A DNA stretch of 51,530 bases, taken from Candidatus Pelagibacter communis. GTDB lineage: Bacteria > Pseudomonadota > Alphaproteobacteria > Pelagibacterales > Pelagibacteraceae. The stretch covers positions 1 through 51,530 of the forward strand of contig NZ_CVSI01000014.1 in the NCBI RefSeq assembly GCF_001179985.1, read 5' to 3'. The position numbers and the translations under genes were made by a program. Position 1 is the first letter of the stretch, and the number at the start of each line of letters is the position of its first letter. Below are positions 1 through 51,530 of this stretch, piece after piece. The notes under the pieces are model-generated. The model had not been told where the DNA came from and did no database searches. It saw only the letters and a list, made by a program, of their open reading frames with translations.

Positions 1-46
1 TGATTAATATAAACGAATAAGTTAAGTATACCAATAGACGTTAAAT

Positions 47-1789
47 ATGAAAAATTTCTTACAAAATATTTTAAAAAAAAAAGAAAATAGTTCAGATGCT
101 ACTCCAAAAAAAGATGAAGGGGAAAAAGGCAATAAAAAAATCAATTCTTTAATAGAAAAAATAAAATCTAAATTTAGTTCTGGTATAAAAAATAAATTAG
201 GAAAACAAGCTATACAAGGTGAAGAAATCGTAGGTGTAGAATTAACGCCATACGAAATAAGACTAGCCCAATTAAATAATAATAAGAATAATGAGTGGGT
301 TTTAGAAAAATTTTTTGTACATACCATTGAAGGATTACCAGAAAATGCATCAGTTTTAGAACATCCAGATAAAATTGGAGATGAGCTTAAAATAGCTCTT
401 CAAAAATCTAAAATAGAAACAACAAATGCTGCAATTGCAATACCAGTGACTAGTGCAATCATAAGAGTTGTAACCGCTCCATTAATGACCGATGAAGAGT
501 TGGGCAAGGCAATTGATACAGATTCTTTGTGGGAAAATCTTGTTCAATTAACTGATAATTTAAATGATTATTCTATATTTCACCAAGTAATAAATAGAGA
601 CAAAGAGAGGAATACGATGGATATTCTTTTCGTAGCCTCAAAATTATCAGATATAAATGGTTACACATCAATTATTAAAAAAGGTGGATTAAATGCAGTC
701 ATAATTGATGTTAAATGTTTTGCTTTAAAATCTGCTGTTGACCAAATGAATCAAATTAAGGGTTCAATTGAAGAAAGTAATTTAACTGCAGTTTTAGAAT
801 TTGGTTTAGATGAAAATTATGTAATGATTCTTTACGAAAACAATCCAATTATTACAGACATTTTCATAAGAAGTCAGGATAGAACCACTTTGCAGAAATC
901 TGACAATCAAGAGGAAATGGATGGTTTGGTAAGAAGATATATGACCCAAGTAAAACAAGCTATCCAAGACTTTGAAACAAAATATGAAAAAAGAATAAGA
1001 AATTTAAAAGTAGTTTCAAATTTACCAAATGTAGATTCGTATTTAGGAAGTTTTAGAAAAAATTTAGCTAATACTGGTTTTAATTTATTTGATCCAATTT
1101 CTGAAGTTAAAGTTCCAGCTCAATTGTCAGAAGGTGTTAAACTTGCAAATAGATCTTATCTTTCGACAGTAATTGGGCTAGCTTTTAGAAAATTAGATGT
1201 GTTTGGTTATTATAAATTTGTAACAGCTGTAAAAAATATCAACTTGTTACCAAACAGAGACAGCATGATTGCTCAGAAAAAAGCAAAAATATTTTCAAAT
1301 TTTGCTTTTAAGGGAGTAGTTGGTGTTGTTGGGGCAATATACATAATTCTTTTTGGATTATCGTTTTGGCAAATAAGTTCTCTCAACAAAAAATTAACTG
1401 ACTATGATCAAATTGTTTCCGAACATCAGTTAAAGACTTTAGAAAAAGCTAAATTTGCAAAAGAATTAGGAATTATTAACAAATCTTTAGAATTAAGTGG
1501 ATCAATAGAATCAAATAAAAAAATAAGTTTTAGAATTTTAGCTCAAATAGCATCCTCAGTTCCAAAAAGAGTTAAATTTAATTCAATAGACTTTGATGGA
1601 CAAAACCAAGTTATTATAAACGGAGTTGCATCAACAGACCAAGATATATTAAAACTAATTGGTAACTTAAATGAAAAAAAACTTATATCTCAGGCATCTT
1701 TAGCTAGTATGACTTTACCAGAGAGTAATGACCCAACTAAACCTAAAATGAAAGGTTTCAAAGTTGCTTGTACCGTGGAGAGTATATAA
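47..1789 (+). CDS. PilM-PilN fusion protein, type IV pilus inner-membrane platform
   Basis: The protein is 580 aa. After a Lys-rich N-terminal extension of about 60 residues, residues ~60-380 look like PilM, the actin-like cytoplasmic ATPase (opening GEEIVGVELTPYEIRLAQL). At residue ~398 the PilN hallmark INLLPNR appears, followed by a membrane segment (about residues 424-445) and a short periplasmic PilN-like domain. PilM and PilN are normally separate proteins that bind through this very INLLP motif, so the gene appears to fuse the two partners. It heads a tightly packed pilMN-O-P-Q-B-C set and its stop overlaps the next start (TAATG). ATG at 47 is preceded by only 46 bases in the window, so the promoter is probably outside. 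PilM/PilN identity rests on motifs and gene order. Confidence 0.85.
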   Translation: MKNFLQNILKKKENSSDATPKKDEGEKGNKKINSLIEKIKSKFSSGIKNKLGKQAIQGEEIVGVELTPYEIRLAQLNNNKNNEWVLEKFFVHTIEGLPENASVLEHPDKIGDELKIALQKSKIETTNAAIAIPVTSAIIRVVTAPLMTDEELGKAIDTDSLWENLVQLTDNLNDYSIFHQVINRDKERNTMDILFVASKLSDINGYTSIIKKGGLNAVIIDVKCFALKSAVDQMNQIKGSIEESNLTAVLEFGLDENYVMILYENNPIITDIFIRSQDRTTLQKSDNQEEMDGLVRRYMTQVKQAIQDFETKYEKRIRNLKVVSNLPNVDSYLGSFRKNLANTGFNLFDPISEVKVPAQLSEGVKLANRSYLSTVIGLAFRKLDVFGYYKFVTAVKNINLLPNRDSMIAQKKAKIFSNFAFKGVVGVVGAIYIILFGLSFWQISSLNKKLTDYDQIVSEHQLKTLEKAKFAKELGIINKSLELSGSIESNKKISFRILAQIASSVPKRVKFNSIDFDGQNQVIINGVASTDQDILKLIGNLNEKKLISQASLASMTLPESNDPTKPKMKGFKVACTVESI

Positions 1790-2442
1790 TGGATTTAAAA
1801 AATATTGATTTAAAAAATATAAACATAGAAGATCTTAAAGCAAAGTTACAAAATATTGATAAAAAAACTTTAATTAAGTTTGGTTCAGGTTTTGCAGCAA
1901 TATTGATTTTTTTGATAGGTTATTACGCTATCTTAAGCCCAATAGTTAATGAAAAGAAAGAAAAGTATAACGATAAAGTCCTTAAACAAGATGAAATTAT
2001 GCAAATGAGCAATGAAATCACTCAATTTAAAGCAGAGATTAAAAACAAAACTCCAGAATTCGAGCAAAGTTCATCACTCTTTCATACAAAAGCTGAAGTA
2101 GAAGGATTATACGATAGTTTGAGTAAATATGCTGGCGTAAACGGATTAGTAATTTCTAAAATAGAGAAACAGAAACCAAAACCTGTTCTTGTAGAGGGAG
2201 CAACCGAGCAGGCTGACCAAAATCTAGAAATACAAAGTGTTAAATATTTCAAAATTCCAGTAGCCTATGAAATAAAAGGAAACTTTCTTGGCTATATAAA
2301 ATTTAAAAGAGCTTTAGCAAGATCAAATAAAATGTTGAACTTTGATAAAGAAATTATAAGTTTAGTGCAAAACGACCCAAACGGTGCAATAGTTGCAAAA
2401 GGAGAATTAACAATAGTAGGTTTACCTAATGAATTTTTTTAA
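1789..2442 (+). CDS. pilO: PilO-like type IV pilus assembly protein
   Basis: This 217-aa protein has a short cytoplasmic N-terminus, one membrane segment (about residues 37-55, FAAILIFLIGYYAIL) and a periplasmic coiled coil plus ferredoxin-like domain, which is the PilO layout. PilO pairs with PilN in the periplasm to align the inner-membrane platform with the secretin. I chose ATG 1789, which overlaps the stop of the PilMN gene (TAATG); an in-frame ATG at 1768 would add seven residues and overlap more. The end overlaps the next gene by 14 bases. Sequence conservation in this family is low, so the call leans on topology and position. Confidence 0.78.
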   Translation: MDLKNIDLKNINIEDLKAKLQNIDKKTLIKFGSGFAAILIFLIGYYAILSPIVNEKKEKYNDKVLKQDEIMQMSNEITQFKAEIKNKTPEFEQSSSLFHTKAEVEGLYDSLSKYAGVNGLVISKIEKQKPKPVLVEGATEQADQNLEIQSVKYFKIPVAYEIKGNFLGYIKFKRALARSNKMLNFDKEIISLVQNDPNGAIVAKGELTIVGLPNEFF

Positions 2443-2920
2443 AATATTTTTTATTACTCTGATCTTAATCTATTCCCAAGCATCATTTGCTGATCAACAT
2501 GAAAGTGTTGAAGAGCAAACAACTGAACAAGTGACAGAACAAGAAACAGATCAAACAATTGAACAAACACCAACAGAACAAGCAACATTACCCGAAGATG
2601 AGGAAGATGAAGTTCCTTTGAATGATCCATTTGCAGGAAACGAGTCAGGCTCTAGCATTTCCAATATTCCAGACGGTGAAGAGGAAAATGAAATGAGTTT
2701 ATATAATTTTAAATTGGTTGGTATAATTTCTGGTGAAGAAACTAGCTATATTTCTTTAGTAGATGCATCTGGAGAAGTTATCACACTATCATTATCACAG
2801 TATTTAGGAGAAATTAAATTAGTAGATATGAGAATAAACGAGGCAATATTTGAAAAAAATGATAAAACTTATATGATCATAGACTTTAATAATCAAATTC
2901 GGGAAGTAAATGAATATTAA
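2429..2920 (+). CDS. PilP-like periplasmic pilus protein
   Basis: The 163-aa product starts with a cleavable-looking signal peptide (about residues 1-21, ending SQASFA). A low-complexity Thr/Glu/Gln stretch with degenerate TEQ repeats follows (residues ~26-55), then an acidic linker. The C-terminal ~70 residues (FKLVGIISGEETSYISLVDA...) resemble the small beta domain of PilP/GspC-type proteins. PilP links the PilN/PilO platform to the secretin, and this gene sits exactly between pilO and the secretin gene, overlapping both (14 and 11 bases). Canonical PilP is a lipoprotein; this one shows no lipobox Cys, so it may be soluble in the periplasm. Confidence 0.65.
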   Translation: MNFFKIFFITLILIYSQASFADQHESVEEQTTEQVTEQETDQTIEQTPTEQATLPEDEEDEVPLNDPFAGNESGSSISNIPDGEEENEMSLYNFKLVGIISGEETSYISLVDASGEVITLSLSQYLGEIKLVDMRINEAIFEKNDKTYMIIDFNNQIREVNEY

Positions 2921-4454
2921 AAAAATTTTATACCCAACTACTATTCTATTAATCTTACTAATAGTTTCAGGATGTGTAAAAAAGCCACAAAAAATAAAAA
3001 CTTTTAAACACAACACCCCACTTATAAAAAAAGATATTAAAGCTGCAGGTAAAGCAGAGATAGAAAAAACTTTGGAGATGGGACCAAAACCGGTTGAAGG
3101 AGACATTATAAAACTAGAAAAAAGAAAAAAAATATCTTCTGAAGCGCAAAGAAACTATCTTTTAATTCCCGATGACTTTCCATTGCTTAAACAAAGAGTA
3201 ACCCTAAACTTCAAAAACTTAGATTTTAAAGAGACCATGACTCTTATGGGCAAAATTGGAGAAATTAACGTGCTTGTTGGAGATGAAGTTGCAGGCGCTA
3301 TAAGTGCAGAGTTGATTAACGTGCCATGGGATAAAGCATTCCAAGCACTTTTAGATATGAAAAATTATGCATCTGATATTGATGTAAACAGTAATTTGAT
3401 AAGAGTTCACTCTCCAGAGACATTAACAGCACAAGAAACTTATAAATCTGAAAGAGCCTCTGCAGTTAGAAAAAAAGTTGAACTAGAAGATAGTGTTGAA
3501 CCAATTTACTCAGAAATTTTCAGGCTGTATTACATTTCACCAGCTGAAGCAAAGGCAACATTAACTGAATTATTTTCTTCAGGTGAGGGCGAAAATTCTT
3601 TCTCAACCTTACAAATAACAGAGGAGCAAGTAACTCGATCAATTATTATTAGAGGTAAAGAGAAAGATTTAGATGTAGTTGATAAAGTAATTAAGGAGAT
3701 TGATGTTAGAACGAAACAAGTATTAATTGAAGCGTATGTTGTGACAGCTAACTCTGAGTTTGAAAGACAACTTGGAGTAAGAATGGGAGCATATCGTACA
3801 AAAGCCGGTGAGCCAACAATTTCGGGATTAGGTACAGGTAGTGCCCCCACTGACTTTGGTGCAACTTCACAGGATGCTGGTGGATTTGGTGCTGCAGCAG
3901 GCGATATTCTTGATACAGGAGTTGTAGGCTCCAGTGGACTTGGAGTGCTAAAAAGAACAACGACTAGCGTTTTAAAAGCAGAAATTAATGCATTGGAGAA
4001 TTTAGGTTTAGGACAAGTTATCTCAAATCCAAAAATTTTCACTTTAGATAATCAGACAGCTACAGTCTCACAAGGTTTAGAAATACCATATACAACCATA
4101 TCAGACGGAGCTGCATCTACATCTTTTAAAGAAGCAGTATTGAAATTAGAAGTTACCCCAAGTATAGTAGGTGATGGAAATGTGCTTATGACTATTAAGG
4201 TAAATAATGACAGTGTTGAAGGAGATGGCACTGGTGAACCTCCAGTAAGAAAAATGGAGATAGACACAAGACTTTTAGTTGCAGATGGTGATATAGTAGT
4301 GATTGGTGGGATTAAAGAAAGTAAGTTGGAACAGAACACCAACAGAGTTCCTGGGCTTGGTGAAATGCCTGTAATTGGCAATCTATTTAAAGGCAATGTC
4401 AACCAAGATGACTTAAGTGAGCTACTAGTATTCATAGCACCAAGGGTATTATAA
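2910..4454 (+). CDS. Type IV pilus secretin, lipoprotein (PilQ/MshL-like)
   Basis: This 514-aa protein has a lipoprotein signal with lipobox ending at Cys22 (IVSGC). Residues ~95-150 form an STN-type N-domain (INVLVGDEV...), an N1/secretin N-domain follows at ~190-270, and the C-terminal ~200 residues are the secretin core with the family signature VPGLGEMPVIGNLFKG near the end. A Gly/Ala-rich loop lies at ~300-345. It should form the outer-membrane pore for the pilus. A self-acylated secretin is more typical of MshL-like proteins than classical PilQ, which often needs a separate pilotin; none is seen nearby. It overlaps the upstream gene by 11 bases. Confidence 0.9.
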   Translation: MNIKKILYPTTILLILLIVSGCVKKPQKIKTFKHNTPLIKKDIKAAGKAEIEKTLEMGPKPVEGDIIKLEKRKKISSEAQRNYLLIPDDFPLLKQRVTLNFKNLDFKETMTLMGKIGEINVLVGDEVAGAISAELINVPWDKAFQALLDMKNYASDIDVNSNLIRVHSPETLTAQETYKSERASAVRKKVELEDSVEPIYSEIFRLYYISPAEAKATLTELFSSGEGENSFSTLQITEEQVTRSIIIRGKEKDLDVVDKVIKEIDVRTKQVLIEAYVVTANSEFERQLGVRMGAYRTKAGEPTISGLGTGSAPTDFGATSQDAGGFGAAAGDILDTGVVGSSGLGVLKRTTTSVLKAEINALENLGLGQVISNPKIFTLDNQTATVSQGLEIPYTTISDGAASTSFKEAVLKLEVTPSIVGDGNVLMTIKVNNDSVEGDGTGEPPVRKMEIDTRLLVADGDIVVIGGIKESKLEQNTNRVPGLGEMPVIGNLFKGNVNQDDLSELLVFIAPRVL

Positions 4455-4455
4455 A

Positions 4456-6213
4456 ATGATAAAAATCAGCAGAGAGTCTGAGGTTAACTTGATCAACGTT
4501 TTAATAGATCAAGATGTCATATCAGGAAAAGATTTACCAAACATTAAAAAACTATCCTCTGAGGGAGAGAAAACACAACTTGAAGCAGTGTTTGATTTAA
4601 ATTTAACTGATGAGGACAAAATTTTAGATTTATTAGTAAAAGATCAAAATTTAGATGTTGTTGAATTAGATAATATGGAAATTACGGATGAAGTAAAAAC
4701 TGTGCTTCCTGCAAATTATATCAATATGAATTTTATTGCACCCTTTAAGATTGAAGGCAAGGTTCTTCATATAGCTATTTCAGATATATCTAAACTAAGT
4801 TTAATGAGAAATTTAAAAACTATAACTAAAAAAGATATAGAATTACATGCAGCAAAAATTACTCAAATATCAAGACATATAGAAAAAATTCTAGAGGGCA
4901 ATGAAACAACACTTAAAAGTATTAAAAAAGAAAACGCTAGAAAAGATAGAACTAAAACATTTGACTCTGATTTAGCTGAAGCAGGCGAAGTATTAGAAAA
5001 TAAGCCCGAAGAAGATATTGAAGCTATAGAAAATGAATCAGAGGTTATTAAATTTTCAACTGCAGTTGTTGCAGAGGCAATTAAAATGGGTGTATCAGAT
5101 ATTCATATTGAGCCATATAGATTTTCATCAAGAGTAAGATATCGACTTGATGGAATTTTAGCTTCCCAAGACAAATTCGCGAAGTTTTTACATGATAATT
5201 ACGGTGCTGTAGTAACTAGATTTAAAATTATGGGTAAACTAGACATTGCAGAGAGAAGACTTCCTCAAGACGGAGCAATTCCTTTTAAGATTGATGGTAA
5301 GGTTGTTGACTTACGTTTATCAATTTTACCTACTGCAAATAATGAGAGAATTGTAATGAGGATTTTGAATAAAGATGCAGGAGATATTAGTCTTGAGCAA
5401 TTAAATTTTGAAGAAACAGATTTAAAAAATCTCAGAAAAGCAATTCATGGAACTCAAGGATTAGTTTTAGTTACAGGTCCAACAGGATCAGGAAAAACCA
5501 CTACTCTTTATTCAATTTTAAAAGAAGTTTCAAAACCTCATCTAAATATTTTAACAGCAGAAGACCCTGTTGAGTATGAATTAGATGGAGTTGGACAAGT
5601 TCAAGTTAAAGAAGACATTGGTTTTAGTTTTGCGACAGCACTTAGATCCTTTTTAAGACAAGACCCTGAAATCATTTTAGTTGGAGAGATGAGAGATAAA
5701 GAAACAGTGGACATAGGTTTGAAAGCTGCTCTTACTGGTCACTTAGTTTTTAGCACACTTCACACAAATGATGCTCCAAGCACTATTACAAGGTTACAAA
5801 ATATGGGGACACCAGATTATTTAATTAGTGCAGCAGTTACTCTTGTGTTAGCGCAAAGACTTGCAAGAAAAACTTGTATGGATTGTAGAGAAGCTGACCC
5901 TGACATTACTCCAAAAGCTTTAGCGGATTTTGGTTTTACAGTAGAGCAAGCCTCAAGAGCAAAAGTTCAAAGAGGAAAAGGGTGCCCGAAATGTAAAGAC
6001 ACAGGTTACAAAGGAAGAATGGGTATTTATGAAATTCTAAATGTCACTAAACCTATTAAAGAAGCTATTTTAAGAAAAGCAACAACACCAGAACTCAAAA
6101 AAATTGCTACAGACGAGGGTTTTAGAACTATGCAAGACATGGGAAGAGAATTAATTTTAACTGGTGATTTAAATTTTAGAGAATATGATAGAGTTATATC
6201 TGGAGATCAATAA
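4456..6213 (+). CDS. pilB: Type IV pilus extension ATPase (PilB/MshE/GspE family)
   Basis: This 585-aa protein has an N-terminal MshEN/GspE-N type domain (residues ~1-150), then the AAA-like secretion ATPase with Walker A GPTGSGKTTT at about residue 341 and the Asp box and Walker B region (DPEIILVGEMRD). A tetracysteine zinc motif follows at about 473-513 (CMDC ... CPKC), characteristic of PilB/GspE extension ATPases and absent from PilT. It powers pilin polymerisation at the inner membrane. It starts one base after the secretin stop and overlaps pilC's start. No PilT retraction ATPase is present in the window. Confidence 0.93.
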   Translation: MIKISRESEVNLINVLIDQDVISGKDLPNIKKLSSEGEKTQLEAVFDLNLTDEDKILDLLVKDQNLDVVELDNMEITDEVKTVLPANYINMNFIAPFKIEGKVLHIAISDISKLSLMRNLKTITKKDIELHAAKITQISRHIEKILEGNETTLKSIKKENARKDRTKTFDSDLAEAGEVLENKPEEDIEAIENESEVIKFSTAVVAEAIKMGVSDIHIEPYRFSSRVRYRLDGILASQDKFAKFLHDNYGAVVTRFKIMGKLDIAERRLPQDGAIPFKIDGKVVDLRLSILPTANNERIVMRILNKDAGDISLEQLNFEETDLKNLRKAIHGTQGLVLVTGPTGSGKTTTLYSILKEVSKPHLNILTAEDPVEYELDGVGQVQVKEDIGFSFATALRSFLRQDPEIILVGEMRDKETVDIGLKAALTGHLVFSTLHTNDAPSTITRLQNMGTPDYLISAAVTLVLAQRLARKTCMDCREADPDITPKALADFGFTVEQASRAKVQRGKGCPKCKDTGYKGRMGIYEILNVTKPIKEAILRKATTPELKKIATDEGFRTMQDMGRELILTGDLNFREYDRVISGDQ

Positions 6214-7451
6214 TGTCATCAGAAACATTTACATATAAAGGTATATCTGCAGGAAAATACGTCGAGGGAGATATTGAGGCTCTTAATCAAGAAGAAGCTT
6301 CGTTTAAGCTTAAAGAGCAGAAAATAATAATAACCAATTTAGTTAAAACTAAGAAGAAAAAAGCTGAAAAAGAGAAGAAAAAAGGCTCTGGATTTTCATT
6401 TGGTAAGAAAAAAATTACACCTGCAGACGTAGTAATCTTTTCAAAACAATTTGCAACAATGGTTAAAGCAGGACTTCCAATTTTGAACGTACTTACTATG
6501 TTAAGAGATCAAATTGAACATCCAACAATGAAAGAGATTATTGAAGACATAAGAAAAAGTCTTGAAGGTGGTATAACTCTTTCAAAATGCTTTGAAAAAT
6601 ATCCAAAAGTTTTTGATAATATCTATATCAACTTAATTAAAGCAGGAGAGGCCAGCGGTAAATTAGATATTTTCTTACTTAAATTGGTAGACTCATTAGA
6701 AAAAAGAGAAAAAGTTAAAAAGAAGATAAAAGGTGCTTTAACATATCCAACAGTTATGTTCACCGTAGCCATAACAGTTATGGTATTCATGTTAATCAAA
6801 GTTGTTCCAGTATTTGCTAAAATGTATGAGGGAATGGGAGTTGCCTTACCAACTCCTACAGCAGTAATTATGAATGCTAGTAATTTTATGAGAGGCGCTG
6901 GTGGTTTAACACTTTTTATCATATTAGTGATCGGTTTTGCTGTATTTAAATATACGACAACAAAAATTCCTGCAATAAGATATAAGTGGCATCAACAGGT
7001 TTTAAAAATGCCAGTATTTGGAGATATGATACTAAAATCTCTTATTGCAAGAATATCATTAATTATGGGAAATCTAAGTGCAGCAGGTGTTAACCTTTTA
7101 GAGAGTATAGAAATTGCAAAACAAGTTAGCAATAATGATGTTGTTACACAAGCTTTAGAAAATGTTAAAAAAGGAGTTTTCTCCGGAGACACTTTAACCA
7201 AACTATTTTTGAAAGAGCCAGTGTTTCCACCTACATTCAGTCAATTAATTTCTGTTGGTGAACAAACTGGTAATTTAGATGAAATGTTTACTTCTGTTTC
7301 AAGTTATTACGAGGAAGAATTTGATACCGCAGTAGATAATATGTCAAGTTTAATTGAACCGATTATGATTGTTTTTATGGGTACGATGATCGGCGGATTA
7401 ATGATTGCGATGTACTCACCAATATTTAATGTTGGTTCTATAGTTGGATAA
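6213..7451 (+). CDS. pilC: Type IV pilus inner-membrane platform protein PilC
   Basis: This 412-aa protein of the PilC/GspF family has two repeated T2SSF cytoplasmic domains (about residues 75-200 and 275-400), each followed by hydrophobic membrane segments, including the C-terminal one at ~385-408 (IVFMGTMIGGLMIAMY). The motif GEASGKLD in the first repeat and GEQTGNLDEMF in the second are the classic paired family signatures. It anchors pilus assembly in the inner membrane next to the ATPase. The start overlaps the ATPase stop (TAATG). It is the last gene of the machinery operon and ends convergently with an antisense gene one base away. Confidence 0.93.
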   Translation: MSSETFTYKGISAGKYVEGDIEALNQEEASFKLKEQKIIITNLVKTKKKKAEKEKKKGSGFSFGKKKITPADVVIFSKQFATMVKAGLPILNVLTMLRDQIEHPTMKEIIEDIRKSLEGGITLSKCFEKYPKVFDNIYINLIKAGEASGKLDIFLLKLVDSLEKREKVKKKIKGALTYPTVMFTVAITVMVFMLIKVVPVFAKMYEGMGVALPTPTAVIMNASNFMRGAGGLTLFIILVIGFAVFKYTTTKIPAIRYKWHQQVLKMPVFGDMILKSLIARISLIMGNLSAAGVNLLESIEIAKQVSNNDVVTQALENVKKGVFSGDTLTKLFLKEPVFPPTFSQLISVGEQTGNLDEMFTSVSSYYEEEFDTAVDNMSSLIEPIMIVFMGTMIGGLMIAMYSPIFNVGSIVG

Positions 7452-7452
7452 T

Positions 7453-7893
7453 TTATAATTGTTTAGTAAGAATTAAATGGTTGATCCAAGGTTTTTCACC
7501 TTCTCTAAAAACAACTGCATCCATAATTTGTTGAATAAAAAAAGTTCCTAAACCACCTGGTTTAACATCATCAATATTTCTGTGTCTTACTTTTGCGCCA
7601 TCCACTGGTTTTCCTTTATCAAAAAAACCAATTTCTAATTCATCATTTTTTCCTAATGAAATTTTAATTTCCATTTTATCATCATTAGTTTCAATATCTT
7701 TATAGGCATGTTTAACAATATTTTGAGCCGCTTCAGCAATAGCTAAAACTAGCTCATCTTTTAAGTCTTGATCAATTTTAATTTTTTCAAAAACCTCTCT
7801 TGAAAAAGATCTTACTTCTTTTAAACTTGCAGAATTAACGATGAATTCTCTTGTCTCGGAAATTTTATTTTCACTTTTGTTTGTCTCGTTCAT
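7453..7893 (-). CDS. RsbW-like serine kinase / anti-sigma factor (GHKL ATPase)
   Basis: This 146-aa protein has a single HATPase domain of the RsbW/SpoIIAB kind. The N-box is at ~47-63 with Glu54 and Asn58 (ELVLAIAEAAQNIVKHAY), the G1-type DKGKP at 92-96, and the Gly-rich GGLGTFF at 113-119. Such proteins bind and inhibit a sigma factor or another target and phosphorylate a STAS antagonist. It lies 9 bases downstream of a STAS gene on the same strand, so the two form a partner-switching pair. Both sit opposite to and inside a type IV pilus locus. No sigma factor or PP2C phosphatase is nearby, so the output is unknown. Confidence 0.85.
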   Translation of the reverse strand: MNETNKSENKISETREFIVNSASLKEVRSFSREVFEKIKIDQDLKDELVLAIAEAAQNIVKHAYKDIETNDDKMEIKISLGKNDELEIGFFDKGKPVDGAKVRHRNIDDVKPGGLGTFFIQQIMDAVVFREGEKPWINHLILTKQL

Positions 7894-7902
7894 CTAATTT
7901 GT

Positions 7903-8202
7903 TTAATCTAAATTTAAAATCTGCTCTAGCTTAGCCATCATAATTACTTTCAAAACTGATTTACTGATTTCTTTTAAGATAACCTTAGTTCCAACCTCTA
8001 ATGCTTTTTGGTGACTTTCAATTAGAACAGATATTCCAGATGAGTCCATGTACTGAACGTCTTTTAAATTTATATGAACTTCTTTCTTAGCTTCGATCAA
8101 AGGCATAATTAACTCTTTAGCCTTATCAACAACGTCCATATCTATCTCTCCATTTAAAAAAACGGTAGATATGTTTCCTTCCTCTGAGACTTTATATGTC
8201 AT
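7903..8202 (-). CDS. STAS-domain anti-sigma factor antagonist (RsbV/SpoIIAA-like)
   Basis: This 99-aa single STAS domain carries the motif YMDSSGISVL at residues 51-60; one of the two serines (Ser54/Ser55) is the expected phosphorylation site. In this family the unphosphorylated antagonist sequesters the RsbW-like kinase encoded immediately downstream, and phosphorylation releases it. The upstream region (8203-8384) is shared with the divergent major pilin gene, so both promoters must lie in about 180 bases. The family call is firm; the controlled process is not known from sequence. Confidence 0.87.
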   Translation of the reverse strand: MTYKVSEEGNISTVFLNGEIDMDVVDKAKELIMPLIEAKKEVHINLKDVQYMDSSGISVLIESHQKALEVGTKVILKEISKSVLKVIMMAKLEQILNLD

Positions 8203-8371
8203 AAAAAATTAATATTCCCTCATAGGTATATATGCCTTATAAATCTTAAATTAAGAAAAAAAAAGGTGTTTTGGCCTAATTTTAACACGAAATTTGTTGA
8301 AAATATCAATAAATTGATTAAAAAAAAGGCTTTGAAATACGTTTTAATGGAGATACAGTTAAACAATAATT

Positions 8372-8377
8372 GAGGAG
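8372..8377 (+). promoter_or_regulatory. Strong Shine-Dalgarno of the first pilin gene
   Basis: GAGGAG lies seven bases before the ATG at 8385. Most genes in this window have weak or no recognisable ribosome binding site and depend on overlaps with the gene before them, so this strong site fits a stand-alone, abundantly translated pilin. Confidence 0.7.
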
Positions 8378-8384
8378 TTATTAA

Positions 8385-8852
8385 ATGAAAAAAAATTCAA
8401 AAGGTTTCACACTTATAGAACTACTTGTTGTTGTAGCTATCATCGGTATTTTAGCTGCAGTTGGCGTAGTTGCATATAATGGTTATACAGCTTCAGCAAA
8501 GAAAAATGCTGTTAAAACTATGCATGCACAAACACTAAAATATGTTTCAGCAGAGATACAAAAATGTACTCTTGAAGGAGCTAGTGGTAAAGCGTTTGGA
8601 TCAAATAGCGCAAACTGTGGACAAATTAATGGTAACAATGGAGCGACAACAGCAGTTTCTGCTTTAGTTGCAAATGCTACTGATAAAAACCCATACGACT
8701 CATCTAAAAAAGCAATAGAGAATACAACTGGCTATGCAGAAGGTCGAATTAGTGTAAACGGAAGTGGTAAAGTTATAACTATTAAATCTTGCTATGTAAC
8801 ACCATGTTCTGGTGACAATATTACAGGCGAAACTAAAGTTACTATAGAATAA
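8385..8852 (+). CDS. Type IV pilin, probable major subunit (PilA-like)
   Basis: This 155-aa prepilin has a short leader (MKKNSKG) and the canonical cleavage site G|FTLIE, followed by the hydrophobic N-terminal helix (LLVVVAIIGILAAVGVVAY). The mature N-terminus would be methylated Phe, with Glu5 for assembly. The globular part has four Cys in two pairs (CTLEG.../NCGQ and SCYVTPC), suggesting disulfides and a C-terminal D-region loop. It has a strong ribosome site and its own upstream region, divergent from the STAS gene. The prepilin peptidase needed to process it is not in the window. Major versus minor pilin status is inferred from first position and the strong start signal. Confidence 0.9.
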   Translation: MKKNSKGFTLIELLVVVAIIGILAAVGVVAYNGYTASAKKNAVKTMHAQTLKYVSAEIQKCTLEGASGKAFGSNSANCGQINGNNGATTAVSALVANATDKNPYDSSKKAIENTTGYAEGRISVNGSGKVITIKSCYVTPCSGDNITGETKVTIE

Positions 8853-8867
8853 TATTTCAATTTTTTA

Positions 8868-9299
8868 ATGAATACTAATAAGCTCGGTTTTTCTTTAATC
8901 GAGCTTTTAGTAGTTGTTGCGATATTAGGCATTATAGCAACAATTGGTATAAATGCATATTCAGGATACATCTCTGGTACAAAAAAACAATCTGCGAGAA
9001 ATGTAATGCAGCAAGTGTCACTAGGTCAGTCTGAATATATGTCCCAAAACGGACAATATTATTACACCAGTCAATCAACTGGAGAATGCAGCCCTAATAC
9101 CAATTCTTCAAATTCTATAGAACAAAATCTTTTAGGAAGATCAGACTCTATAAATGAAGAAATGGGTTACGAGCTTTGTACTCACCAAGATAATACAAAG
9201 ACAAAGTTTAAAGTTGTTGCAAAAGAAGTTGGTGGTAAATGCATATTATTGATGAATGAATTTGGAGCAATATCTGAAAAAAAAGCAAGTGATTGTTAA
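8868..9299 (+). CDS. Type IV pilin-like protein (second pilin)
   Basis: This 143-aa prepilin has leader MNTNKLG and processing site G|FSLIE, followed by a hydrophobic helix very similar to that of the preceding pilin. The globular domains differ: this one has Cys residues near 84, 104, 127 and at the very C-terminus (SDC). It begins 15 bases after the first pilin, so the two are probably cotranscribed. It could be a minor pilin, or an alternative major subunit made from a duplicated and diverged copy. Confidence 0.87.
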   Translation: MNTNKLGFSLIELLVVVAILGIIATIGINAYSGYISGTKKQSARNVMQQVSLGQSEYMSQNGQYYYTSQSTGECSPNTNSSNSIEQNLLGRSDSINEEMGYELCTHQDNTKTKFKVVAKEVGGKCILLMNEFGAISEKKASDC

Positions 9300-9305
9300 A
9301 ACTTA

Positions 9306-9557
9306 ATGCTTAAAGAAATTATTAAAGATTTTTTTATAAAAATTAAATCAGGTGATTTAGAGAAAAAACAAAAGATCTGCTTGTCTGCGAGTATTGGCTG
9401 GGTTTTATTAATAGGTTATTTAACTTGGTGGAATGGAATTAAAGCAGTAGGCTTAGATAAAAGCTTTAAGTGGGATGAGTGGTTTTGGTTTGGAATTATA
9501 CCAGCAACCATGCCTTACGTTTTTTATTTAATTTGGCGAAAAAAAAAATCAGATTAA
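9306..9557 (+). CDS. Small two-helix membrane protein of unknown function
   Basis: This 83-aa protein has an amphipathic N-terminus, a hydrophobic segment at ~30-43 (SIGWVLLIGYLTWW) and a second at ~60-77 (WFWFGIIPATMPYVFYLIW), then a basic tail (RKKKSD). It is Trp-rich. It starts six bases after the second pilin gene and probably belongs to that transcript. I do not recognise the family. The position suggests a pilus-linked role, but nothing in the sequence shows one. Its stop codon is adjacent to the convergent icd stop. Confidence 0.6.
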   Translation: MLKEIIKDFFIKIKSGDLEKKQKICLSASIGWVLLIGYLTWWNGIKAVGLDKSFKWDEWFWFGIIPATMPYVFYLIWRKKKSD

Positions 9558-10772
9558 TCAATTCAATTTCTTCTTAAGATTACCATCTATTGTATCTAAA
9601 AATTCATTAGTAGTTAGAAATTTTTGGTCTTTATCAATTAAGATTGCTAAATCTTTAGTCATGGAACCTGTTTCAACACACTCAATACAAACTAATTCAA
9701 GAGTTTTTGAAAATTTTATTAATTCTTCATTGTTATCTAATTTACCTCTGTGAGCTAATCCTCTAGTCCAAGCAAAAATAGATGCAATTGGATTGGTAGA
9801 GGTTTCTTTACCTTGCTGGTGCATTCTGTAATGACGTGTAACTGTTCCGTGAGCAGCCTCTGCTTCCATAGTTTTTCCATCAGGAGCAAGTAACACACTA
9901 GTCATTAATCCAAGCGAGCCATAACCTTGAGCAACCGTATCAGACTGCACATCACCATCATAATTTTTGCATGCCCAGATATACTTTCCGCTCCATTTCA
10001 TTGCGCAAGCTACCATGTCATCAATTAGCCTGTGTTCATATGTTAAATTATGTTTGTCGAAATCAGATTTAAACTCTTTTTCAAAAACTGCTTGGAAAAT
10101 ATCTTTAAATCTGCCATCGTATGTTTTTAATATCGTATTTTTAGTGGATAAAAATACAGGCCATTTTTTTATTAATCCATAGTTGAAACACGATCTTGCA
10201 AAATCTTCGATAGATTTATCTAAATTATACATCGATAAAGCGACCCCAGATCCAGGAAAATTAAATACTTCATAATTTTTGCTGTCTTTCCCATCTTCTG
10301 ATGTCCATTTAATTTCTAATTTTCCTTTTCCTGGTACTTTAAAGTCAGTAGCCCTGTACTGATCACCAAAAGCATGTCTACCAATAATGACTGGATCTGT
10401 CCAAGATGGCACAAGTCTTGGAACATTCTTACAAATAATTGGTTCTCTAAAAACAGTTCCTCCAATTATATTTCTTATTGTTCCATTAGGTGATCTCCAC
10501 ATTTTTTTTAAATTAAACTCTTTTACCCTTGCTTCATCTGGTGTGATTGTTGCACATTTTATTCCAACACCATTTTTTTTTATAGCGTTTGCACAGTCGA
10601 TTGTAATTTGGTCTGAGGTATGATCCCTACTTTTCATTCCTAAGTCGTAATATTCTATTCCAAGGTCTAAATAAGGAAGAATTAATTTCTTTTTAATAAA
10701 CTCCCATATAACTCTGGTCATTTCATCACCATCTAACTCAACTATTGGGTTTTTGACCTTAATTTTGCTCAT
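9558..10772 (-). CDS. icd: NADP-dependent isocitrate dehydrogenase
   Basis: At 404 aa this has the length and sequence style of the dimeric, eukaryote-like NADP-IDH group (opening [16 protein letters not shown]; substrate loop [20 protein letters not shown]). That group is common in Alphaproteobacteria and differs from E. coli-type Icd. It converts isocitrate to 2-oxoglutarate with NADPH formation in the TCA cycle. The Asp-containing metal site region ([19 protein letters not shown]) and the C-terminal NADP-binding [11 protein letters not shown] are intact. It is a single gene, transcribed away from psd with a 75-base A+T-rich spacer upstream. Confidence 0.96.
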
Positions 10773-10847
10773 ATTTAATTATATTCTTATTAATTGAATT
10801 TTTGCTTTTTATATACATATTAATCAGAAATTAACAAAAAAATTATT

Positions 10848-11495
10848 ATGTTTGATAAAATATTTCCTAAATTACATAACGAGGGGTATAAGTTTCTAGT
10901 TATATTTGGTTTAGCCACGCTAGTACTATATTTGATTGATGGATTTCTCGGACTTATCGGAATAATTCTTACAGTTTGGGTGTATTATTTTTTTAGAGAT
11001 CCTGACAGAATATCAATTAATGATGAAGATTATTTAGTTAGCCCCGCAGATGGTGTAGTTTTACAAGTTATGGAAACGAATGGTCCAAAAGAATTAAATT
11101 TGGAAAACAAAAAATTTACTAAGGTAAGTATTTTTATGAATGTATTTGATTGCCATGTAAACAGAATTCCATGTGGTGGTGAAATTACAGATATTCTTTA
11201 TGTTGCTGGAAAGTTTTTAAATGCATCATTAGATAAAGCTAGCGAGGATAACGAGAGAAATTATTACAAAATCAAAAATAATTTTGGTGAGGAAATTGTA
11301 GTAGTTCAGATAGCAGGATTGGTTGCAAGAAGAATAGTAACAGAGACATCACGTGGAGCAAAACATGATCAAGGTTCTAGAATTGGAATGATAAGATTTG
11401 GAAGTAGAGCTGAACTATATTTTGAAAACTACAAACCATTAGTAAAAGTTAACCAAAAGACTATAGCTGGAGAAACATTAATAGCTAAAAGATGA
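10848..11495 (+). CDS. psd: Phosphatidylserine decarboxylase, short form
   Basis: This 215-aa protein has an N-terminal hydrophobic region (residues ~16-49) followed by the conserved FFRDPDR and SPADGVV motifs. The proenzyme self-cleavage Gly-Ser lies at 185-186 (IRFGSRAEL), where Ser186 would become the pyruvoyl cofactor. It is the short PSD class rather than the ~320-aa E. coli type. It makes phosphatidylethanolamine from phosphatidylserine at the inner membrane. The stop overlaps the start of pssA (ATGA), giving adjacent steps of one pathway in one operon. Confidence 0.93.
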   Translation: MFDKIFPKLHNEGYKFLVIFGLATLVLYLIDGFLGLIGIILTVWVYYFFRDPDRISINDEDYLVSPADGVVLQVMETNGPKELNLENKKFTKVSIFMNVFDCHVNRIPCGGEITDILYVAGKFLNASLDKASEDNERNYYKIKNNFGEEIVVVQIAGLVARRIVTETSRGAKHDQGSRIGMIRFGSRAELYFENYKPLVKVNQKTIAGETLIAKR

Positions 11496-12295
11496 CAATG
11501 CAACAAACTAGTAAAAAATTTAAATTAGTATCAAATAAAAAAACGCGAACTATTTTACCAAATATGTTTACACTTGTAGGTGTGTGTATTGGATTAACTT
11601 CAATAAAGTTTGCTTTTGATGAAAGATTTGGTTTAGCAATTATTTGCATCATCGTTGCGGGTCTAATAGATGGTTTAGATGGTAGAATTGCAAGATTAAT
11701 CAAAGGTACTTCTCAGGTTGGAAAAGAATTAGATTCGCTAACAGACGTTATAAGTTTTGGTGTAGCTCCTGCTTTCATTATGTATTTATGGCAATTAAAT
11801 ACTCTAGGAAGAGTTGGGTGGTTAGTTTGTTTGATTTATATTATTTGTGTTGCCCTAAGACTCGCTAGATTTAATGTTAATTCTGAAAATCAAGTTTCGT
11901 GGAAAGAAAATTTTTTTGAGGGAGTGCCTTCACCTGCTGGTGGTATTTTGGTTTTAATGCCTTTAATTTACAGTCAAAGTGAATTACAATTTTTTAATAT
12001 TGACTATGGATATTTTGTTCCTGTTTTATTTATTCTAATTTCGATATTGTTAATAAGCAAAATACCAACTTATTCCTTTAAAAAAATTGCAGTACCAAGA
12101 AGATTAACTATATTTTTATTATTTGGCGTAGTTTTATTTTTTGGATTACTTTTAATTTACACTTATAACGTTATTGTGTTATCAAGCCTATTATATCTTA
12201 TTTTAATACCAATCAGTATTTATCATTTCCAAAATTTAAATAAAAAATTTAAAAATAATAATATTGAAAATGAGGAACACGAAGATATTCTTTAA
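11492..12295 (+). CDS. pssA: CDP-diacylglycerol-serine O-phosphatidyltransferase
   Basis: This 267-aa integral membrane protein has the CDP-alcohol phosphotransferase signature at about residues 56-82 (DGLDGRIAR...GKELDSLTD, the DG-x2-AR-x8-G-x3-D-x3-D pattern) and six or so hydrophobic segments. It joins serine to CDP-diacylglycerol to make phosphatidylserine, the substrate of the adjacent psd product. It overlaps psd at its start (ATGA) and the next gene at its end (TAATG). A second ATG two codons in is an alternative start. Confidence 0.93.
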   Translation: MTMQQTSKKFKLVSNKKTRTILPNMFTLVGVCIGLTSIKFAFDERFGLAIICIIVAGLIDGLDGRIARLIKGTSQVGKELDSLTDVISFGVAPAFIMYLWQLNTLGRVGWLVCLIYIICVALRLARFNVNSENQVSWKENFFEGVPSPAGGILVLMPLIYSQSELQFFNIDYGYFVPVLFILISILLISKIPTYSFKKIAVPRRLTIFLLFGVVLFFGLLLIYTYNVIVLSSLLYLILIPISIYHFQNLNKKFKNNNIENEEHEDIL

Positions 12296-13209
12296 TGAAA
12301 GAAAATACTATTGTTTCTTTAGCAGATGAAAAATACTTTGATTTGTTAGAAGAACTCATTGACTCCATAAAAAGATTTCCAGAGAGCAAAGATATAGCAA
12401 TTTGTGTTTTAGATGCAGGTCTTAATGAAAATCAATTAGATAAAATTAAGAATAAAGTTGATGAAATTAAAAAAGCAGAATGGGATATCGAAGTACCTGC
12501 AATTAAGGTAAGAGGTAAAGAGTGGTTAAAAAGTCAAGTATCAAGAGCATTTCTACCAAGGTATTTCCCTAATTATAAAAAATATTTATGGATAGATTGC
12601 GATGCTTGGGTAAATGATTGGAGTTCAGTGGAACTTTATCTCAAAGCATGTGCTGGTGGAAAACTAGGTATCACTCAATCAGTAGGGCCCGGGTATAAGA
12701 TATTATCAAAAGTAAAATGGTTATTTGGCAAGTTAGCAATTGTAAAATCACAAAATTTTAAACATGCAATTTCTTCAAAAATTAATATTGATAAAGCGAG
12801 GAAAATAGCATTTGCTCCTCACATTAATATAGGAGTATTTTCTCTTGAGAAAAATTCTGATTGTTGGAATGTTTGGCAAAAAAATCTTGAACAAACAATT
12901 AAACATGGCAGATTGTTTGGCTCAGAAGGGTTGGCTATAAACTTGAGTGTTTATGTAGATAATGTAGATACAGAATTTTTGCCATTAGGATGCAATTGGA
13001 TAACAAGCAACCTTTTGCCTAAATTTGATGAAGATAAAAAAGAATTTGTCGAACCATATTTGCCAAATAATAAAATCGGAATTATTCATTTAGCTGCTGG
13101 TTTATGGAAGAATGGTAAAGACATGAGATTAGATGATAGTATAAAAATTGAAATTAAATCACTAAACAATAACTCTCTCTCCAAAAGCTTAAGGTTCGGA
13201 AAAAATTGA
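12295..13209 (+). CDS. Predicted glycosyltransferase (GT8-like)
   Basis: This 304-aa soluble protein has an N-terminal Rossmann-like half (TIVSLADEKYFDLLEELIDSI) and a metal-binding DxD motif at residues 101-103 (WIDCDAWV), the mark of GT-A fold glycosyltransferases. A C-terminal HLAAGLWKNG segment resembles the His/Gly-x-x-Lys motif of GT8 enzymes. Donor and acceptor cannot be told from sequence. It overlaps the end of pssA by one base (TAATG) and sits in the phospholipid operon, so a lipid or envelope glycan acceptor is possible but unproven. Confidence 0.7.
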   Translation: MKENTIVSLADEKYFDLLEELIDSIKRFPESKDIAICVLDAGLNENQLDKIKNKVDEIKKAEWDIEVPAIKVRGKEWLKSQVSRAFLPRYFPNYKKYLWIDCDAWVNDWSSVELYLKACAGGKLGITQSVGPGYKILSKVKWLFGKLAIVKSQNFKHAISSKINIDKARKIAFAPHINIGVFSLEKNSDCWNVWQKNLEQTIKHGRLFGSEGLAINLSVYVDNVDTEFLPLGCNWITSNLLPKFDEDKKEFVEPYLPNNKIGIIHLAAGLWKNGKDMRLDDSIKIEIKSLNNNSLSKSLRFGKN

Positions 13210-13817
13210 AAAAAAACAAAATTTCTAAAGATTGGGTAAATAAACAAAGGAGAGATATATATGTACGAAAATCAAAGTTAGAGGGATATAGGTCTAGGGC
13301 AGTTTATAAACTTAAAGAAATCGATAATAAATTTAAGATCATCAAAAATGGAATTAAGATAGTCGATTTAGGATCTGCGCCAGGTAGCTGGTCACAATAT
13401 TTGTCTGAAAAATCAAAAAACTCAATGATAATGTCCATAGATTTAAAAAAGGTCGATGTAATTAAAAATGTAAATCATCTTATCGGAGATTTTTTAGATG
13501 AGCAAAACCAAGTTAAAATTAACAATTTTTTTTGCGACAAATTAGATTTAGTTGTATCTGACATGGCGGTTAACACTACAGGAAATAAAAATTTAGACGC
13601 AATTTCAACTGGAGAATTGACAATTAACGCAATGAGATATTCTGTAAAAAACCTCAAAAAAACAGGATGTTTTGTCTCTAAAATATTTATGGGGTCAACT
13701 TTCAACGAAATAGTTAAAAATTGTAAAAAAAACTTTAAAGAAGTTAAAATTTTCAAACCTCCATCCAGTAGAAAAGATTCAAAAGAAAGCTTTATTATTT
13801 GCAAAATAATTAGATAG
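13206..13817 (+). CDS. rlmE: 23S rRNA (uridine-2'-O-)-methyltransferase RlmE/FtsJ
   Basis: This 203-aa protein has the SAM-binding motif VDLGSAPGSWSQYL at about 51-64, an Asp in LVVSDMAVNTTG, the catalytic Lys in CFVSKIFMG and the late Glu in SRKDSKESF. Together these give the K-D-K-E tetrad of FtsJ/RrmJ. It methylates 23S rRNA at U2552 (E. coli numbering). The start is TTG at 13206, overlapping the previous gene's TGA (TTGA), with no closer ATG, so translational coupling is likely. Confidence 0.9.
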   Translation: MKKNKISKDWVNKQRRDIYVRKSKLEGYRSRAVYKLKEIDNKFKIIKNGIKIVDLGSAPGSWSQYLSEKSKNSMIMSIDLKKVDVIKNVNHLIGDFLDEQNQVKINNFFCDKLDLVVSDMAVNTTGNKNLDAISTGELTINAMRYSVKNLKKTGCFVSKIFMGSTFNEIVKNCKKNFKEVKIFKPPSSRKDSKESFIICKIIR

Positions 13818-13854
13818 GCTCTTTAAAAAATTTAAGAATCATATATAAATTATT

Positions 13855-14931
13855 ATGGATCCTATAAAAGAAGCACTTACCTTCGATGACGTTACTTTAG
13901 CACCGCAATACTCTAAAGTCTTGCCATCCGATGTATCAACAAGAACCATATTATCAAATCAATTAAAATTAGATATTCCAATCCTTTCATCTGCAATGGA
14001 TACTGTTACAGAGTCAAAGATGGCTATAGCTTTAGCTAAACAAGGAGGAATAGGTGTTATTCATAGAAATTTAACTATATCTCAACAAATTAATGAAATT
14101 AAAAAAGTAAAGTCAAAACGTTTTAAAGTAGGAGCTGCTGTAGGAACAAATGAAAGTGAATTAAATAGAATAAAGAATATTCTAAAACTTAATATCGATC
14201 TAATAGTTGTAGATACAGCTCATGGACATAGTCAAAAAGTTGCAGATACAATTTTGAAAATAAAAAAAATTAAACCAAAAAAAACTACTTTATGTGCAGG
14301 CAATATAGCTACCGCAGAAGCAGCAAGATTTTTGTGTAAGTTAGGAGTTGATGTTATAAAAGTTGGTATTGGACCTGGTTCAATATGCACAACAAGACTA
14401 GTTGCAGGTATTGGCGTTCCACAATTGAGTGCTTTATTAGACGTTAAAAAGGGTCTCAATAAAAAAGTAAAAATCATTTCAGATGGAGGTATTAAATTTT
14501 CTGGAGACATTGCAAAAGCTTTAGCAGCAGGGGCTGATGCTGTAATGGTTGGCTCAATGCTTGCAGGTACTTCTGAGGCACCAGGAAAAATTATAAAAAA
14601 AAAAGGCAAATTATTTAAAGTTTTTAGAGGAATGGGCTCGGTCGGAGCTATGAATAAAGGTTCTGCCGATAGATATTTTCAAAAAAAACAAAAAGACAAA
14701 TCTAAGTATGTACCAGAAGGAGTTGAAGGTTTGATTAAATATAAAGGAGATGTAAGTAAAACTATTAACAAACTAGTAGGAGGCCTTAGATCTTCGATGG
14801 GATATTTGGGTGCTGAACAAATAAAATATCTAAATAAAAAAGCTAAATTTGTTAAAATTACAAAAGCTGGTTTTTATGAAAGTATGGTACATAGTATAGA
14901 CGAAGTAAAAAAAAATAGTGAATATTTATGA
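13855..14931 (+). CDS. guaB: IMP dehydrogenase lacking the CBS regulatory domains
   Basis: At 358 aa this is well below the usual ~490. It keeps the whole catalytic barrel: catalytic Cys178 in GSICTTR, the GMGSVGAM loop and the flap with the Arg-Tyr pair in ADRYFQ, which is typical of IMPDH and not of GMP reductase. The two CBS domains normally inserted after about residue 85 are absent; the sequence runs from INEIKKVKS straight into KRFKVGAAVG. It oxidises IMP to XMP with NAD in GMP synthesis. guaA lies two genes downstream. The CBS (Bateman) pair is the site of nucleotide allostery in other IMPDHs, so this enzyme should lack that control. Confidence 0.93.
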   Translation: MDPIKEALTFDDVTLAPQYSKVLPSDVSTRTILSNQLKLDIPILSSAMDTVTESKMAIALAKQGGIGVIHRNLTISQQINEIKKVKSKRFKVGAAVGTNESELNRIKNILKLNIDLIVVDTAHGHSQKVADTILKIKKIKPKKTTLCAGNIATAEAARFLCKLGVDVIKVGIGPGSICTTRLVAGIGVPQLSALLDVKKGLNKKVKIISDGGIKFSGDIAKALAAGADAVMVGSMLAGTSEAPGKIIKKKGKLFKVFRGMGSVGAMNKGSADRYFQKKQKDKSKYVPEGVEGLIKYKGDVSKTINKLVGGLRSSMGYLGAEQIKYLNKKAKFVKITKAGFYESMVHSIDEVKKNSEYL

Positions 14932-15371
14932 AATTAATTAATAAATTTATTTTAATAATTTTTATCAGCATAAATTATTGTATTTCAGCAAGTGCGGCTG
15001 ACAATTTATTTGAAAATGCAAAAAAAAAATTTGAAAAAAAAGATTATAAAAAGTCGAAGTTTTTATTTCAAAGGAACATTGTGTTTAATCCAAAAAATGC
15101 TGAATCATACCTTTATTTAGCAAAAATATTTAATTCAGAGGAAAATCAAGAAGAGGAAGAAAAAAATTTAGATACCACTCTTCTTTTAGAACCAAATAAT
15201 GAAGAAGCAATTTATATGTTGATAAATATTCAATTAGATAGATCTAATTTTGAAAAAGCAAATACATTGATGAACAGATTCACAAGCGTTTGCAAAAAAA
15301 TGTGTGATAAAAAAACAGAAATAAGCAAGTCTCTTCAAGATTTTGAAGCAAATAATGAAAAGACCAACTAA
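14928..15371 (+). CDS. Exported TPR-like protein of unknown function
   Basis: This 147-aa protein has a signal peptide (about 1-23, ending SASAA) and two to three tetratricopeptide-like helical repeats, for example [20 protein letters not shown] and [14 protein letters not shown]. It is predicted periplasmic. It overlaps guaB by four bases (ATGA) and guaA by 17 bases, so it is embedded in the guanine-nucleotide operon without an obvious functional link. TPR proteins usually act as protein-binding scaffolds; the partner is unknown. Confidence 0.7.
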
Positions 15372-16914
15372 GCTTAAAAAAATTCTGATAATTGATTTTG
15401 GTTCACAATTTACTCAATTAATTGCAAGAAGGATAAGAGAACTTGGAGTATTTTCAGAAATTGTAAGTCATAAGAATTTAAAAAATATAGATCAAAATGA
15501 ATTATTTGGGCTGATTCTTTCTGGTGGTCCATTAAATGTTTACCAAAATAAGAAAATAAAATTAAATAAAAATATTTTTACATTTGATTGTCCAATATTG
15601 GGTATTTGTTTTGGTCATCAAATGATTTCAAAATTTTATGGAGGTCACGTAAAAAGTTCTAAAACAAGAGAATTTGGTTTAGCAAAAATTAAAAAAACAA
15701 AAAATTCTATTTTAACAAACAATTTTTTTGACAAAAAAAATCTAAATAATGTTTGGATGAGTCATGCTGATCATGTAACAAAAATACCAAAAAATTTTAA
15801 AAAAATTGCTTCAACAAAAGATTCCAAATATACAATTATTGAAAACTCTAAATTAAAAAGATTTGGTGTTCAGTTTCATCCAGAAGTTACTCATACAATG
15901 AAGGGAATGATTTTACTTAAAAATTTTGTTTTTAAAATTTGTAAAGCAAAAAAAAATTGGTCTTCAAAGCACCAAAAAAATAATCTAATTAAAAAAGCTA
16001 AAAATCAGATTGGAAAAGACAAAGTTATATGCGCTTTGTCCGGAGGAGTTGATAGTAGCGTTGTAGCACAACTACTAAATAAGTCTGTTGGCAAACAATT
16101 AAAATGTATTTTTGTTAATACTGGCCTTTTAAGAAAAAATGAGGAAAAACAAGTAGTTAATACTTTTAAGAAAAAACTAAAAATTGATTTAATATATGTT
16201 AATGCAGAAAAACTATTTTTAAGCAAACTAAGAAATGTTGAGGATCCAGAAAAGAAAAGAAAAATTATTGGTAATTTATTTATTAAAATATTTGAAAAAT
16301 ATGCAAAAAAAATAAAAAATGTTAAATTTTTAGCTCAGGGAACTTTATATCCAGATCTTATTGAGAGCAAATCTGTAACTGGTTCACAAACATCAAAAAT
16401 TAAGTCACATCATAATGTTGGGGGTTTGCCAAAAAAAATGAAATTAAAGTTAGTCGAACCTTTAAGACTTTTGTTTAAAGATGAAGTTAGAAAATTAGGA
16501 TTAGAACTTAAACTTTCTAAACAAATAATTTCACGCCATCCTTTTCCTGGACCAGGTCTAGCAATCCGGATGCCAGGACAGATAACTAAAGAAAAAATTA
16601 AGATTTTAAAAGAAGCTGATCATTATTTCATAAATGAGTTAAAAAAAGAAAATTTATACAATAAAATTTGGCAGGCCTACGCTGCATTATTGCCAGTAAA
16701 AACTGTTGGTGTTATGGGGGATAATAGAACTTACGATTATATTTGTCTTTTAAGAGCTATAACCTCATCAGATGGTATGACAGCAGACTACTTTGATTTT
16801 TCAAAAAAATTTATGCAAAATGTGTCTAATAAAATAATCAATAATATTAAGGGTATAAATAGGGTTGTTTACGATGTAACCTCAAAACCTCCAAGCACAA
16901 TTGAGTTAGAGTAA
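15355..16914 (+). CDS. guaA: GMP synthase (glutamine-hydrolysing)
   Basis: This 519-aa two-domain enzyme has a class I glutamine amidotransferase with nucleophile Cys85 (LGICFGHQM) and His/Glu in [11 protein letters not shown], then the ATP pyrophosphatase with P-loop [10 protein letters not shown], and the C-terminal GuaA dimerisation domain ending PPSTIELE. It converts XMP to GMP. I chose ATG 15355 (MKRPTKLKK); a TTG four codons earlier is less likely. It overlaps the upstream TPR gene by 17 bases and completes guaB-x-guaA. Confidence 0.97.
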
Positions 16915-16916
16915 TA

Positions 16917-17792
16917 GTGAATTTCATAAATAAAATACCTGGTCCTTTTTTAGTATTTTTAGGTGCATGTAGCCTGAGTTTTGGAGGACTTATTGTAAAA
17001 TCATTTGAAGGCGCAACACTTTGGCAAATTTTATTTTGGAGATCCTTATTTTTTATATTAATTGTAACTATATTTTTATTTTTAACTTACAAAACAAAAG
17101 TTTTACATGCTTTTAAAAAATCAGGCTTACCTGGGTTAATTGGTGGAATTGTTTTATCGTCTGGATTTTGTGGTTATGTGTTTGCTATGTATAATACAAC
17201 TGTAGCGAATACTAATTTCATAATTCAAACTCAAATTTTATTTTTAGCAATATTTGGTTATATTTTTCTCAAAGAGAAAATTTCTAAGATAACTCTAATT
17301 TCAATATTTTTAGCAATTGCAGGTGTAATATTAATGATTGGTTCTTCATTATCCCCAGGCCAGATGATAGGAAATCTTGCTGCTTTTATAATGCCAATAT
17401 CTTTTGCAGTTTTAATTTTAATTATCCGTAAGTATCCACATGTAGATATGATACCATTACAAATGACAGCAGGCGTCATTGCAATGATTGTTGGATATTT
17501 AATAGCTGGTAAAATTAATATTTCATATCATGATATTTTCTTAGGCTTTTTAGCAGGTTTTTTTCAATTAGGTTTTGGTTTTATATTTATCACGATTGGT
17601 GCAAGAAACACCCCTTCCGCAGTAGTAGGAATAATCATGATCACTGAGGCTGTTTTAGGTCCATTATGGGCATGGATGTTTGTTAACGAAAATCCTCCAA
17701 TGACTGTTCTAATAGGAGGAAGTGTAATTATTTTTGCAGTTTTGTTGCAATTCTTATTAGTAAAAAAAAAAAACAGTTCTCAAGTAGTATAA
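16917..17792 (+). CDS. EamA-family (DMT) permease
   Basis: This 291-aa protein has ten predicted membrane helices and two EamA repeats (about residues 10-140 and 150-285). The second repeat ends in the typical GARNTPSAVVGIIMITEAVLGPLWAW. The start is GTG at 16917, two bases after the guaA stop, so it is likely cotranscribed. Family members export amino acids or other small metabolites; the substrate cannot be read from sequence. Two more EamA permeases occur in the window (36737 and 41012); all three share the late 'E-x(3,4)-GP/GG-x-W-W' type segment. Confidence 0.85.
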   Translation: MNFINKIPGPFLVFLGACSLSFGGLIVKSFEGATLWQILFWRSLFFILIVTIFLFLTYKTKVLHAFKKSGLPGLIGGIVLSSGFCGYVFAMYNTTVANTNFIIQTQILFLAIFGYIFLKEKISKITLISIFLAIAGVILMIGSSLSPGQMIGNLAAFIMPISFAVLILIIRKYPHVDMIPLQMTAGVIAMIVGYLIAGKINISYHDIFLGFLAGFFQLGFGFIFITIGARNTPSAVVGIIMITEAVLGPLWAWMFVNENPPMTVLIGGSVIIFAVLLQFLLVKKKNSSQVV

Positions 17793-17829
17793 AATTGACT
17801 TACTAAAATATAAAATCTAAACTTGTATC

Positions 17830-18324
17830 ATGGTAAAAGTCTTTGATAATCTTTTAAGTCCGGAGGAGTTTAAAAAATTAAACGATGTATTAATGGGTCC
17901 TGAATTCCCTTGGTATTTCTTGCCCAATAAAGTTAAGCCTGGAGACGGAAATTTTCAGTTTTGCCACAATTTTATATTATCAGGTAAAATTGTGTCTAAA
18001 TTTGTAACTATTTTGGATCCTTTTTTAAGCAAACTAAACATGAAAAAAGTTATAAGAATTAAAGCTAATAAAACATTTAAAAAAAACGAAAATATTGAAT
18101 CTGAAATGCATATAGATGTTACGAGGAAAGATGAAGAAAAATTTAAGACTGCAGTTTTTTATTGTAATACTAATAATGGCTCCACTATGTTTGAAAACGG
18201 TAAAAAAGTTGAAAGCAAGGCAAATAGAGCAGTTGTATTTGATGGAAGAACTTTGCACTGTGGAGTAGATTGTACAGATTCGCTAAGAAGAGTTGTAATA
18301 AACTTTAATTACATAGACGAATAA
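17830..18324 (+). CDS. Small 2-oxoglutarate/Fe(II) oxygenase-like protein
   Basis: This 164-aa protein carries the metal and co-substrate pattern of 2OG-Fe(II) dioxygenases: His94 and Asp96 (EMHIDVT), distal His143 (GRTLHCG) and Arg at 153/154 (DSLRRVVINFNY). The double-stranded beta-helix core would span about 75-160. Its architecture recalls prolyl-4-hydroxylase or phytanoyl-like small enzymes, but the substrate is unknown. It stands alone between the EamA gene and the gcv leader. The call is based on motif spacing. Confidence 0.7.
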   Translation: MVKVFDNLLSPEEFKKLNDVLMGPEFPWYFLPNKVKPGDGNFQFCHNFILSGKIVSKFVTILDPFLSKLNMKKVIRIKANKTFKKNENIESEMHIDVTRKDEEKFKTAVFYCNTNNGSTMFENGKKVESKANRAVVFDGRTLHCGVDCTDSLRRVVINFNYIDE

Positions 18325-18428
18325 GATTTATCACAACTAGTTTTGCCTTTATTAACCTTAATTAATCAGATTTTATTATATATTTATTTATGTATCTTTT
18401 AATAAATTATTATGTTATAAATATTTAT

Positions 18429-18570
18429 ACGGGAGAGACTACATATTTGTAGCGCCGAAGGAGCAACCACCCCGGAAACTCTCAGGCAGAAGGACCGTAC
18501 GTATTAACTCTGGAAAGAGATAAATTCTCGCCGAAGGAGCTAAAATCTCTCAGGCACACCGACAGAGGGG
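18429..18570 (+). ncRNA. Tandem glycine riboswitch (gcvT leader)
   Basis: Two glycine aptamers in series are visible. The first (about 18430-18500) has GGGAGAG, a small P2-type hairpin around CTACA/TGTAG, the conserved GCGCCGAAGGAGCAA core and CTCTCAGGCAGAAGGACCG. The second (about 18509-18570) has GGAAAGAG, CGCCGAAGGAG and CTCTCAGGCACACCGACAGAG. They are joined by a short linker. The start of gcvT follows 16 bases after the second aptamer. No U-tailed terminator is evident after it, so control may act on translation initiation or on an overlapping structure. The family normally switches glycine cleavage on when glycine is plentiful. Confidence 0.95.
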
Positions 18571-18586
18571 GTTTTGAAGAGTTAAT

Positions 18587-19690
18587 ATGAATGTAAAAAA
18601 AACTGCACTGTACCAATTACACAAAAATCACAACGCTAGATTCGTTGAATTCGCTGGTTATAGTATGCCAATTCAATACTCTGAGGGAATTGTAAAAGAA
18701 CATAATATTACAAGAAATAAGTCTGGAATTTTTGATGTTTCGCATATGGGGCAGTTATTCATTAAATATAATGATGACATAACAGATAAGCTCCAAGAAA
18801 TTTTACCGACTGATCTTAAAAATTTAAAAATTAATCAAAGTAAGTATTCGTTTTTAATGAAAGAGAACGGGGGAATATATGATGATCTTATTATCACCAA
18901 GATGAAAGATCAGTACATGATTATTTTAAATGCCGCATGTAAACAAAACGATCTTCAGATTATTAAAAATAAATTAAATAATCAAAATTTGGATATGAAC
19001 AATGATTTATCTCTCATAGCTATACAAGGCCCAGAGTCCAAAACAATTCTTGAAAATGTAGTTTCAAATATATCAAAATTAAAATTCATGAATGGAGAAA
19101 AATTTTCTTTTAAAAATAATGAAATCTATATAACAAGATCAGGATATACAGGTGAAGATGGCTTTGAAATATCATTACCTAATAAAGTTGCAATCTCTTT
19201 TGCAGAAGAATTAATTTTAAAAGGGTCAACTTTAATCGGTTTAGGTGCAAGAGATACTCTAAGATTAGAAGCAGGTTTGTGCTTGTACGGTCATGACATA
19301 AATGAAAATACCAGTCCAGTTGAAGCAAATTTAAAGTGGGCTATTTCAAAAAACAGAATCAATGATAATTTTATAGGGTCAAAAAAAATAAAAAAACAAA
19401 TTGAAGAAGGTGTGTCAAAATTAAGAGTTGGTATCAAACCAGAGACTAGAGTTATAGCAAGAGAGTCAACGAAAATTTTTGATGAAAAAGACAATGAAAT
19501 TGGAAAAGTTACTAGCGGCACATTTGGACCAAGTGTTAATGCATCTATTGCGATGGGATATATTTCAAATTCTCATTCTAAAACAGATACAAAAATTTTC
19601 TTAGAAGTAAGAGGGAAAAAAGTACCTGCCAATGTTTGTGATTTACCGTTTTATAAAAAAAGTTATGTGAAGGGAGAAGCTAATGTCTGA
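18587..19690 (+). CDS. gcvT: Glycine cleavage system T protein (aminomethyltransferase)
   Basis: This 367-aa protein opens with the family motif around [22 protein letters not shown] and IFDVSHMGQ, has the folate-binding region and Asp-containing [14 protein letters not shown], and ends with the GcvT C-terminal barrel ([16 protein letters not shown]). It transfers the methylene of the aminomethyl-lipoyl group to tetrahydrofolate, releasing ammonia. It is the first gene after the glycine riboswitch and overlaps gcvH by eight bases. Confidence 0.96.
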
Positions 19691-20063
19691 TACAAAATTT
19701 TCAAAAGAACACGAATGGATTACATTAGATGGGGAAGTTGGAACTATTGGAATTACAAAACATGCAACTGAAATGTTAGGTGACATAGTTTTTGCTGAAT
19801 TACCTGAAAAAGGATCTAATGTTGAAAAAGATGGAACTGCAGGGGTGGTAGAGTCAACAAAAGCTGCTAGCGATGTATATACTCCAGTAAGTGGTGAGGT
19901 TGTAGAAATTAATCAATCAATTGTTGATGATCCATCAAAAATCAATGCTGACCCAGAGGGCGGAGCTTGGTTTTTTAAACTAAAGTTAAAAAATAAATCA
20001 GAACTCGATACTCTTATGAATAAAGAAGAGTACGATAAATTTGCAAAGGAGACATCAACATAA
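19683..20063 (+). CDS. gcvH: Glycine cleavage system H protein
   Basis: This 126-aa lipoyl carrier carries the lipoyl-attachment Lys60 in [14 protein letters not shown], and the flanking Gly residues ([22 protein letters not shown]) are conserved. It shuttles the aminomethyl group between P, T and L proteins. It is translationally packed between gcvT (8-base overlap) and gcvP (TAATG). The L protein and lipoate enzymes are not in this window. Confidence 0.96.
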
Positions 20064-22933
20064 TGTTACCAAATTCAGAAAAAGATTTTTTAAAGAGACA
20101 CATTGGACCTTCTAAAGACGATCAATCAAAAATGTTAAAAGAATTAAATTATCAATCACTAGATGATTTAATTAACAGCACAGTACCAGAAAAAATAAAA
20201 TTTAATGGTGAACTTAACATTGGTGAGTCAAATTCAGAATATGAAGCTTTGAGAAAATTAAGAACAATTTCAAAAAAAAATCAAGTTTACTCAAATTTTA
20301 TAGGTATGGGTTATTACGGAACGTATACACCTTATGTAATTTTAAGAAATATATTAGAAAATCCAGGTTGGTATACTTCATATACGCCTTATCAGCCAGA
20401 AGTAGCTCAAGGAAGACTTGAGATGTTATTAAATTTTCAACAAATGATCGTTGACTTTACAGGAATGGATATCGCTAATGCCTCTTTATTAGATGAAGGT
20501 ACAGCAGCAGCGGAGGCTATGGGCCTAAGTCACAGATTGAACAAAAAAGATAGTAATATAGTTTTTGTATCTGAGGATTGTCATCCTCAAACAATAAATG
20601 TAATTCAAACTAGAGCTGAACCAATGGGTTTAAAAGTATTGGTTGGTAAAGAAGATGAGGTTTTAGACCAGTTAAAAGAGGATTTAGTTTGTGGAATTTT
20701 ACAATATCCTGGAACTTTAGGAAATATTAAGGACCCAAGTGAAGCAATTAGCAAAATCCGTAAAAAAAATGGTAAGGCTGTATTAGCATGTGATTTGTTG
20801 GCATTAGCAAAATTAAAAACACCAAGAGAACTTGGTGCTGATATAGCAGTTGGAAGCTCACAAAGATTTGGTATTCCGATGGGGTATGGAGGTCCACACG
20901 CAGCTTTTTTTGCAACAAAAGATGAATACAAAAGATCAATGCCGGGAAGAATTGTTGGTGTGTCAGTGGATAGACATGGCAATAAAGCATATAGATTGTC
21001 CTTACAAACTAGAGAGCAACATATCAGAAGAGACAAGGCTACAAGTAACATTTGTACTGCCCAAGCTCTATTAGCAATTGTATCAGCAGCATATTCTATT
21101 TATCACGGCCCAGATGGAATTAAGAACATTTCTGAAAGAGTGTCACAATTAGCAAAAAGTTTTGCTGACAAAATAAAACAGTCTGGATATGAACTTTATT
21201 CCAATTATTTTTTTGATACTGTTACAATTATTACTAAAGAAAAAACTGATCAAATTTATAAAAATGCTTTAAATCAAAAAGTTAATATACGTAAAGTAAA
21301 TTCTGAAATGCTTGCAGTTTCTTTTGATGAAAGAAAAAACGTTTATAGAGTAAATCAACTATTAAAAATCTTTAACGCAGCAGAATCAATCAAAAAAGAG
21401 GATCCTTCAGTAAGTTTACCTAATCTCCCAAAAAACTTATTGAGAACCTCAAAATATTTAGAACATCCAGTTTTCAACTCATATCATTCTGAAACTGAAA
21501 TGCTGAGATACTTAAAAAGATTAGAAGATAAGGATATAGCATTGAATAGAACAATGATTGCACTTGGTTCATGTACGATGAAGCTAAATGCTGCCGCAGA
21601 GATGATCCCAATTTCATGGAAAGAGTTTGCAGAACCTCATCCATTTGTTCCAATTGAACAAATGGAAGGATTTAGAGATCTATTTACTGATCTAAAAAAT
21701 TGGTTGCGTTCCATAACTGGTTTTTCGGGCGTTTCTCTTCAACCTAATGCAGGTGCTCAAGGTGAATACGCGGGATTGATGGTTATCCGAAAGTATCATT
21801 TATTTAGAGATGAGGCCAATCGAAACATATGTTTGATTCCAAGTTCAGCACACGGCACTAATCCAGCAAGCGCACAAATGGCTGGAATGAAAGTTGTTGT
21901 TGTTAATTGTGATAAAGAAGGAAATGTTGATTTTGATGACTTAAAGAAAAAAGTAGAGCAACATTCTGAAAACCTTGGGGCATTAATGGTGACTTATCCA
22001 TCCACTCATGGAGTGTTCGAAGAAAAAATATCAGATATTTGTGAGTTAGTTCATAAACATGGTGGTCAGGTTTATATGGATGGTGCAAATCTAAACGCAT
22101 TAGTGGGAATTGCTAAACCTGGAAATTTTGGTCCAGACGTTTGTCACATTAACTTACATAAAACGTTTTGTATTCCTCATGGTGGGGGAGGACCTGGAAT
22201 GGGTCCAATTGCTTGTAAAAGACATTTACAAGTTTACCTGCCCAACCACCCAGTAATAAAAGATTGTGGACCAACATCTGGAATTGGAGCAGTTTCCGCA
22301 GCGCCTTGGGGAAGTTCAAGCATTTTATCAATTTCTTGGATGTATATTAAAATGATGGGATCAGCAGGGTTAAAGCTTGCTACTCAAGTTGCGATACTTA
22401 ATGCAAATTATATAGCTCACAGATTAAAAGATCACTTTCCAATTTTGTATAAAGGGTCAAATAGCAATGTGGCCCACGAATGTATAATTGATATTAGAAA
22501 TATTAAATCAGAAACAGGAATAACAGAGGAAGATATTGCGAAAAGATTAATTGATTATGGTTTTCATGCACCAACTATGTCCTGGCCTGTCGCCGGCACT
22601 ATGATGATAGAACCAACCGAGAGTGAAAATCTGAGAGAGATAAATAGATTCTGTGATGCGCTCATTAAGATCAAATCTGAAATTGACAATATAAAATCTG
22701 GTAAATTTGATAAAATAGACAATCCTATAAAGAATGCACCTCACACAGATTTAGAGCTCTCATCTGATGAATGGAGGCATAAATACACACGTGAAGAAGC
22801 AGCTTATCCATCTAAATATTTGAAAAGCAATAAATTTTGGCCACCAGTTGCTAGAGTAGATAACGTATATGGAGATAAAAATATATTCTGTACTTGTCCA
22901 AGTATGGATGAATTTAAAGAAGACGCAGCTTAA
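20063..22933 (+). CDS. gcvP: Glycine decarboxylase (P protein), single-chain form
   Basis: This 956-aa homodimeric-type P protein has both halves fused; the N-terminal half (about 1-440) and the PLP-bearing C-terminal half are both intact. The PLP Schiff-base Lys is Lys700 in NLHKTFCIPHGGGGPGMGP. It decarboxylates glycine and passes the aminomethyl group to GcvH. It is the last clear member of the riboswitch-controlled gcvTHP operon, though the next gene starts only five bases after the stop and could be read through from the same transcript. Confidence 0.97.
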   Translation: MLPNSEKDFLKRHIGPSKDDQSKMLKELNYQSLDDLINSTVPEKIKFNGELNIGESNSEYEALRKLRTISKKNQVYSNFIGMGYYGTYTPYVILRNILENPGWYTSYTPYQPEVAQGRLEMLLNFQQMIVDFTGMDIANASLLDEGTAAAEAMGLSHRLNKKDSNIVFVSEDCHPQTINVIQTRAEPMGLKVLVGKEDEVLDQLKEDLVCGILQYPGTLGNIKDPSEAISKIRKKNGKAVLACDLLALAKLKTPRELGADIAVGSSQRFGIPMGYGGPHAAFFATKDEYKRSMPGRIVGVSVDRHGNKAYRLSLQTREQHIRRDKATSNICTAQALLAIVSAAYSIYHGPDGIKNISERVSQLAKSFADKIKQSGYELYSNYFFDTVTIITKEKTDQIYKNALNQKVNIRKVNSEMLAVSFDERKNVYRVNQLLKIFNAAESIKKEDPSVSLPNLPKNLLRTSKYLEHPVFNSYHSETEMLRYLKRLEDKDIALNRTMIALGSCTMKLNAAAEMIPISWKEFAEPHPFVPIEQMEGFRDLFTDLKNWLRSITGFSGVSLQPNAGAQGEYAGLMVIRKYHLFRDEANRNICLIPSSAHGTNPASAQMAGMKVVVVNCDKEGNVDFDDLKKKVEQHSENLGALMVTYPSTHGVFEEKISDICELVHKHGGQVYMDGANLNALVGIAKPGNFGPDVCHINLHKTFCIPHGGGGPGMGPIACKRHLQVYLPNHPVIKDCGPTSGIGAVSAAPWGSSSILSISWMYIKMMGSAGLKLATQVAILNANYIAHRLKDHFPILYKGSNSNVAHECIIDIRNIKSETGITEEDIAKRLIDYGFHAPTMSWPVAGTMMIEPTESENLREINRFCDALIKIKSEIDNIKSGKFDKIDNPIKNAPHTDLELSSDEWRHKYTREEAAYPSKYLKSNKFWPPVARVDNVYGDKNIFCTCPSMDEFKEDAA

Positions 22934-22938
22934 AATTA

Positions 22939-24174
22939 ATGAAAGTTGCAGTCATTGGCTCAGGTATCTCAGGACTTAGTGCTGCATACTTTCTATCAAA
23001 AAAATATAAAGTTGATTTATTTGAAAAAGAAGATCGTTTTGGAGGGCACTCTCACACAATTGATATTAAATTAAATGAAGATACAAATAAAATTCATGCA
23101 GATATTGGTTTTATTGTTTTTAATAAAAAAACTTATCCAAATTTAATTAATTTTTTTAAAGAAATAGACGTAGACATAGAAAAAAGCAATATGAGCTTAT
23201 CATTTATGTCTAAAGACATAGATTTAGAATATTGTGGAAAAGGATTAAAAGGTATTTTCTCCCATAAAAAAAACTTATTTAATTTTGATTTTTTTAAAAT
23301 GTTTTTAGAAATATTAAAATTTTATAAAAAAAGTTCTAAATTAAATGAATTTAATGAAGATATGAGCCTAGGCGAATATCTAGTTAATGAAAAACATTCT
23401 GAGTATTTTACTAATTATCATTTAATCCCTATGGTATCCGCAATTTGGTCAATGCCACCCTATGATGCAAAAAAAATGCCAATTAAATTTTTTATGAAGT
23501 TTTTTCAAAATCATGGTTTATTTAATTTAAGTAAAAGACCACAGTGGTACACAGTAAAAAACAGAAGCAGACAATATGTAAATAAAGTAATAGAAAAAAT
23601 TAGCGGTAAACATTTTAAAAATTACAAAATTGATAAAATAAAGAGAATTTCAAATTTCGTGAGAATTTTTTATGGGTCAGAAAATGAATATTTCGATTAC
23701 GATAAAGTTATTATTGCTACTCATGCTGATGAAGCAAAACAAATGATAGAGGACAAATCTGAAGAAGAAACTAAAATTTTGGGAAGTTTTCAATATAAAA
23801 AAAATTTAGCCATAATTCACTCAGATGAAGTAGTTATGCCTCAAAAAAGATTTAATTGGTCTGCGTGGAACACATCAATTTCAAAAAAAAATAGTTCTGT
23901 AACTTATTGGTTAAATTTACTCCAAAATTTTAAAATAAATAAAAATATCTTTTTAACTCTCAATCCTTTTGAGCAGATAAACACAGATAAAATAATAAAG
24001 AAAGTTGAATTTACTCACCCTTATTATGATCATAAAACACTAAAAAACCAGAAAAATTTACATTTGATACAAAATAAAAAAAATATATTATTTTGTGGTA
24101 GTTACTTTGGTTATGGATTTCACGAAGATGGCATTAAATCTACATTAGAAATGATTAAATTTTTGAATGATTAA
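22939..24174 (+). CDS. FAD-dependent amine-oxidase-like oxidoreductase (lipid-modification cluster)
   Basis: This 411-aa protein has an N-terminal dinucleotide fold (VIGSGISGLSAAYFL, residues 5-19), the FGGHSHTI FAD loop and a C-terminal CGSYFGYGFHEDG motif near the end. It belongs to the 'NAD/FAD-binding, amine-oxidase-like' group (COG2907) commonly encoded with DUF1365 and cyclopropane fatty acid synthase-like genes. It overlaps the DUF1365 gene by eight bases. Related proteins in Rhodobacter are connected with modified (methylated or furan) fatty acids; I infer a fatty-acyl desaturation or oxidation step here. It starts five bases after gcvP. Confidence 0.8.
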   Translation: MKVAVIGSGISGLSAAYFLSKKYKVDLFEKEDRFGGHSHTIDIKLNEDTNKIHADIGFIVFNKKTYPNLINFFKEIDVDIEKSNMSLSFMSKDIDLEYCGKGLKGIFSHKKNLFNFDFFKMFLEILKFYKKSSKLNEFNEDMSLGEYLVNEKHSEYFTNYHLIPMVSAIWSMPPYDAKKMPIKFFMKFFQNHGLFNLSKRPQWYTVKNRSRQYVNKVIEKISGKHFKNYKIDKIKRISNFVRIFYGSENEYFDYDKVIIATHADEAKQMIEDKSEEETKILGSFQYKKNLAIIHSDEVVMPQKRFNWSAWNTSISKKNSSVTYWLNLLQNFKINKNIFLTLNPFEQINTDKIIKKVEFTHPYYDHKTLKNQKNLHLIQNKKNILFCGSYFGYGFHEDGIKSTLEMIKFLND

Positions 24175-24934
24175 TAATTCTTGTATTTATGTTGGAAGCG
24201 TAATTCATAAAAGGTTTAAACCTAAAAAACATTTTTTTAAATATGACGTTTTTTCTCTTTTCTTAGATCTCGATGAAATAAATGAACTTGATAAGAAAAT
24301 TCCTTTTTTTTCGTATAATAAATTTAATATTTTAAGTTTTTTTGATAAAGACCATGGTTATAGAGATGGCTCATCAATTAAAGATTGGTTAATTCATGTT
24401 TTGAAAAAAAAGAATATTTCCACAATAAGTATTAAAATTAAAATATTATGCTATCCAAGAATATTTGGGTATGTTTTTAATCCATTAAGTATTTTTTTTA
24501 TCTACGATATAGACTCAAATCCAATAGCAATATTATACGAGGTTAAAAATACTTTTGGAGAACAACATACTTATGTCTTTAAAATTGATATAAAAAATAA
24601 ACAGATCTTTAATAATTGCAAAAAAAAATTTTATGTATCACCTTTTATGGATTTAGAATCAAAATATTTTTTTAAGGTGCTGATTCCTAGCGAAAGACTT
24701 TCAGTAATTATCGATCAGAGAGACAAAGAGGGAAAACTATTATTTGCTTCACAAGATGGCGTAAGAGTAAAATTAAGCTCAAAAAATCTGCTTAAATCAT
24801 ATTTAAAACATCCTTTAATGACCCTCAAAATAATTTCAGCAATACATTATGAGGCATTAAAACTTTGGATGAAAGGCATTAAATTAGTTAAAAAGAACTT
24901 AAAAATTAAAAATAATACTAGTTACGAAAATTAA
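24167..24934 (+). CDS. DUF1365 family protein
   Basis: This 255-aa protein shows DUF1365 hallmarks: N-terminal CIYVGSVIHKRFKPKKHFF, then CYPRIFGYVFNPLSIFF and EVKNTFGEQHTYVF. The biochemical activity is not established. It is almost always found between a COG2907 FAD enzyme and a CFA-like methyltransferase, exactly as here, with overlaps on both sides (8 bases and TAATG). A role in making or handling the same modified lipid is inferred from this linkage. Confidence 0.88.
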   Translation: MINNSCIYVGSVIHKRFKPKKHFFKYDVFSLFLDLDEINELDKKIPFFSYNKFNILSFFDKDHGYRDGSSIKDWLIHVLKKKNISTISIKIKILCYPRIFGYVFNPLSIFFIYDIDSNPIAILYEVKNTFGEQHTYVFKIDIKNKQIFNNCKKKFYVSPFMDLESKYFFKVLIPSERLSVIIDQRDKEGKLLFASQDGVRVKLSSKNLLKSYLKHPLMTLKIISAIHYEALKLWMKGIKLVKKNLKIKNNTSYEN

Positions 24935-26109
24935 TGATTAATAATTTTTCAAAAAAAATAGCTTTTTCGGCGTTAAAAATGATTAAGTATGGGAAGATCA
25001 TAGTAACAGATTATGATCAAAGCAAACATACATTCGGTAAAGATGAAAATTTAATTGTTTTTGTAAAAATTAATAGATCAGATTTTTTTAAGAAAATAAT
25101 TTCAAAAGGTAGCATTGGTATGGCAGAGGCCTACATGAATAACGAATTTGAAACTGATAACTTATCAAAATTGATAGAGTTAACTGCTAAAAACATTGAA
25201 ATTGTCCACAAGTTTTCAGGTATTTTAGATCTATCTTTTATTAATTATTTAAAAAATATTTTTAATAAAAATACGAAATCAAATTGTAAAAAAAATATCT
25301 CAAAACATTATGATTTAGGAAATGAATTTTTTTCACTTTGGTTAGACGATACTTTGACATACTCTAGTGCTATTTTTGAAAATGATAAATTAGATTTGGA
25401 AAAAGCACAAATAAATAAATATAAAAAGTTAACTTCACTTATTAAGCCTAAAATTGGTGACAAAGTTTTAGAGATAGGTTGTGGATGGGGCGGTTTTGCA
25501 GAATTTATAGGAAAAAATTATGATGTTAAACTAGATTGTATAACAATTTCAAAAAAACAATTCGATTACGCTAAAAATAGAATTTATAAAATAGGTCTTA
25601 ACGAAAAAATTAATATTAAAATGCAGGATTATAGAGACGTAAGAAATAAATATAATTCGATTGCTTCAATTGAAATGATTGAAGCAGTAGGACAAGGTTA
25701 TCTTAAAAATTATTTTCAAAGCATTAAAAAATATTTAAAAGATGATGGTAAAGCAGCAATTCAGGCAATCACGATCGATGATAAATTATTTAATAGATAT
25801 AAAAAAAAGGAAGATTTTATTCAAAAATATATTTTTCCAGGTGGATTTCTTCCGTCTAAAAACTCCTTAGTTGAACACGCAAAAAAAACTGGACTAGAGT
25901 TTACACAATGTAATTCTTATGGAGTGCATTACAGCAATACTCTTAAAATTTGGAGAGAAAAATTTTCTAAAAGTTGGGAACATATATCTAAGCAAGGTTT
26001 TGATAACACATTTAAGAGAATGTGGAATTTCTATTTATCTTATTGTGAAGCTGGCTTTAGATCAAAAAATATTGATTTAATACAGTTCTCTTTACTTAAA
26101 AATAAATAA
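24934..26109 (+). CDS. Cyclopropane-fatty-acyl-phospholipid synthase-like methyltransferase
   Basis: This 391-aa protein has an N-terminal substrate-side domain (residues ~1-120, with GSIGMAEAYM), the KHYDLGNEFFSLWLD signature, the SAM motif VLEIGCGWGGFAEF at about 176-190 and the SIEMIEAVGQGY active-site region. It would transfer a methyl or methylene group from SAM to an unsaturated acyl chain of a membrane phospholipid. The family includes true CFA synthases as well as methyltransferases making methyl-branched fatty acids. The FAD enzyme and DUF1365 partners favour the second type, but this is inference. Confidence 0.9.
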   Translation: MINNFSKKIAFSALKMIKYGKIIVTDYDQSKHTFGKDENLIVFVKINRSDFFKKIISKGSIGMAEAYMNNEFETDNLSKLIELTAKNIEIVHKFSGILDLSFINYLKNIFNKNTKSNCKKNISKHYDLGNEFFSLWLDDTLTYSSAIFENDKLDLEKAQINKYKKLTSLIKPKIGDKVLEIGCGWGGFAEFIGKNYDVKLDCITISKKQFDYAKNRIYKIGLNEKINIKMQDYRDVRNKYNSIASIEMIEAVGQGYLKNYFQSIKKYLKDDGKAAIQAITIDDKLFNRYKKKEDFIQKYIFPGGFLPSKNSLVEHAKKTGLEFTQCNSYGVHYSNTLKIWREKFSKSWEHISKQGFDNTFKRMWNFYLSYCEAGFRSKNIDLIQFSLLKNK

Positions 26110-26110
26110 T

Positions 26111-26644
26111 ATGAAATTAATAAAATCAATTCTATTGATTATTGTCTTGTCCTTAGTTACAAGCTGTTCAAATAATATGAAGCCAGAAGACTTTAAAAAT
26201 ACCGAGCCTACATTACTAATCGAAGAATATTTTAATGGCAAAGTGAAGGCATGGGGCATCCTACAAGACAGAAGTGGAAAGGTTACACGTCAATTCAAAG
26301 CAGATCTAATCGGTTCCTTTGATGACAATATTATTACTCTAGATGAAGACTTTTATTGGACAGATGGTGAAAAACAAAAAAGAACTTGGAAAATAAAAAA
26401 AATAGATAATAATAATTATATAGGAACCGCACCAGACGTAGTTGGAGAAGCAACTGGTGTGCAATATGGATCAGCATTTAAATTCAAATATGATTTGTTA
26501 GTTCCATTCAAAAATAAAAATATCAAAGTTTCATTTGATGATTGGATATTTAAACAAGATGAAAAAGTAGCAATCAATAGAGCGACCTTAACTAAATTTG
26601 GTTTTAAAGTTGGTGAGTTGACTGTCTTTTTTATGAGAGACTAA
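26111..26644 (+). CDS. DUF3833 family lipoprotein
   Basis: This 177-aa protein has a lipoprotein signal with lipobox LVTSC (Cys19), then a DUF3833 domain (FNGKVKAWGILQDRSGKVTRQF, a late FKVGELTVFF). Function is unknown; such proteins occur repeatedly in CFA/DUF1365 clusters. It starts one base after the methyltransferase stop and ends convergently, with its stop overlapping that of the SDR gene. Confidence 0.82.
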   Translation: MKLIKSILLIIVLSLVTSCSNNMKPEDFKNTEPTLLIEEYFNGKVKAWGILQDRSGKVTRQFKADLIGSFDDNIITLDEDFYWTDGEKQKRTWKIKKIDNNNYIGTAPDVVGEATGVQYGSAFKFKYDLLVPFKNKNIKVSFDDWIFKQDEKVAINRATLTKFGFKVGELTVFFMRD

Positions 26645-27399
26645 TCAACAATCTTTTTCATACCTTTCTCAATTATTTTGAAATACAACCCATTTGGCAT
26701 TATTTTTAGAAACTTCATTATGGATGTAAAAGATTTTGGAAAATGAATTTCAAATCCCTTATTTTTTGTTAGACCTTTAAACATTTGATCTGCAGCGAAC
26801 TCTGGAGATTTAATCATTGGCATTGGAAATTCATTTTTATCAGTCATAGGTGTTTTTATGAAACCAGGACTTACAAGAGAAACACGAACATTAAATCTTT
26901 TTAGATCAAAGTATAGACTTTCTGCAAAACTACTTAGGGCAGATTTAGACGCACAATATGCACCTGCTGCAGGCAAACCTCTGTAACCTGCTACCGAAGA
27001 TACTATAGATATATGTCCTGATTTTCTACTTTTATAATACTCGTATACAGAATTTATTGAATGTACGGTGCCAAAAAAATTAACTTCCATAATTTTTTTA
27101 ACCTTTTCAAGATTTAAACTCTTCTCAGATTTTGGATCATGAATTCCTGTGCAGAATACGGATATATCAATCTCCCCAATTTTATTTCTAATATTTTCGA
27201 ACACATTTTTACACTTTTCACTATCCGTTACGTCTAAAGGAAATGGCATTATATTCTCATTACTTTGAGATATTTCATTTAACAAATTTTCTCTTCTCGC
27301 TGAAATTGCTACCTTCCAACCTTCTTTTGCAAATTTTAATGCTAGTGCTTTACCAATCCCACTACTAGCTCCAGTTATCCATATTGATTTATTATTCAT
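26641..27399 (-). CDS. Short-chain dehydrogenase/reductase
   Basis: This 252-aa classical SDR has cofactor motif TGASSGIG at 9-16, catalytic Ser134/135 and Tyr148-x3-Lys152 (YCASK). The Arg residues after the second beta strand (ISARRE) favour NADP. The C-terminal SLVSPGFIKTPMTDK matches family members found with CFA/DUF1365 genes. It is encoded convergent to those genes and divergent from tspO with only 6-24 bases between starts. The substrate is unknown; a lipid-derived alcohol or ketone is plausible from context. Confidence 0.87.
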   Translation of the reverse strand: MNNKSIWITGASSGIGKALALKFAKEGWKVAISARRENLLNEISQSNENIMPFPLDVTDSEKCKNVFENIRNKIGEIDISVFCTGIHDPKSEKSLNLEKVKKIMEVNFFGTVHSINSVYEYYKSRKSGHISIVSSVAGYRGLPAAGAYCASKSALSSFAESLYFDLKRFNVRVSLVSPGFIKTPMTDKNEFPMPMIKSPEFAADQMFKGLTKNKGFEIHFPKSFTSIMKFLKIMPNGLYFKIIEKGMKKIVD

Positions 27400-27405
27400 A
27401 TAAAA

Positions 27406-27888
27406 ATGATGTATAATATGAATATGTTGAAAAATAAATTTATATCTTTTACAATATTTGCAATAATCACCTATTCTGCGTCATTTATTGGAAGTTTAGC
27501 TACATTCTCTTATAAAGAGCCTTGGTATTCGACACTAAATAAATCTTTTTTGACACCTCCTGACTGGGTATTTGCTCCTGTTTGGACAACTTTATATCTT
27601 TTTATGGCTATAGCAATTTGGTCAGCTTGGCATAAGAATTATAATATAAATTTAGTTTTAATTTATTTGATTCACTTATGTTTTAATACAACTTGGAGTG
27701 TAGTTTTTTTTGTTTTCCACAACATTGAATTAGCATTATTAAATTTGATAGTAATAATAATATTTATAGCAATATTAACTTTCAAATATAAAAAAATAAA
27801 TAATTTAAGTTTTTATCTGATGATTCCTTATTTACTTTGGAGCTGTTATGCATTAATTCTTAATTTTACTTTAGTTTTATTAAATTAA
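27406..27888 (+). CDS. tspO: TspO/MBR family membrane protein
   Basis: This protein of up to 160 aa has five predicted helices and the TspO signatures EPWYSTLNKS, TPPDWVFAPVWTTLYLFMAIAIW and, later, FNTTWSVVFFVFHN. TspO proteins bind porphyrins and related ligands, and in Rhodobacter the protein takes part in oxygen- and light-related regulation. Possible starts are ATG at 27406, 27409, 27418 or 27424; the last (MLKNKF) best matches the usual N-terminus. It is only 6-24 bases from the divergent SDR start. The next gene begins one base after its stop. Confidence 0.92.
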   Translation: MMYNMNMLKNKFISFTIFAIITYSASFIGSLATFSYKEPWYSTLNKSFLTPPDWVFAPVWTTLYLFMAIAIWSAWHKNYNINLVLIYLIHLCFNTTWSVVFFVFHNIELALLNLIVIIIFIAILTFKYKKINNLSFYLMIPYLLWSCYALILNFTLVLLN

Positions 27889-27889
27889 T

Positions 27890-28993
27890 ATGGATGATAT
27901 TGTAGTAGTTGGCGGTGGAATAATTGGAGCATCTACAGCTTATTTTCTTTCAAAGGAAGGTAGAAAAGTAAAAGTAATTGAAAAAGATCCAACTTACAAA
28001 AAAGCTTCATTTCCATTATCTTTAGGTGGTTTTAGAAGACAATTTTTTCAAAAAGAGAACATCATGTTAGGAAAGTTTTCGAGAGAATTTTTGTTAAATG
28101 TTCCTAGTGATCTAAAAACTAAAAATAACCCAAGCCCAACAGTCAGTATGGTCCCAAATGGCTACCTTTTACTTTTTGGACCAGAACACGCTCAAGAACA
28201 GTATTTAGCTTTAGAAAATCATAAAGCTTGTGAGGCTGGTACAAAAAATATTAAAGGTTCAGAATTAAAACAAGTATTTCCATATATAAGTGAAGAGGGT
28301 ATTGAAACAGCAACTTATTCGGATACAAAAATTGAAGGCTGGATAGACCCATATTTATTTCATAATGCTTTAAAAAATAAAGCCATAGAATTGGGCGCAG
28401 AATTTATTAAAGGAGATGTTAAAAGTTTAAAAGAAATTAAAGCAAATGCAATAGTATCAGCCGCAGGTTGTTGGACTAATGAACTTTTAAATGATATACC
28501 AGTTTTTCCTCAAAAGCATACTGTTTTTAGATTTAAATGCCCTAAACATATTCCTGAAATGCCATTAACGGGTGATTTAACAACAGGAGTATATTGGAGA
28601 CCTGAAGGTAAAGAATATTTAGCTGGATCACCGAAGCCTGTATGGGGTGCTGAAGATTTGGAACCAGAATGGAATGATTTTGAAGAATTAGTTTGGCCAG
28701 GTTTAGCAAAAAGAATTTCAGTTTTTGAAGAAATTAAAATGACTGGTGCTTGGGCTGGTTACTACGATTGCAATAAACTAGATAATAATGCAGTAGTTGG
28801 AAAACACCCAGGATACAAGAATGTGTATATGGCATCTGGATTTACTGGAAGAGGTTTAATGCAGGCACCTGGTATTGGTAGAGCTTTGACAGAATTGATT
28901 ACAACAGGGTCTTATCAAACAATCGATTTAGGTTGTTTTTCTGTTGAGAGAGTATTAAAGCAAGAGGAAAGAGTAGAACCTTACGTTTTATAA
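27890..28993 (+). CDS. DAO-family FAD-dependent oxidoreductase
   Basis: This 367-aa protein has N-terminal VVGGGIIGASTAYFL (residues 5-19) and C-terminal ASGFTGRGLMQAPGIGRAL, which close the FAD site of D-amino-acid oxidase/sarcosine-oxidase-like enzymes. The FRRQFF segment after the first lobe resembles FOXRED1-like members. The likely substrate class is an N-methylated or D-amino acid, giving an imine and possibly formaldehyde, but the substrate is not readable from sequence. It begins one base after tspO. The downstream formate dehydrogenase on the other strand is compatible with a one-carbon oxidation theme. Confidence 0.85.
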   Translation: MDDIVVVGGGIIGASTAYFLSKEGRKVKVIEKDPTYKKASFPLSLGGFRRQFFQKENIMLGKFSREFLLNVPSDLKTKNNPSPTVSMVPNGYLLLFGPEHAQEQYLALENHKACEAGTKNIKGSELKQVFPYISEEGIETATYSDTKIEGWIDPYLFHNALKNKAIELGAEFIKGDVKSLKEIKANAIVSAAGCWTNELLNDIPVFPQKHTVFRFKCPKHIPEMPLTGDLTTGVYWRPEGKEYLAGSPKPVWGAEDLEPEWNDFEELVWPGLAKRISVFEEIKMTGAWAGYYDCNKLDNNAVVGKHPGYKNVYMASGFTGRGLMQAPGIGRALTELITTGSYQTIDLGCFSVERVLKQEERVEPYVL

Positions 28994-28997
28994 TTAT

Positions 28998-29171
28998 TCA
29001 TTCTCCAATTTTTTTTACAAATAATCCTAATGTCCCATTAAATAATGATACCAATAAAATAATAAATTGACCTTTAAAAGAATAAAAATCAAAAGATGGA
29101 TAAAAACTTATAGCAACACTAAAAAATAAATAAGTTAAAATAAATGGTTTTAAAAATTTTTTTATTTTCAA
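28998..29171 (-). CDS. Possible small membrane protein, TTG start
   Basis: A 57-codon frame starts with TTG two bases after the formate dehydrogenase stop and ends five bases from the convergent oxidoreductase stop, so it fills the whole gap between them. The product would have a basic N-terminus (MKIKKFLKPF), a hydrophobic segment at ~10-25, a short loop with Tyr-Pro-Ser, a second hydrophobic segment at ~37-53 and a basic tail (FVKKIGE). Positive-inside topology is sensible. An in-frame stop five codons upstream rules out a longer form, and no ATG is available. It may be translated by coupling. I do not recognise a family. Confidence 0.5.
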   Translation of the reverse strand: MKIKKFLKPFILTYLFFSVAISFYPSFDFYSFKGQFIILLVSLFNGTLGLFVKKIGE

Positions 29172-29173
29172 TT

Positions 29174-30373
29174 TTATTTTTTCTTATATTTAGCAGCCTC
29201 CTCTGAACCACTTGTTGCTGAGCCTTTACTGTATGAGTGGGCACCCATTCCAGCTAACTGTCCATCTTTTACAATTAAATATTGATCTCTGATAGGTTTT
29301 TTATCAAAAAAACATTCTAGAATTTCTCTGACACCATCTGCATATCTTGCTTGAGCTGATAGTGACGTACCAGATGTATGTGGAGTCATTCCATGATTAG
29401 GCATACTTCTCCAAACGTGATCATTTGGAGCTGGTTGTGGAAACCAAACATCGCCAGCATAACCACTTAGCTGGCCCGATTTTAGAGCGTCTGCAATATC
29501 GTCTTTATTACAAATCTTTCCTCTTGCAGTATTCACAATATACGCGCCTTTTTTCATTTTGTTGATCATATCTTTATTAAAAAGATTTTCAGTTTCAGGG
29601 TGTAGTGGACAATTAATTGTTACTACATCGCAAACTTTAACCATTGACTCAACTGAGTCATGAAACGTTAAATTTAATTCTTTTTCAACGCTGTCTGGTA
29701 GTTTGTGTCTATCGAAATAGTGCAAATGAACATCGAACGGCTTCATTTTTCTTAATGCATCAAGTCCAATTCTTCCAGCTGCAACTGTACCTATATGCAT
29801 TCCTTCAACATCATAACTTCTGTGGACAGCATCAGCTATATTCCAACCACCCTCGTTAACTATTCTGTGTTGGTTATGATAATCTCTAACCATTGAAACA
29901 ATCATCATTACTATATGTTCTGCAACAGATCTTGAATTACAAAAAGTAACTTCAACCACATCAATTTTATTATCCATAGCAGCTTGTAAATCAACGTGAT
30001 CTGATCCTATACCTGCGGTTATTGCCATCTTTAAATTCTTTGCTTTTTTAATTCTCTCTGCGGTTAAGTAATAAGGAAAAAACGGCTGTGAAATAACTAT
30101 ATCTGCATCAACTATATGTTTGTCTGCTTCACATCCATCACCATCTTTGCTATTTGTGACAATAAATTCGTGACCATTGCTCTCTAAAAATTTTCTAAGT
30201 CCTAATTCTCCTGACACACATCCTAGTAATTGACCAGGAGTAAAATCTCTACCTTTTGGAGTAGGTAAACTCATTCCATCAGGATATTTTTCTAATTTTG
30301 GTAAATCTGATAAAGGGTAAGACTTTGGCATTCCTCCTTTTGGATCGTCATATAAAACGCATAATATTTTCAT
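29174..30373 (-). CDS. fdh: NAD-dependent formate dehydrogenase
   Basis: The 399-aa length and sequence match the metal-free bacterial FDH type (Pseudomonas sp. 101). Visible are the formate-site QPFFPYYLT and CNSRSVAEH (Asn of the active site), the nucleotide-binding GTVAAGRIG, an Asp in HYFDRHKL favouring NAD over NADP, the catalytic Arg in NTARGK and the His in TPHTSGT. It oxidises formate to CO2 with NADH. A clear AGGAG sits five bases before the ATG (30379-30383 on the complementary strand). It is divergent from the ABC transporter operon. In a methylotrophy-like C1 oxidation route it would be the last step. Confidence 0.96.
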   Translation of the reverse strand: MKILCVLYDDPKGGMPKSYPLSDLPKLEKYPDGMSLPTPKGRDFTPGQLLGCVSGELGLRKFLESNGHEFIVTNSKDGDGCEADKHIVDADIVISQPFFPYYLTAERIKKAKNLKMAITAGIGSDHVDLQAAMDNKIDVVEVTFCNSRSVAEHIVMMIVSMVRDYHNQHRIVNEGGWNIADAVHRSYDVEGMHIGTVAAGRIGLDALRKMKPFDVHLHYFDRHKLPDSVEKELNLTFHDSVESMVKVCDVVTINCPLHPETENLFNKDMINKMKKGAYIVNTARGKICNKDDIADALKSGQLSGYAGDVWFPQPAPNDHVWRSMPNHGMTPHTSGTSLSAQARYADGVREILECFFDKKPIRDQYLIVKDGQLAGMGAHSYSKGSATSGSEEAAKYKKK

Positions 30374-30546
30374 TTTTTCTCCTGCATATATTTAAATTTA
30401 ATTAAGGCATCTAACATTATTTAAAGACAATAAAAAATAAAAAATTAATATTTTTCAATCTTAGGTTTTATTTCATCCAAGAGTTGAATAAAAAAGATTA
30501 AAAGTTCACACAAAATTAATCAAATGCGAATCGGAATGATTAAAAT

Positions 30547-30575
30547 TTGCACAAACTTAAAGCATATGGTTAAAT
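30547..30575 (+). promoter_or_regulatory. Candidate sigma-70-type promoter of the ABC transporter operon
   Basis: TTGCAC (30547-30552) and TTAAAT (30570-30575) are separated by 17 bases, 32 bases upstream of the binding-protein ATG, which has an AAGGGG ribosome site. The rest of the 234-base divergent region is A+T-rich without other clear signals. This is pattern matching only; A+T-rich DNA gives many such hits. Confidence 0.4.
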
Positions 30576-30607
30576 TAATTTTTAAACTTTAATTAAAAGG
30601 GGTAGAA

Positions 30608-31948
30608 ATGTTAACAAAAACGTTAAAAAGGCTAGCTTCTACTTTTACAGTAGTAATAGCTTTATTTTCTTCACTCGCTTTACCTCAAAAAGTATTTGGA
30701 GCGGAAACTCAATACTTTCCTGTAGCTAGTAGCCGTGTTGGACCTTATTCAGCAATGGGGACTGGTTATTATGGGGCTCAGATTGACTACATGAATTATG
30801 TGAATATGACAGGCGGAGTGAATGGAGTTATGCTTACGTGGCAAGAATGTGAAACTGAGTACAACGCCGTGAAAACAGTTGAGTGTTACCAGAGACTACT
30901 TGAAAAAGATGGTCAAAGAATAGTTGTTTTTGATACTTTAGGAACACCAGGAGCATATGCAGTAATTAATCGTATGGCAAAAGACAATGTTGTTTTAGCT
31001 CAATATGGTTATGGAAGAACTGACGGTGCTGATGGAAGAGTATGGCCTTGGGTATTTAACGCTGCAAGTCACTACTGGTCACAAATAGCTGTTAAATTAA
31101 AATTTATGGCTGAGATCGAGGGCGGAATTGATAAGATGAAAGGTAAAAAAATCGTTCACTTACACATCGACTCTGCTTACGGGAGAGAGCCATTACCAGC
31201 GATGAGAAAAATTACTTCTGACTGGGGAATGAAATTAGTTGAAATTTCAATTCCACCTCCAGGCCTGGAACAACAATCTCAGTGGCTGCAAATCAGACGA
31301 GAAAATCCAGATTGGGTAACTTTCTGGGGGGCAGGTTCTGGAATGAATTCAACAGCAATGACTAATGCTGCTAGAATTAATTTCCCAAGAGATAGAATGA
31401 TGTACGTAACATTCGGTGCTGCCGAAGAGGATATGTATCCAGCAGGCGATGCAGCTAAGGGAACTTACGCTGTTGCAAATGCTTTACCAGGCGAATATCC
31501 GTTAGTTAAAGCCATCAAAGACAAAGTATATGGTTCTGGAAAAGGTAACTTAGCCGATCCAAATAGAATTGGTTCAGTTTACTGGAATAGAGGACTAGGT
31601 GCAGCAGTTATGTGGATTGAGGCTTTGAAAAATGCTCAAGAGATGCATAATAAAGTTGGTAAAGCAGTAACTGGTGCTGAGTTTAGAGATGGTTATGAAG
31701 CTTTAAATATGACTGAAGCTAGACTTGAAGAACTTGGAGTCGGAGGAATGTTAGCTCCATTTGCTATTTCATGTGCAAACCATGAAGGTGCCGGTAAATT
31801 TGCTGTAATGCAATGGGATGGAACAAAATTCAATCAGGTAACTGGTTGGGAAGCTCCATTAGACCCTAAATTTATTAGAGGTTTAGTTGAAGACTCTGCA
31901 GCAAAATTTGCTAAAGAAAACAACATTACACCAAAAAAATGTGGATAA
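30608..31948 (+). CDS. HAAT-type ABC transporter substrate-binding protein
   Basis: This 446-aa periplasmic protein has a signal peptide (about 1-35, ending KVFGA) and a type I periplasmic-binding fold typical of LivK/urea/amide-binding proteins (Peripla_BP_6): a first lobe with GVMLTWQECETEYN, a hinge region and a late GAAVMWIEALKNA. It leads a complete binding-protein/ATPase/ATPase/permease/permease set. The ligand could be branched-chain or other amino acids, amides or urea. The family is too broad to decide, and the adjacent formate dehydrogenase only hints at a small C1- or amide-type substrate. Confidence 0.88.
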   Translation: MLTKTLKRLASTFTVVIALFSSLALPQKVFGAETQYFPVASSRVGPYSAMGTGYYGAQIDYMNYVNMTGGVNGVMLTWQECETEYNAVKTVECYQRLLEKDGQRIVVFDTLGTPGAYAVINRMAKDNVVLAQYGYGRTDGADGRVWPWVFNAASHYWSQIAVKLKFMAEIEGGIDKMKGKKIVHLHIDSAYGREPLPAMRKITSDWGMKLVEISIPPPGLEQQSQWLQIRRENPDWVTFWGAGSGMNSTAMTNAARINFPRDRMMYVTFGAAEEDMYPAGDAAKGTYAVANALPGEYPLVKAIKDKVYGSGKGNLADPNRIGSVYWNRGLGAAVMWIEALKNAQEMHNKVGKAVTGAEFRDGYEALNMTEARLEELGVGGMLAPFAISCANHEGAGKFAVMQWDGTKFNQVTGWEAPLDPKFIRGLVEDSAAKFAKENNITPKKCG

Positions 31949-31975
31949 TTAATTTAATTAATTAATGTTCACAAG

Positions 31976-32018
31976 AATGGGAAGTTTAAACAATCTCAAT
32001 TGTTTCAAACTTCCCATT
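31976..32018 (+). repeat. Strong intercistronic hairpin after the binding-protein gene
   Basis: A 12-bp perfect stem (AATGGGAAGTTT 31976-31987 with AAACTTCCCATT 32007-32018) continues as seven more pairs (AAACAAT/ATTGTTT) around a four-base loop, with a single bulged C. It is not followed by a T tract. It lies between the binding-protein gene and the first ATPase gene, where such structures usually stabilise the upstream mRNA or partly stop transcription, so that binding protein exceeds membrane components. The sequence is seen directly; the function is inferred. Confidence 0.75.
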
Positions 32019-32045
32019 TAAACAAAATTTAAAGTAAAAAAATAA

Positions 32046-32861
32046 ATGAGTGATAATTCTGTAAATATTCTTGATATAAAAAATATTGAGGTAATGTATG
32101 ACAACGTTATTTTAGCTTTACATGATGTTTCTTTAAAAGTTCCCAAAGGAAAAGTAGTTGCATTATTAGGAGCAAACGGTGCAGGTAAAAGCACAACATT
32201 AAAAGCTGTCTCGACTATGTTGGCTTCTGAAAGAGGTAAAGTTACCAAAGGATCAATCGATTATGATGGAAATTCAATAGAAAAACAGAACCCATCTCAA
32301 ATGGTTGGACTTGGAATGGTTCAAGTATTAGAGGGTAGAAGATGTTTTGGTCATTTAACTGTTGAGGAAAATATTATTTCTGGAGCTTACTCTAGAAAAT
32401 TATCTAAAGGAGATATTGCTCAAGAATTAGAGAAAATTTATACTTATTTTTTAAGATTAAAAGAGAGAAGAAAAAGTCAAGCAGCATTCACATCAGGTGG
32501 AGAACAGCAAATGATTGCAGTTGCAAGAGCAATGATGGCGAAACCTAAAATGTTGTTACTGGACGAGCCAACAATGGGTTTAGCGCCTCAATTAGTTGCT
32601 GAGATTTTTAATATTGTGAAAGAGTTAAATCAAAAAGAAGGAGTTAGCATTTTGCTTGCTGAACAGAACACTAATATTGCATTAAAAAATTCTGACTATG
32701 GCTACATCATTGAAACTGGCAAAGTCATGTTAGAGGGGACCGCTCAAAGTTTATTAAATAATGATAAAGTAAAAGAATTATACTTAGGTATATCAAAAAA
32801 AGGTAGAAAAAACTTTAGAGATGTTCTTAAAGAGGAAAATTTAAACAAAAAAAGCAATTAA
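32046..32861 (+). CDS. livF: HAAT ABC transporter ATP-binding protein (LivF-like)
   Basis: This 271-aa ATPase has Walker A GANGAGKS at 42-49, Walker B LLLDEPTMGLAP and the LivF-like VQVLEGRRCFGHLTVEEN. The ABC signature reads TSGGEQQ rather than LSGGEQQ. A basic tail of about 25 residues (KKGRKNFRDVL...) extends past the usual LivF end. It couples ATP hydrolysis to uptake together with the LivG-like partner that starts two bases downstream. Confidence 0.9.
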   Translation: MSDNSVNILDIKNIEVMYDNVILALHDVSLKVPKGKVVALLGANGAGKSTTLKAVSTMLASERGKVTKGSIDYDGNSIEKQNPSQMVGLGMVQVLEGRRCFGHLTVEENIISGAYSRKLSKGDIAQELEKIYTYFLRLKERRKSQAAFTSGGEQQMIAVARAMMAKPKMLLLDEPTMGLAPQLVAEIFNIVKELNQKEGVSILLAEQNTNIALKNSDYGYIIETGKVMLEGTAQSLLNNDKVKELYLGISKKGRKNFRDVLKEENLNKKSN

Positions 32862-32863
32862 AG

Positions 32864-33658
32864 ATGGCATACGAAAGAAAGTTTAAAATAGGAAAGCCAA
32901 TTTTAGAAGTGAATAATATTTCACTCGCTTTTGGTGGTGTTAAGGCTATTACTGATACTTCATTTAACGTTCTTGAGCACGAGGTTAGAGCAATAATTGG
33001 ACCTAATGGCGCAGGAAAAAGCTCAATGTTAAATTGTATTAATGGGATTTATAAACCTCAAAAAGGAACTGTATCTTTTAGAGGACAAGTAGTACCAAAT
33101 ATAACCCCAAATATTATGGCTCAAATGGGTCTATCTAGAACATTTCAAAACTTAGCTCTATTTAAAAGAATGTCAGTACTGGATAATATTCTAGTTGGCA
33201 GAAAACTGCATACAAAAACAAATTTTCTTGAGGTGGCTTTACAACTTCCTAAAGTAAAAAAAGAGGAAAAATTAAATAGAGAGAGATCAGAAGAAATAAT
33301 AAGTTTTTTAGAGATAGAAGACATTAAAGATACTCCTGTTGGAAAACTTCCTTATGGATTACAAAAAAAAGTTGAGTTAGGCCGAGCTCTTGCGACTGAC
33401 TCATCAATAATTCTATTAGATGAGCCAATGGCTGGAATGAATGTCGAGGAAAAAAGAGATATGTGTAGATTTATTTTAAAGGTAAATGATGAACTTGGTA
33501 CAACGATGGTTTTAATCGAACATGATATGGGAGTGGTAATGGATATATCTGATAGAGTTGTTGTACTTGATTACGGCAAAGTTATTGGTGATGGAACACC
33601 AGATGAAATTATGGCAAACCAAAAAGTAATAGATGCTTATTTAGGAGTGGAACACTAG
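32864..33658 (+). CDS. livG: HAAT ABC transporter ATP-binding protein (LivG-like)
   Basis: This 264-aa ATPase has Walker A GPNGAGKSS at about 47-55, the LivG-type LSRTFQNLALFKRMSVLDN, the signature region LPYGLQKKVELGRALA, Walker B IILLDEPMAGMN and switch His in VLIEHDMGVVM. It is the second nucleotide-binding subunit of the transporter, between the LivF-like gene (two bases away) and the permease genes (nine bases away, with an AGGA ribosome site). Confidence 0.92.
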   Translation: MAYERKFKIGKPILEVNNISLAFGGVKAITDTSFNVLEHEVRAIIGPNGAGKSSMLNCINGIYKPQKGTVSFRGQVVPNITPNIMAQMGLSRTFQNLALFKRMSVLDNILVGRKLHTKTNFLEVALQLPKVKKEEKLNRERSEEIISFLEIEDIKDTPVGKLPYGLQKKVELGRALATDSSIILLDEPMAGMNVEEKRDMCRFILKVNDELGTTMVLIEHDMGVVMDISDRVVVLDYGKVIGDGTPDEIMANQKVIDAYLGVEH

Positions 33659-33667
33659 GATTATAAT

Positions 33668-34576
33668 ATGGCAAATGAATTATTATTTTTTATGGAAGTT
33701 CTGGTTGGTGGTTTACTTGCTGGCACAATGTACTCTTTAGTTGCTTTAGGATTTGTCCTCATTTTTAAAGCTTCAGCAACATTTAACTTTTCACAAGGAG
33801 CTATGGTTTTTTTCTCAGTACTTGCTTTCTGTGGTTTCATGCAAGATTTTAATATACCTTTTGTACTCGCATTTATTCTTGCTGCTTTTTTGATGGTTGT
33901 TGTTGGTCTTTGCACCGAAAGATTGGTCTTAAGGCCTTTGATGAATGCTAGTGAAGATACAGTGTTAATGGCCACAATTGGCTTAGGATATGTTTTAGAG
34001 GGACTTGCTCAAGCAGCATGGGGAGTAGAAGTAAGAAGATTAGATTTGGGCATAGGAGATTTTCCAGTGCCATGGATCGCAGATAATTTAAAATTATTTA
34101 TTAGTGCACTTGATATCACGGCTGGATTAGTTGCAGCAATAATGATAATCGGTCTATTTTTATTATTCAAATACACAAAAATTGGACTAGGCTTGAGAGC
34201 TGTTGCAGATGATGCAGGAGCAGCGAGCTCAATAGGAATTCCCTTAAAACATATAATGTTATTAGTTTGGTCTGCTGCAGGTATAGTAGCTTTAGTAGCG
34301 GGTATGATGTGGGGAGCAAGAGCTGGTGTTCAATTTGCTCTTGTTGATCTTGCCCTAAAAGCTTTGCCAGTTTTGATTATTGGTGGATTTTCCTCAATTC
34401 CAGGGGCAATTATTGGAGGTTTAATAATTGGTGCAGTAGAAAAAATATTAGAGGTTTATATCGGACCATTTTTTGGAGGTGCCATCGAAGGCTGGGCTCC
34501 TTATGTATTAGCAATATTCTTTTTATTATATAGACCGGAAGGTTTATTTGGAGAAAAAATTATAAGGAGAGTTTAA
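33668..34576 (+). CDS. livH: HAAT ABC transporter permease (LivH-like)
   Basis: This 302-aa integral membrane protein has about eight helices and LivH landmarks: GGLLAGTMYSLVALGFVLIF at the N-terminus and GLGLRAVADDAGAASSIGI, the cytoplasmic EAA-type loop for ATPase contact. The C-terminal GGFSSIPGAIIGGLIIGAVE is the typical repeat. It pairs with the LivM-like permease that begins three bases downstream. Confidence 0.92.
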   Translation: MANELLFFMEVLVGGLLAGTMYSLVALGFVLIFKASATFNFSQGAMVFFSVLAFCGFMQDFNIPFVLAFILAAFLMVVVGLCTERLVLRPLMNASEDTVLMATIGLGYVLEGLAQAAWGVEVRRLDLGIGDFPVPWIADNLKLFISALDITAGLVAAIMIIGLFLLFKYTKIGLGLRAVADDAGAASSIGIPLKHIMLLVWSAAGIVALVAGMMWGARAGVQFALVDLALKALPVLIIGGFSSIPGAIIGGLIIGAVEKILEVYIGPFFGGAIEGWAPYVLAIFFLLYRPEGLFGEKIIRRV

Positions 34577-34579
34577 TTT

Positions 34580-35647
34580 ATGAAACCAGTTTTTATGACT
34601 TACACTAAGAAAGACTTGATCAACTTAGCTGTTTGTATGCTTTTAAGTGTATTAATAATACCGACATTTATTAAAACAGAATATTGGTACACCTCCATAT
34701 TAATTCCTTGGCTTTGCTTGGCTTTAGCTACTATTGGACAACAAATTGTAATGGGGTATACGGGACAATTAGCTTTGGGTGCAGCTGGTTTTATGGCTGC
34801 AGGTGCTTTTGCAATGTTTAATCTCATTTTACGAGTGCCTGACCTTGGTTTTGTAGGCTCACTAATAGTTTCAGGTTTAATTGCTGCAGCTTTTGGAATT
34901 CTGTTTGGTTTACCAAGTTTAAAAGTAAGAGGAATTTATCTTATGGTAGCAACATTAGCCTCACAGTTTTTTATTATATGGATGATAGATAAATTTGGAT
35001 GGTTTAAAAACTATGACTCATCAGGGATTATAACTGCACAAGACATAGTTATCTTAGGAAAACCATTTACGACACCATTAGCTATGTATTTTGTATGTTT
35101 AGCTGTAACCACGATTTTAACTTTATTAGCTATGAATATGGCAAGAGGAAGTACAGGCAGAAATTGGATGGCAGTTAGAGACATGGATATTGCTGCTGAG
35201 TCCATGGGAGTTTCTTTATTAAGAACTAAAGTTCAAGCGTTTGCTATCAGCGCATTCTATTGTGGTGTGGCTGGTGCTCTTTTTGCATTTTGTTATCTCA
35301 AATCTTTAGAGCCTGTTGCTTTTGATATTAAATTATCTTTTAAAATCTTATTTATGTGCATTCTTGGGGGACTTGGGACTATTAATGGTGCTTTTATAGG
35401 AGCAGCATTTATTTTGCTTTTTCCGGTTCTTTTAAATGCTATAGGAAACAATGTATTTCATGGAGCTATTGATGCTACAATTATTTCATCAATTGAACAG
35501 GTAATATTTGGTCTGTTGATGATAATATTTATGATATATGAACCTTTAGGAATGGCTAAACTCTGGGAAAATCTAAAGCAAAGTATGAAATCAAAATTAT
35601 CTTCGTCAGGCGTTAAAGGTGTAAAAACTCCACTGCTAAAAAAATGA
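34580..35647 (+). CDS. livM: HAAT ABC transporter permease (LivM-like)
   Basis: This 355-aa integral membrane protein shows LivM features: GYTGQLALGAAGFMAAGAF, FGLPSLKVRGIYLMVATLA, GRNWMAVRDMDIAAESMGV (ATPase-contact loop) and LGGLGTINGAFIGAAF. A Ser/Lys-rich tail follows the last helix. It is the final transporter gene; its stop overlaps a tiny ORF (ATGA). Confidence 0.92.
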   Translation: MKPVFMTYTKKDLINLAVCMLLSVLIIPTFIKTEYWYTSILIPWLCLALATIGQQIVMGYTGQLALGAAGFMAAGAFAMFNLILRVPDLGFVGSLIVSGLIAAAFGILFGLPSLKVRGIYLMVATLASQFFIIWMIDKFGWFKNYDSSGIITAQDIVILGKPFTTPLAMYFVCLAVTTILTLLAMNMARGSTGRNWMAVRDMDIAAESMGVSLLRTKVQAFAISAFYCGVAGALFAFCYLKSLEPVAFDIKLSFKILFMCILGGLGTINGAFIGAAFILLFPVLLNAIGNNVFHGAIDATIISSIEQVIFGLLMIIFMIYEPLGMAKLWENLKQSMKSKLSSSGVKGVKTPLLKK

Positions 35648-35727
35648 ATAAGAAAAAATTAATTTTTGCACTAGTTATAGGAATATTAATAGGTCTGCTT
35701 ATTGAAAATAATTTTATTATTTCATAA
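35644..35727 (+). CDS. Possible 27-aa single-helix membrane peptide
   Basis: An ATG overlapping the livM stop (ATGA) opens a 27-codon frame. The product would have a basic start (MNKKK), a hydrophobic helix with Gly spacing (FALVIGILIGLLI) and a short polar tail. It ends five bases before the convergent HPP gene. Coupled starts of this kind are the norm in this genome, which raises the chance that it is translated, but a frame this short in A+T-rich DNA could be chance. Confidence 0.35.
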   Translation: MNKKKLIFALVIGILIGLLIENNFIIS

Positions 35728-35731
35728 AGAT

Positions 35732-36196
35732 TTATTTTTGGATTGGATATTTTTTCTTAAGAATAAATCTGTTTAAAACAATTCCAAACACAATGATGAT
35801 AATTGAACCAACCATAATGGGGTTTAAAAGATAATCAAAAGAAACAGACCCGAGAATTACTATTATTGGATTTCCACCCGCAGGCGGATGAGGAACATTA
35901 AAAAGTATCATGAGACCAACTCCAAATCCTACAGCCAAGGGTAAAATTATGAATAATGGTAATTGAATGAAAGAAACAAACATTACTCCTACAAAAGAAG
36001 TTAACAAGTGGCCAAAAAAAATATTTTTTGGTTGTGCAAAAGGGCTATCCGGATAACCATAGAGTATAACCATAGTTGAACCAAATGATGCTATTAAAAA
36101 GACACCATAATCAGTCTTATAAGTTAACGCAGACAAAACCCCAATTGTAAAAAAAGAAAATAGTCCCGCTAAAAATGATAGTTTAATTTTTTCCAT
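35732..36196 (-). CDS. HPP family membrane protein
   Basis: This 154-aa protein has four hydrophobic helices and the family motif HPPAGGNP at about 103-110, plus FGSTMVILYGYPDSPFAQP in the first half. HPP proteins are small integral membrane proteins; a plant chloroplast member has been described as a nitrite transporter, but bacterial roles are mostly unproven. The start overlaps the end of the SufU-like gene upstream (14 bases), so the two are one transcript. Confidence 0.85.
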   Translation of the reverse strand: MEKIKLSFLAGLFSFFTIGVLSALTYKTDYGVFLIASFGSTMVILYGYPDSPFAQPKNIFFGHLLTSFVGVMFVSFIQLPLFIILPLAVGFGVGLMILFNVPHPPAGGNPIIVILGSVSFDYLLNPIMVGSIIIIVFGIVLNRFILKKKYPIQK

Positions 36197-36596
36197 AATC
36201 AGATTTTAAACTTTTTTTTAAGGTTTCAAAAGGTAATAATAAGCACTCTTTTCTAGAATAATTGTTTTCTGTTAAAATTTTTTTAAAAAAACTCAAACTT
36301 TTAATCATTTTATTTTCTTTTGATTTATAAAAGTTAATTGCATCATTGCATAAATCGAATGCTTTATCAGAATTCATATTAACTATTTTCTTACTTAATA
36401 AATTTACAGAAGCCTGACAAAATACACACGATTTACAATCGTAACCAACATCTTTAATTATTTTATTATTGATTAACAGCTTTATAGTTATCTCATCACC
36501 GCAGATTGAATTTTTATTTTTAATCTCATGAGTATATTTTTTAAGTATTTTTTGGTTTTTATTGTCTGAGGCTATTTTTATAATTTGTAAATCCAT
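36183..36596 (-). CDS. SufU/IscU-like iron-sulfur scaffold protein
   Basis: This 137-aa protein has the SufU/NifU-N pattern: an N-terminal helix, NSICGDEI (first ligand Cys with Asp), GYDCKSCVFCQAS (further Cys) and a late SRKECLLLPFETL. I start it at ATG 36596 (MDLQIIK), which matches the family's usual N-terminus; a TTG seven codons upstream is possible. It would assemble Fe-S clusters or act as a sulfur acceptor. It is unusual in sharing an operon with an HPP membrane protein and no other suf gene. The extra Cys spacing (CKSCVFC) is richer than in typical SufU. Confidence 0.8.
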   Translation of the reverse strand: MDLQIIKIASDNKNQKILKKYTHEIKNKNSICGDEITIKLLINNKIIKDVGYDCKSCVFCQASVNLLSKKIVNMNSDKAFDLCNDAINFYKSKENKMIKSLSFFKKILTENNYSRKECLLLPFETLKKSLKSDYGKN

Positions 36597-36736
36597 CTGA
36601 TGCTTTAAATTTTTCAATTATCATTAGACTATTTTAATAAAAAAGCGAATTAAATTAACCCAAAATGACTTAGATATGGGCTAATAACCATTAAAAATTA
36701 GTTGTTTAAAATATTAATTAATACTAAGAATCTGAA

Positions 36737-37642
36737 ATGCTGGAATTAAAAAATGAGAAAATAGCAATACCAGTAGTTTTATTTGCTGGAATTCTTTGGT
36801 CTTTTGGACCCCTAGTAGTAAGATACATCGACCAACCGGAGCTTGTTCCATGGCAGTATTTATTGGGCAGGGGAGTAACAATATTTTTATTACTTAATCT
36901 CTATCTATTTTTCGAAGAAGGTATTGATTTTTATAAAAATTATAAAAGAATTGGTTGGTCTGGTTTGATTGGAGGCACAGGTTTAGGCATAGCAATGATC
37001 AGTTTTATTTGGTCAATTACAAATACCTCAGCAGCAGTTACTTTGTTGTGTCTTGCGGCAATGCCATTTATGACAGCTTTTTTAGGCTTTTTGTTCTTGC
37101 ATGAAAAAATTTCCTTTAATGTATGGGTAGCAATTATATTAGCATCAATAGGAATTATTATAATAGCAATCGGTAATTTTTCTGCAGGTACACTATTTGG
37201 ATTATTGTTTGGTCTTGCCTCGGCATTAGGTTTCTCAGTTTTTTCAGTATCATTAAGATGGAGAAAGGAGACACCAAAATTCACAACAGTTGCAATCGCT
37301 GGCTTGATATGCGCAATTGTATCAATTGTTATTTTAGTAGAGACAGATAGTAATCTTTTATCATCTAGCAGAAACCAAGGGCTTTTTTCAGTACACGGAA
37401 CTCTAGTATGCATGGGATTAATTTTATATTCAATTGGATCAAAGTCTATTCAAGCTGCTGAGTTAACTCTTCTCTCATTAACTGAAGTCATTGGAGGAAT
37501 TTTCTGGGTATGGCTACCTATTCTGGGAGTAAACGAAGTACCATCTAATAATACTATTATAGGTGGTTTCTTAATTTTTATTGCGATAATTTATTATAGT
37601 TTAGTAATTAAAAACAATAGAAGATTTATTGCTTTAAATTAA
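36737..37642 (+). CDS. EamA-family (DMT) permease
   Basis: This 301-aa protein has ten helices in two EamA repeats (about 10-140, 150-295). Conserved stretches include NTSAAVTLLCLAAMPFMTAFLGFLFLHEKIS and ELTLLSLTEVIGGIFWVW. It begins a two-gene unit and ends six bases before the amidinotransferase gene, so it may move the substrate or product of that enzyme; this link is positional only. Confidence 0.87.
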   Translation: MLELKNEKIAIPVVLFAGILWSFGPLVVRYIDQPELVPWQYLLGRGVTIFLLLNLYLFFEEGIDFYKNYKRIGWSGLIGGTGLGIAMISFIWSITNTSAAVTLLCLAAMPFMTAFLGFLFLHEKISFNVWVAIILASIGIIIIAIGNFSAGTLFGLLFGLASALGFSVFSVSLRWRKETPKFTTVAIAGLICAIVSIVILVETDSNLLSSSRNQGLFSVHGTLVCMGLILYSIGSKSIQAAELTLLSLTEVIGGIFWVWLPILGVNEVPSNNTIIGGFLIFIAIIYYSLVIKNNRRFIALN

Positions 37643-37648
37643 AATAAG

Positions 37649-38761
37649 ATGTCAAACAAAACTATCGTTAACAGCTGGAATGAATGGGATCCATTAAAAC
37701 ATGTTATCGTAGGTAGAGCAGACGGTTGCTGTATTCCAGCACCTGAACCTGCATTAGATGCAAAAGTACCTGAGGATTCTGATATGAAAGGAACTCATGG
37801 ACCTAGATTAAAAGATACAGTTGATAAAGCTAACCAATTGTTAGACAACTTTTCAGAAATTTTAAAAAAAAGGGGAATAAAAGTAGATAGACCCACACCT
37901 TTAAACCATAATCAAAAAATCTCGACTCCTGACTGGGAAGTTGAAAGCATGTTTGGTTGTATGCCAGCAAGAGATATTTTATTAACTGTTGGAAATGAAA
38001 TACTTGAGGCTACAATGAGCTATAGATGTAGATGGTTTGAATATTTAAACTATAGACCACTTTTACAAAAATATTTTAATGAAGATAATAACATGAAGCA
38101 TGAAACTGCTCCAAAACCAAGACTAACTGATCTAGATTATAGAAAAGACTATTTATCTGATAAAATAGGAAATAAAAAAAGATTAGAGTGGACAGAAAAA
38201 AAATTTTTTGTCACCACAGAAGAAGAACCTTTGTTTGATGCTGCAGACATATTAAGATTTGGAAAAGATTTAATAGTGCAACACGGTTTTACTACAAATT
38301 TAAAAGGTATTGATTGGTTAAGAAGACATTTTAAAAGTCACAGAGTGCACGCAGTTAATTTTCCAGGAGATCCATACCCAATACATATTGATGCAACTTT
38401 TACACCTATTAGAGAAGGGTTAATTATAAATAATCCTCAGAGAAAACTTCCAAGAGATCAGAGAAAAATCTTTGAAGATAATGGTTGGGAAATTGTAGAC
38501 TCTGCTCAACCAGCACATAATACCCCCCCACCTCTTTGTTACTCATCTGTTTGGTTATCTATGAATGTTTTAGTATTAGACCCAAAAACAGTTTGCGTTG
38601 AAAAAAGTGAAATTTATCAAGCTGAACAGTTAGATAAACTTGGTATGGAAGTAATTCCTATAGAATTAAGAGATGCATACGCATTTGGTGGAGGTTTACA
38701 TTGTTGTACAGCAGATGTTTATAGAGAAGGGGATTTAAAAGACTACTTTCCTAATCAATAG
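37649..38761 (+). CDS. Glycine amidinotransferase-like enzyme
   Basis: This 370-aa amidinotransferase-fold protein has catalytic Cys352 in GGGLHCCTADV, with His and Asp in HIDATFTP, Asp in FDAADILRFGKD and the SSVWLSMNVLVLD strand typical of arginine:glycine amidinotransferases. The N-terminal VNSWNEWDPLKHVIVG and MSYRCRWFEYLNYRPLL also match. It would move the amidino group of arginine to glycine (or another amine), giving guanidinoacetate and ornithine. The human-type HCWT is HCCT here. The acceptor is inferred from family resemblance. It is cotranscribed with an EamA permease. Confidence 0.87.
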   Translation: MSNKTIVNSWNEWDPLKHVIVGRADGCCIPAPEPALDAKVPEDSDMKGTHGPRLKDTVDKANQLLDNFSEILKKRGIKVDRPTPLNHNQKISTPDWEVESMFGCMPARDILLTVGNEILEATMSYRCRWFEYLNYRPLLQKYFNEDNNMKHETAPKPRLTDLDYRKDYLSDKIGNKKRLEWTEKKFFVTTEEEPLFDAADILRFGKDLIVQHGFTTNLKGIDWLRRHFKSHRVHAVNFPGDPYPIHIDATFTPIREGLIINNPQRKLPRDQRKIFEDNGWEIVDSAQPAHNTPPPLCYSSVWLSMNVLVLDPKTVCVEKSEIYQAEQLDKLGMEVIPIELRDAYAFGGGLHCCTADVYREGDLKDYFPNQ

Positions 38762-38763
38762 TC

Positions 38764-39498
38764 TTAGTTTTTAGTAGTACTTTTTACATCAAGCTCTTTT
38801 AGTTGACTCGAGATTTCATCACTTAAATTTTGATAACCTTCCTCTCTAAGTCTCCTTTTTTCTAATTCTACTTGCTTTAATCTTTCTTCTTTTTTCCTTT
38901 CATATTCTTCTTGAATTTTTTGCTGTTTATCAAAATTTTCCTCCCATTGTCTCAGTTTTTCTTCTTCTAACATTTTCTGTTCATTAATTTTTGCTTGTAA
39001 ATGTTTTTGTTCTCGTCTTTTCCTTTTCTTATCTCTTAATTCTTTTTGATTTTGCTCTTCTTCTCTAACTTGTAAATCAATATCTTTTCTTTTTTGTTCC
39101 TCTAGTTTCAAATGAATGTTTTTTTCATATTTTCTAAGCTCGACTCTCTTGAGCTCTTGATTATGCTCTTTCTCTGAAATATTGATCTCTTTTTGCTTAA
39201 TATTTTCTTCCTTGGATTTTAAATCAACCTCTTTAAGTTCTAATTCTTTTTCTTTTAATCTTAATTCCTCAAATTTAATTGAAATTTTTTCCTCTTGTTT
39301 TTTAAGTTGATCAATTTTTTTATTAATCTCTTTTTTTTCAGTATTTAATTTACTAAGCTCTTCTTTTTTTCTTTTAAGTGCTAACTCCTTTTTCTTTTGT
39401 TTTTGTTTTTCTTGGAATGTTGTTATAGCACTTGAAGTTAGAGATGCTAATTTTGCAATAGCGCCATTGTCTAAGTTATTTTTAAATTTTTTTTTCAT
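38764..39498 (-). CDS. Lys/Glu-rich long coiled-coil protein
   Basis: This 244-aa protein is almost entirely one highly charged helix (residues ~30-235), dominated by Lys, Glu, Gln, Leu and Arg with heptad-like spacing (for example KELELKEVDLKSKEENIKQKE). There is no signal peptide or membrane segment. The short N-terminal part (NGAIAKLASLTSSAITTFQE) may be a separate element. No function is recognisable; it could be a structural or nucleoid-associated scaffold. Composition bias makes homology searches unreliable. It is a single gene, convergent with the amidinotransferase gene. Confidence 0.65.
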   Translation of the reverse strand: MKKKFKNNLDNGAIAKLASLTSSAITTFQEKQKQKKKELALKRKKEELSKLNTEKKEINKKIDQLKKQEEKISIKFEELRLKEKELELKEVDLKSKEENIKQKEINISEKEHNQELKRVELRKYEKNIHLKLEEQKRKDIDLQVREEEQNQKELRDKKRKRREQKHLQAKINEQKMLEEEKLRQWEENFDKQQKIQEEYERKKEERLKQVELEKRRLREEGYQNLSDEISSQLKELDVKSTTKN

Positions 39499-39584
39499 AA
39501 AAACTTATTTAAGCAAAATAAACGTTTTTTAACAAGAATTTTATAAATTATGGTTCAAAATGAGGTGCAACTTCAAAGTGAAAA

Positions 39585-40952
39585 TTAATTTTTTGATAAA
39601 TTAATTTCGTCTTCTTTTATATTTTCCTCAACTTTTTTTTTAATCACAATACCCTTTCTTTTCAACATTTTTTCCACTTTTTCAGAGTAGGGTTCATCAA
39701 TATGCTCAGTTGATGGATTTAATTCCATTCCCACTGGAGTTATAGTCTGAGGCAAAGGCACAAATTGAGAGTCTGGATTGTCTAAGGAAGGTCTTACTTT
39801 CATTCGGTGTATACCAAAAAACCCAATCATAGAATGAAATATTATAATGAATATAAAAAAACCGTTATTTCCTATAAAATTCATAAAGATTGAACATAGG
39901 AACGGACCGCTCATTGCACCAAAACCAAAAGCAAATTGTAAACTGGCTCCGGCTGCTACAAATTTATCTTTAGTAATATAATCGTTGGTGTGGGCTAAAA
40001 TTAAAGAAAACAAAGGCAAACTACAAAATGAAAATAAAACTACAAAAAAATAAAAGTAAATTTTGGATGAGCCCAGCCCTTGTGGTAAATACATTGTGCC
40101 ACTAGAAAAAATAAGCAGCAATGCAAAAAAAGCTGCACCAAATGTTGTAAAAACAATTACTTTTCTTCTATCAAACTTATCTGAAATATAACCAACAGGA
40201 TATTGAGCAATAGCTCCTGAAATTGTTAAAAGAAAAGTAACAATTGAAATTTCAAGAATTGAAAAATTCATTTCAGCTGCATATACAGCAAAAAATAAAA
40301 AAACTGCTGAGTGAACAGTTCCTAATAATAATGCACCCACTGTCCCAAGTGGTGATGAATTATATAAATCTTTAATAGACATAGTGCTAATTTTTTTAAA
40401 AGTAGGTGCCTTTCTTTTGGTTAACAAAATTGGTATCAGCGCTAAAGACATGATTGCAGATATTAAAATAAATGGCTCGAAATTCTCTGGTTTACTAAAA
40501 TTAAGTAAAAACATTCCTAGCCCCATACTTCCGTATAGAATGATCATATATATTGATAGGACTTTTCCTCTATTTTTATTACTTGCTCTATCGTTTAACC
40601 AACTTTCTGCAATTGTATAAATTAAAACCATTGAATACCCTGTTACAACTCTTAATAAAAACCACGAGAATGGATTTATAAAAATAGAGTGTAATAATAT
40701 CGATAAGGATGCAATTGATGCAAAAGCAGCAAAAACTCTAATATGCCCAACACTTGAAATTACTGGCGTAGCAGTTCTAGCACCAATAAAATAGCCAACA
40801 AAGTAGCCAGACATCATAAAGCCTGTCGAGGCTAAACTAAAATTTTCTATAACAGCCCTTACCCCAAGAAGAGAACTTTGGTATCCATATGACAACATAA
40901 TCATACTCATACCTAAAAATAGTGCCCAAGAATTTTTTATAATTTTGTTCAT
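39585..40952 (-). CDS. MFS transporter (YcaD-like)
   Basis: This 455-aa protein has twelve predicted helices, the first-half signature YFVGYFIGARTATPVISSVGHIRVF and the inter-domain motif GYISDKFDRRKVIV typical of the major facilitator superfamily. A charged C-terminal tail of about 60 residues (VEKMLKRKGIVIKKKVEENIKEDE) is cytoplasmic. The first half resembles the YcaD/UMF1-like subgroup. The substrate is unknown. It is transcribed alone, with an 86-base spacer to the coiled-coil gene. Confidence 0.85.
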   Translation of the reverse strand: MNKIIKNSWALFLGMSMIMLSYGYQSSLLGVRAVIENFSLASTGFMMSGYFVGYFIGARTATPVISSVGHIRVFAAFASIASLSILLHSIFINPFSWFLLRVVTGYSMVLIYTIAESWLNDRASNKNRGKVLSIYMIILYGSMGLGMFLLNFSKPENFEPFILISAIMSLALIPILLTKRKAPTFKKISTMSIKDLYNSSPLGTVGALLLGTVHSAVFLFFAVYAAEMNFSILEISIVTFLLTISGAIAQYPVGYISDKFDRRKVIVFTTFGAAFFALLLIFSSGTMYLPQGLGSSKIYFYFFVVLFSFCSLPLFSLILAHTNDYITKDKFVAAGASLQFAFGFGAMSGPFLCSIFMNFIGNNGFFIFIIIFHSMIGFFGIHRMKVRPSLDNPDSQFVPLPQTITPVGMELNPSTEHIDEPYSEKVEKMLKRKGIVIKKKVEENIKEDEINLSKN

Positions 40953-41011
40953 AAAACGGTCAGCTTATTATTTGTGATTTTAGACTAAATCAAGAAGTTA
41001 TTTTATATAAC

Positions 41012-41872
41012 TTATGATTTTTTTAATTTCAAAAAGGAGTGAATAGCAATTGTTACAATTATAACTATACCACCAAGGATTGTTTCAGTTGTTGGCTGTT
41101 CTTTAATTATCAACCACACCCAAATTGGACCAATGATAGTTTCTAGTAAAAAGAAAAGATTTACCTCTGCTGCAGTTATAAATCTTGGAGCGATAGTGAC
41201 TAAAACAAATGGTATTGCAACACACAATAAACACATTAAAGGAACAATTATTAAATCGTTTCCAATAAGAGAATAATCTTCAATAAAAATTATAGCAAAG
41301 CATGCAACAAACAATTTTCCAATTACTGCAGACGGAACTAAATTTAATTTTTTTGCAGACCTTATTATTACAGCCCCAACAGCTAATCCTAGCGCTGCAA
41401 TAAAACCAAGTATATCTCCATAGAAATTACCAATTTTAATTGAATCATAAAAAATATATATTACTGAAACAAAAGTGATGATTATAGCTGTCCAAGTTTT
41501 TTTGTCAGGATTTTCTTTTAAAAAAATATTACTCAAAATTGCAGATAACATCGGTGCTGTTGCAATCATGACTAAAGTATTTGCTACATTTGTATTTTGA
41601 ATTGAAACAACAAACGCTATATTTGTTATTGAAAAAGTTATTATATAAGCGATCCCTTTGTAGCCATTTGAAAATAAAATTTTAAAAAATCTAATTTGAT
41701 AAATTATGATCATACCTACAAAAACGACACCAAAAGGGATAATCCCCCTATAAAAAACTAAACCCCATGTATCAATTGATGATAATCGTATAAATAAAGA
41801 GTCAGGCGTGATTAACATCACAGCCACAAAAGCCATCAATGACCCTTTTTTTTGGCTAGATAGATCTTTCAT
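41012..41872 (-). CDS. EamA-family (DMT) permease
   Basis: This 286-aa protein has ten helices and two EamA repeats, with VSIQNTNVANTLVMIATAPMLSAIL in the first and FITAAEVNLFFLLETIIGPIWVWLI in the second. It overlaps the end of the upstream DUF255 gene by 17 bases, so the two are cotranscribed and translationally coupled. The substrate cannot be inferred. Confidence 0.86.
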   Translation of the reverse strand: MKDLSSQKKGSLMAFVAVMLITPDSLFIRLSSIDTWGLVFYRGIIPFGVVFVGMIIIYQIRFFKILFSNGYKGIAYIITFSITNIAFVVSIQNTNVANTLVMIATAPMLSAILSNIFLKENPDKKTWTAIIITFVSVIYIFYDSIKIGNFYGDILGFIAALGLAVGAVIIRSAKKLNLVPSAVIGKLFVACFAIIFIEDYSLIGNDLIIVPLMCLLCVAIPFVLVTIAPRFITAAEVNLFFLLETIIGPIWVWLIIKEQPTTETILGGIVIIVTIAIHSFLKLKKS

Positions 41873-43805
41873 TTAAATAATTACTAATTTCTGAAATATT
41901 TTTTAATTTTTGTGAACAAGTTTGATTTTTACAAATTAAAATATATTGCTCATCATTTGATTTTTTGTAAATAAATGTAGACTTTTCGAAGTAATTTAAT
42001 AATAAAAAATCTCTAATTTTTTGAAATTCATCACTAAAGCCACAAAATGTAAAAGTAATATTATTTTCACAAATATCTAAAGTTTTATAATAACTAAACA
42101 TTTGTGAATAATTTCTGTCAATTAAGGAATAAAAGGACTTTGTAAGATTTTCTATTTTATTTTTATAAATATTATTTTCAGTTATGTTAAAAATTTTGTT
42201 TAAAGTTAGCAGAAAAATGCTATTTCCATTAGGAATATTATTATCAATTATATCTATTGGTTTTACGAATAGATCATTTGTCTTTTGAGAATTTTTTTGT
42301 AAAGTTTTTGTCTCTTCATCATAGAAAAGATTCCATGTCTCTTTTAATATTTCCTCACCCTTACTTAGATACTTTATATCACCTGTCACCTCGTAAAAAC
42401 TTACTAAAACTAACGCAAAATATGCGTAGTCCTCCAAAAATACATCTATTTCTTCTTCCTTATTATAACAATGATAAATCTTATTTTTAAGAGTTTTTTG
42501 TAAAATTTCAAAAAGTTCAAATGATTTATCTCTAAGCATATTATTCTTAAGCACAAAAGATGAATGTAATAAAGTATATATCCAGAAACTATTTAAATCA
42601 GTTTGACTTTTATCGTCAAAAAAAGGCTTTACTCTTTTTTTCCTTTCATCAAGAAGTTTTTTTTCGCTTTTATTTAAAATTTCTAACTCATTTTCGTTTA
42701 ATTCATAATTATCTTTTTCAATTAAAATATTTGATCCTTCAAAGTTTCCTTCTTTTGTAATTAAATATTTTTTTTTAAATATATCTATATCGTTACCTAG
42801 TAATCCTTTGATTTCTTCATTACTCCAAACGTAATATTTACCTTCAACACCTTCGCTATCAGCATCATAAGCAGAGCCTAATAAGTTTTTGTCATTAAGG
42901 AATTCATTATTTATAAAATTGATTGTTTGGATTAGTTTATCGTTTAATTTTTTATCTTGTTTATTGACTAAATAATTATTTACAGTTCTTACGAATAAAA
43001 TATTATCATAAAGCATTTTTTCAAAATGAGGAACTATCCATTTTTCATCGACAGTATACCTAGAAATACCACCACCTAGGTGATCATAAATACCTTTGGA
43101 TGAAATATTATTTAGTAATTTTCTAACTACATCTAAGAAAGTATTCTTTTTATTCTTGTTATAAAAATAAAATATCGTATCAAAAATATATAATTGTGGA
43201 AACTTTGGCGCCCCTTTAAAGCCACCATTTTTTTCATCCATGTATTGTAAAATTTTTTCAACTAGTGGTTCAACATCTTGCTTTATAACAGCAGTTTTTA
43301 AATTAAACTCTTTAAAAACTAGTTTCATTTGCTCTACCTGATTTATAATTTTTTCCCTATTCTCTTTATAAACCTTTGAAACATTATTTAGAACTTGAGT
43401 AAAACTTGGTCTGCCCTGCATTTCTTTTGGTGGAAAGTATGTTCCTCCAGTGAAAGGTACACCATTTTCGTCTAAAAACATTGATAACGGCCAACCTCCT
43501 TGGGCACCGGTTAATATCCCTAGACTTCTTTGAAATATAAAATCTAAATCTGGTCTCTCTTCTCTATCAACTTTTATATTTATAAAATTATCATTCATTA
43601 CTTTTGCTATTTCTATGTTTTCGAAACTTTCATGGGCCATTACATGACACCAATGGCAACTAGCATATCCAATACTTAAAAAAATTGGTTTTTTTTCAAC
43701 TTGTGCTTTTTTTAAACTATCTTTATTCCATGCCAACCAATTAACAGGATTATTTTCATGTTGTTTAAGGTAAGGACTTTTTTCAGATTTTAATTTATTA
43801 GACAA
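41856..43805 (-). CDS. DUF255 thioredoxin-domain protein (YyaL/SPATA20-like)
   Basis: This 649-aa protein has an N-terminal thioredoxin-like domain with redox-type CHWC motif (GYASCHWCHVMAHESF) and GGWPLSMFL, followed by a large six-hairpin glycosidase-like alpha/alpha domain (GGISRYTVDEKWIVPHFEKMLYDN, SAYDADSEGVEGKYYVW). I start it at TTG 43805, one base after the upstream stop. This gives MSNKLKSEKSPYLKQH, which matches the family's usual start, whereas the ATG at 43859 would overlap the HD gene by 53 bases. The biochemical role is unknown across the family. Confidence 0.88.
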   Translation of the reverse strand: MSNKLKSEKSPYLKQHENNPVNWLAWNKDSLKKAQVEKKPIFLSIGYASCHWCHVMAHESFENIEIAKVMNDNFINIKVDREERPDLDFIFQRSLGILTGAQGGWPLSMFLDENGVPFTGGTYFPPKEMQGRPSFTQVLNNVSKVYKENREKIINQVEQMKLVFKEFNLKTAVIKQDVEPLVEKILQYMDEKNGGFKGAPKFPQLYIFDTIFYFYNKNKKNTFLDVVRKLLNNISSKGIYDHLGGGISRYTVDEKWIVPHFEKMLYDNILFVRTVNNYLVNKQDKKLNDKLIQTINFINNEFLNDKNLLGSAYDADSEGVEGKYYVWSNEEIKGLLGNDIDIFKKKYLITKEGNFEGSNILIEKDNYELNENELEILNKSEKKLLDERKKRVKPFFDDKSQTDLNSFWIYTLLHSSFVLKNNMLRDKSFELFEILQKTLKNKIYHCYNKEEEIDVFLEDYAYFALVLVSFYEVTGDIKYLSKGEEILKETWNLFYDEETKTLQKNSQKTNDLFVKPIDIIDNNIPNGNSIFLLTLNKIFNITENNIYKNKIENLTKSFYSLIDRNYSQMFSYYKTLDICENNITFTFCGFSDEFQKIRDFLLLNYFEKSTFIYKKSNDEQYILICKNQTCSQKLKNISEISNYLNERSI

Positions 43806-43806
43806 T

Positions 43807-44364
43807 TTAATAGTGAGAATATGGTTTTCTTGAAAATATATTTCTAACCATAGGTTCAAAATCCTTAAGACTCATAGACTTATAATTTGGATCAAAAGAA
43901 CATTGATCATATTTTTCACAAAAATCTACTGTTGCTTGGTAGTATTTGTGTTCTTTGTATTTTTCTCTCATAAATCGATCAGCGCCCAAATGGTGAGCAT
44001 AATAATACATTTGAAATTCACCATGTTTTTCTATTATCCAATGAGTTTTTTCAGAAACATATGGTTTCAATACTGTTGCTGCGTATTCTGAATGATTTAA
44101 CGGAGCAAGTTCGTCTCCAATATCATGCAACAAACATGCAACTACCATTTCTTCACTTTCTTTATTTTTATAAGCTCTAGTAGCACTTTGCAAAGAATGT
44201 TCTAATCTTGAAATTTTGTAACCTTCTAAAGTTGAGGTCATTCTTGATAAAAAACCTAAGATTCTATCTGCAGTTTCACCCACATATTCTTTTTCAAGTT
44301 TATCTAAAAACATGTAGTCTTCTTTAGTACCATTTTTCATTTCTGTAAAATTTACTTTCTTCAT
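43807..44364 (-). CDS. HD-domain protein, possible diiron oxygenase (PhnZ/MIOX-like)
   Basis: This 185-aa protein has His56 (SRLEHSLQSA), His80-Asp81 (LLHDIGD), His91 (NHSEYAA), His114 (IEKHGEF) and Asp153 (FCEKYDQ). This arrangement fits HD proteins of the COG4341 group, which includes the phosphonate-cleaving diiron oxygenase PhnZ, rather than a plain phosphohydrolase. The C-terminal DFEPMVR segment is also shared. No phosphonate gene is nearby, so the substrate is open; hydrolase activity cannot be excluded. It starts next to purF and is followed directly by the DUF255 gene. Confidence 0.7.
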   Translation of the reverse strand: MKKVNFTEMKNGTKEDYMFLDKLEKEYVGETADRILGFLSRMTSTLEGYKISRLEHSLQSATRAYKNKESEEMVVACLLHDIGDELAPLNHSEYAATVLKPYVSEKTHWIIEKHGEFQMYYYAHHLGADRFMREKYKEHKYYQATVDFCEKYDQCSFDPNYKSMSLKDFEPMVRNIFSRKPYSHY

Positions 44365-44367
44365 AAT

Positions 44368-45849
44368 TTAATTATTAGATGCAGTGCTTAATAATGACAA
44401 CTGCGTCACTTTATTATCTCCAAGTTTGTCAATTAGTTTCACTGGATAATCACCTGTAAAATAATGATCTGTTAGTTGAGGATAAGTCTTGTTTCTATTT
44501 TCAAATCCCATTGCTTTATACAATCCCTCAATACTCAAAAAATTAAGTGATTTAGCGTTGATGTATTCACATATTTGGTTGTTGTTCATATTTGCTGCAA
44601 GCAACTCTTTTTTTGTTGGTGTATCAACACCATAAAAATCAGGATATTTAATTTCAGGGCATGCTATCCTAACATGTACTTCTTTGGCGCCGGCGTCGTA
44701 CAACATTTTAACAATTTTATGGGATGTTGTTCCTCTAACAAGAGAGTCATCGACTAGGACAATTATTTTATTTTTAATAGTAGATTTATTTGCATTAAGT
44801 TTTAATTTAACACCTAAACTTCTAATTTTTTGAGCTGGCTCTATAAAAGTTCTACCAACATAATGATTTCTGATTAAACCAAGATCAAATGGTATTTTAG
44901 TTAGTTGACTAAAACCTATAGCTGCGGCATTACCCGAGTCTGGAACTGGTACTACTAAATCTGCTTTTAATGAGTTTTCTTTTGCAAGTTCTGCTCCAAA
45001 ATTTTTTCTATATTCATAAGCACATTTACCATTTAATAAACTATCTGGCCTTGAAAAATATATATATTCAAAAACACAAGGTCTAATTTTTTTAACAGGA
45101 AAAGGTTTTATGCTTACTAACTTATCATCTTGAACAGATACAATCTCACCATTTTCAACATCCCTAATATATTTAGCACCAATGATATCTAATGCACATG
45201 TTTCTGAAGCAAATACATAAGAGTTATTTAATTTTCCAATAACAAGTGGCCTTATTCCAAAAGGATCTCTAACTCCAATCAAAGTATTTTGGGTTAGCAT
45301 TACTAATGCGTATCCACCTTGAATTTGAAATAATGCATCTATGATTTTATCAATAGTTTTTACTCTTTTAGATCTTGCAATTAGTTGCACAATTGTTTCT
45401 GTATCAGATGTCGTATAAAAAATAGCGCCATCCTCAACTAATTTTCTTCTGAGTGTTATTGCATTTGTTAAATTACCATTATGAGAAACCCCAATTCCTC
45501 CAGTGTTAGTATCTGCAAAAAAAGGCTGTATGTTTCTTAAAGTTGTACCTCCTGTAGTGCTATATCTATTGTGACCGATTGCATAGTTACCAGGTAGTGA
45601 CTTTAAAACCTTCTCTTTATTAAAATTATCTCCAACTAAACCAAACCTTTTTTCTGAATGATATTTTTTGCCATCAAATGAAACTATTCCACAACCTTCT
45701 TGGCCCCTATGTTGTAAAGCATGCAAACCAAGTGCGGTTAAAGTTGATGCATCTTCATTATTACTAATCCCAAATACTCCACACTCTTCTTTAATTTTTG
45801 GGTTATAATTCTTGAACTTTTTCTTTAGTATCTTGATAGTCTTCTTCAT
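44368..45849 (-). CDS. purF: Amidophosphoribosyltransferase
   Basis: This 493-aa protein has a 22-residue propeptide ahead of the catalytic Cys23 (EECGVFG), a class II glutamine amidotransferase domain (GHNRYSTTGG, ISHNGN-like VSHNGNLTNA) and the PRPP-binding motif IIVLVDDSLVRGTTS. It makes phosphoribosylamine, the first committed step of purine synthesis. The start overlaps cvpA by 47 bases; no internal ATG, GTG or TTG precedes Cys23, so this start is needed. Confidence 0.96.
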   Translation of the reverse strand: MKKTIKILKKKFKNYNPKIKEECGVFGISNNEDASTLTALGLHALQHRGQEGCGIVSFDGKKYHSEKRFGLVGDNFNKEKVLKSLPGNYAIGHNRYSTTGGTTLRNIQPFFADTNTGGIGVSHNGNLTNAITLRRKLVEDGAIFYTTSDTETIVQLIARSKRVKTIDKIIDALFQIQGGYALVMLTQNTLIGVRDPFGIRPLVIGKLNNSYVFASETCALDIIGAKYIRDVENGEIVSVQDDKLVSIKPFPVKKIRPCVFEYIYFSRPDSLLNGKCAYEYRKNFGAELAKENSLKADLVVPVPDSGNAAAIGFSQLTKIPFDLGLIRNHYVGRTFIEPAQKIRSLGVKLKLNANKSTIKNKIIVLVDDSLVRGTTSHKIVKMLYDAGAKEVHVRIACPEIKYPDFYGVDTPTKKELLAANMNNNQICEYINAKSLNFLSIEGLYKAMGFENRNKTYPQLTDHYFTGDYPVKLIDKLGDNKVTQLSLLSTASNN

Positions 45850-46348
45850 TTGGAAATTCTTTAATTAAATAATTACTACCTTTTAGAACATATGGAAAGC
45901 TATAAGAATGGTCAAGATTTATTGGCCATTTTTTATGATTATAAATAATGTCTATTGTAGCAAAAATACATACAGAAATTACATACGCTCTTAGGAAACC
46001 AAAGAAAAAACCGAATATTTTATCTAACCTTCCTATTCCAGAATAACTCACCGCTCTACCGATTCCCTTGTTTATCATCAAAATTGTAAAAAGTATAATC
46101 ACAAAAATTGATATTCCTAAAGCAATATCTAAAACGTATTCATTATCAATTATACCATCTACAAAGGGTTTAGTTTTTGGAAAAAGAAATAATGTTAAAA
46201 CATATGCTAACAACCACTTGCTTGCAGACAATAAACTAAATACAAAACCTTTTGATGTACACTTAATTAAAGATAAAATTATTAATATTATAAAGATTAA
46301 ATCAAAAATTAATATTTTATATAATATTTCTAAAATTTGCTCAGTCAT
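45803..46348 (-). CDS. cvpA: CvpA family membrane protein
   Basis: This 181-aa protein has four hydrophobic helices and the CvpA pattern: IFDLIFIILIILSLIKCTSKGFVFSL at the start, RAVSYSGIGRLDKIFGFFFGFLRAYVI in the middle. In many bacteria cvpA precedes purF, as here, with a 47-base overlap. Its role (colicin V production and envelope homeostasis in enterics) is not clear in general. It overlaps the upstream MMPL gene by eight bases. Confidence 0.88.
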   Translation of the reverse strand: MTEQILEILYKILIFDLIFIILIILSLIKCTSKGFVFSLLSASKWLLAYVLTLFLFPKTKPFVDGIIDNEYVLDIALGISIFVIILFTILMINKGIGRAVSYSGIGRLDKIFGFFFGFLRAYVISVCIFATIDIIYNHKKWPINLDHSYSFPYVLKGSNYLIKEFPNEEDYQDTKEKVQEL

Positions 46349-48746
46349 TTATTTTAATGCCAAAGGGCTTTATTAAAATAATTAGACTTGGTAGCAAAGT
46401 TAAAACAAGTATCATTGCAAGCAACATTGCTATACCCGTGAAAATTCCAAAATAAATAGTTGGAATAAAGTTTGACAAAATGAGTATTGAAAAACCAAAA
46501 ACTATAGTAATTGAAGTATTCAATATAGCTATACCGACTGTTGAGTGGCAAGTATTTATAACTTCGTTGTAATTATTGTTTTTTTTATATTCCTCAATAA
46601 ATCTGTAAATATAGTGAATACTATTATCAACAGCAATACCGATTGTTATAGCTGCAATTGTTATTGTCATCATATCTAATGGAATATTTAATAATCCAAT
46701 TAAACCCAAAATAGCGAAAGCAGCTATAAAATTTGGAATTACTCCAATTAAGGATATTTTTATATTCCTAAATAAAATTAAAAACATTAAAAAAATCCCA
46801 AGCATTACTAATCCAAGTGTTAAAATTTGAGATTTAAATAAACTTTGTAATAAATTATTGAATAGAATTAACACTCCACCAAGTTTAAAACTTTCTTCTT
46901 TTAGACCAATTTCACTTTTAAGTTCTGAGTTAATCTTATTTATTAACTGGTTTCTTCTTAAATTTTCAGACGAGTCTTTAATTCTTAAATTTATTCTAGC
47001 CTCATTATTATTCACTGAAATATATGGATCAACAATTTCTTTTTTAATTGTTTCAGGAAGTTTACTATATAGGACTCCCATTTCTAAAGTACCAAGTTCC
47101 TTATCATTGTTTAGTTTAGTTGCTATTTCTATAATTGAATAGAAAGATAAAACTTTACCTACATAATCCAATTTTTCTAAGTATAAATGAACGTTCTTTA
47201 TTCTCTCGATTTTATCTTTAGTAAACCAATATTTGCTTTGGTCGTCTTCATTGCTTTCCTCATCCCAATCTTCAAATTGATCCTCTTCTTCACTTATTAC
47301 CTCTATCTCTTCACTATCAAATTTTAGAATTATATTTAGTGGCGTTGTTCCTCCTAATTTTTCGTCGATTAGTTTCATACCTTTATAAATTTCTGTATCT
47401 TTGCTAAAATAATTAATGAAACTATTTTCAACTTTTAATTTTGAGATTCCAAATATGCTTAAGATAATTAAAATTATAGATATAGATAAAATTAATTTTA
47501 TATTATTTATAGAATATTTTGAGAGCGTGTTTGTAAATAATGAAAATGACTTTTCCTCAACCTCAACTTTCTGATAGTCGAATATATTTAGTAATGTTGG
47601 AAGAAGAGAAAATGTAACTATAAAAGAAGTTAACAATCCAAATGACATCATAAGACCAAAGTCAATAATTGGTTTAATTTCACTAAAAATTAAAGAAAGA
47701 AATGCACACATTGTGGTGAGGACAGTATAAATAATTGGCCAAACCATTTTTTCTGTAGTTAATATAATAATTTCAAATAAAGATAAATTTGGAAATTCTT
47801 TTCTCAATTGTAGAAACCTTGTACTCATATGAATATTCATTGCCATAGTTAATATCAACATTAATGCAATAAAGTTTGAGGAGATCACTGTTACTTTCCA
47901 ATTCATGATACCTAAAAAACCAGACATAATTAAAACTGAAAAAAAACAACTACTAATAGGAATAAAAATCCAAATTAATTTCCTAAAAACATACCATAAA
48001 GTAAATACGATAAATAAAAATACTCCAAAACCGAAGACGATTATATCATTCTTTATAAATGTCATCATATCATCAGCAATCATAGGAATCCCGCCTAAAT
48101 GAATCTTACCAACATCCTCAAATGATTTTATAATTTCTCTTATTTCAATTATATTTTGGTGTCTCTCTTTTTTTAAAGAGTCTTTATAATTCTCAATTTC
48201 TTTTTTATTATCTAATGCACTGAACTGAGGTTTTTCTTTCTCCTTTAAGTTTACGATTATTCCGGTTGTTTTTGCGTCCTCGCTTATAACAAAGTTTCTA
48301 AAGACAGGGCTATTCAAAATTTCTTGAAAACCTCTATCTCTATCAATGTTTTCATCTTTTAAGGTTCTAAAATTTTTAATTCTATCCATTAAAGGCTCGT
48401 CGGAACTATCAAGTAGAGGAATATCTACAATTGTGATTACGTTATGAACCCAGTCTAAACTTTGAATTTTATACTTAAGACTTAGAATATTATTAATAGT
48501 ATTTTCAGAAGTTATTTTTTCTTTGGGTGTTAGCGTTAAAACTAAAAATTCCTTTGCCCCAAATTTTTCGTTGATTTCATTTAAATATTTGAGATCAGGA
48601 TCTCCCTCAATTAATAAAGTATCCGAAGAAGCATCTAATCTAAAATCTTTAGATTGATAACCAAAAAATATAGCTATCAATATTAACAATGATAAAATGA
48701 TTTTGGGTTTACTTAGTATAAAATTTTGATAAATTTTAGAGATCAT
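46341..48746 (-). CDS. RND/MMPL-family membrane transporter
   Basis: This 801-aa protein has two internally repeated halves, each with a large periplasmic loop followed by a bundle of five to six helices, which is the MMPL/SSD layout (HpnN or 'predicted exporter' type). The helix AAITIGIAVDNSIHYIYRF in the second half is the typical proton-relay segment. An unusual acidic insertion (SEEEDQFEDWDEESNEDDQSK) lies in the second periplasmic loop. It probably moves lipids or hydrophobic compounds across the inner membrane. It is cotranscribed with cvpA and purF. Confidence 0.85.
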   Translation of the reverse strand: MISKIYQNFILSKPKIILSLLILIAIFFGYQSKDFRLDASSDTLLIEGDPDLKYLNEINEKFGAKEFLVLTLTPKEKITSENTINNILSLKYKIQSLDWVHNVITIVDIPLLDSSDEPLMDRIKNFRTLKDENIDRDRGFQEILNSPVFRNFVISEDAKTTGIIVNLKEKEKPQFSALDNKKEIENYKDSLKKERHQNIIEIREIIKSFEDVGKIHLGGIPMIADDMMTFIKNDIIVFGFGVFLFIVFTLWYVFRKLIWIFIPISSCFFSVLIMSGFLGIMNWKVTVISSNFIALMLILTMAMNIHMSTRFLQLRKEFPNLSLFEIIILTTEKMVWPIIYTVLTTMCAFLSLIFSEIKPIIDFGLMMSFGLLTSFIVTFSLLPTLLNIFDYQKVEVEEKSFSLFTNTLSKYSINNIKLILSISIILIILSIFGISKLKVENSFINYFSKDTEIYKGMKLIDEKLGGTTPLNIILKFDSEEIEVISEEEDQFEDWDEESNEDDQSKYWFTKDKIERIKNVHLYLEKLDYVGKVLSFYSIIEIATKLNNDKELGTLEMGVLYSKLPETIKKEIVDPYISVNNNEARINLRIKDSSENLRRNQLINKINSELKSEIGLKEESFKLGGVLILFNNLLQSLFKSQILTLGLVMLGIFLMFLILFRNIKISLIGVIPNFIAAFAILGLIGLLNIPLDMMTITIAAITIGIAVDNSIHYIYRFIEEYKKNNNYNEVINTCHSTVGIAILNTSITIVFGFSILILSNFIPTIYFGIFTGIAMLLAMILVLTLLPSLIILIKPFGIKIND

Positions 48747-48772
48747 TTTGACTGCAAATATACTATTTTATA

Positions 48773-50191
48773 TTAATTATTTACAGCATCTTTAAATTTA
48801 GTAAACATTTCTTCAAATTCTAGCATTACATTACCTGTTGGACCATGTCTTTGTTTACCAATTATTAATTCTGCTAAATGAGACACTTCATTCATTTTAG
48901 CCTGCCATTCAGCATGTTCAACTGTTGCAGGCCTTGGCTCTTTCGCTTTTAAATAGTATGACTCTCTATAAACAAACATAACAACATCAGCGTCTTGTTC
49001 AATTGAACCAGATTCTCTTAAGTCTGAAAGGAGAGGTTTTTTATCATCTCTTTGCTCCACTGCTCTAGATAGCTGAGATAACGCCAAAACAGGCACTGAA
49101 AGCTCTTTAGCTAGCGCTTTAAGTCCTTGAGTAATTTCAGATATTTCTTGAACCCTGCCTTCTTTTACAGCAAAAGTGGCTCTCATCAACTGTATGTAAT
49201 CAATTACAACCATGTCTAATCCATAAAGTCTTTTTATACGCCTTGCTCTATTTGATAAAGCTGCAACACTTATTGCTGGTGTTTCGTCTATATATAAAGG
49301 AAGTTCTGAAATATTTTTTGATGTTTCTATAAATTGTTCAAACTGTTCTTCTGAAATTTTTCCACGTCTAATATCATTTGATTTAATTTTTGATTGTTCA
49401 GCGAGTATTCTAGTCGATAATTGTTCAGAAGACATCTCAAGAGAGAAGAAAGCAATTGAACCTTTATTACCAGTCTCTTGAATTTTTTTTGCTGCATGAA
49501 ATGCTATGTTAGTAGCTAAAGCAGTTTTACCCATCGATGGTCTGCCAGCAATTATTATTAAATCTGATTTATGTAAACCACCTAATCTATCATCTAAATC
49601 TTTTAAACCAGTTGGTACACCAACCACTCCCTCCTCATTTTTATATGCACTAGATGCCATTTCTATAGTTTGCTTAATTGCTTCATCAAATTTTATTAAT
49701 GAAGAGTTAAAAGATCCTTTTTCAGCTAGGTCGTAAAGAATTTTCTCAGAGTTTTCAATTATTGACTGTCCGCTCACATTAAGATCACTTATTTTTGCGC
49801 TATCAATAATATTTTCAGAGATCTTAATTAACTCCCTTCTTACATACATATCATAAATTATTTTAGAATATTCTATAGATTGACGTGACGATGTAGAAAA
49901 TTTAGTAATCTTAATTAAGTACTCTGGAACGTTTAGATCATCTTTTTCATTCTCAAAATAACTTTTTAAAGTAATAGGGTTTGCCAACATTCCTTTATAA
50001 ATTAGATTGTTTATTGAAGCATAAATTTTTTGGTGCAGTGGGTCATAAAAATTATTTTCAGATATAATAGAACTTATATCATCAAATATCTCATTCGATG
50101 TTAGTAGAGAACCTATTACCGCTTGTTCTGCCTCAATATTATTAGGTAGCTGTTTAATATCGCTTGATACGAGAGATAAATTTTTGGTCAC
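48773..50191 (-). CDS. dnaB: Replicative DNA helicase DnaB
   Basis: This protein of about 472 aa has an N-terminal DnaB domain (NIEAEQAVIGSLL), the RecA-like helicase core with Walker A AGRPSMGKTALA, Walker B VVIDYIQLM and the Arg-finger region LSQLSRAVEQRDDKKPLLSDLRESG, and a late VMFVYRESYY. It unwinds DNA ahead of the replisome. No ATG lies near the start: GTG 50191 gives the usual length, while TTG 50227 adds 12 residues. It follows the rpsF-rpsR-rplI operon at a short gap. Confidence 0.95.
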   Translation of the reverse strand: MTKNLSLVSSDIKQLPNNIEAEQAVIGSLLTSNEIFDDISSIISENNFYDPLHQKIYASINNLIYKGMLANPITLKSYFENEKDDLNVPEYLIKITKFSTSSRQSIEYSKIIYDMYVRRELIKISENIIDSAKISDLNVSGQSIIENSEKILYDLAEKGSFNSSLIKFDEAIKQTIEMASSAYKNEEGVVGVPTGLKDLDDRLGGLHKSDLIIIAGRPSMGKTALATNIAFHAAKKIQETGNKGSIAFFSLEMSSEQLSTRILAEQSKIKSNDIRRGKISEEQFEQFIETSKNISELPLYIDETPAISVAALSNRARRIKRLYGLDMVVIDYIQLMRATFAVKEGRVQEISEITQGLKALAKELSVPVLALSQLSRAVEQRDDKKPLLSDLRESGSIEQDADVVMFVYRESYYLKAKEPRPATVEHAEWQAKMNEVSHLAELIIGKQRHGPTGNVMLEFEEMFTKFKDAVNN

Positions 50192-50267
50192 AATTAAATA
50201 TACATCTATTGTTAAATTATAAAACAAATTTATAATAATTTAACTCCTGGGGAAAAAAATGTATAAT

Positions 50268-50726
50268 TTATTTACCTTGACCCAACGTATCAACTTTAAT
50301 TTTTATCTCAGCTTGAACTTCTGAGTGTAAATCTATTTTTACTTTGAATGTTCCTAAAGACTTTATTTCTTTTAAAGGTTGTATTAATGAAGGCTTTATT
50401 TCAATTTTTTCATTTTCATGAATAAGTCTTGAAATTTCAGTAGGTTTTATTGAACCATAAAGATCATTATTTTCAGTTGCTAATTTTTTAACCACAAACA
50501 ATTTGTTATTAATTTTGTCTAATAGCTGTTTTGCAATTTTTTTCTTCTCCATATCTTTTTTACCAAGCTCTATTTTTATTTTTTCAACTTGATCGATATT
50601 TTCTTTAGAAGCATATAGAGCTTTTTGATTTGCTAATAAGTAATTTCTTGCAAAACCCCTTTTAACGTCAATAATATCTCCAATTGTTCCAATTTTTTTT
50701 AAATTTTCTAATAATATTACTTTCAT
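50268..50726 (-). CDS. rplI: 50S ribosomal protein L9
   Basis: This 152-aa protein has the L9 N-terminal signature MKVILLENLKKIGTIGDI and VKRGFARNYLLANQKA, a long central helix (residues ~40-75) and the C-terminal domain (GSIKPTEISRLI). It binds 23S rRNA at the base of L1. It begins two bases after rpsR in the common order rpsF-rpsR-rplI-dnaB. Confidence 0.97.
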   Translation of the reverse strand: MKVILLENLKKIGTIGDIIDVKRGFARNYLLANQKALYASKENIDQVEKIKIELGKKDMEKKKIAKQLLDKINNKLFVVKKLATENNDLYGSIKPTEISRLIHENEKIEIKPSLIQPLKEIKSLGTFKVKIDLHSEVQAEIKIKVDTLGQGK

Positions 50727-50728
50727 AT

Positions 50729-51001
50729 CTAAACTAATGCTAGATTTCTCGCTCTTTTAATCGAGAGAGAAAGTTCCCTTTGTTTTTTTTGTGAAATATT
50801 TGTAATTCTTGAGGGTAAAATTTTACCATTTTCAGAAATATATCTTTTTAACAACTTAACATTTTTATAATCAACAGTTGGTGACCCCTTTGATGATAAA
50901 GGGCAAGCTTTTTTAAATTTATACTTATTGGGTTGGAATATGCTCAGCTTAGAGAAATTACTTGACCTGTTCTTTTTTGAATTATTTTTTTTATTTTTCA
51001 T
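50729..51001 (-). CDS. rpsR: 30S ribosomal protein S18
   Basis: This 90-aa protein has the S18 core: CPLSSKG near residue 33, [24 protein letters not shown] and the terminal [13 protein letters not shown]. The N-terminus carries a Lys/Asn/Ser-rich extension of about 20 residues. It overlaps the end of rpsF by 11 bases. Confidence 0.97.
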
Positions 51002-51329
51002 TTATTTTTTCTTCTTTAATAAAATAATTAGTTTCAAGATCAAATTTCTTAACTTTAACTGTTAAAAACCTTAACAAATTTTTGTCTAATCTTTCATTTT
51101 TTTCTAGCTCTTTAATTAAAGATCCTTCACATTCTATTTTAAAATGAATATAATTTCCTTTTTTATTTTTTTTTATTAAATAAGATAAATTCATCAATCC
51201 CCAGTCTTGGGTTTGCACTATATTACCTTTATTTTTAAGTATAAAATCTGAATACTTTTCTTTAATTTGTTTAATTTGAGATATTGAAGTATCTTGTCTA
51301 GTGATAATTGTATGTTCGTAATTGTTCAT
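50991..51329 (-). CDS. rpsF: 30S ribosomal protein S6
   Basis: This 112-aa protein starts with [13 protein letters not shown] and has the S6 segments [23 protein letters not shown] and LRFLTVKV. It binds S18 on the small subunit platform. It is first of the rpsF-rpsR-rplI(-dnaB) operon and divergent from fabD across 73 bases. Confidence 0.97.
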
Positions 51330-51348
51330 TATATATATAAAAAAAATT

Positions 51349-51377
51349 GATATACTATTATAATAGTTTTAATACAA
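51349..51377 (-). promoter_or_regulatory. Candidate promoter for rpsF operon
   Basis: On the minus strand TTGTAT (51377-51372) and TATATC (51354-51349) are spaced by 17 bases, about 20 bases before the rpsF start. A TATAAT (51359-51364) on the plus strand could serve fabD in the same 73-base divergent region. Weak support because the region is nearly all A and T. Confidence 0.3.
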
Positions 51378-51402
51378 TAGTTAATATTATAAGAGAAATT
51401 AA

Positions 51403-51530
51403 ATGTTTTCTGTAGTTTTTCCAGGTCAAGGATCGCAAAAAATAGGCATGGCCAAGGAATTTTTTGATAAATTTGAACTTGTTAAAAAGATATATAAAGA
51501 TGCTGACAATTTACTGGAGTTACCAATTTC
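51403..51530 (+). CDS. fabD: Malonyl-CoA:ACP transacylase, 5' part only
   Basis: The visible 42 codons start MFSVVFPGQGSQKIGM, the N-terminal FabD signature with the GQGSQ oxyanion loop. The gene runs off the window end, so the catalytic Ser is not seen. FabD loads malonyl groups on ACP for fatty acid synthesis. It is divergent from rpsF. Confidence 0.9.
   Translation, partial: MFSVVFPGQGSQKIGMAKEFFDKFELVKKIYKDADNLLELPI

Follow-up and report, generated by a model that had tools for sequence, protein, structure and literature searches.

The closest described system is the furan fatty acid pathway of Rhodobacter (Cereibacter) sphaeroides, in which, according to PMC7380195, UfaM, UfaD (RSP1091, with an NAD/FAD domain) and UfaO (RSP1090, a DUF1365 protein) are together sufficient in vivo, and the DUF3833 (RSP1088) and SDR (RSP1087) proteins are not needed for furan acids. 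The same study identifies RPA2571, RPA2570 and RPA2569 of Rhodopseudomonas palustris as UfaD, UfaO and UfaM, respectively. A further relevant system is the glycine-riboswitch gcvT operon of SAR11 bacteria: PMC5069720 reports that SAR11 glycine-riboswitch transcripts reach into gcvT in situ, and that Pelagibacter HTCC7211 has a known riboswitch upstream of gcvT.

Close relatives stand in here for C. sphaeroides. In two such genomes (L077 and L078), rpoE-chrR lies beside an FAD-DUF1365-MFS-DUF3833-SDR run, the MFS label of the L078 gene being based on Pfam. The L078 ORFs of 249, 401, 186 and 245 aa match RSP1090, RSP1089, RSP1088 and RSP1087 (250, 402, 186 and 245 aa). Each genome encodes a single high-scoring CMAS, at 295.5 and 294.2 bits against 35.4 and 33.8 bits for the runner-up; this CMAS, which we infer to be UfaM, is encoded beside a photolyase gene. 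The regulatory contexts named in a preliminary description of the locus studied here are also real: RpoE-ChrR accompanies the genes in Azospirillum, RpoE-ChrR and photolyase in Pseudoalteromonas, and MerR and photolyase in Salinivibrio.

Gene order and distribution of the cassette

The stretch of DNA that we analyzed (hereafter, the window) covers 51,530 nt of contig NZ_CVSI01000014.1 from Candidatus Pelagibacter communis. The ORF list and Pfam searches showed that all six gene families named in the preliminary description are represented by intact ORFs. A ufaD-like FAD oxidoreductase gene (NAD_binding_8; 22939..24174, + strand), the product of which is a predicted desaturase of a methyl-branched acyl chain, overlaps by 8 bp a ufaO-like DUF1365 gene (24167..24934, +; PF07103, 252.8 bits) for a predicted O2-dependent furan-forming enzyme. 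The latter overlaps by 1 bp a ufaM-like CMAS gene (24934..26109, +; PF02353, 282.1 bits) for a predicted SAM-dependent fatty-acyl methyltransferase, which is followed, after 1 bp, by the gene for a DUF3833 protein (26111..26644, +; PF12915, 208.5 bits), the counterpart of RSP1088, with a lipoprotein-like signal (LVTSC) in its sequence and a predicted beta barrel. Given these overlaps and the 1-bp spacing, the four genes look like one transcription unit. The SDR-family oxidoreductase gene, the RSP1087 counterpart, is inverted (26641..27399, −) and divergent from the gene for a TspO/MBR family membrane protein (27406..27888, +; PF03073, 124.8 bits), the two start codons lying 6 bp apart; TspO regularly accompanies the cassette in the gcv-linked lineage alone. 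A DAO-family FAD oxidoreductase gene, weakly ThiO-like (below the NCBIfam cut-off), starts 1 bp past tspO (27890..28993, +) and is a neighbour only. All 31 loci compared (the window's own and the 30 best-scoring others) have the order gcvP-FAD-DUF1365-CMAS-DUF3833, which excludes chance; the cluster proposed in the preliminary description is real.

The window shares with R. sphaeroides the three enzyme families, the UfaM-type active site, and the DUF3833 and SDR neighbours in the RSP1091-1087 order. It differs in that ufaM lies inside the cassette, whereas in L077 and L078 the MFS gene occupies this place and the CMAS gene is elsewhere; furthermore, the SDR gene is inverted, rpoE-chrR is missing, and the cassette is placed behind gcvTHP and a glycine riboswitch. 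Judging by the gene numbers alone, as given in PMC7380195, R. palustris has the same UfaD, UfaO, UfaM order as the window. The homology to the RSP1087-1091 set that had been suspected earlier was borne out, with the counterparts matched through L077 and L078. However, the pathway is not "stripped-down", as had been suggested: none of the three enzymes required for the monomethyl furan acid lacks a homologue here.

DUF1365 was detected in 308 of the 397 genomes of the SAR11-like order, and all three enzyme types occur together in each of 20 longer SAR11 loci (in L073, the FAD gene is cut by the contig end). Among 16 checked genomes out of the 89 without a DUF1365 match, no clean loss of the cassette was found: 11 had no match to the C-terminal part of gcvP either, and in 5, gcvP extends up to a contig end or close to it; in 3 of these, the FAD gene begins behind gcvP and is cut off by the end of the contig. 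The misses, as far as these 16 of 89 go, suit assembly gaps, with joint loss of the whole gcv-ufa region possible in the 11. In the sister genera g2, g3, g4 and g8, 7 of 8 genomes have photolyase adjacent to the cassette, and the triad lies directly behind the photolyase gene in all four genera; in a second family, it lies behind sarcosine oxidase genes. Because four sister genera have photolyase directly upstream, its absence next to the window cassette looks like a lineage-specific rearrangement.

Enzymes encoded by the cassette

The window CMAS matches PF02353 and CFA models, and cyclopropane fatty acid synthases are its closest solved structures by sequence, as could be expected if the locus were that of an ordinary cyclopropane fatty acid synthase and the redox genes around it were unrelated. 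However, the scores against all three matched NCBIfam CFA models are far under the cut-offs (279.7 vs 600, 271.1 vs 400 and 214.1 vs 650 bits). In the E. coli Cfa numbering, the window protein carries S139, E236, E239, A240 and Q266, that is, a UfaM-type active site, in which the CFA residues C139, G236, H240 and H266 are replaced and E239, I268 and Y317 are kept. The CFA active-site set, which we take to be C139, E239, H266, I268 and Y317, is accordingly disrupted by the changes of C139 to S and H266 to Q. Moreover, 19 of the 22 searched genomes of the window's genus encode another CMAS scoring >310 bits, and the 10 of these that were fetched are CFA-type.

With identical proteins merged, and proteins <300 aa and locus L001 left out, the combination of E236, a residue other than H at position 240, and Q266 was observed in 96 of 97 CMAS from stretches also holding an FAD or DUF1365 match, the single exception being the second CMAS of a locus, 7.7 kb away from the triad there; the 42 unlinked CMAS comprised 38 CFA-type and 4 UfaM-type proteins. 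Both distinct UfaM sequences from the L077 and L078 genomes belong to the E236/non-H240/Q266 type. The E236/A240/Q266 signature offers a simple separator of UfaM-type proteins from true CFA synthases. Mycobacterial MmaA1, which produces methyl-branched trans alkenes, has E236 and A240 at the aligned positions as well, but differs in having D at 239, mycolic acids as substrate, and membership in a distant family.

The window protein is 40% identical to the CMAS of the L077 and L078 genomes (378 positions), 34% to E. coli Cfa (345 positions) and 33% to a SAR11 stand-alone CFA type (386 positions). We constructed an 87-row tree of CMAS from chosen loci (short SAR11 loci L002-L049, most of L079-L129 and proteins <300 aa left out) and a 44-row tree drawn from these rows (L155, L184, L188, L194 and L198 left out). 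The CFA and UfaM sides were split at 99 SH-aLRT in the former and 100/99 in the latter, with the window on the UfaM side. Joining the window-type CMAS with CFA was rejected marginally by the AU test (p 0.045), a narrow result because the constraint also permits the SAR11 rows as the first branch on the UfaM side. Thus, the clustering with true CFA synthases that, according to the preliminary description, would speak against its reading did not occur, and these comparisons place the methyltransferase in the UfaM branch rather than among the CFA synthases. On the active-site residues and the trees we reject the cyclopropane synthase reading, and we assign very little probability to the locus being an ordinary one of that kind.

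In comparison with L078, the window FAD protein is 33% identical to the counterpart of RSP1091 (415 aligned positions) and the DUF1365 protein 29% identical to that of RSP1090 (234 positions). Since the latter identity is only 29%, within a diverse family (26-70% identity to the window protein), a different oxidation product is possible, and the triad might yield a methyl-branched or otherwise oxidised chain other than the Rhodobacter furan acid, for instance, one derived from another chain length, or the diene as end product. Nematode FCMT-1, a relative of UfaM, is reported to yield methyl-branched acids (PMC10876521). However, the three enzyme types consistently co-occur in the longer SAR11 loci, and the invariant DUF1365 residues H14, R16, Y136, K153, S158, P159, F160 and Y167 are common to SAR11 and L077/L078 (68 sequences), so that we consider a deviating product unlikely. 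The DUF1365 structure model (pLDDT 94.6) had no match in the PDB at E <= 0.001 using Foldseek; the best VIA Z score, 7.2 to nitrobindin, is within the range reached by models without a clear match, and the best sequence hit among solved structures (E 0.45) is not credible.

Linkage to the glycine cleavage operon

A gap of 5 bp separates the FAD gene from the gcvP stop codon, and the cassette follows a gcvT-gcvH-gcvP run (glycine cleavage T protein, 18587..19690; H protein, 19683..20063; glycine dehydrogenase, 20063..22933; all + strand, by Pfam) headed by a glycine riboswitch aptamer upstream of gcvT (RF00504, 18420..18507, +; 67.3 bits, E 6.4e-12). This linkage and the riboswitch were overlooked in the first reading of the sequence. 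In all 42 genomes of genera g1, g5, g6 and g7 with a fetched locus, gcvP is directly upstream of the cassette, at a spacing of -1 to 14 bp that is kept across the four genera, and a scan of 11 other gcv-linked loci found RF00504 ahead of gcvT in each of them, as in the window. The genes are co-directional and closely spaced, and a scan of the window revealed no terminator-like site between gcvP and the FAD gene. Judging from the spacing, the cassette is probably co-transcribed with the gcv operon, with the glycine riboswitch as the likely cis-regulator of the combined gcv-ufa operon. The riboswitch upstream of gcvT is shared with the known SAR11 operon, from which the window differs in the apparent extension into a lipid pathway; no such extension of this operon was found in the literature searched.

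The preliminary description held that the cluster lacks a regulator. This is correct for the adjacent genes, given that a Pfam search of the non-overlapping ORFs of at least 120 aa in the window yielded neither an ECF sigma factor nor ChrR, MerR/LitR or photolyase, but it misses the riboswitch-led operon directly upstream. The search for ChrR in the entire assembly, which is only 75.5% complete, was negative as well, and none of 197 genomes of the order had a ChrR match over the cut-off, with weak matches to the C-terminal part of ChrR only in 21 of the 197; photolyase-family matches of this genome are on other contigs. In these respects, the locus differs from an RpoE-ChrR singlet-oxygen regulon.

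Alternatively, the gcv linkage could reflect packing through genome streamlining, without shared regulation, in which case the cassette would be expressed from a promoter of its own and a response to light could persist. Tight gene packing is usual in small genomes, and the read assemblies in PMC5069720 reached gcvT and linked no further genes to the riboswitch. However, the short spacing behind gcvP is conserved over four genera, the window has no terminator-like site at the junction, and in the second family the triad lies behind sarcosine oxidase, another one-carbon operon. We regard packing alone as a serious contender, if somewhat short of an even chance. Promoter-like matches in the AT-rich window DNA were no more frequent than by chance (50 vs 63.8 in shuffles) and thus speak neither for nor against an internal promoter.

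Proposed pathway, significance and origin

With homologues of all three enzymes encoded by co-located genes, which overlap in the window, and a methyltransferase of the UfaM branch, the locus is best read as a UfaD-UfaO-UfaM furan fatty acid cassette rather than a cyclopropane synthase locus, and the tie to methylated or furan fatty acids drawn in the preliminary description is supported. We consider it quite probable that the products of the cluster carry out furan fatty acid synthesis on intact phospholipids, with the genes here forming the tail of a glycine cleavage operon. By analogy with the three reactions known from Rhodobacter and Rhodopseudomonas experiments, the UfaM-like enzyme would transfer a SAM methyl group onto the cis double bond of an 18:1 chain, giving a trans alkene with a methyl branch instead of a cyclopropane ring; this alkene would be converted to a methyl-branched diene by the UfaD-like flavoenzyme; and the UfaO-like DUF1365 protein would insert an oxygen atom from O2 and close the methylated furan ring. 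The compounds that characterise the known pathway are 11Me-12t-18:1, 11Me-10t,12t-18:2 and 9M5-FuFA. The most likely products are methylated furan fatty acids on SAR11 phospholipids, tied here to one-carbon metabolism. Such chains would be easily oxidised and may serve as membrane scavengers of singlet oxygen or of further oxidants; judging by the work on Rhodobacter, a photoprotective role is plausible. In this genus and three related ones, with the cassette as the glycine cleavage operon tail, expression would be expected at a high supply of one-carbon units from glycine and would not be triggered by light or singlet oxygen.

The furan pathway itself is already known, whereas its SAR11 host, prevalence and genomic contexts were not found in the literature searched, in which the joint match for SAR11 and furan acids was a dinoflagellate volatile study. 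Because SAR11 cells, which are among the most numerous on Earth, are highly streamlined, such a widespread lipid pathway is probably not dispensable to them. If SAR11 makes furan fatty acids, it could be an important source of these antioxidant lipids for marine food webs, and the riboswitch-led layout would be an unusual control of membrane protection, by glycine and one-carbon status rather than by the ChrR singlet-oxygen sensor. More tentatively, and with doubts outweighing confidence, we propose that SAR11 is a major, nearly universal marine source of methylated furan fatty acids, whose lineages attach the cassette to photolyase, glycine cleavage or sarcosine oxidase genes, the latter two coupling lipid methylation and antioxidant synthesis to one-carbon supply, with the glycine riboswitch or a one-carbon operon taking the role that a sensor of light or singlet oxygen would otherwise have.

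A gammaproteobacterial origin of the cassette was not supported: in a concatenated FAD+DUF1365+CMAS tree of 41 chosen loci, SAR11 and the alphaproteobacterial locus L195 formed one clade (100/99). A clade of the SAR11 rows alone was neither recovered nor rejected (AU test, p 0.088), and the gcv-linked rows sit in an open fork of the 44-row CMAS tree; letter-composition bias, which may pull AT-rich rows together, was flagged in both trees. The clusters of Pseudoalteromonas sp. HL-AS1 and Salinivibrio kushneri share the SDR-FAD-DUF1365-CFA...DUF3833 gene set with the window but have a regulator and photolyase adjacent (ChrR and MerR, respectively), as well as extra NTF2-like, DUF2878 and other genes, and the gammaproteobacterial CMAS form a separate clade in the 44-row tree. 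UfaM-type and true CFA proteins alike are annotated as "cyclopropane-fatty-acyl-phospholipid synthase", an example being the Pseudoalteromonas and Salinivibrio loci.

Gene content of the cassette and its Rhodobacter counterparts

The cluster noted in the preliminary description is confirmed. Its six genes are all intact and run in this order: FAD (ufaD-like, 22939-24174), DUF1365 (ufaO-like, 24167-24934) and CMAS (ufaM-like, 24934-26109) on the plus strand, then DUF3833, SDR on the minus strand and TspO. They lie in a small, AT-rich assembly of 945,491 bases in 74 contigs (75.5% complete), of which the window is one entire contig. The assignment to SAR11 follows the preliminary description, together with the size and composition of the genome and the riboswitch-gcvT layout that PMC5069720 describes for SAR11. 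The start codons of SDR and tspO (26641-27406) are 6 bp apart on opposite strands, leaving little space for two separate promoters, and are similarly close in most related loci.

Lemke et al. 2020 (PMC7380195) describe methylation of cis-vaccenate on phospholipids by UfaM, desaturation of the product by UfaD (RSP1091) and formation of the furan ring with O2 by the DUF1365 protein UfaO (RSP1090); deletion of RSP1087, RSP1088 or RSP1089 is described there as leaving the fatty acid profile without detectable change. Reference loci in Rhodobacter relatives were found via the ChrR gene in Cereibacter johrii (L077) and Luteovulum azotoformans (L078), and in both, FAD-DUF1365-MFS-DUF3833-SDR adjoins rpoE-chrR (for L078, Pfam bears out the MFS, DUF3833, SDR and sigma factor labels). 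The window matches this RSP1087-1091-like gene order, except that CMAS stands in the place of MFS and SDR is inverted. Each of the two genomes carries one strong CMAS, which we took to be UfaM and which is adjoined by a photolyase; RSP2144 (UfaM) adjoins a photolyase gene. Gene order, UfaM-type residues and phylogeny bear out the proposed tie to furan or methylated fatty acids, and a furan fatty acid pathway is the well-supported prediction for the cassette.

Assignment of the methyltransferase

The window CMAS is 40% identical to the putative UfaM of the Rhodobacter relatives (378 positions), versus 34% to E. coli Cfa (345 positions) and 33% to a stand-alone SAR11 CMAS (386 positions). At the sites corresponding to C139, G236, E239, H240, H266, I268 and Y317 of E. 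coli Cfa it carries S, E, E, A, Q, I and Y, respectively; C139, E239, H266, I268 and Y317 make up the bicarbonate-binding set of CFA synthase. Among 97 distinct CMAS from stretches with a FAD or DUF1365 match, 96 were UfaM-type, the single exception being a second CMAS elsewhere in its stretch (L194). Residue 139 is variable among these linked CMAS (S 81, A 11, C 2, G 2, R 1), which makes E236, A240 and Q266 more suitable as markers. Thirty-eight of the 42 CMAS lacking FAD or DUF1365 neighbours in the fetched stretch were CFA-type and 4 were UfaM-type, one of the latter adjoining a photolyase (L189) and another rpoE-chrR (L180).

Phylogenetic trees separated the UfaM and CFA sides, with SH-aLRT of 99 for 87 rows and support of 100/99 for 44 rows; the clustering with true CFA synthases that the preliminary description had named as refuting its own reading did not occur. 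An AU test forcing the gcv-linked SAR11 rows with CFA (p 0.045) is weak, because under this constraint the rows could still branch off first within the UfaM side. Judging from its sequence, the window methyltransferase is UfaM-type. Loss of the bicarbonate site together with the new acidic residue at 236 may lead the methylated cation to give up a neighbouring proton instead of closing a ring. MmaA1, an enzyme that produces methyl-branched trans alkenes, has E236 and A240 in common with the window CMAS.

Genomic contexts and the glycine riboswitch

In genera g1, g5, g6 and g7 of the SAR11-like order, gcvP precedes the cassette in all 42 genomes with a fetched locus, which include 31 from the first fetch, 30 of these chosen by top DUF1365 score. 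The distance from gcvP stop to FAD start, where measured, is -1 to 14 bp, and the 5 bp gap of the window contains no terminator-like site. The window has a glycine riboswitch (18420-18507). Each of 11 further gcv-linked loci that were scanned also has one, upstream of gcvT, and each of three photolyase-linked loci scanned lacks it. Promoter-like matches in the region are uninformative, being rarer than in shuffled sequences (50 vs 63.8). ChrR did not exceed the cut-off in any of 197 genomes of the order. The light-type locus without a regulator of the preliminary description gives way to an operon headed by a glycine riboswitch, from which the gcv-linked lineage most likely runs the predicted furan pathway.

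According to PMC5069720, SAR11 glycine-riboswitch transcripts from Red Sea water extend mainly into gcvT, and the paper states that no other genes could be tied to the riboswitch. In the second SAR11 family, f2, the sarcosine oxidase genes SoxA-SoxG and then DUF983 lie directly upstream of the triad in three of four loci by Pfam (L074, L075 and L076; L075 shows SoxB and SoxD as well), and the fourth ends at a contig edge. PMC3160333 places glycine cleavage and sarcosine-oxidase-type enzymes among SAR11 one-carbon pathways; on that placement, both non-photolyase contexts are one-carbon operons, which SAM supply may tie to the methylated lipid.

In g2, g3, g4 and g8, the FAD gene begins where a photolyase gene ends in 7 of 8 genomes (three photolyases confirmed by Pfam); in the eighth, G054, the 257 bases upstream of FAD hold no readable gene. 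L195, which belongs to a different alphaproteobacterial family, has the arrangement photolyase-FAD-DUF1365-CMAS-DUF3833. This could be the ancestral state, because the photolyase context retains its first gene and the gcv context its last. A concatenated tree unites SAR11 and L195 in one clade (100/99), with composition bias possible.

Several photolyase-related neighbourhoods were also recorded. A cysteine synthase A family gene lies directly 3' of ufaM in a photolyase-linked g2 locus (L070 8885-9883). In the window's genome, a photolyase lies apart from the cassette, directly 3' of a diaminopropionate ammonia-lyase family gene (contig C73; L264 5301-7857), and contig C67 has two weaker photolyase-family matches ~6 kb apart (near 2746 and 8662), with similar pairs in other genomes of the genus.

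Distribution and accessory genes

Of the 397 genomes of the order, 308 have a DUF1365 match, as do 126 of the 151 that are of good quality. We checked 16 of the 89 genomes without a match for gcvP: 11 had no gcvP match either, making joint loss of the gcv-cassette region possible, and in 5 gcvP runs to or near the contig end, with the FAD gene beginning and then leaving the contig in 3. None of the 16 had gcvP followed by some other gene. Each of the 7 single-contig genomes searched from the window's genus has two strong CMAS, the cassette copy at 277-284 bits and the other at 313-328 bits; the non-cassette copies fetched from 5 of them were all CFA-type. The cassette type is the only CMAS type in four complete genomes of g2, g3 and g4, and the cassette copy alone was seen in the window's assembly (75.5% complete). 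Across the window's genus, another CMAS above 310 bits occurs in 19 of 22 searched genomes; the 10 fetched (L139-L148) all retain the C139/H240/H266 set.

The DUF3833 protein has a cysteine motif of the lipoprotein kind, and its confident barrel model (pLDDT 93.4), with best Foldseek matches to BFA1 (5yvf, E 3.8e-5), CpeS phycobiliprotein lyase and nitrophorins, is consistent with binding of a hydrophobic ligand. For the likewise confident DUF1365 model (pLDDT 94.6), structure comparison found no convincing known fold. The window has TspO next to the cassette, as do 10 of 11 longer gcv-linked loci; the eleventh (L066) stops at the end of its contig. Beyond SAR11, one other alphaproteobacterium showed a TspO gene (L184 3033-3527), less than 1 kb from chrR-rpoE and close to the furan cassette.

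Elsewhere in the window, 47-9299 carries type IV pilus/type II secretion-like genes (PilM/PilN, secretin, T2SSE, T2SSF and N-terminal methylation motifs) in this streamlined genome. Within this stretch, 7456-7893 (minus strand), 15 kb from the cassette, encodes a HATPase_c_2 protein of serine-kinase/anti-sigma-like fold.
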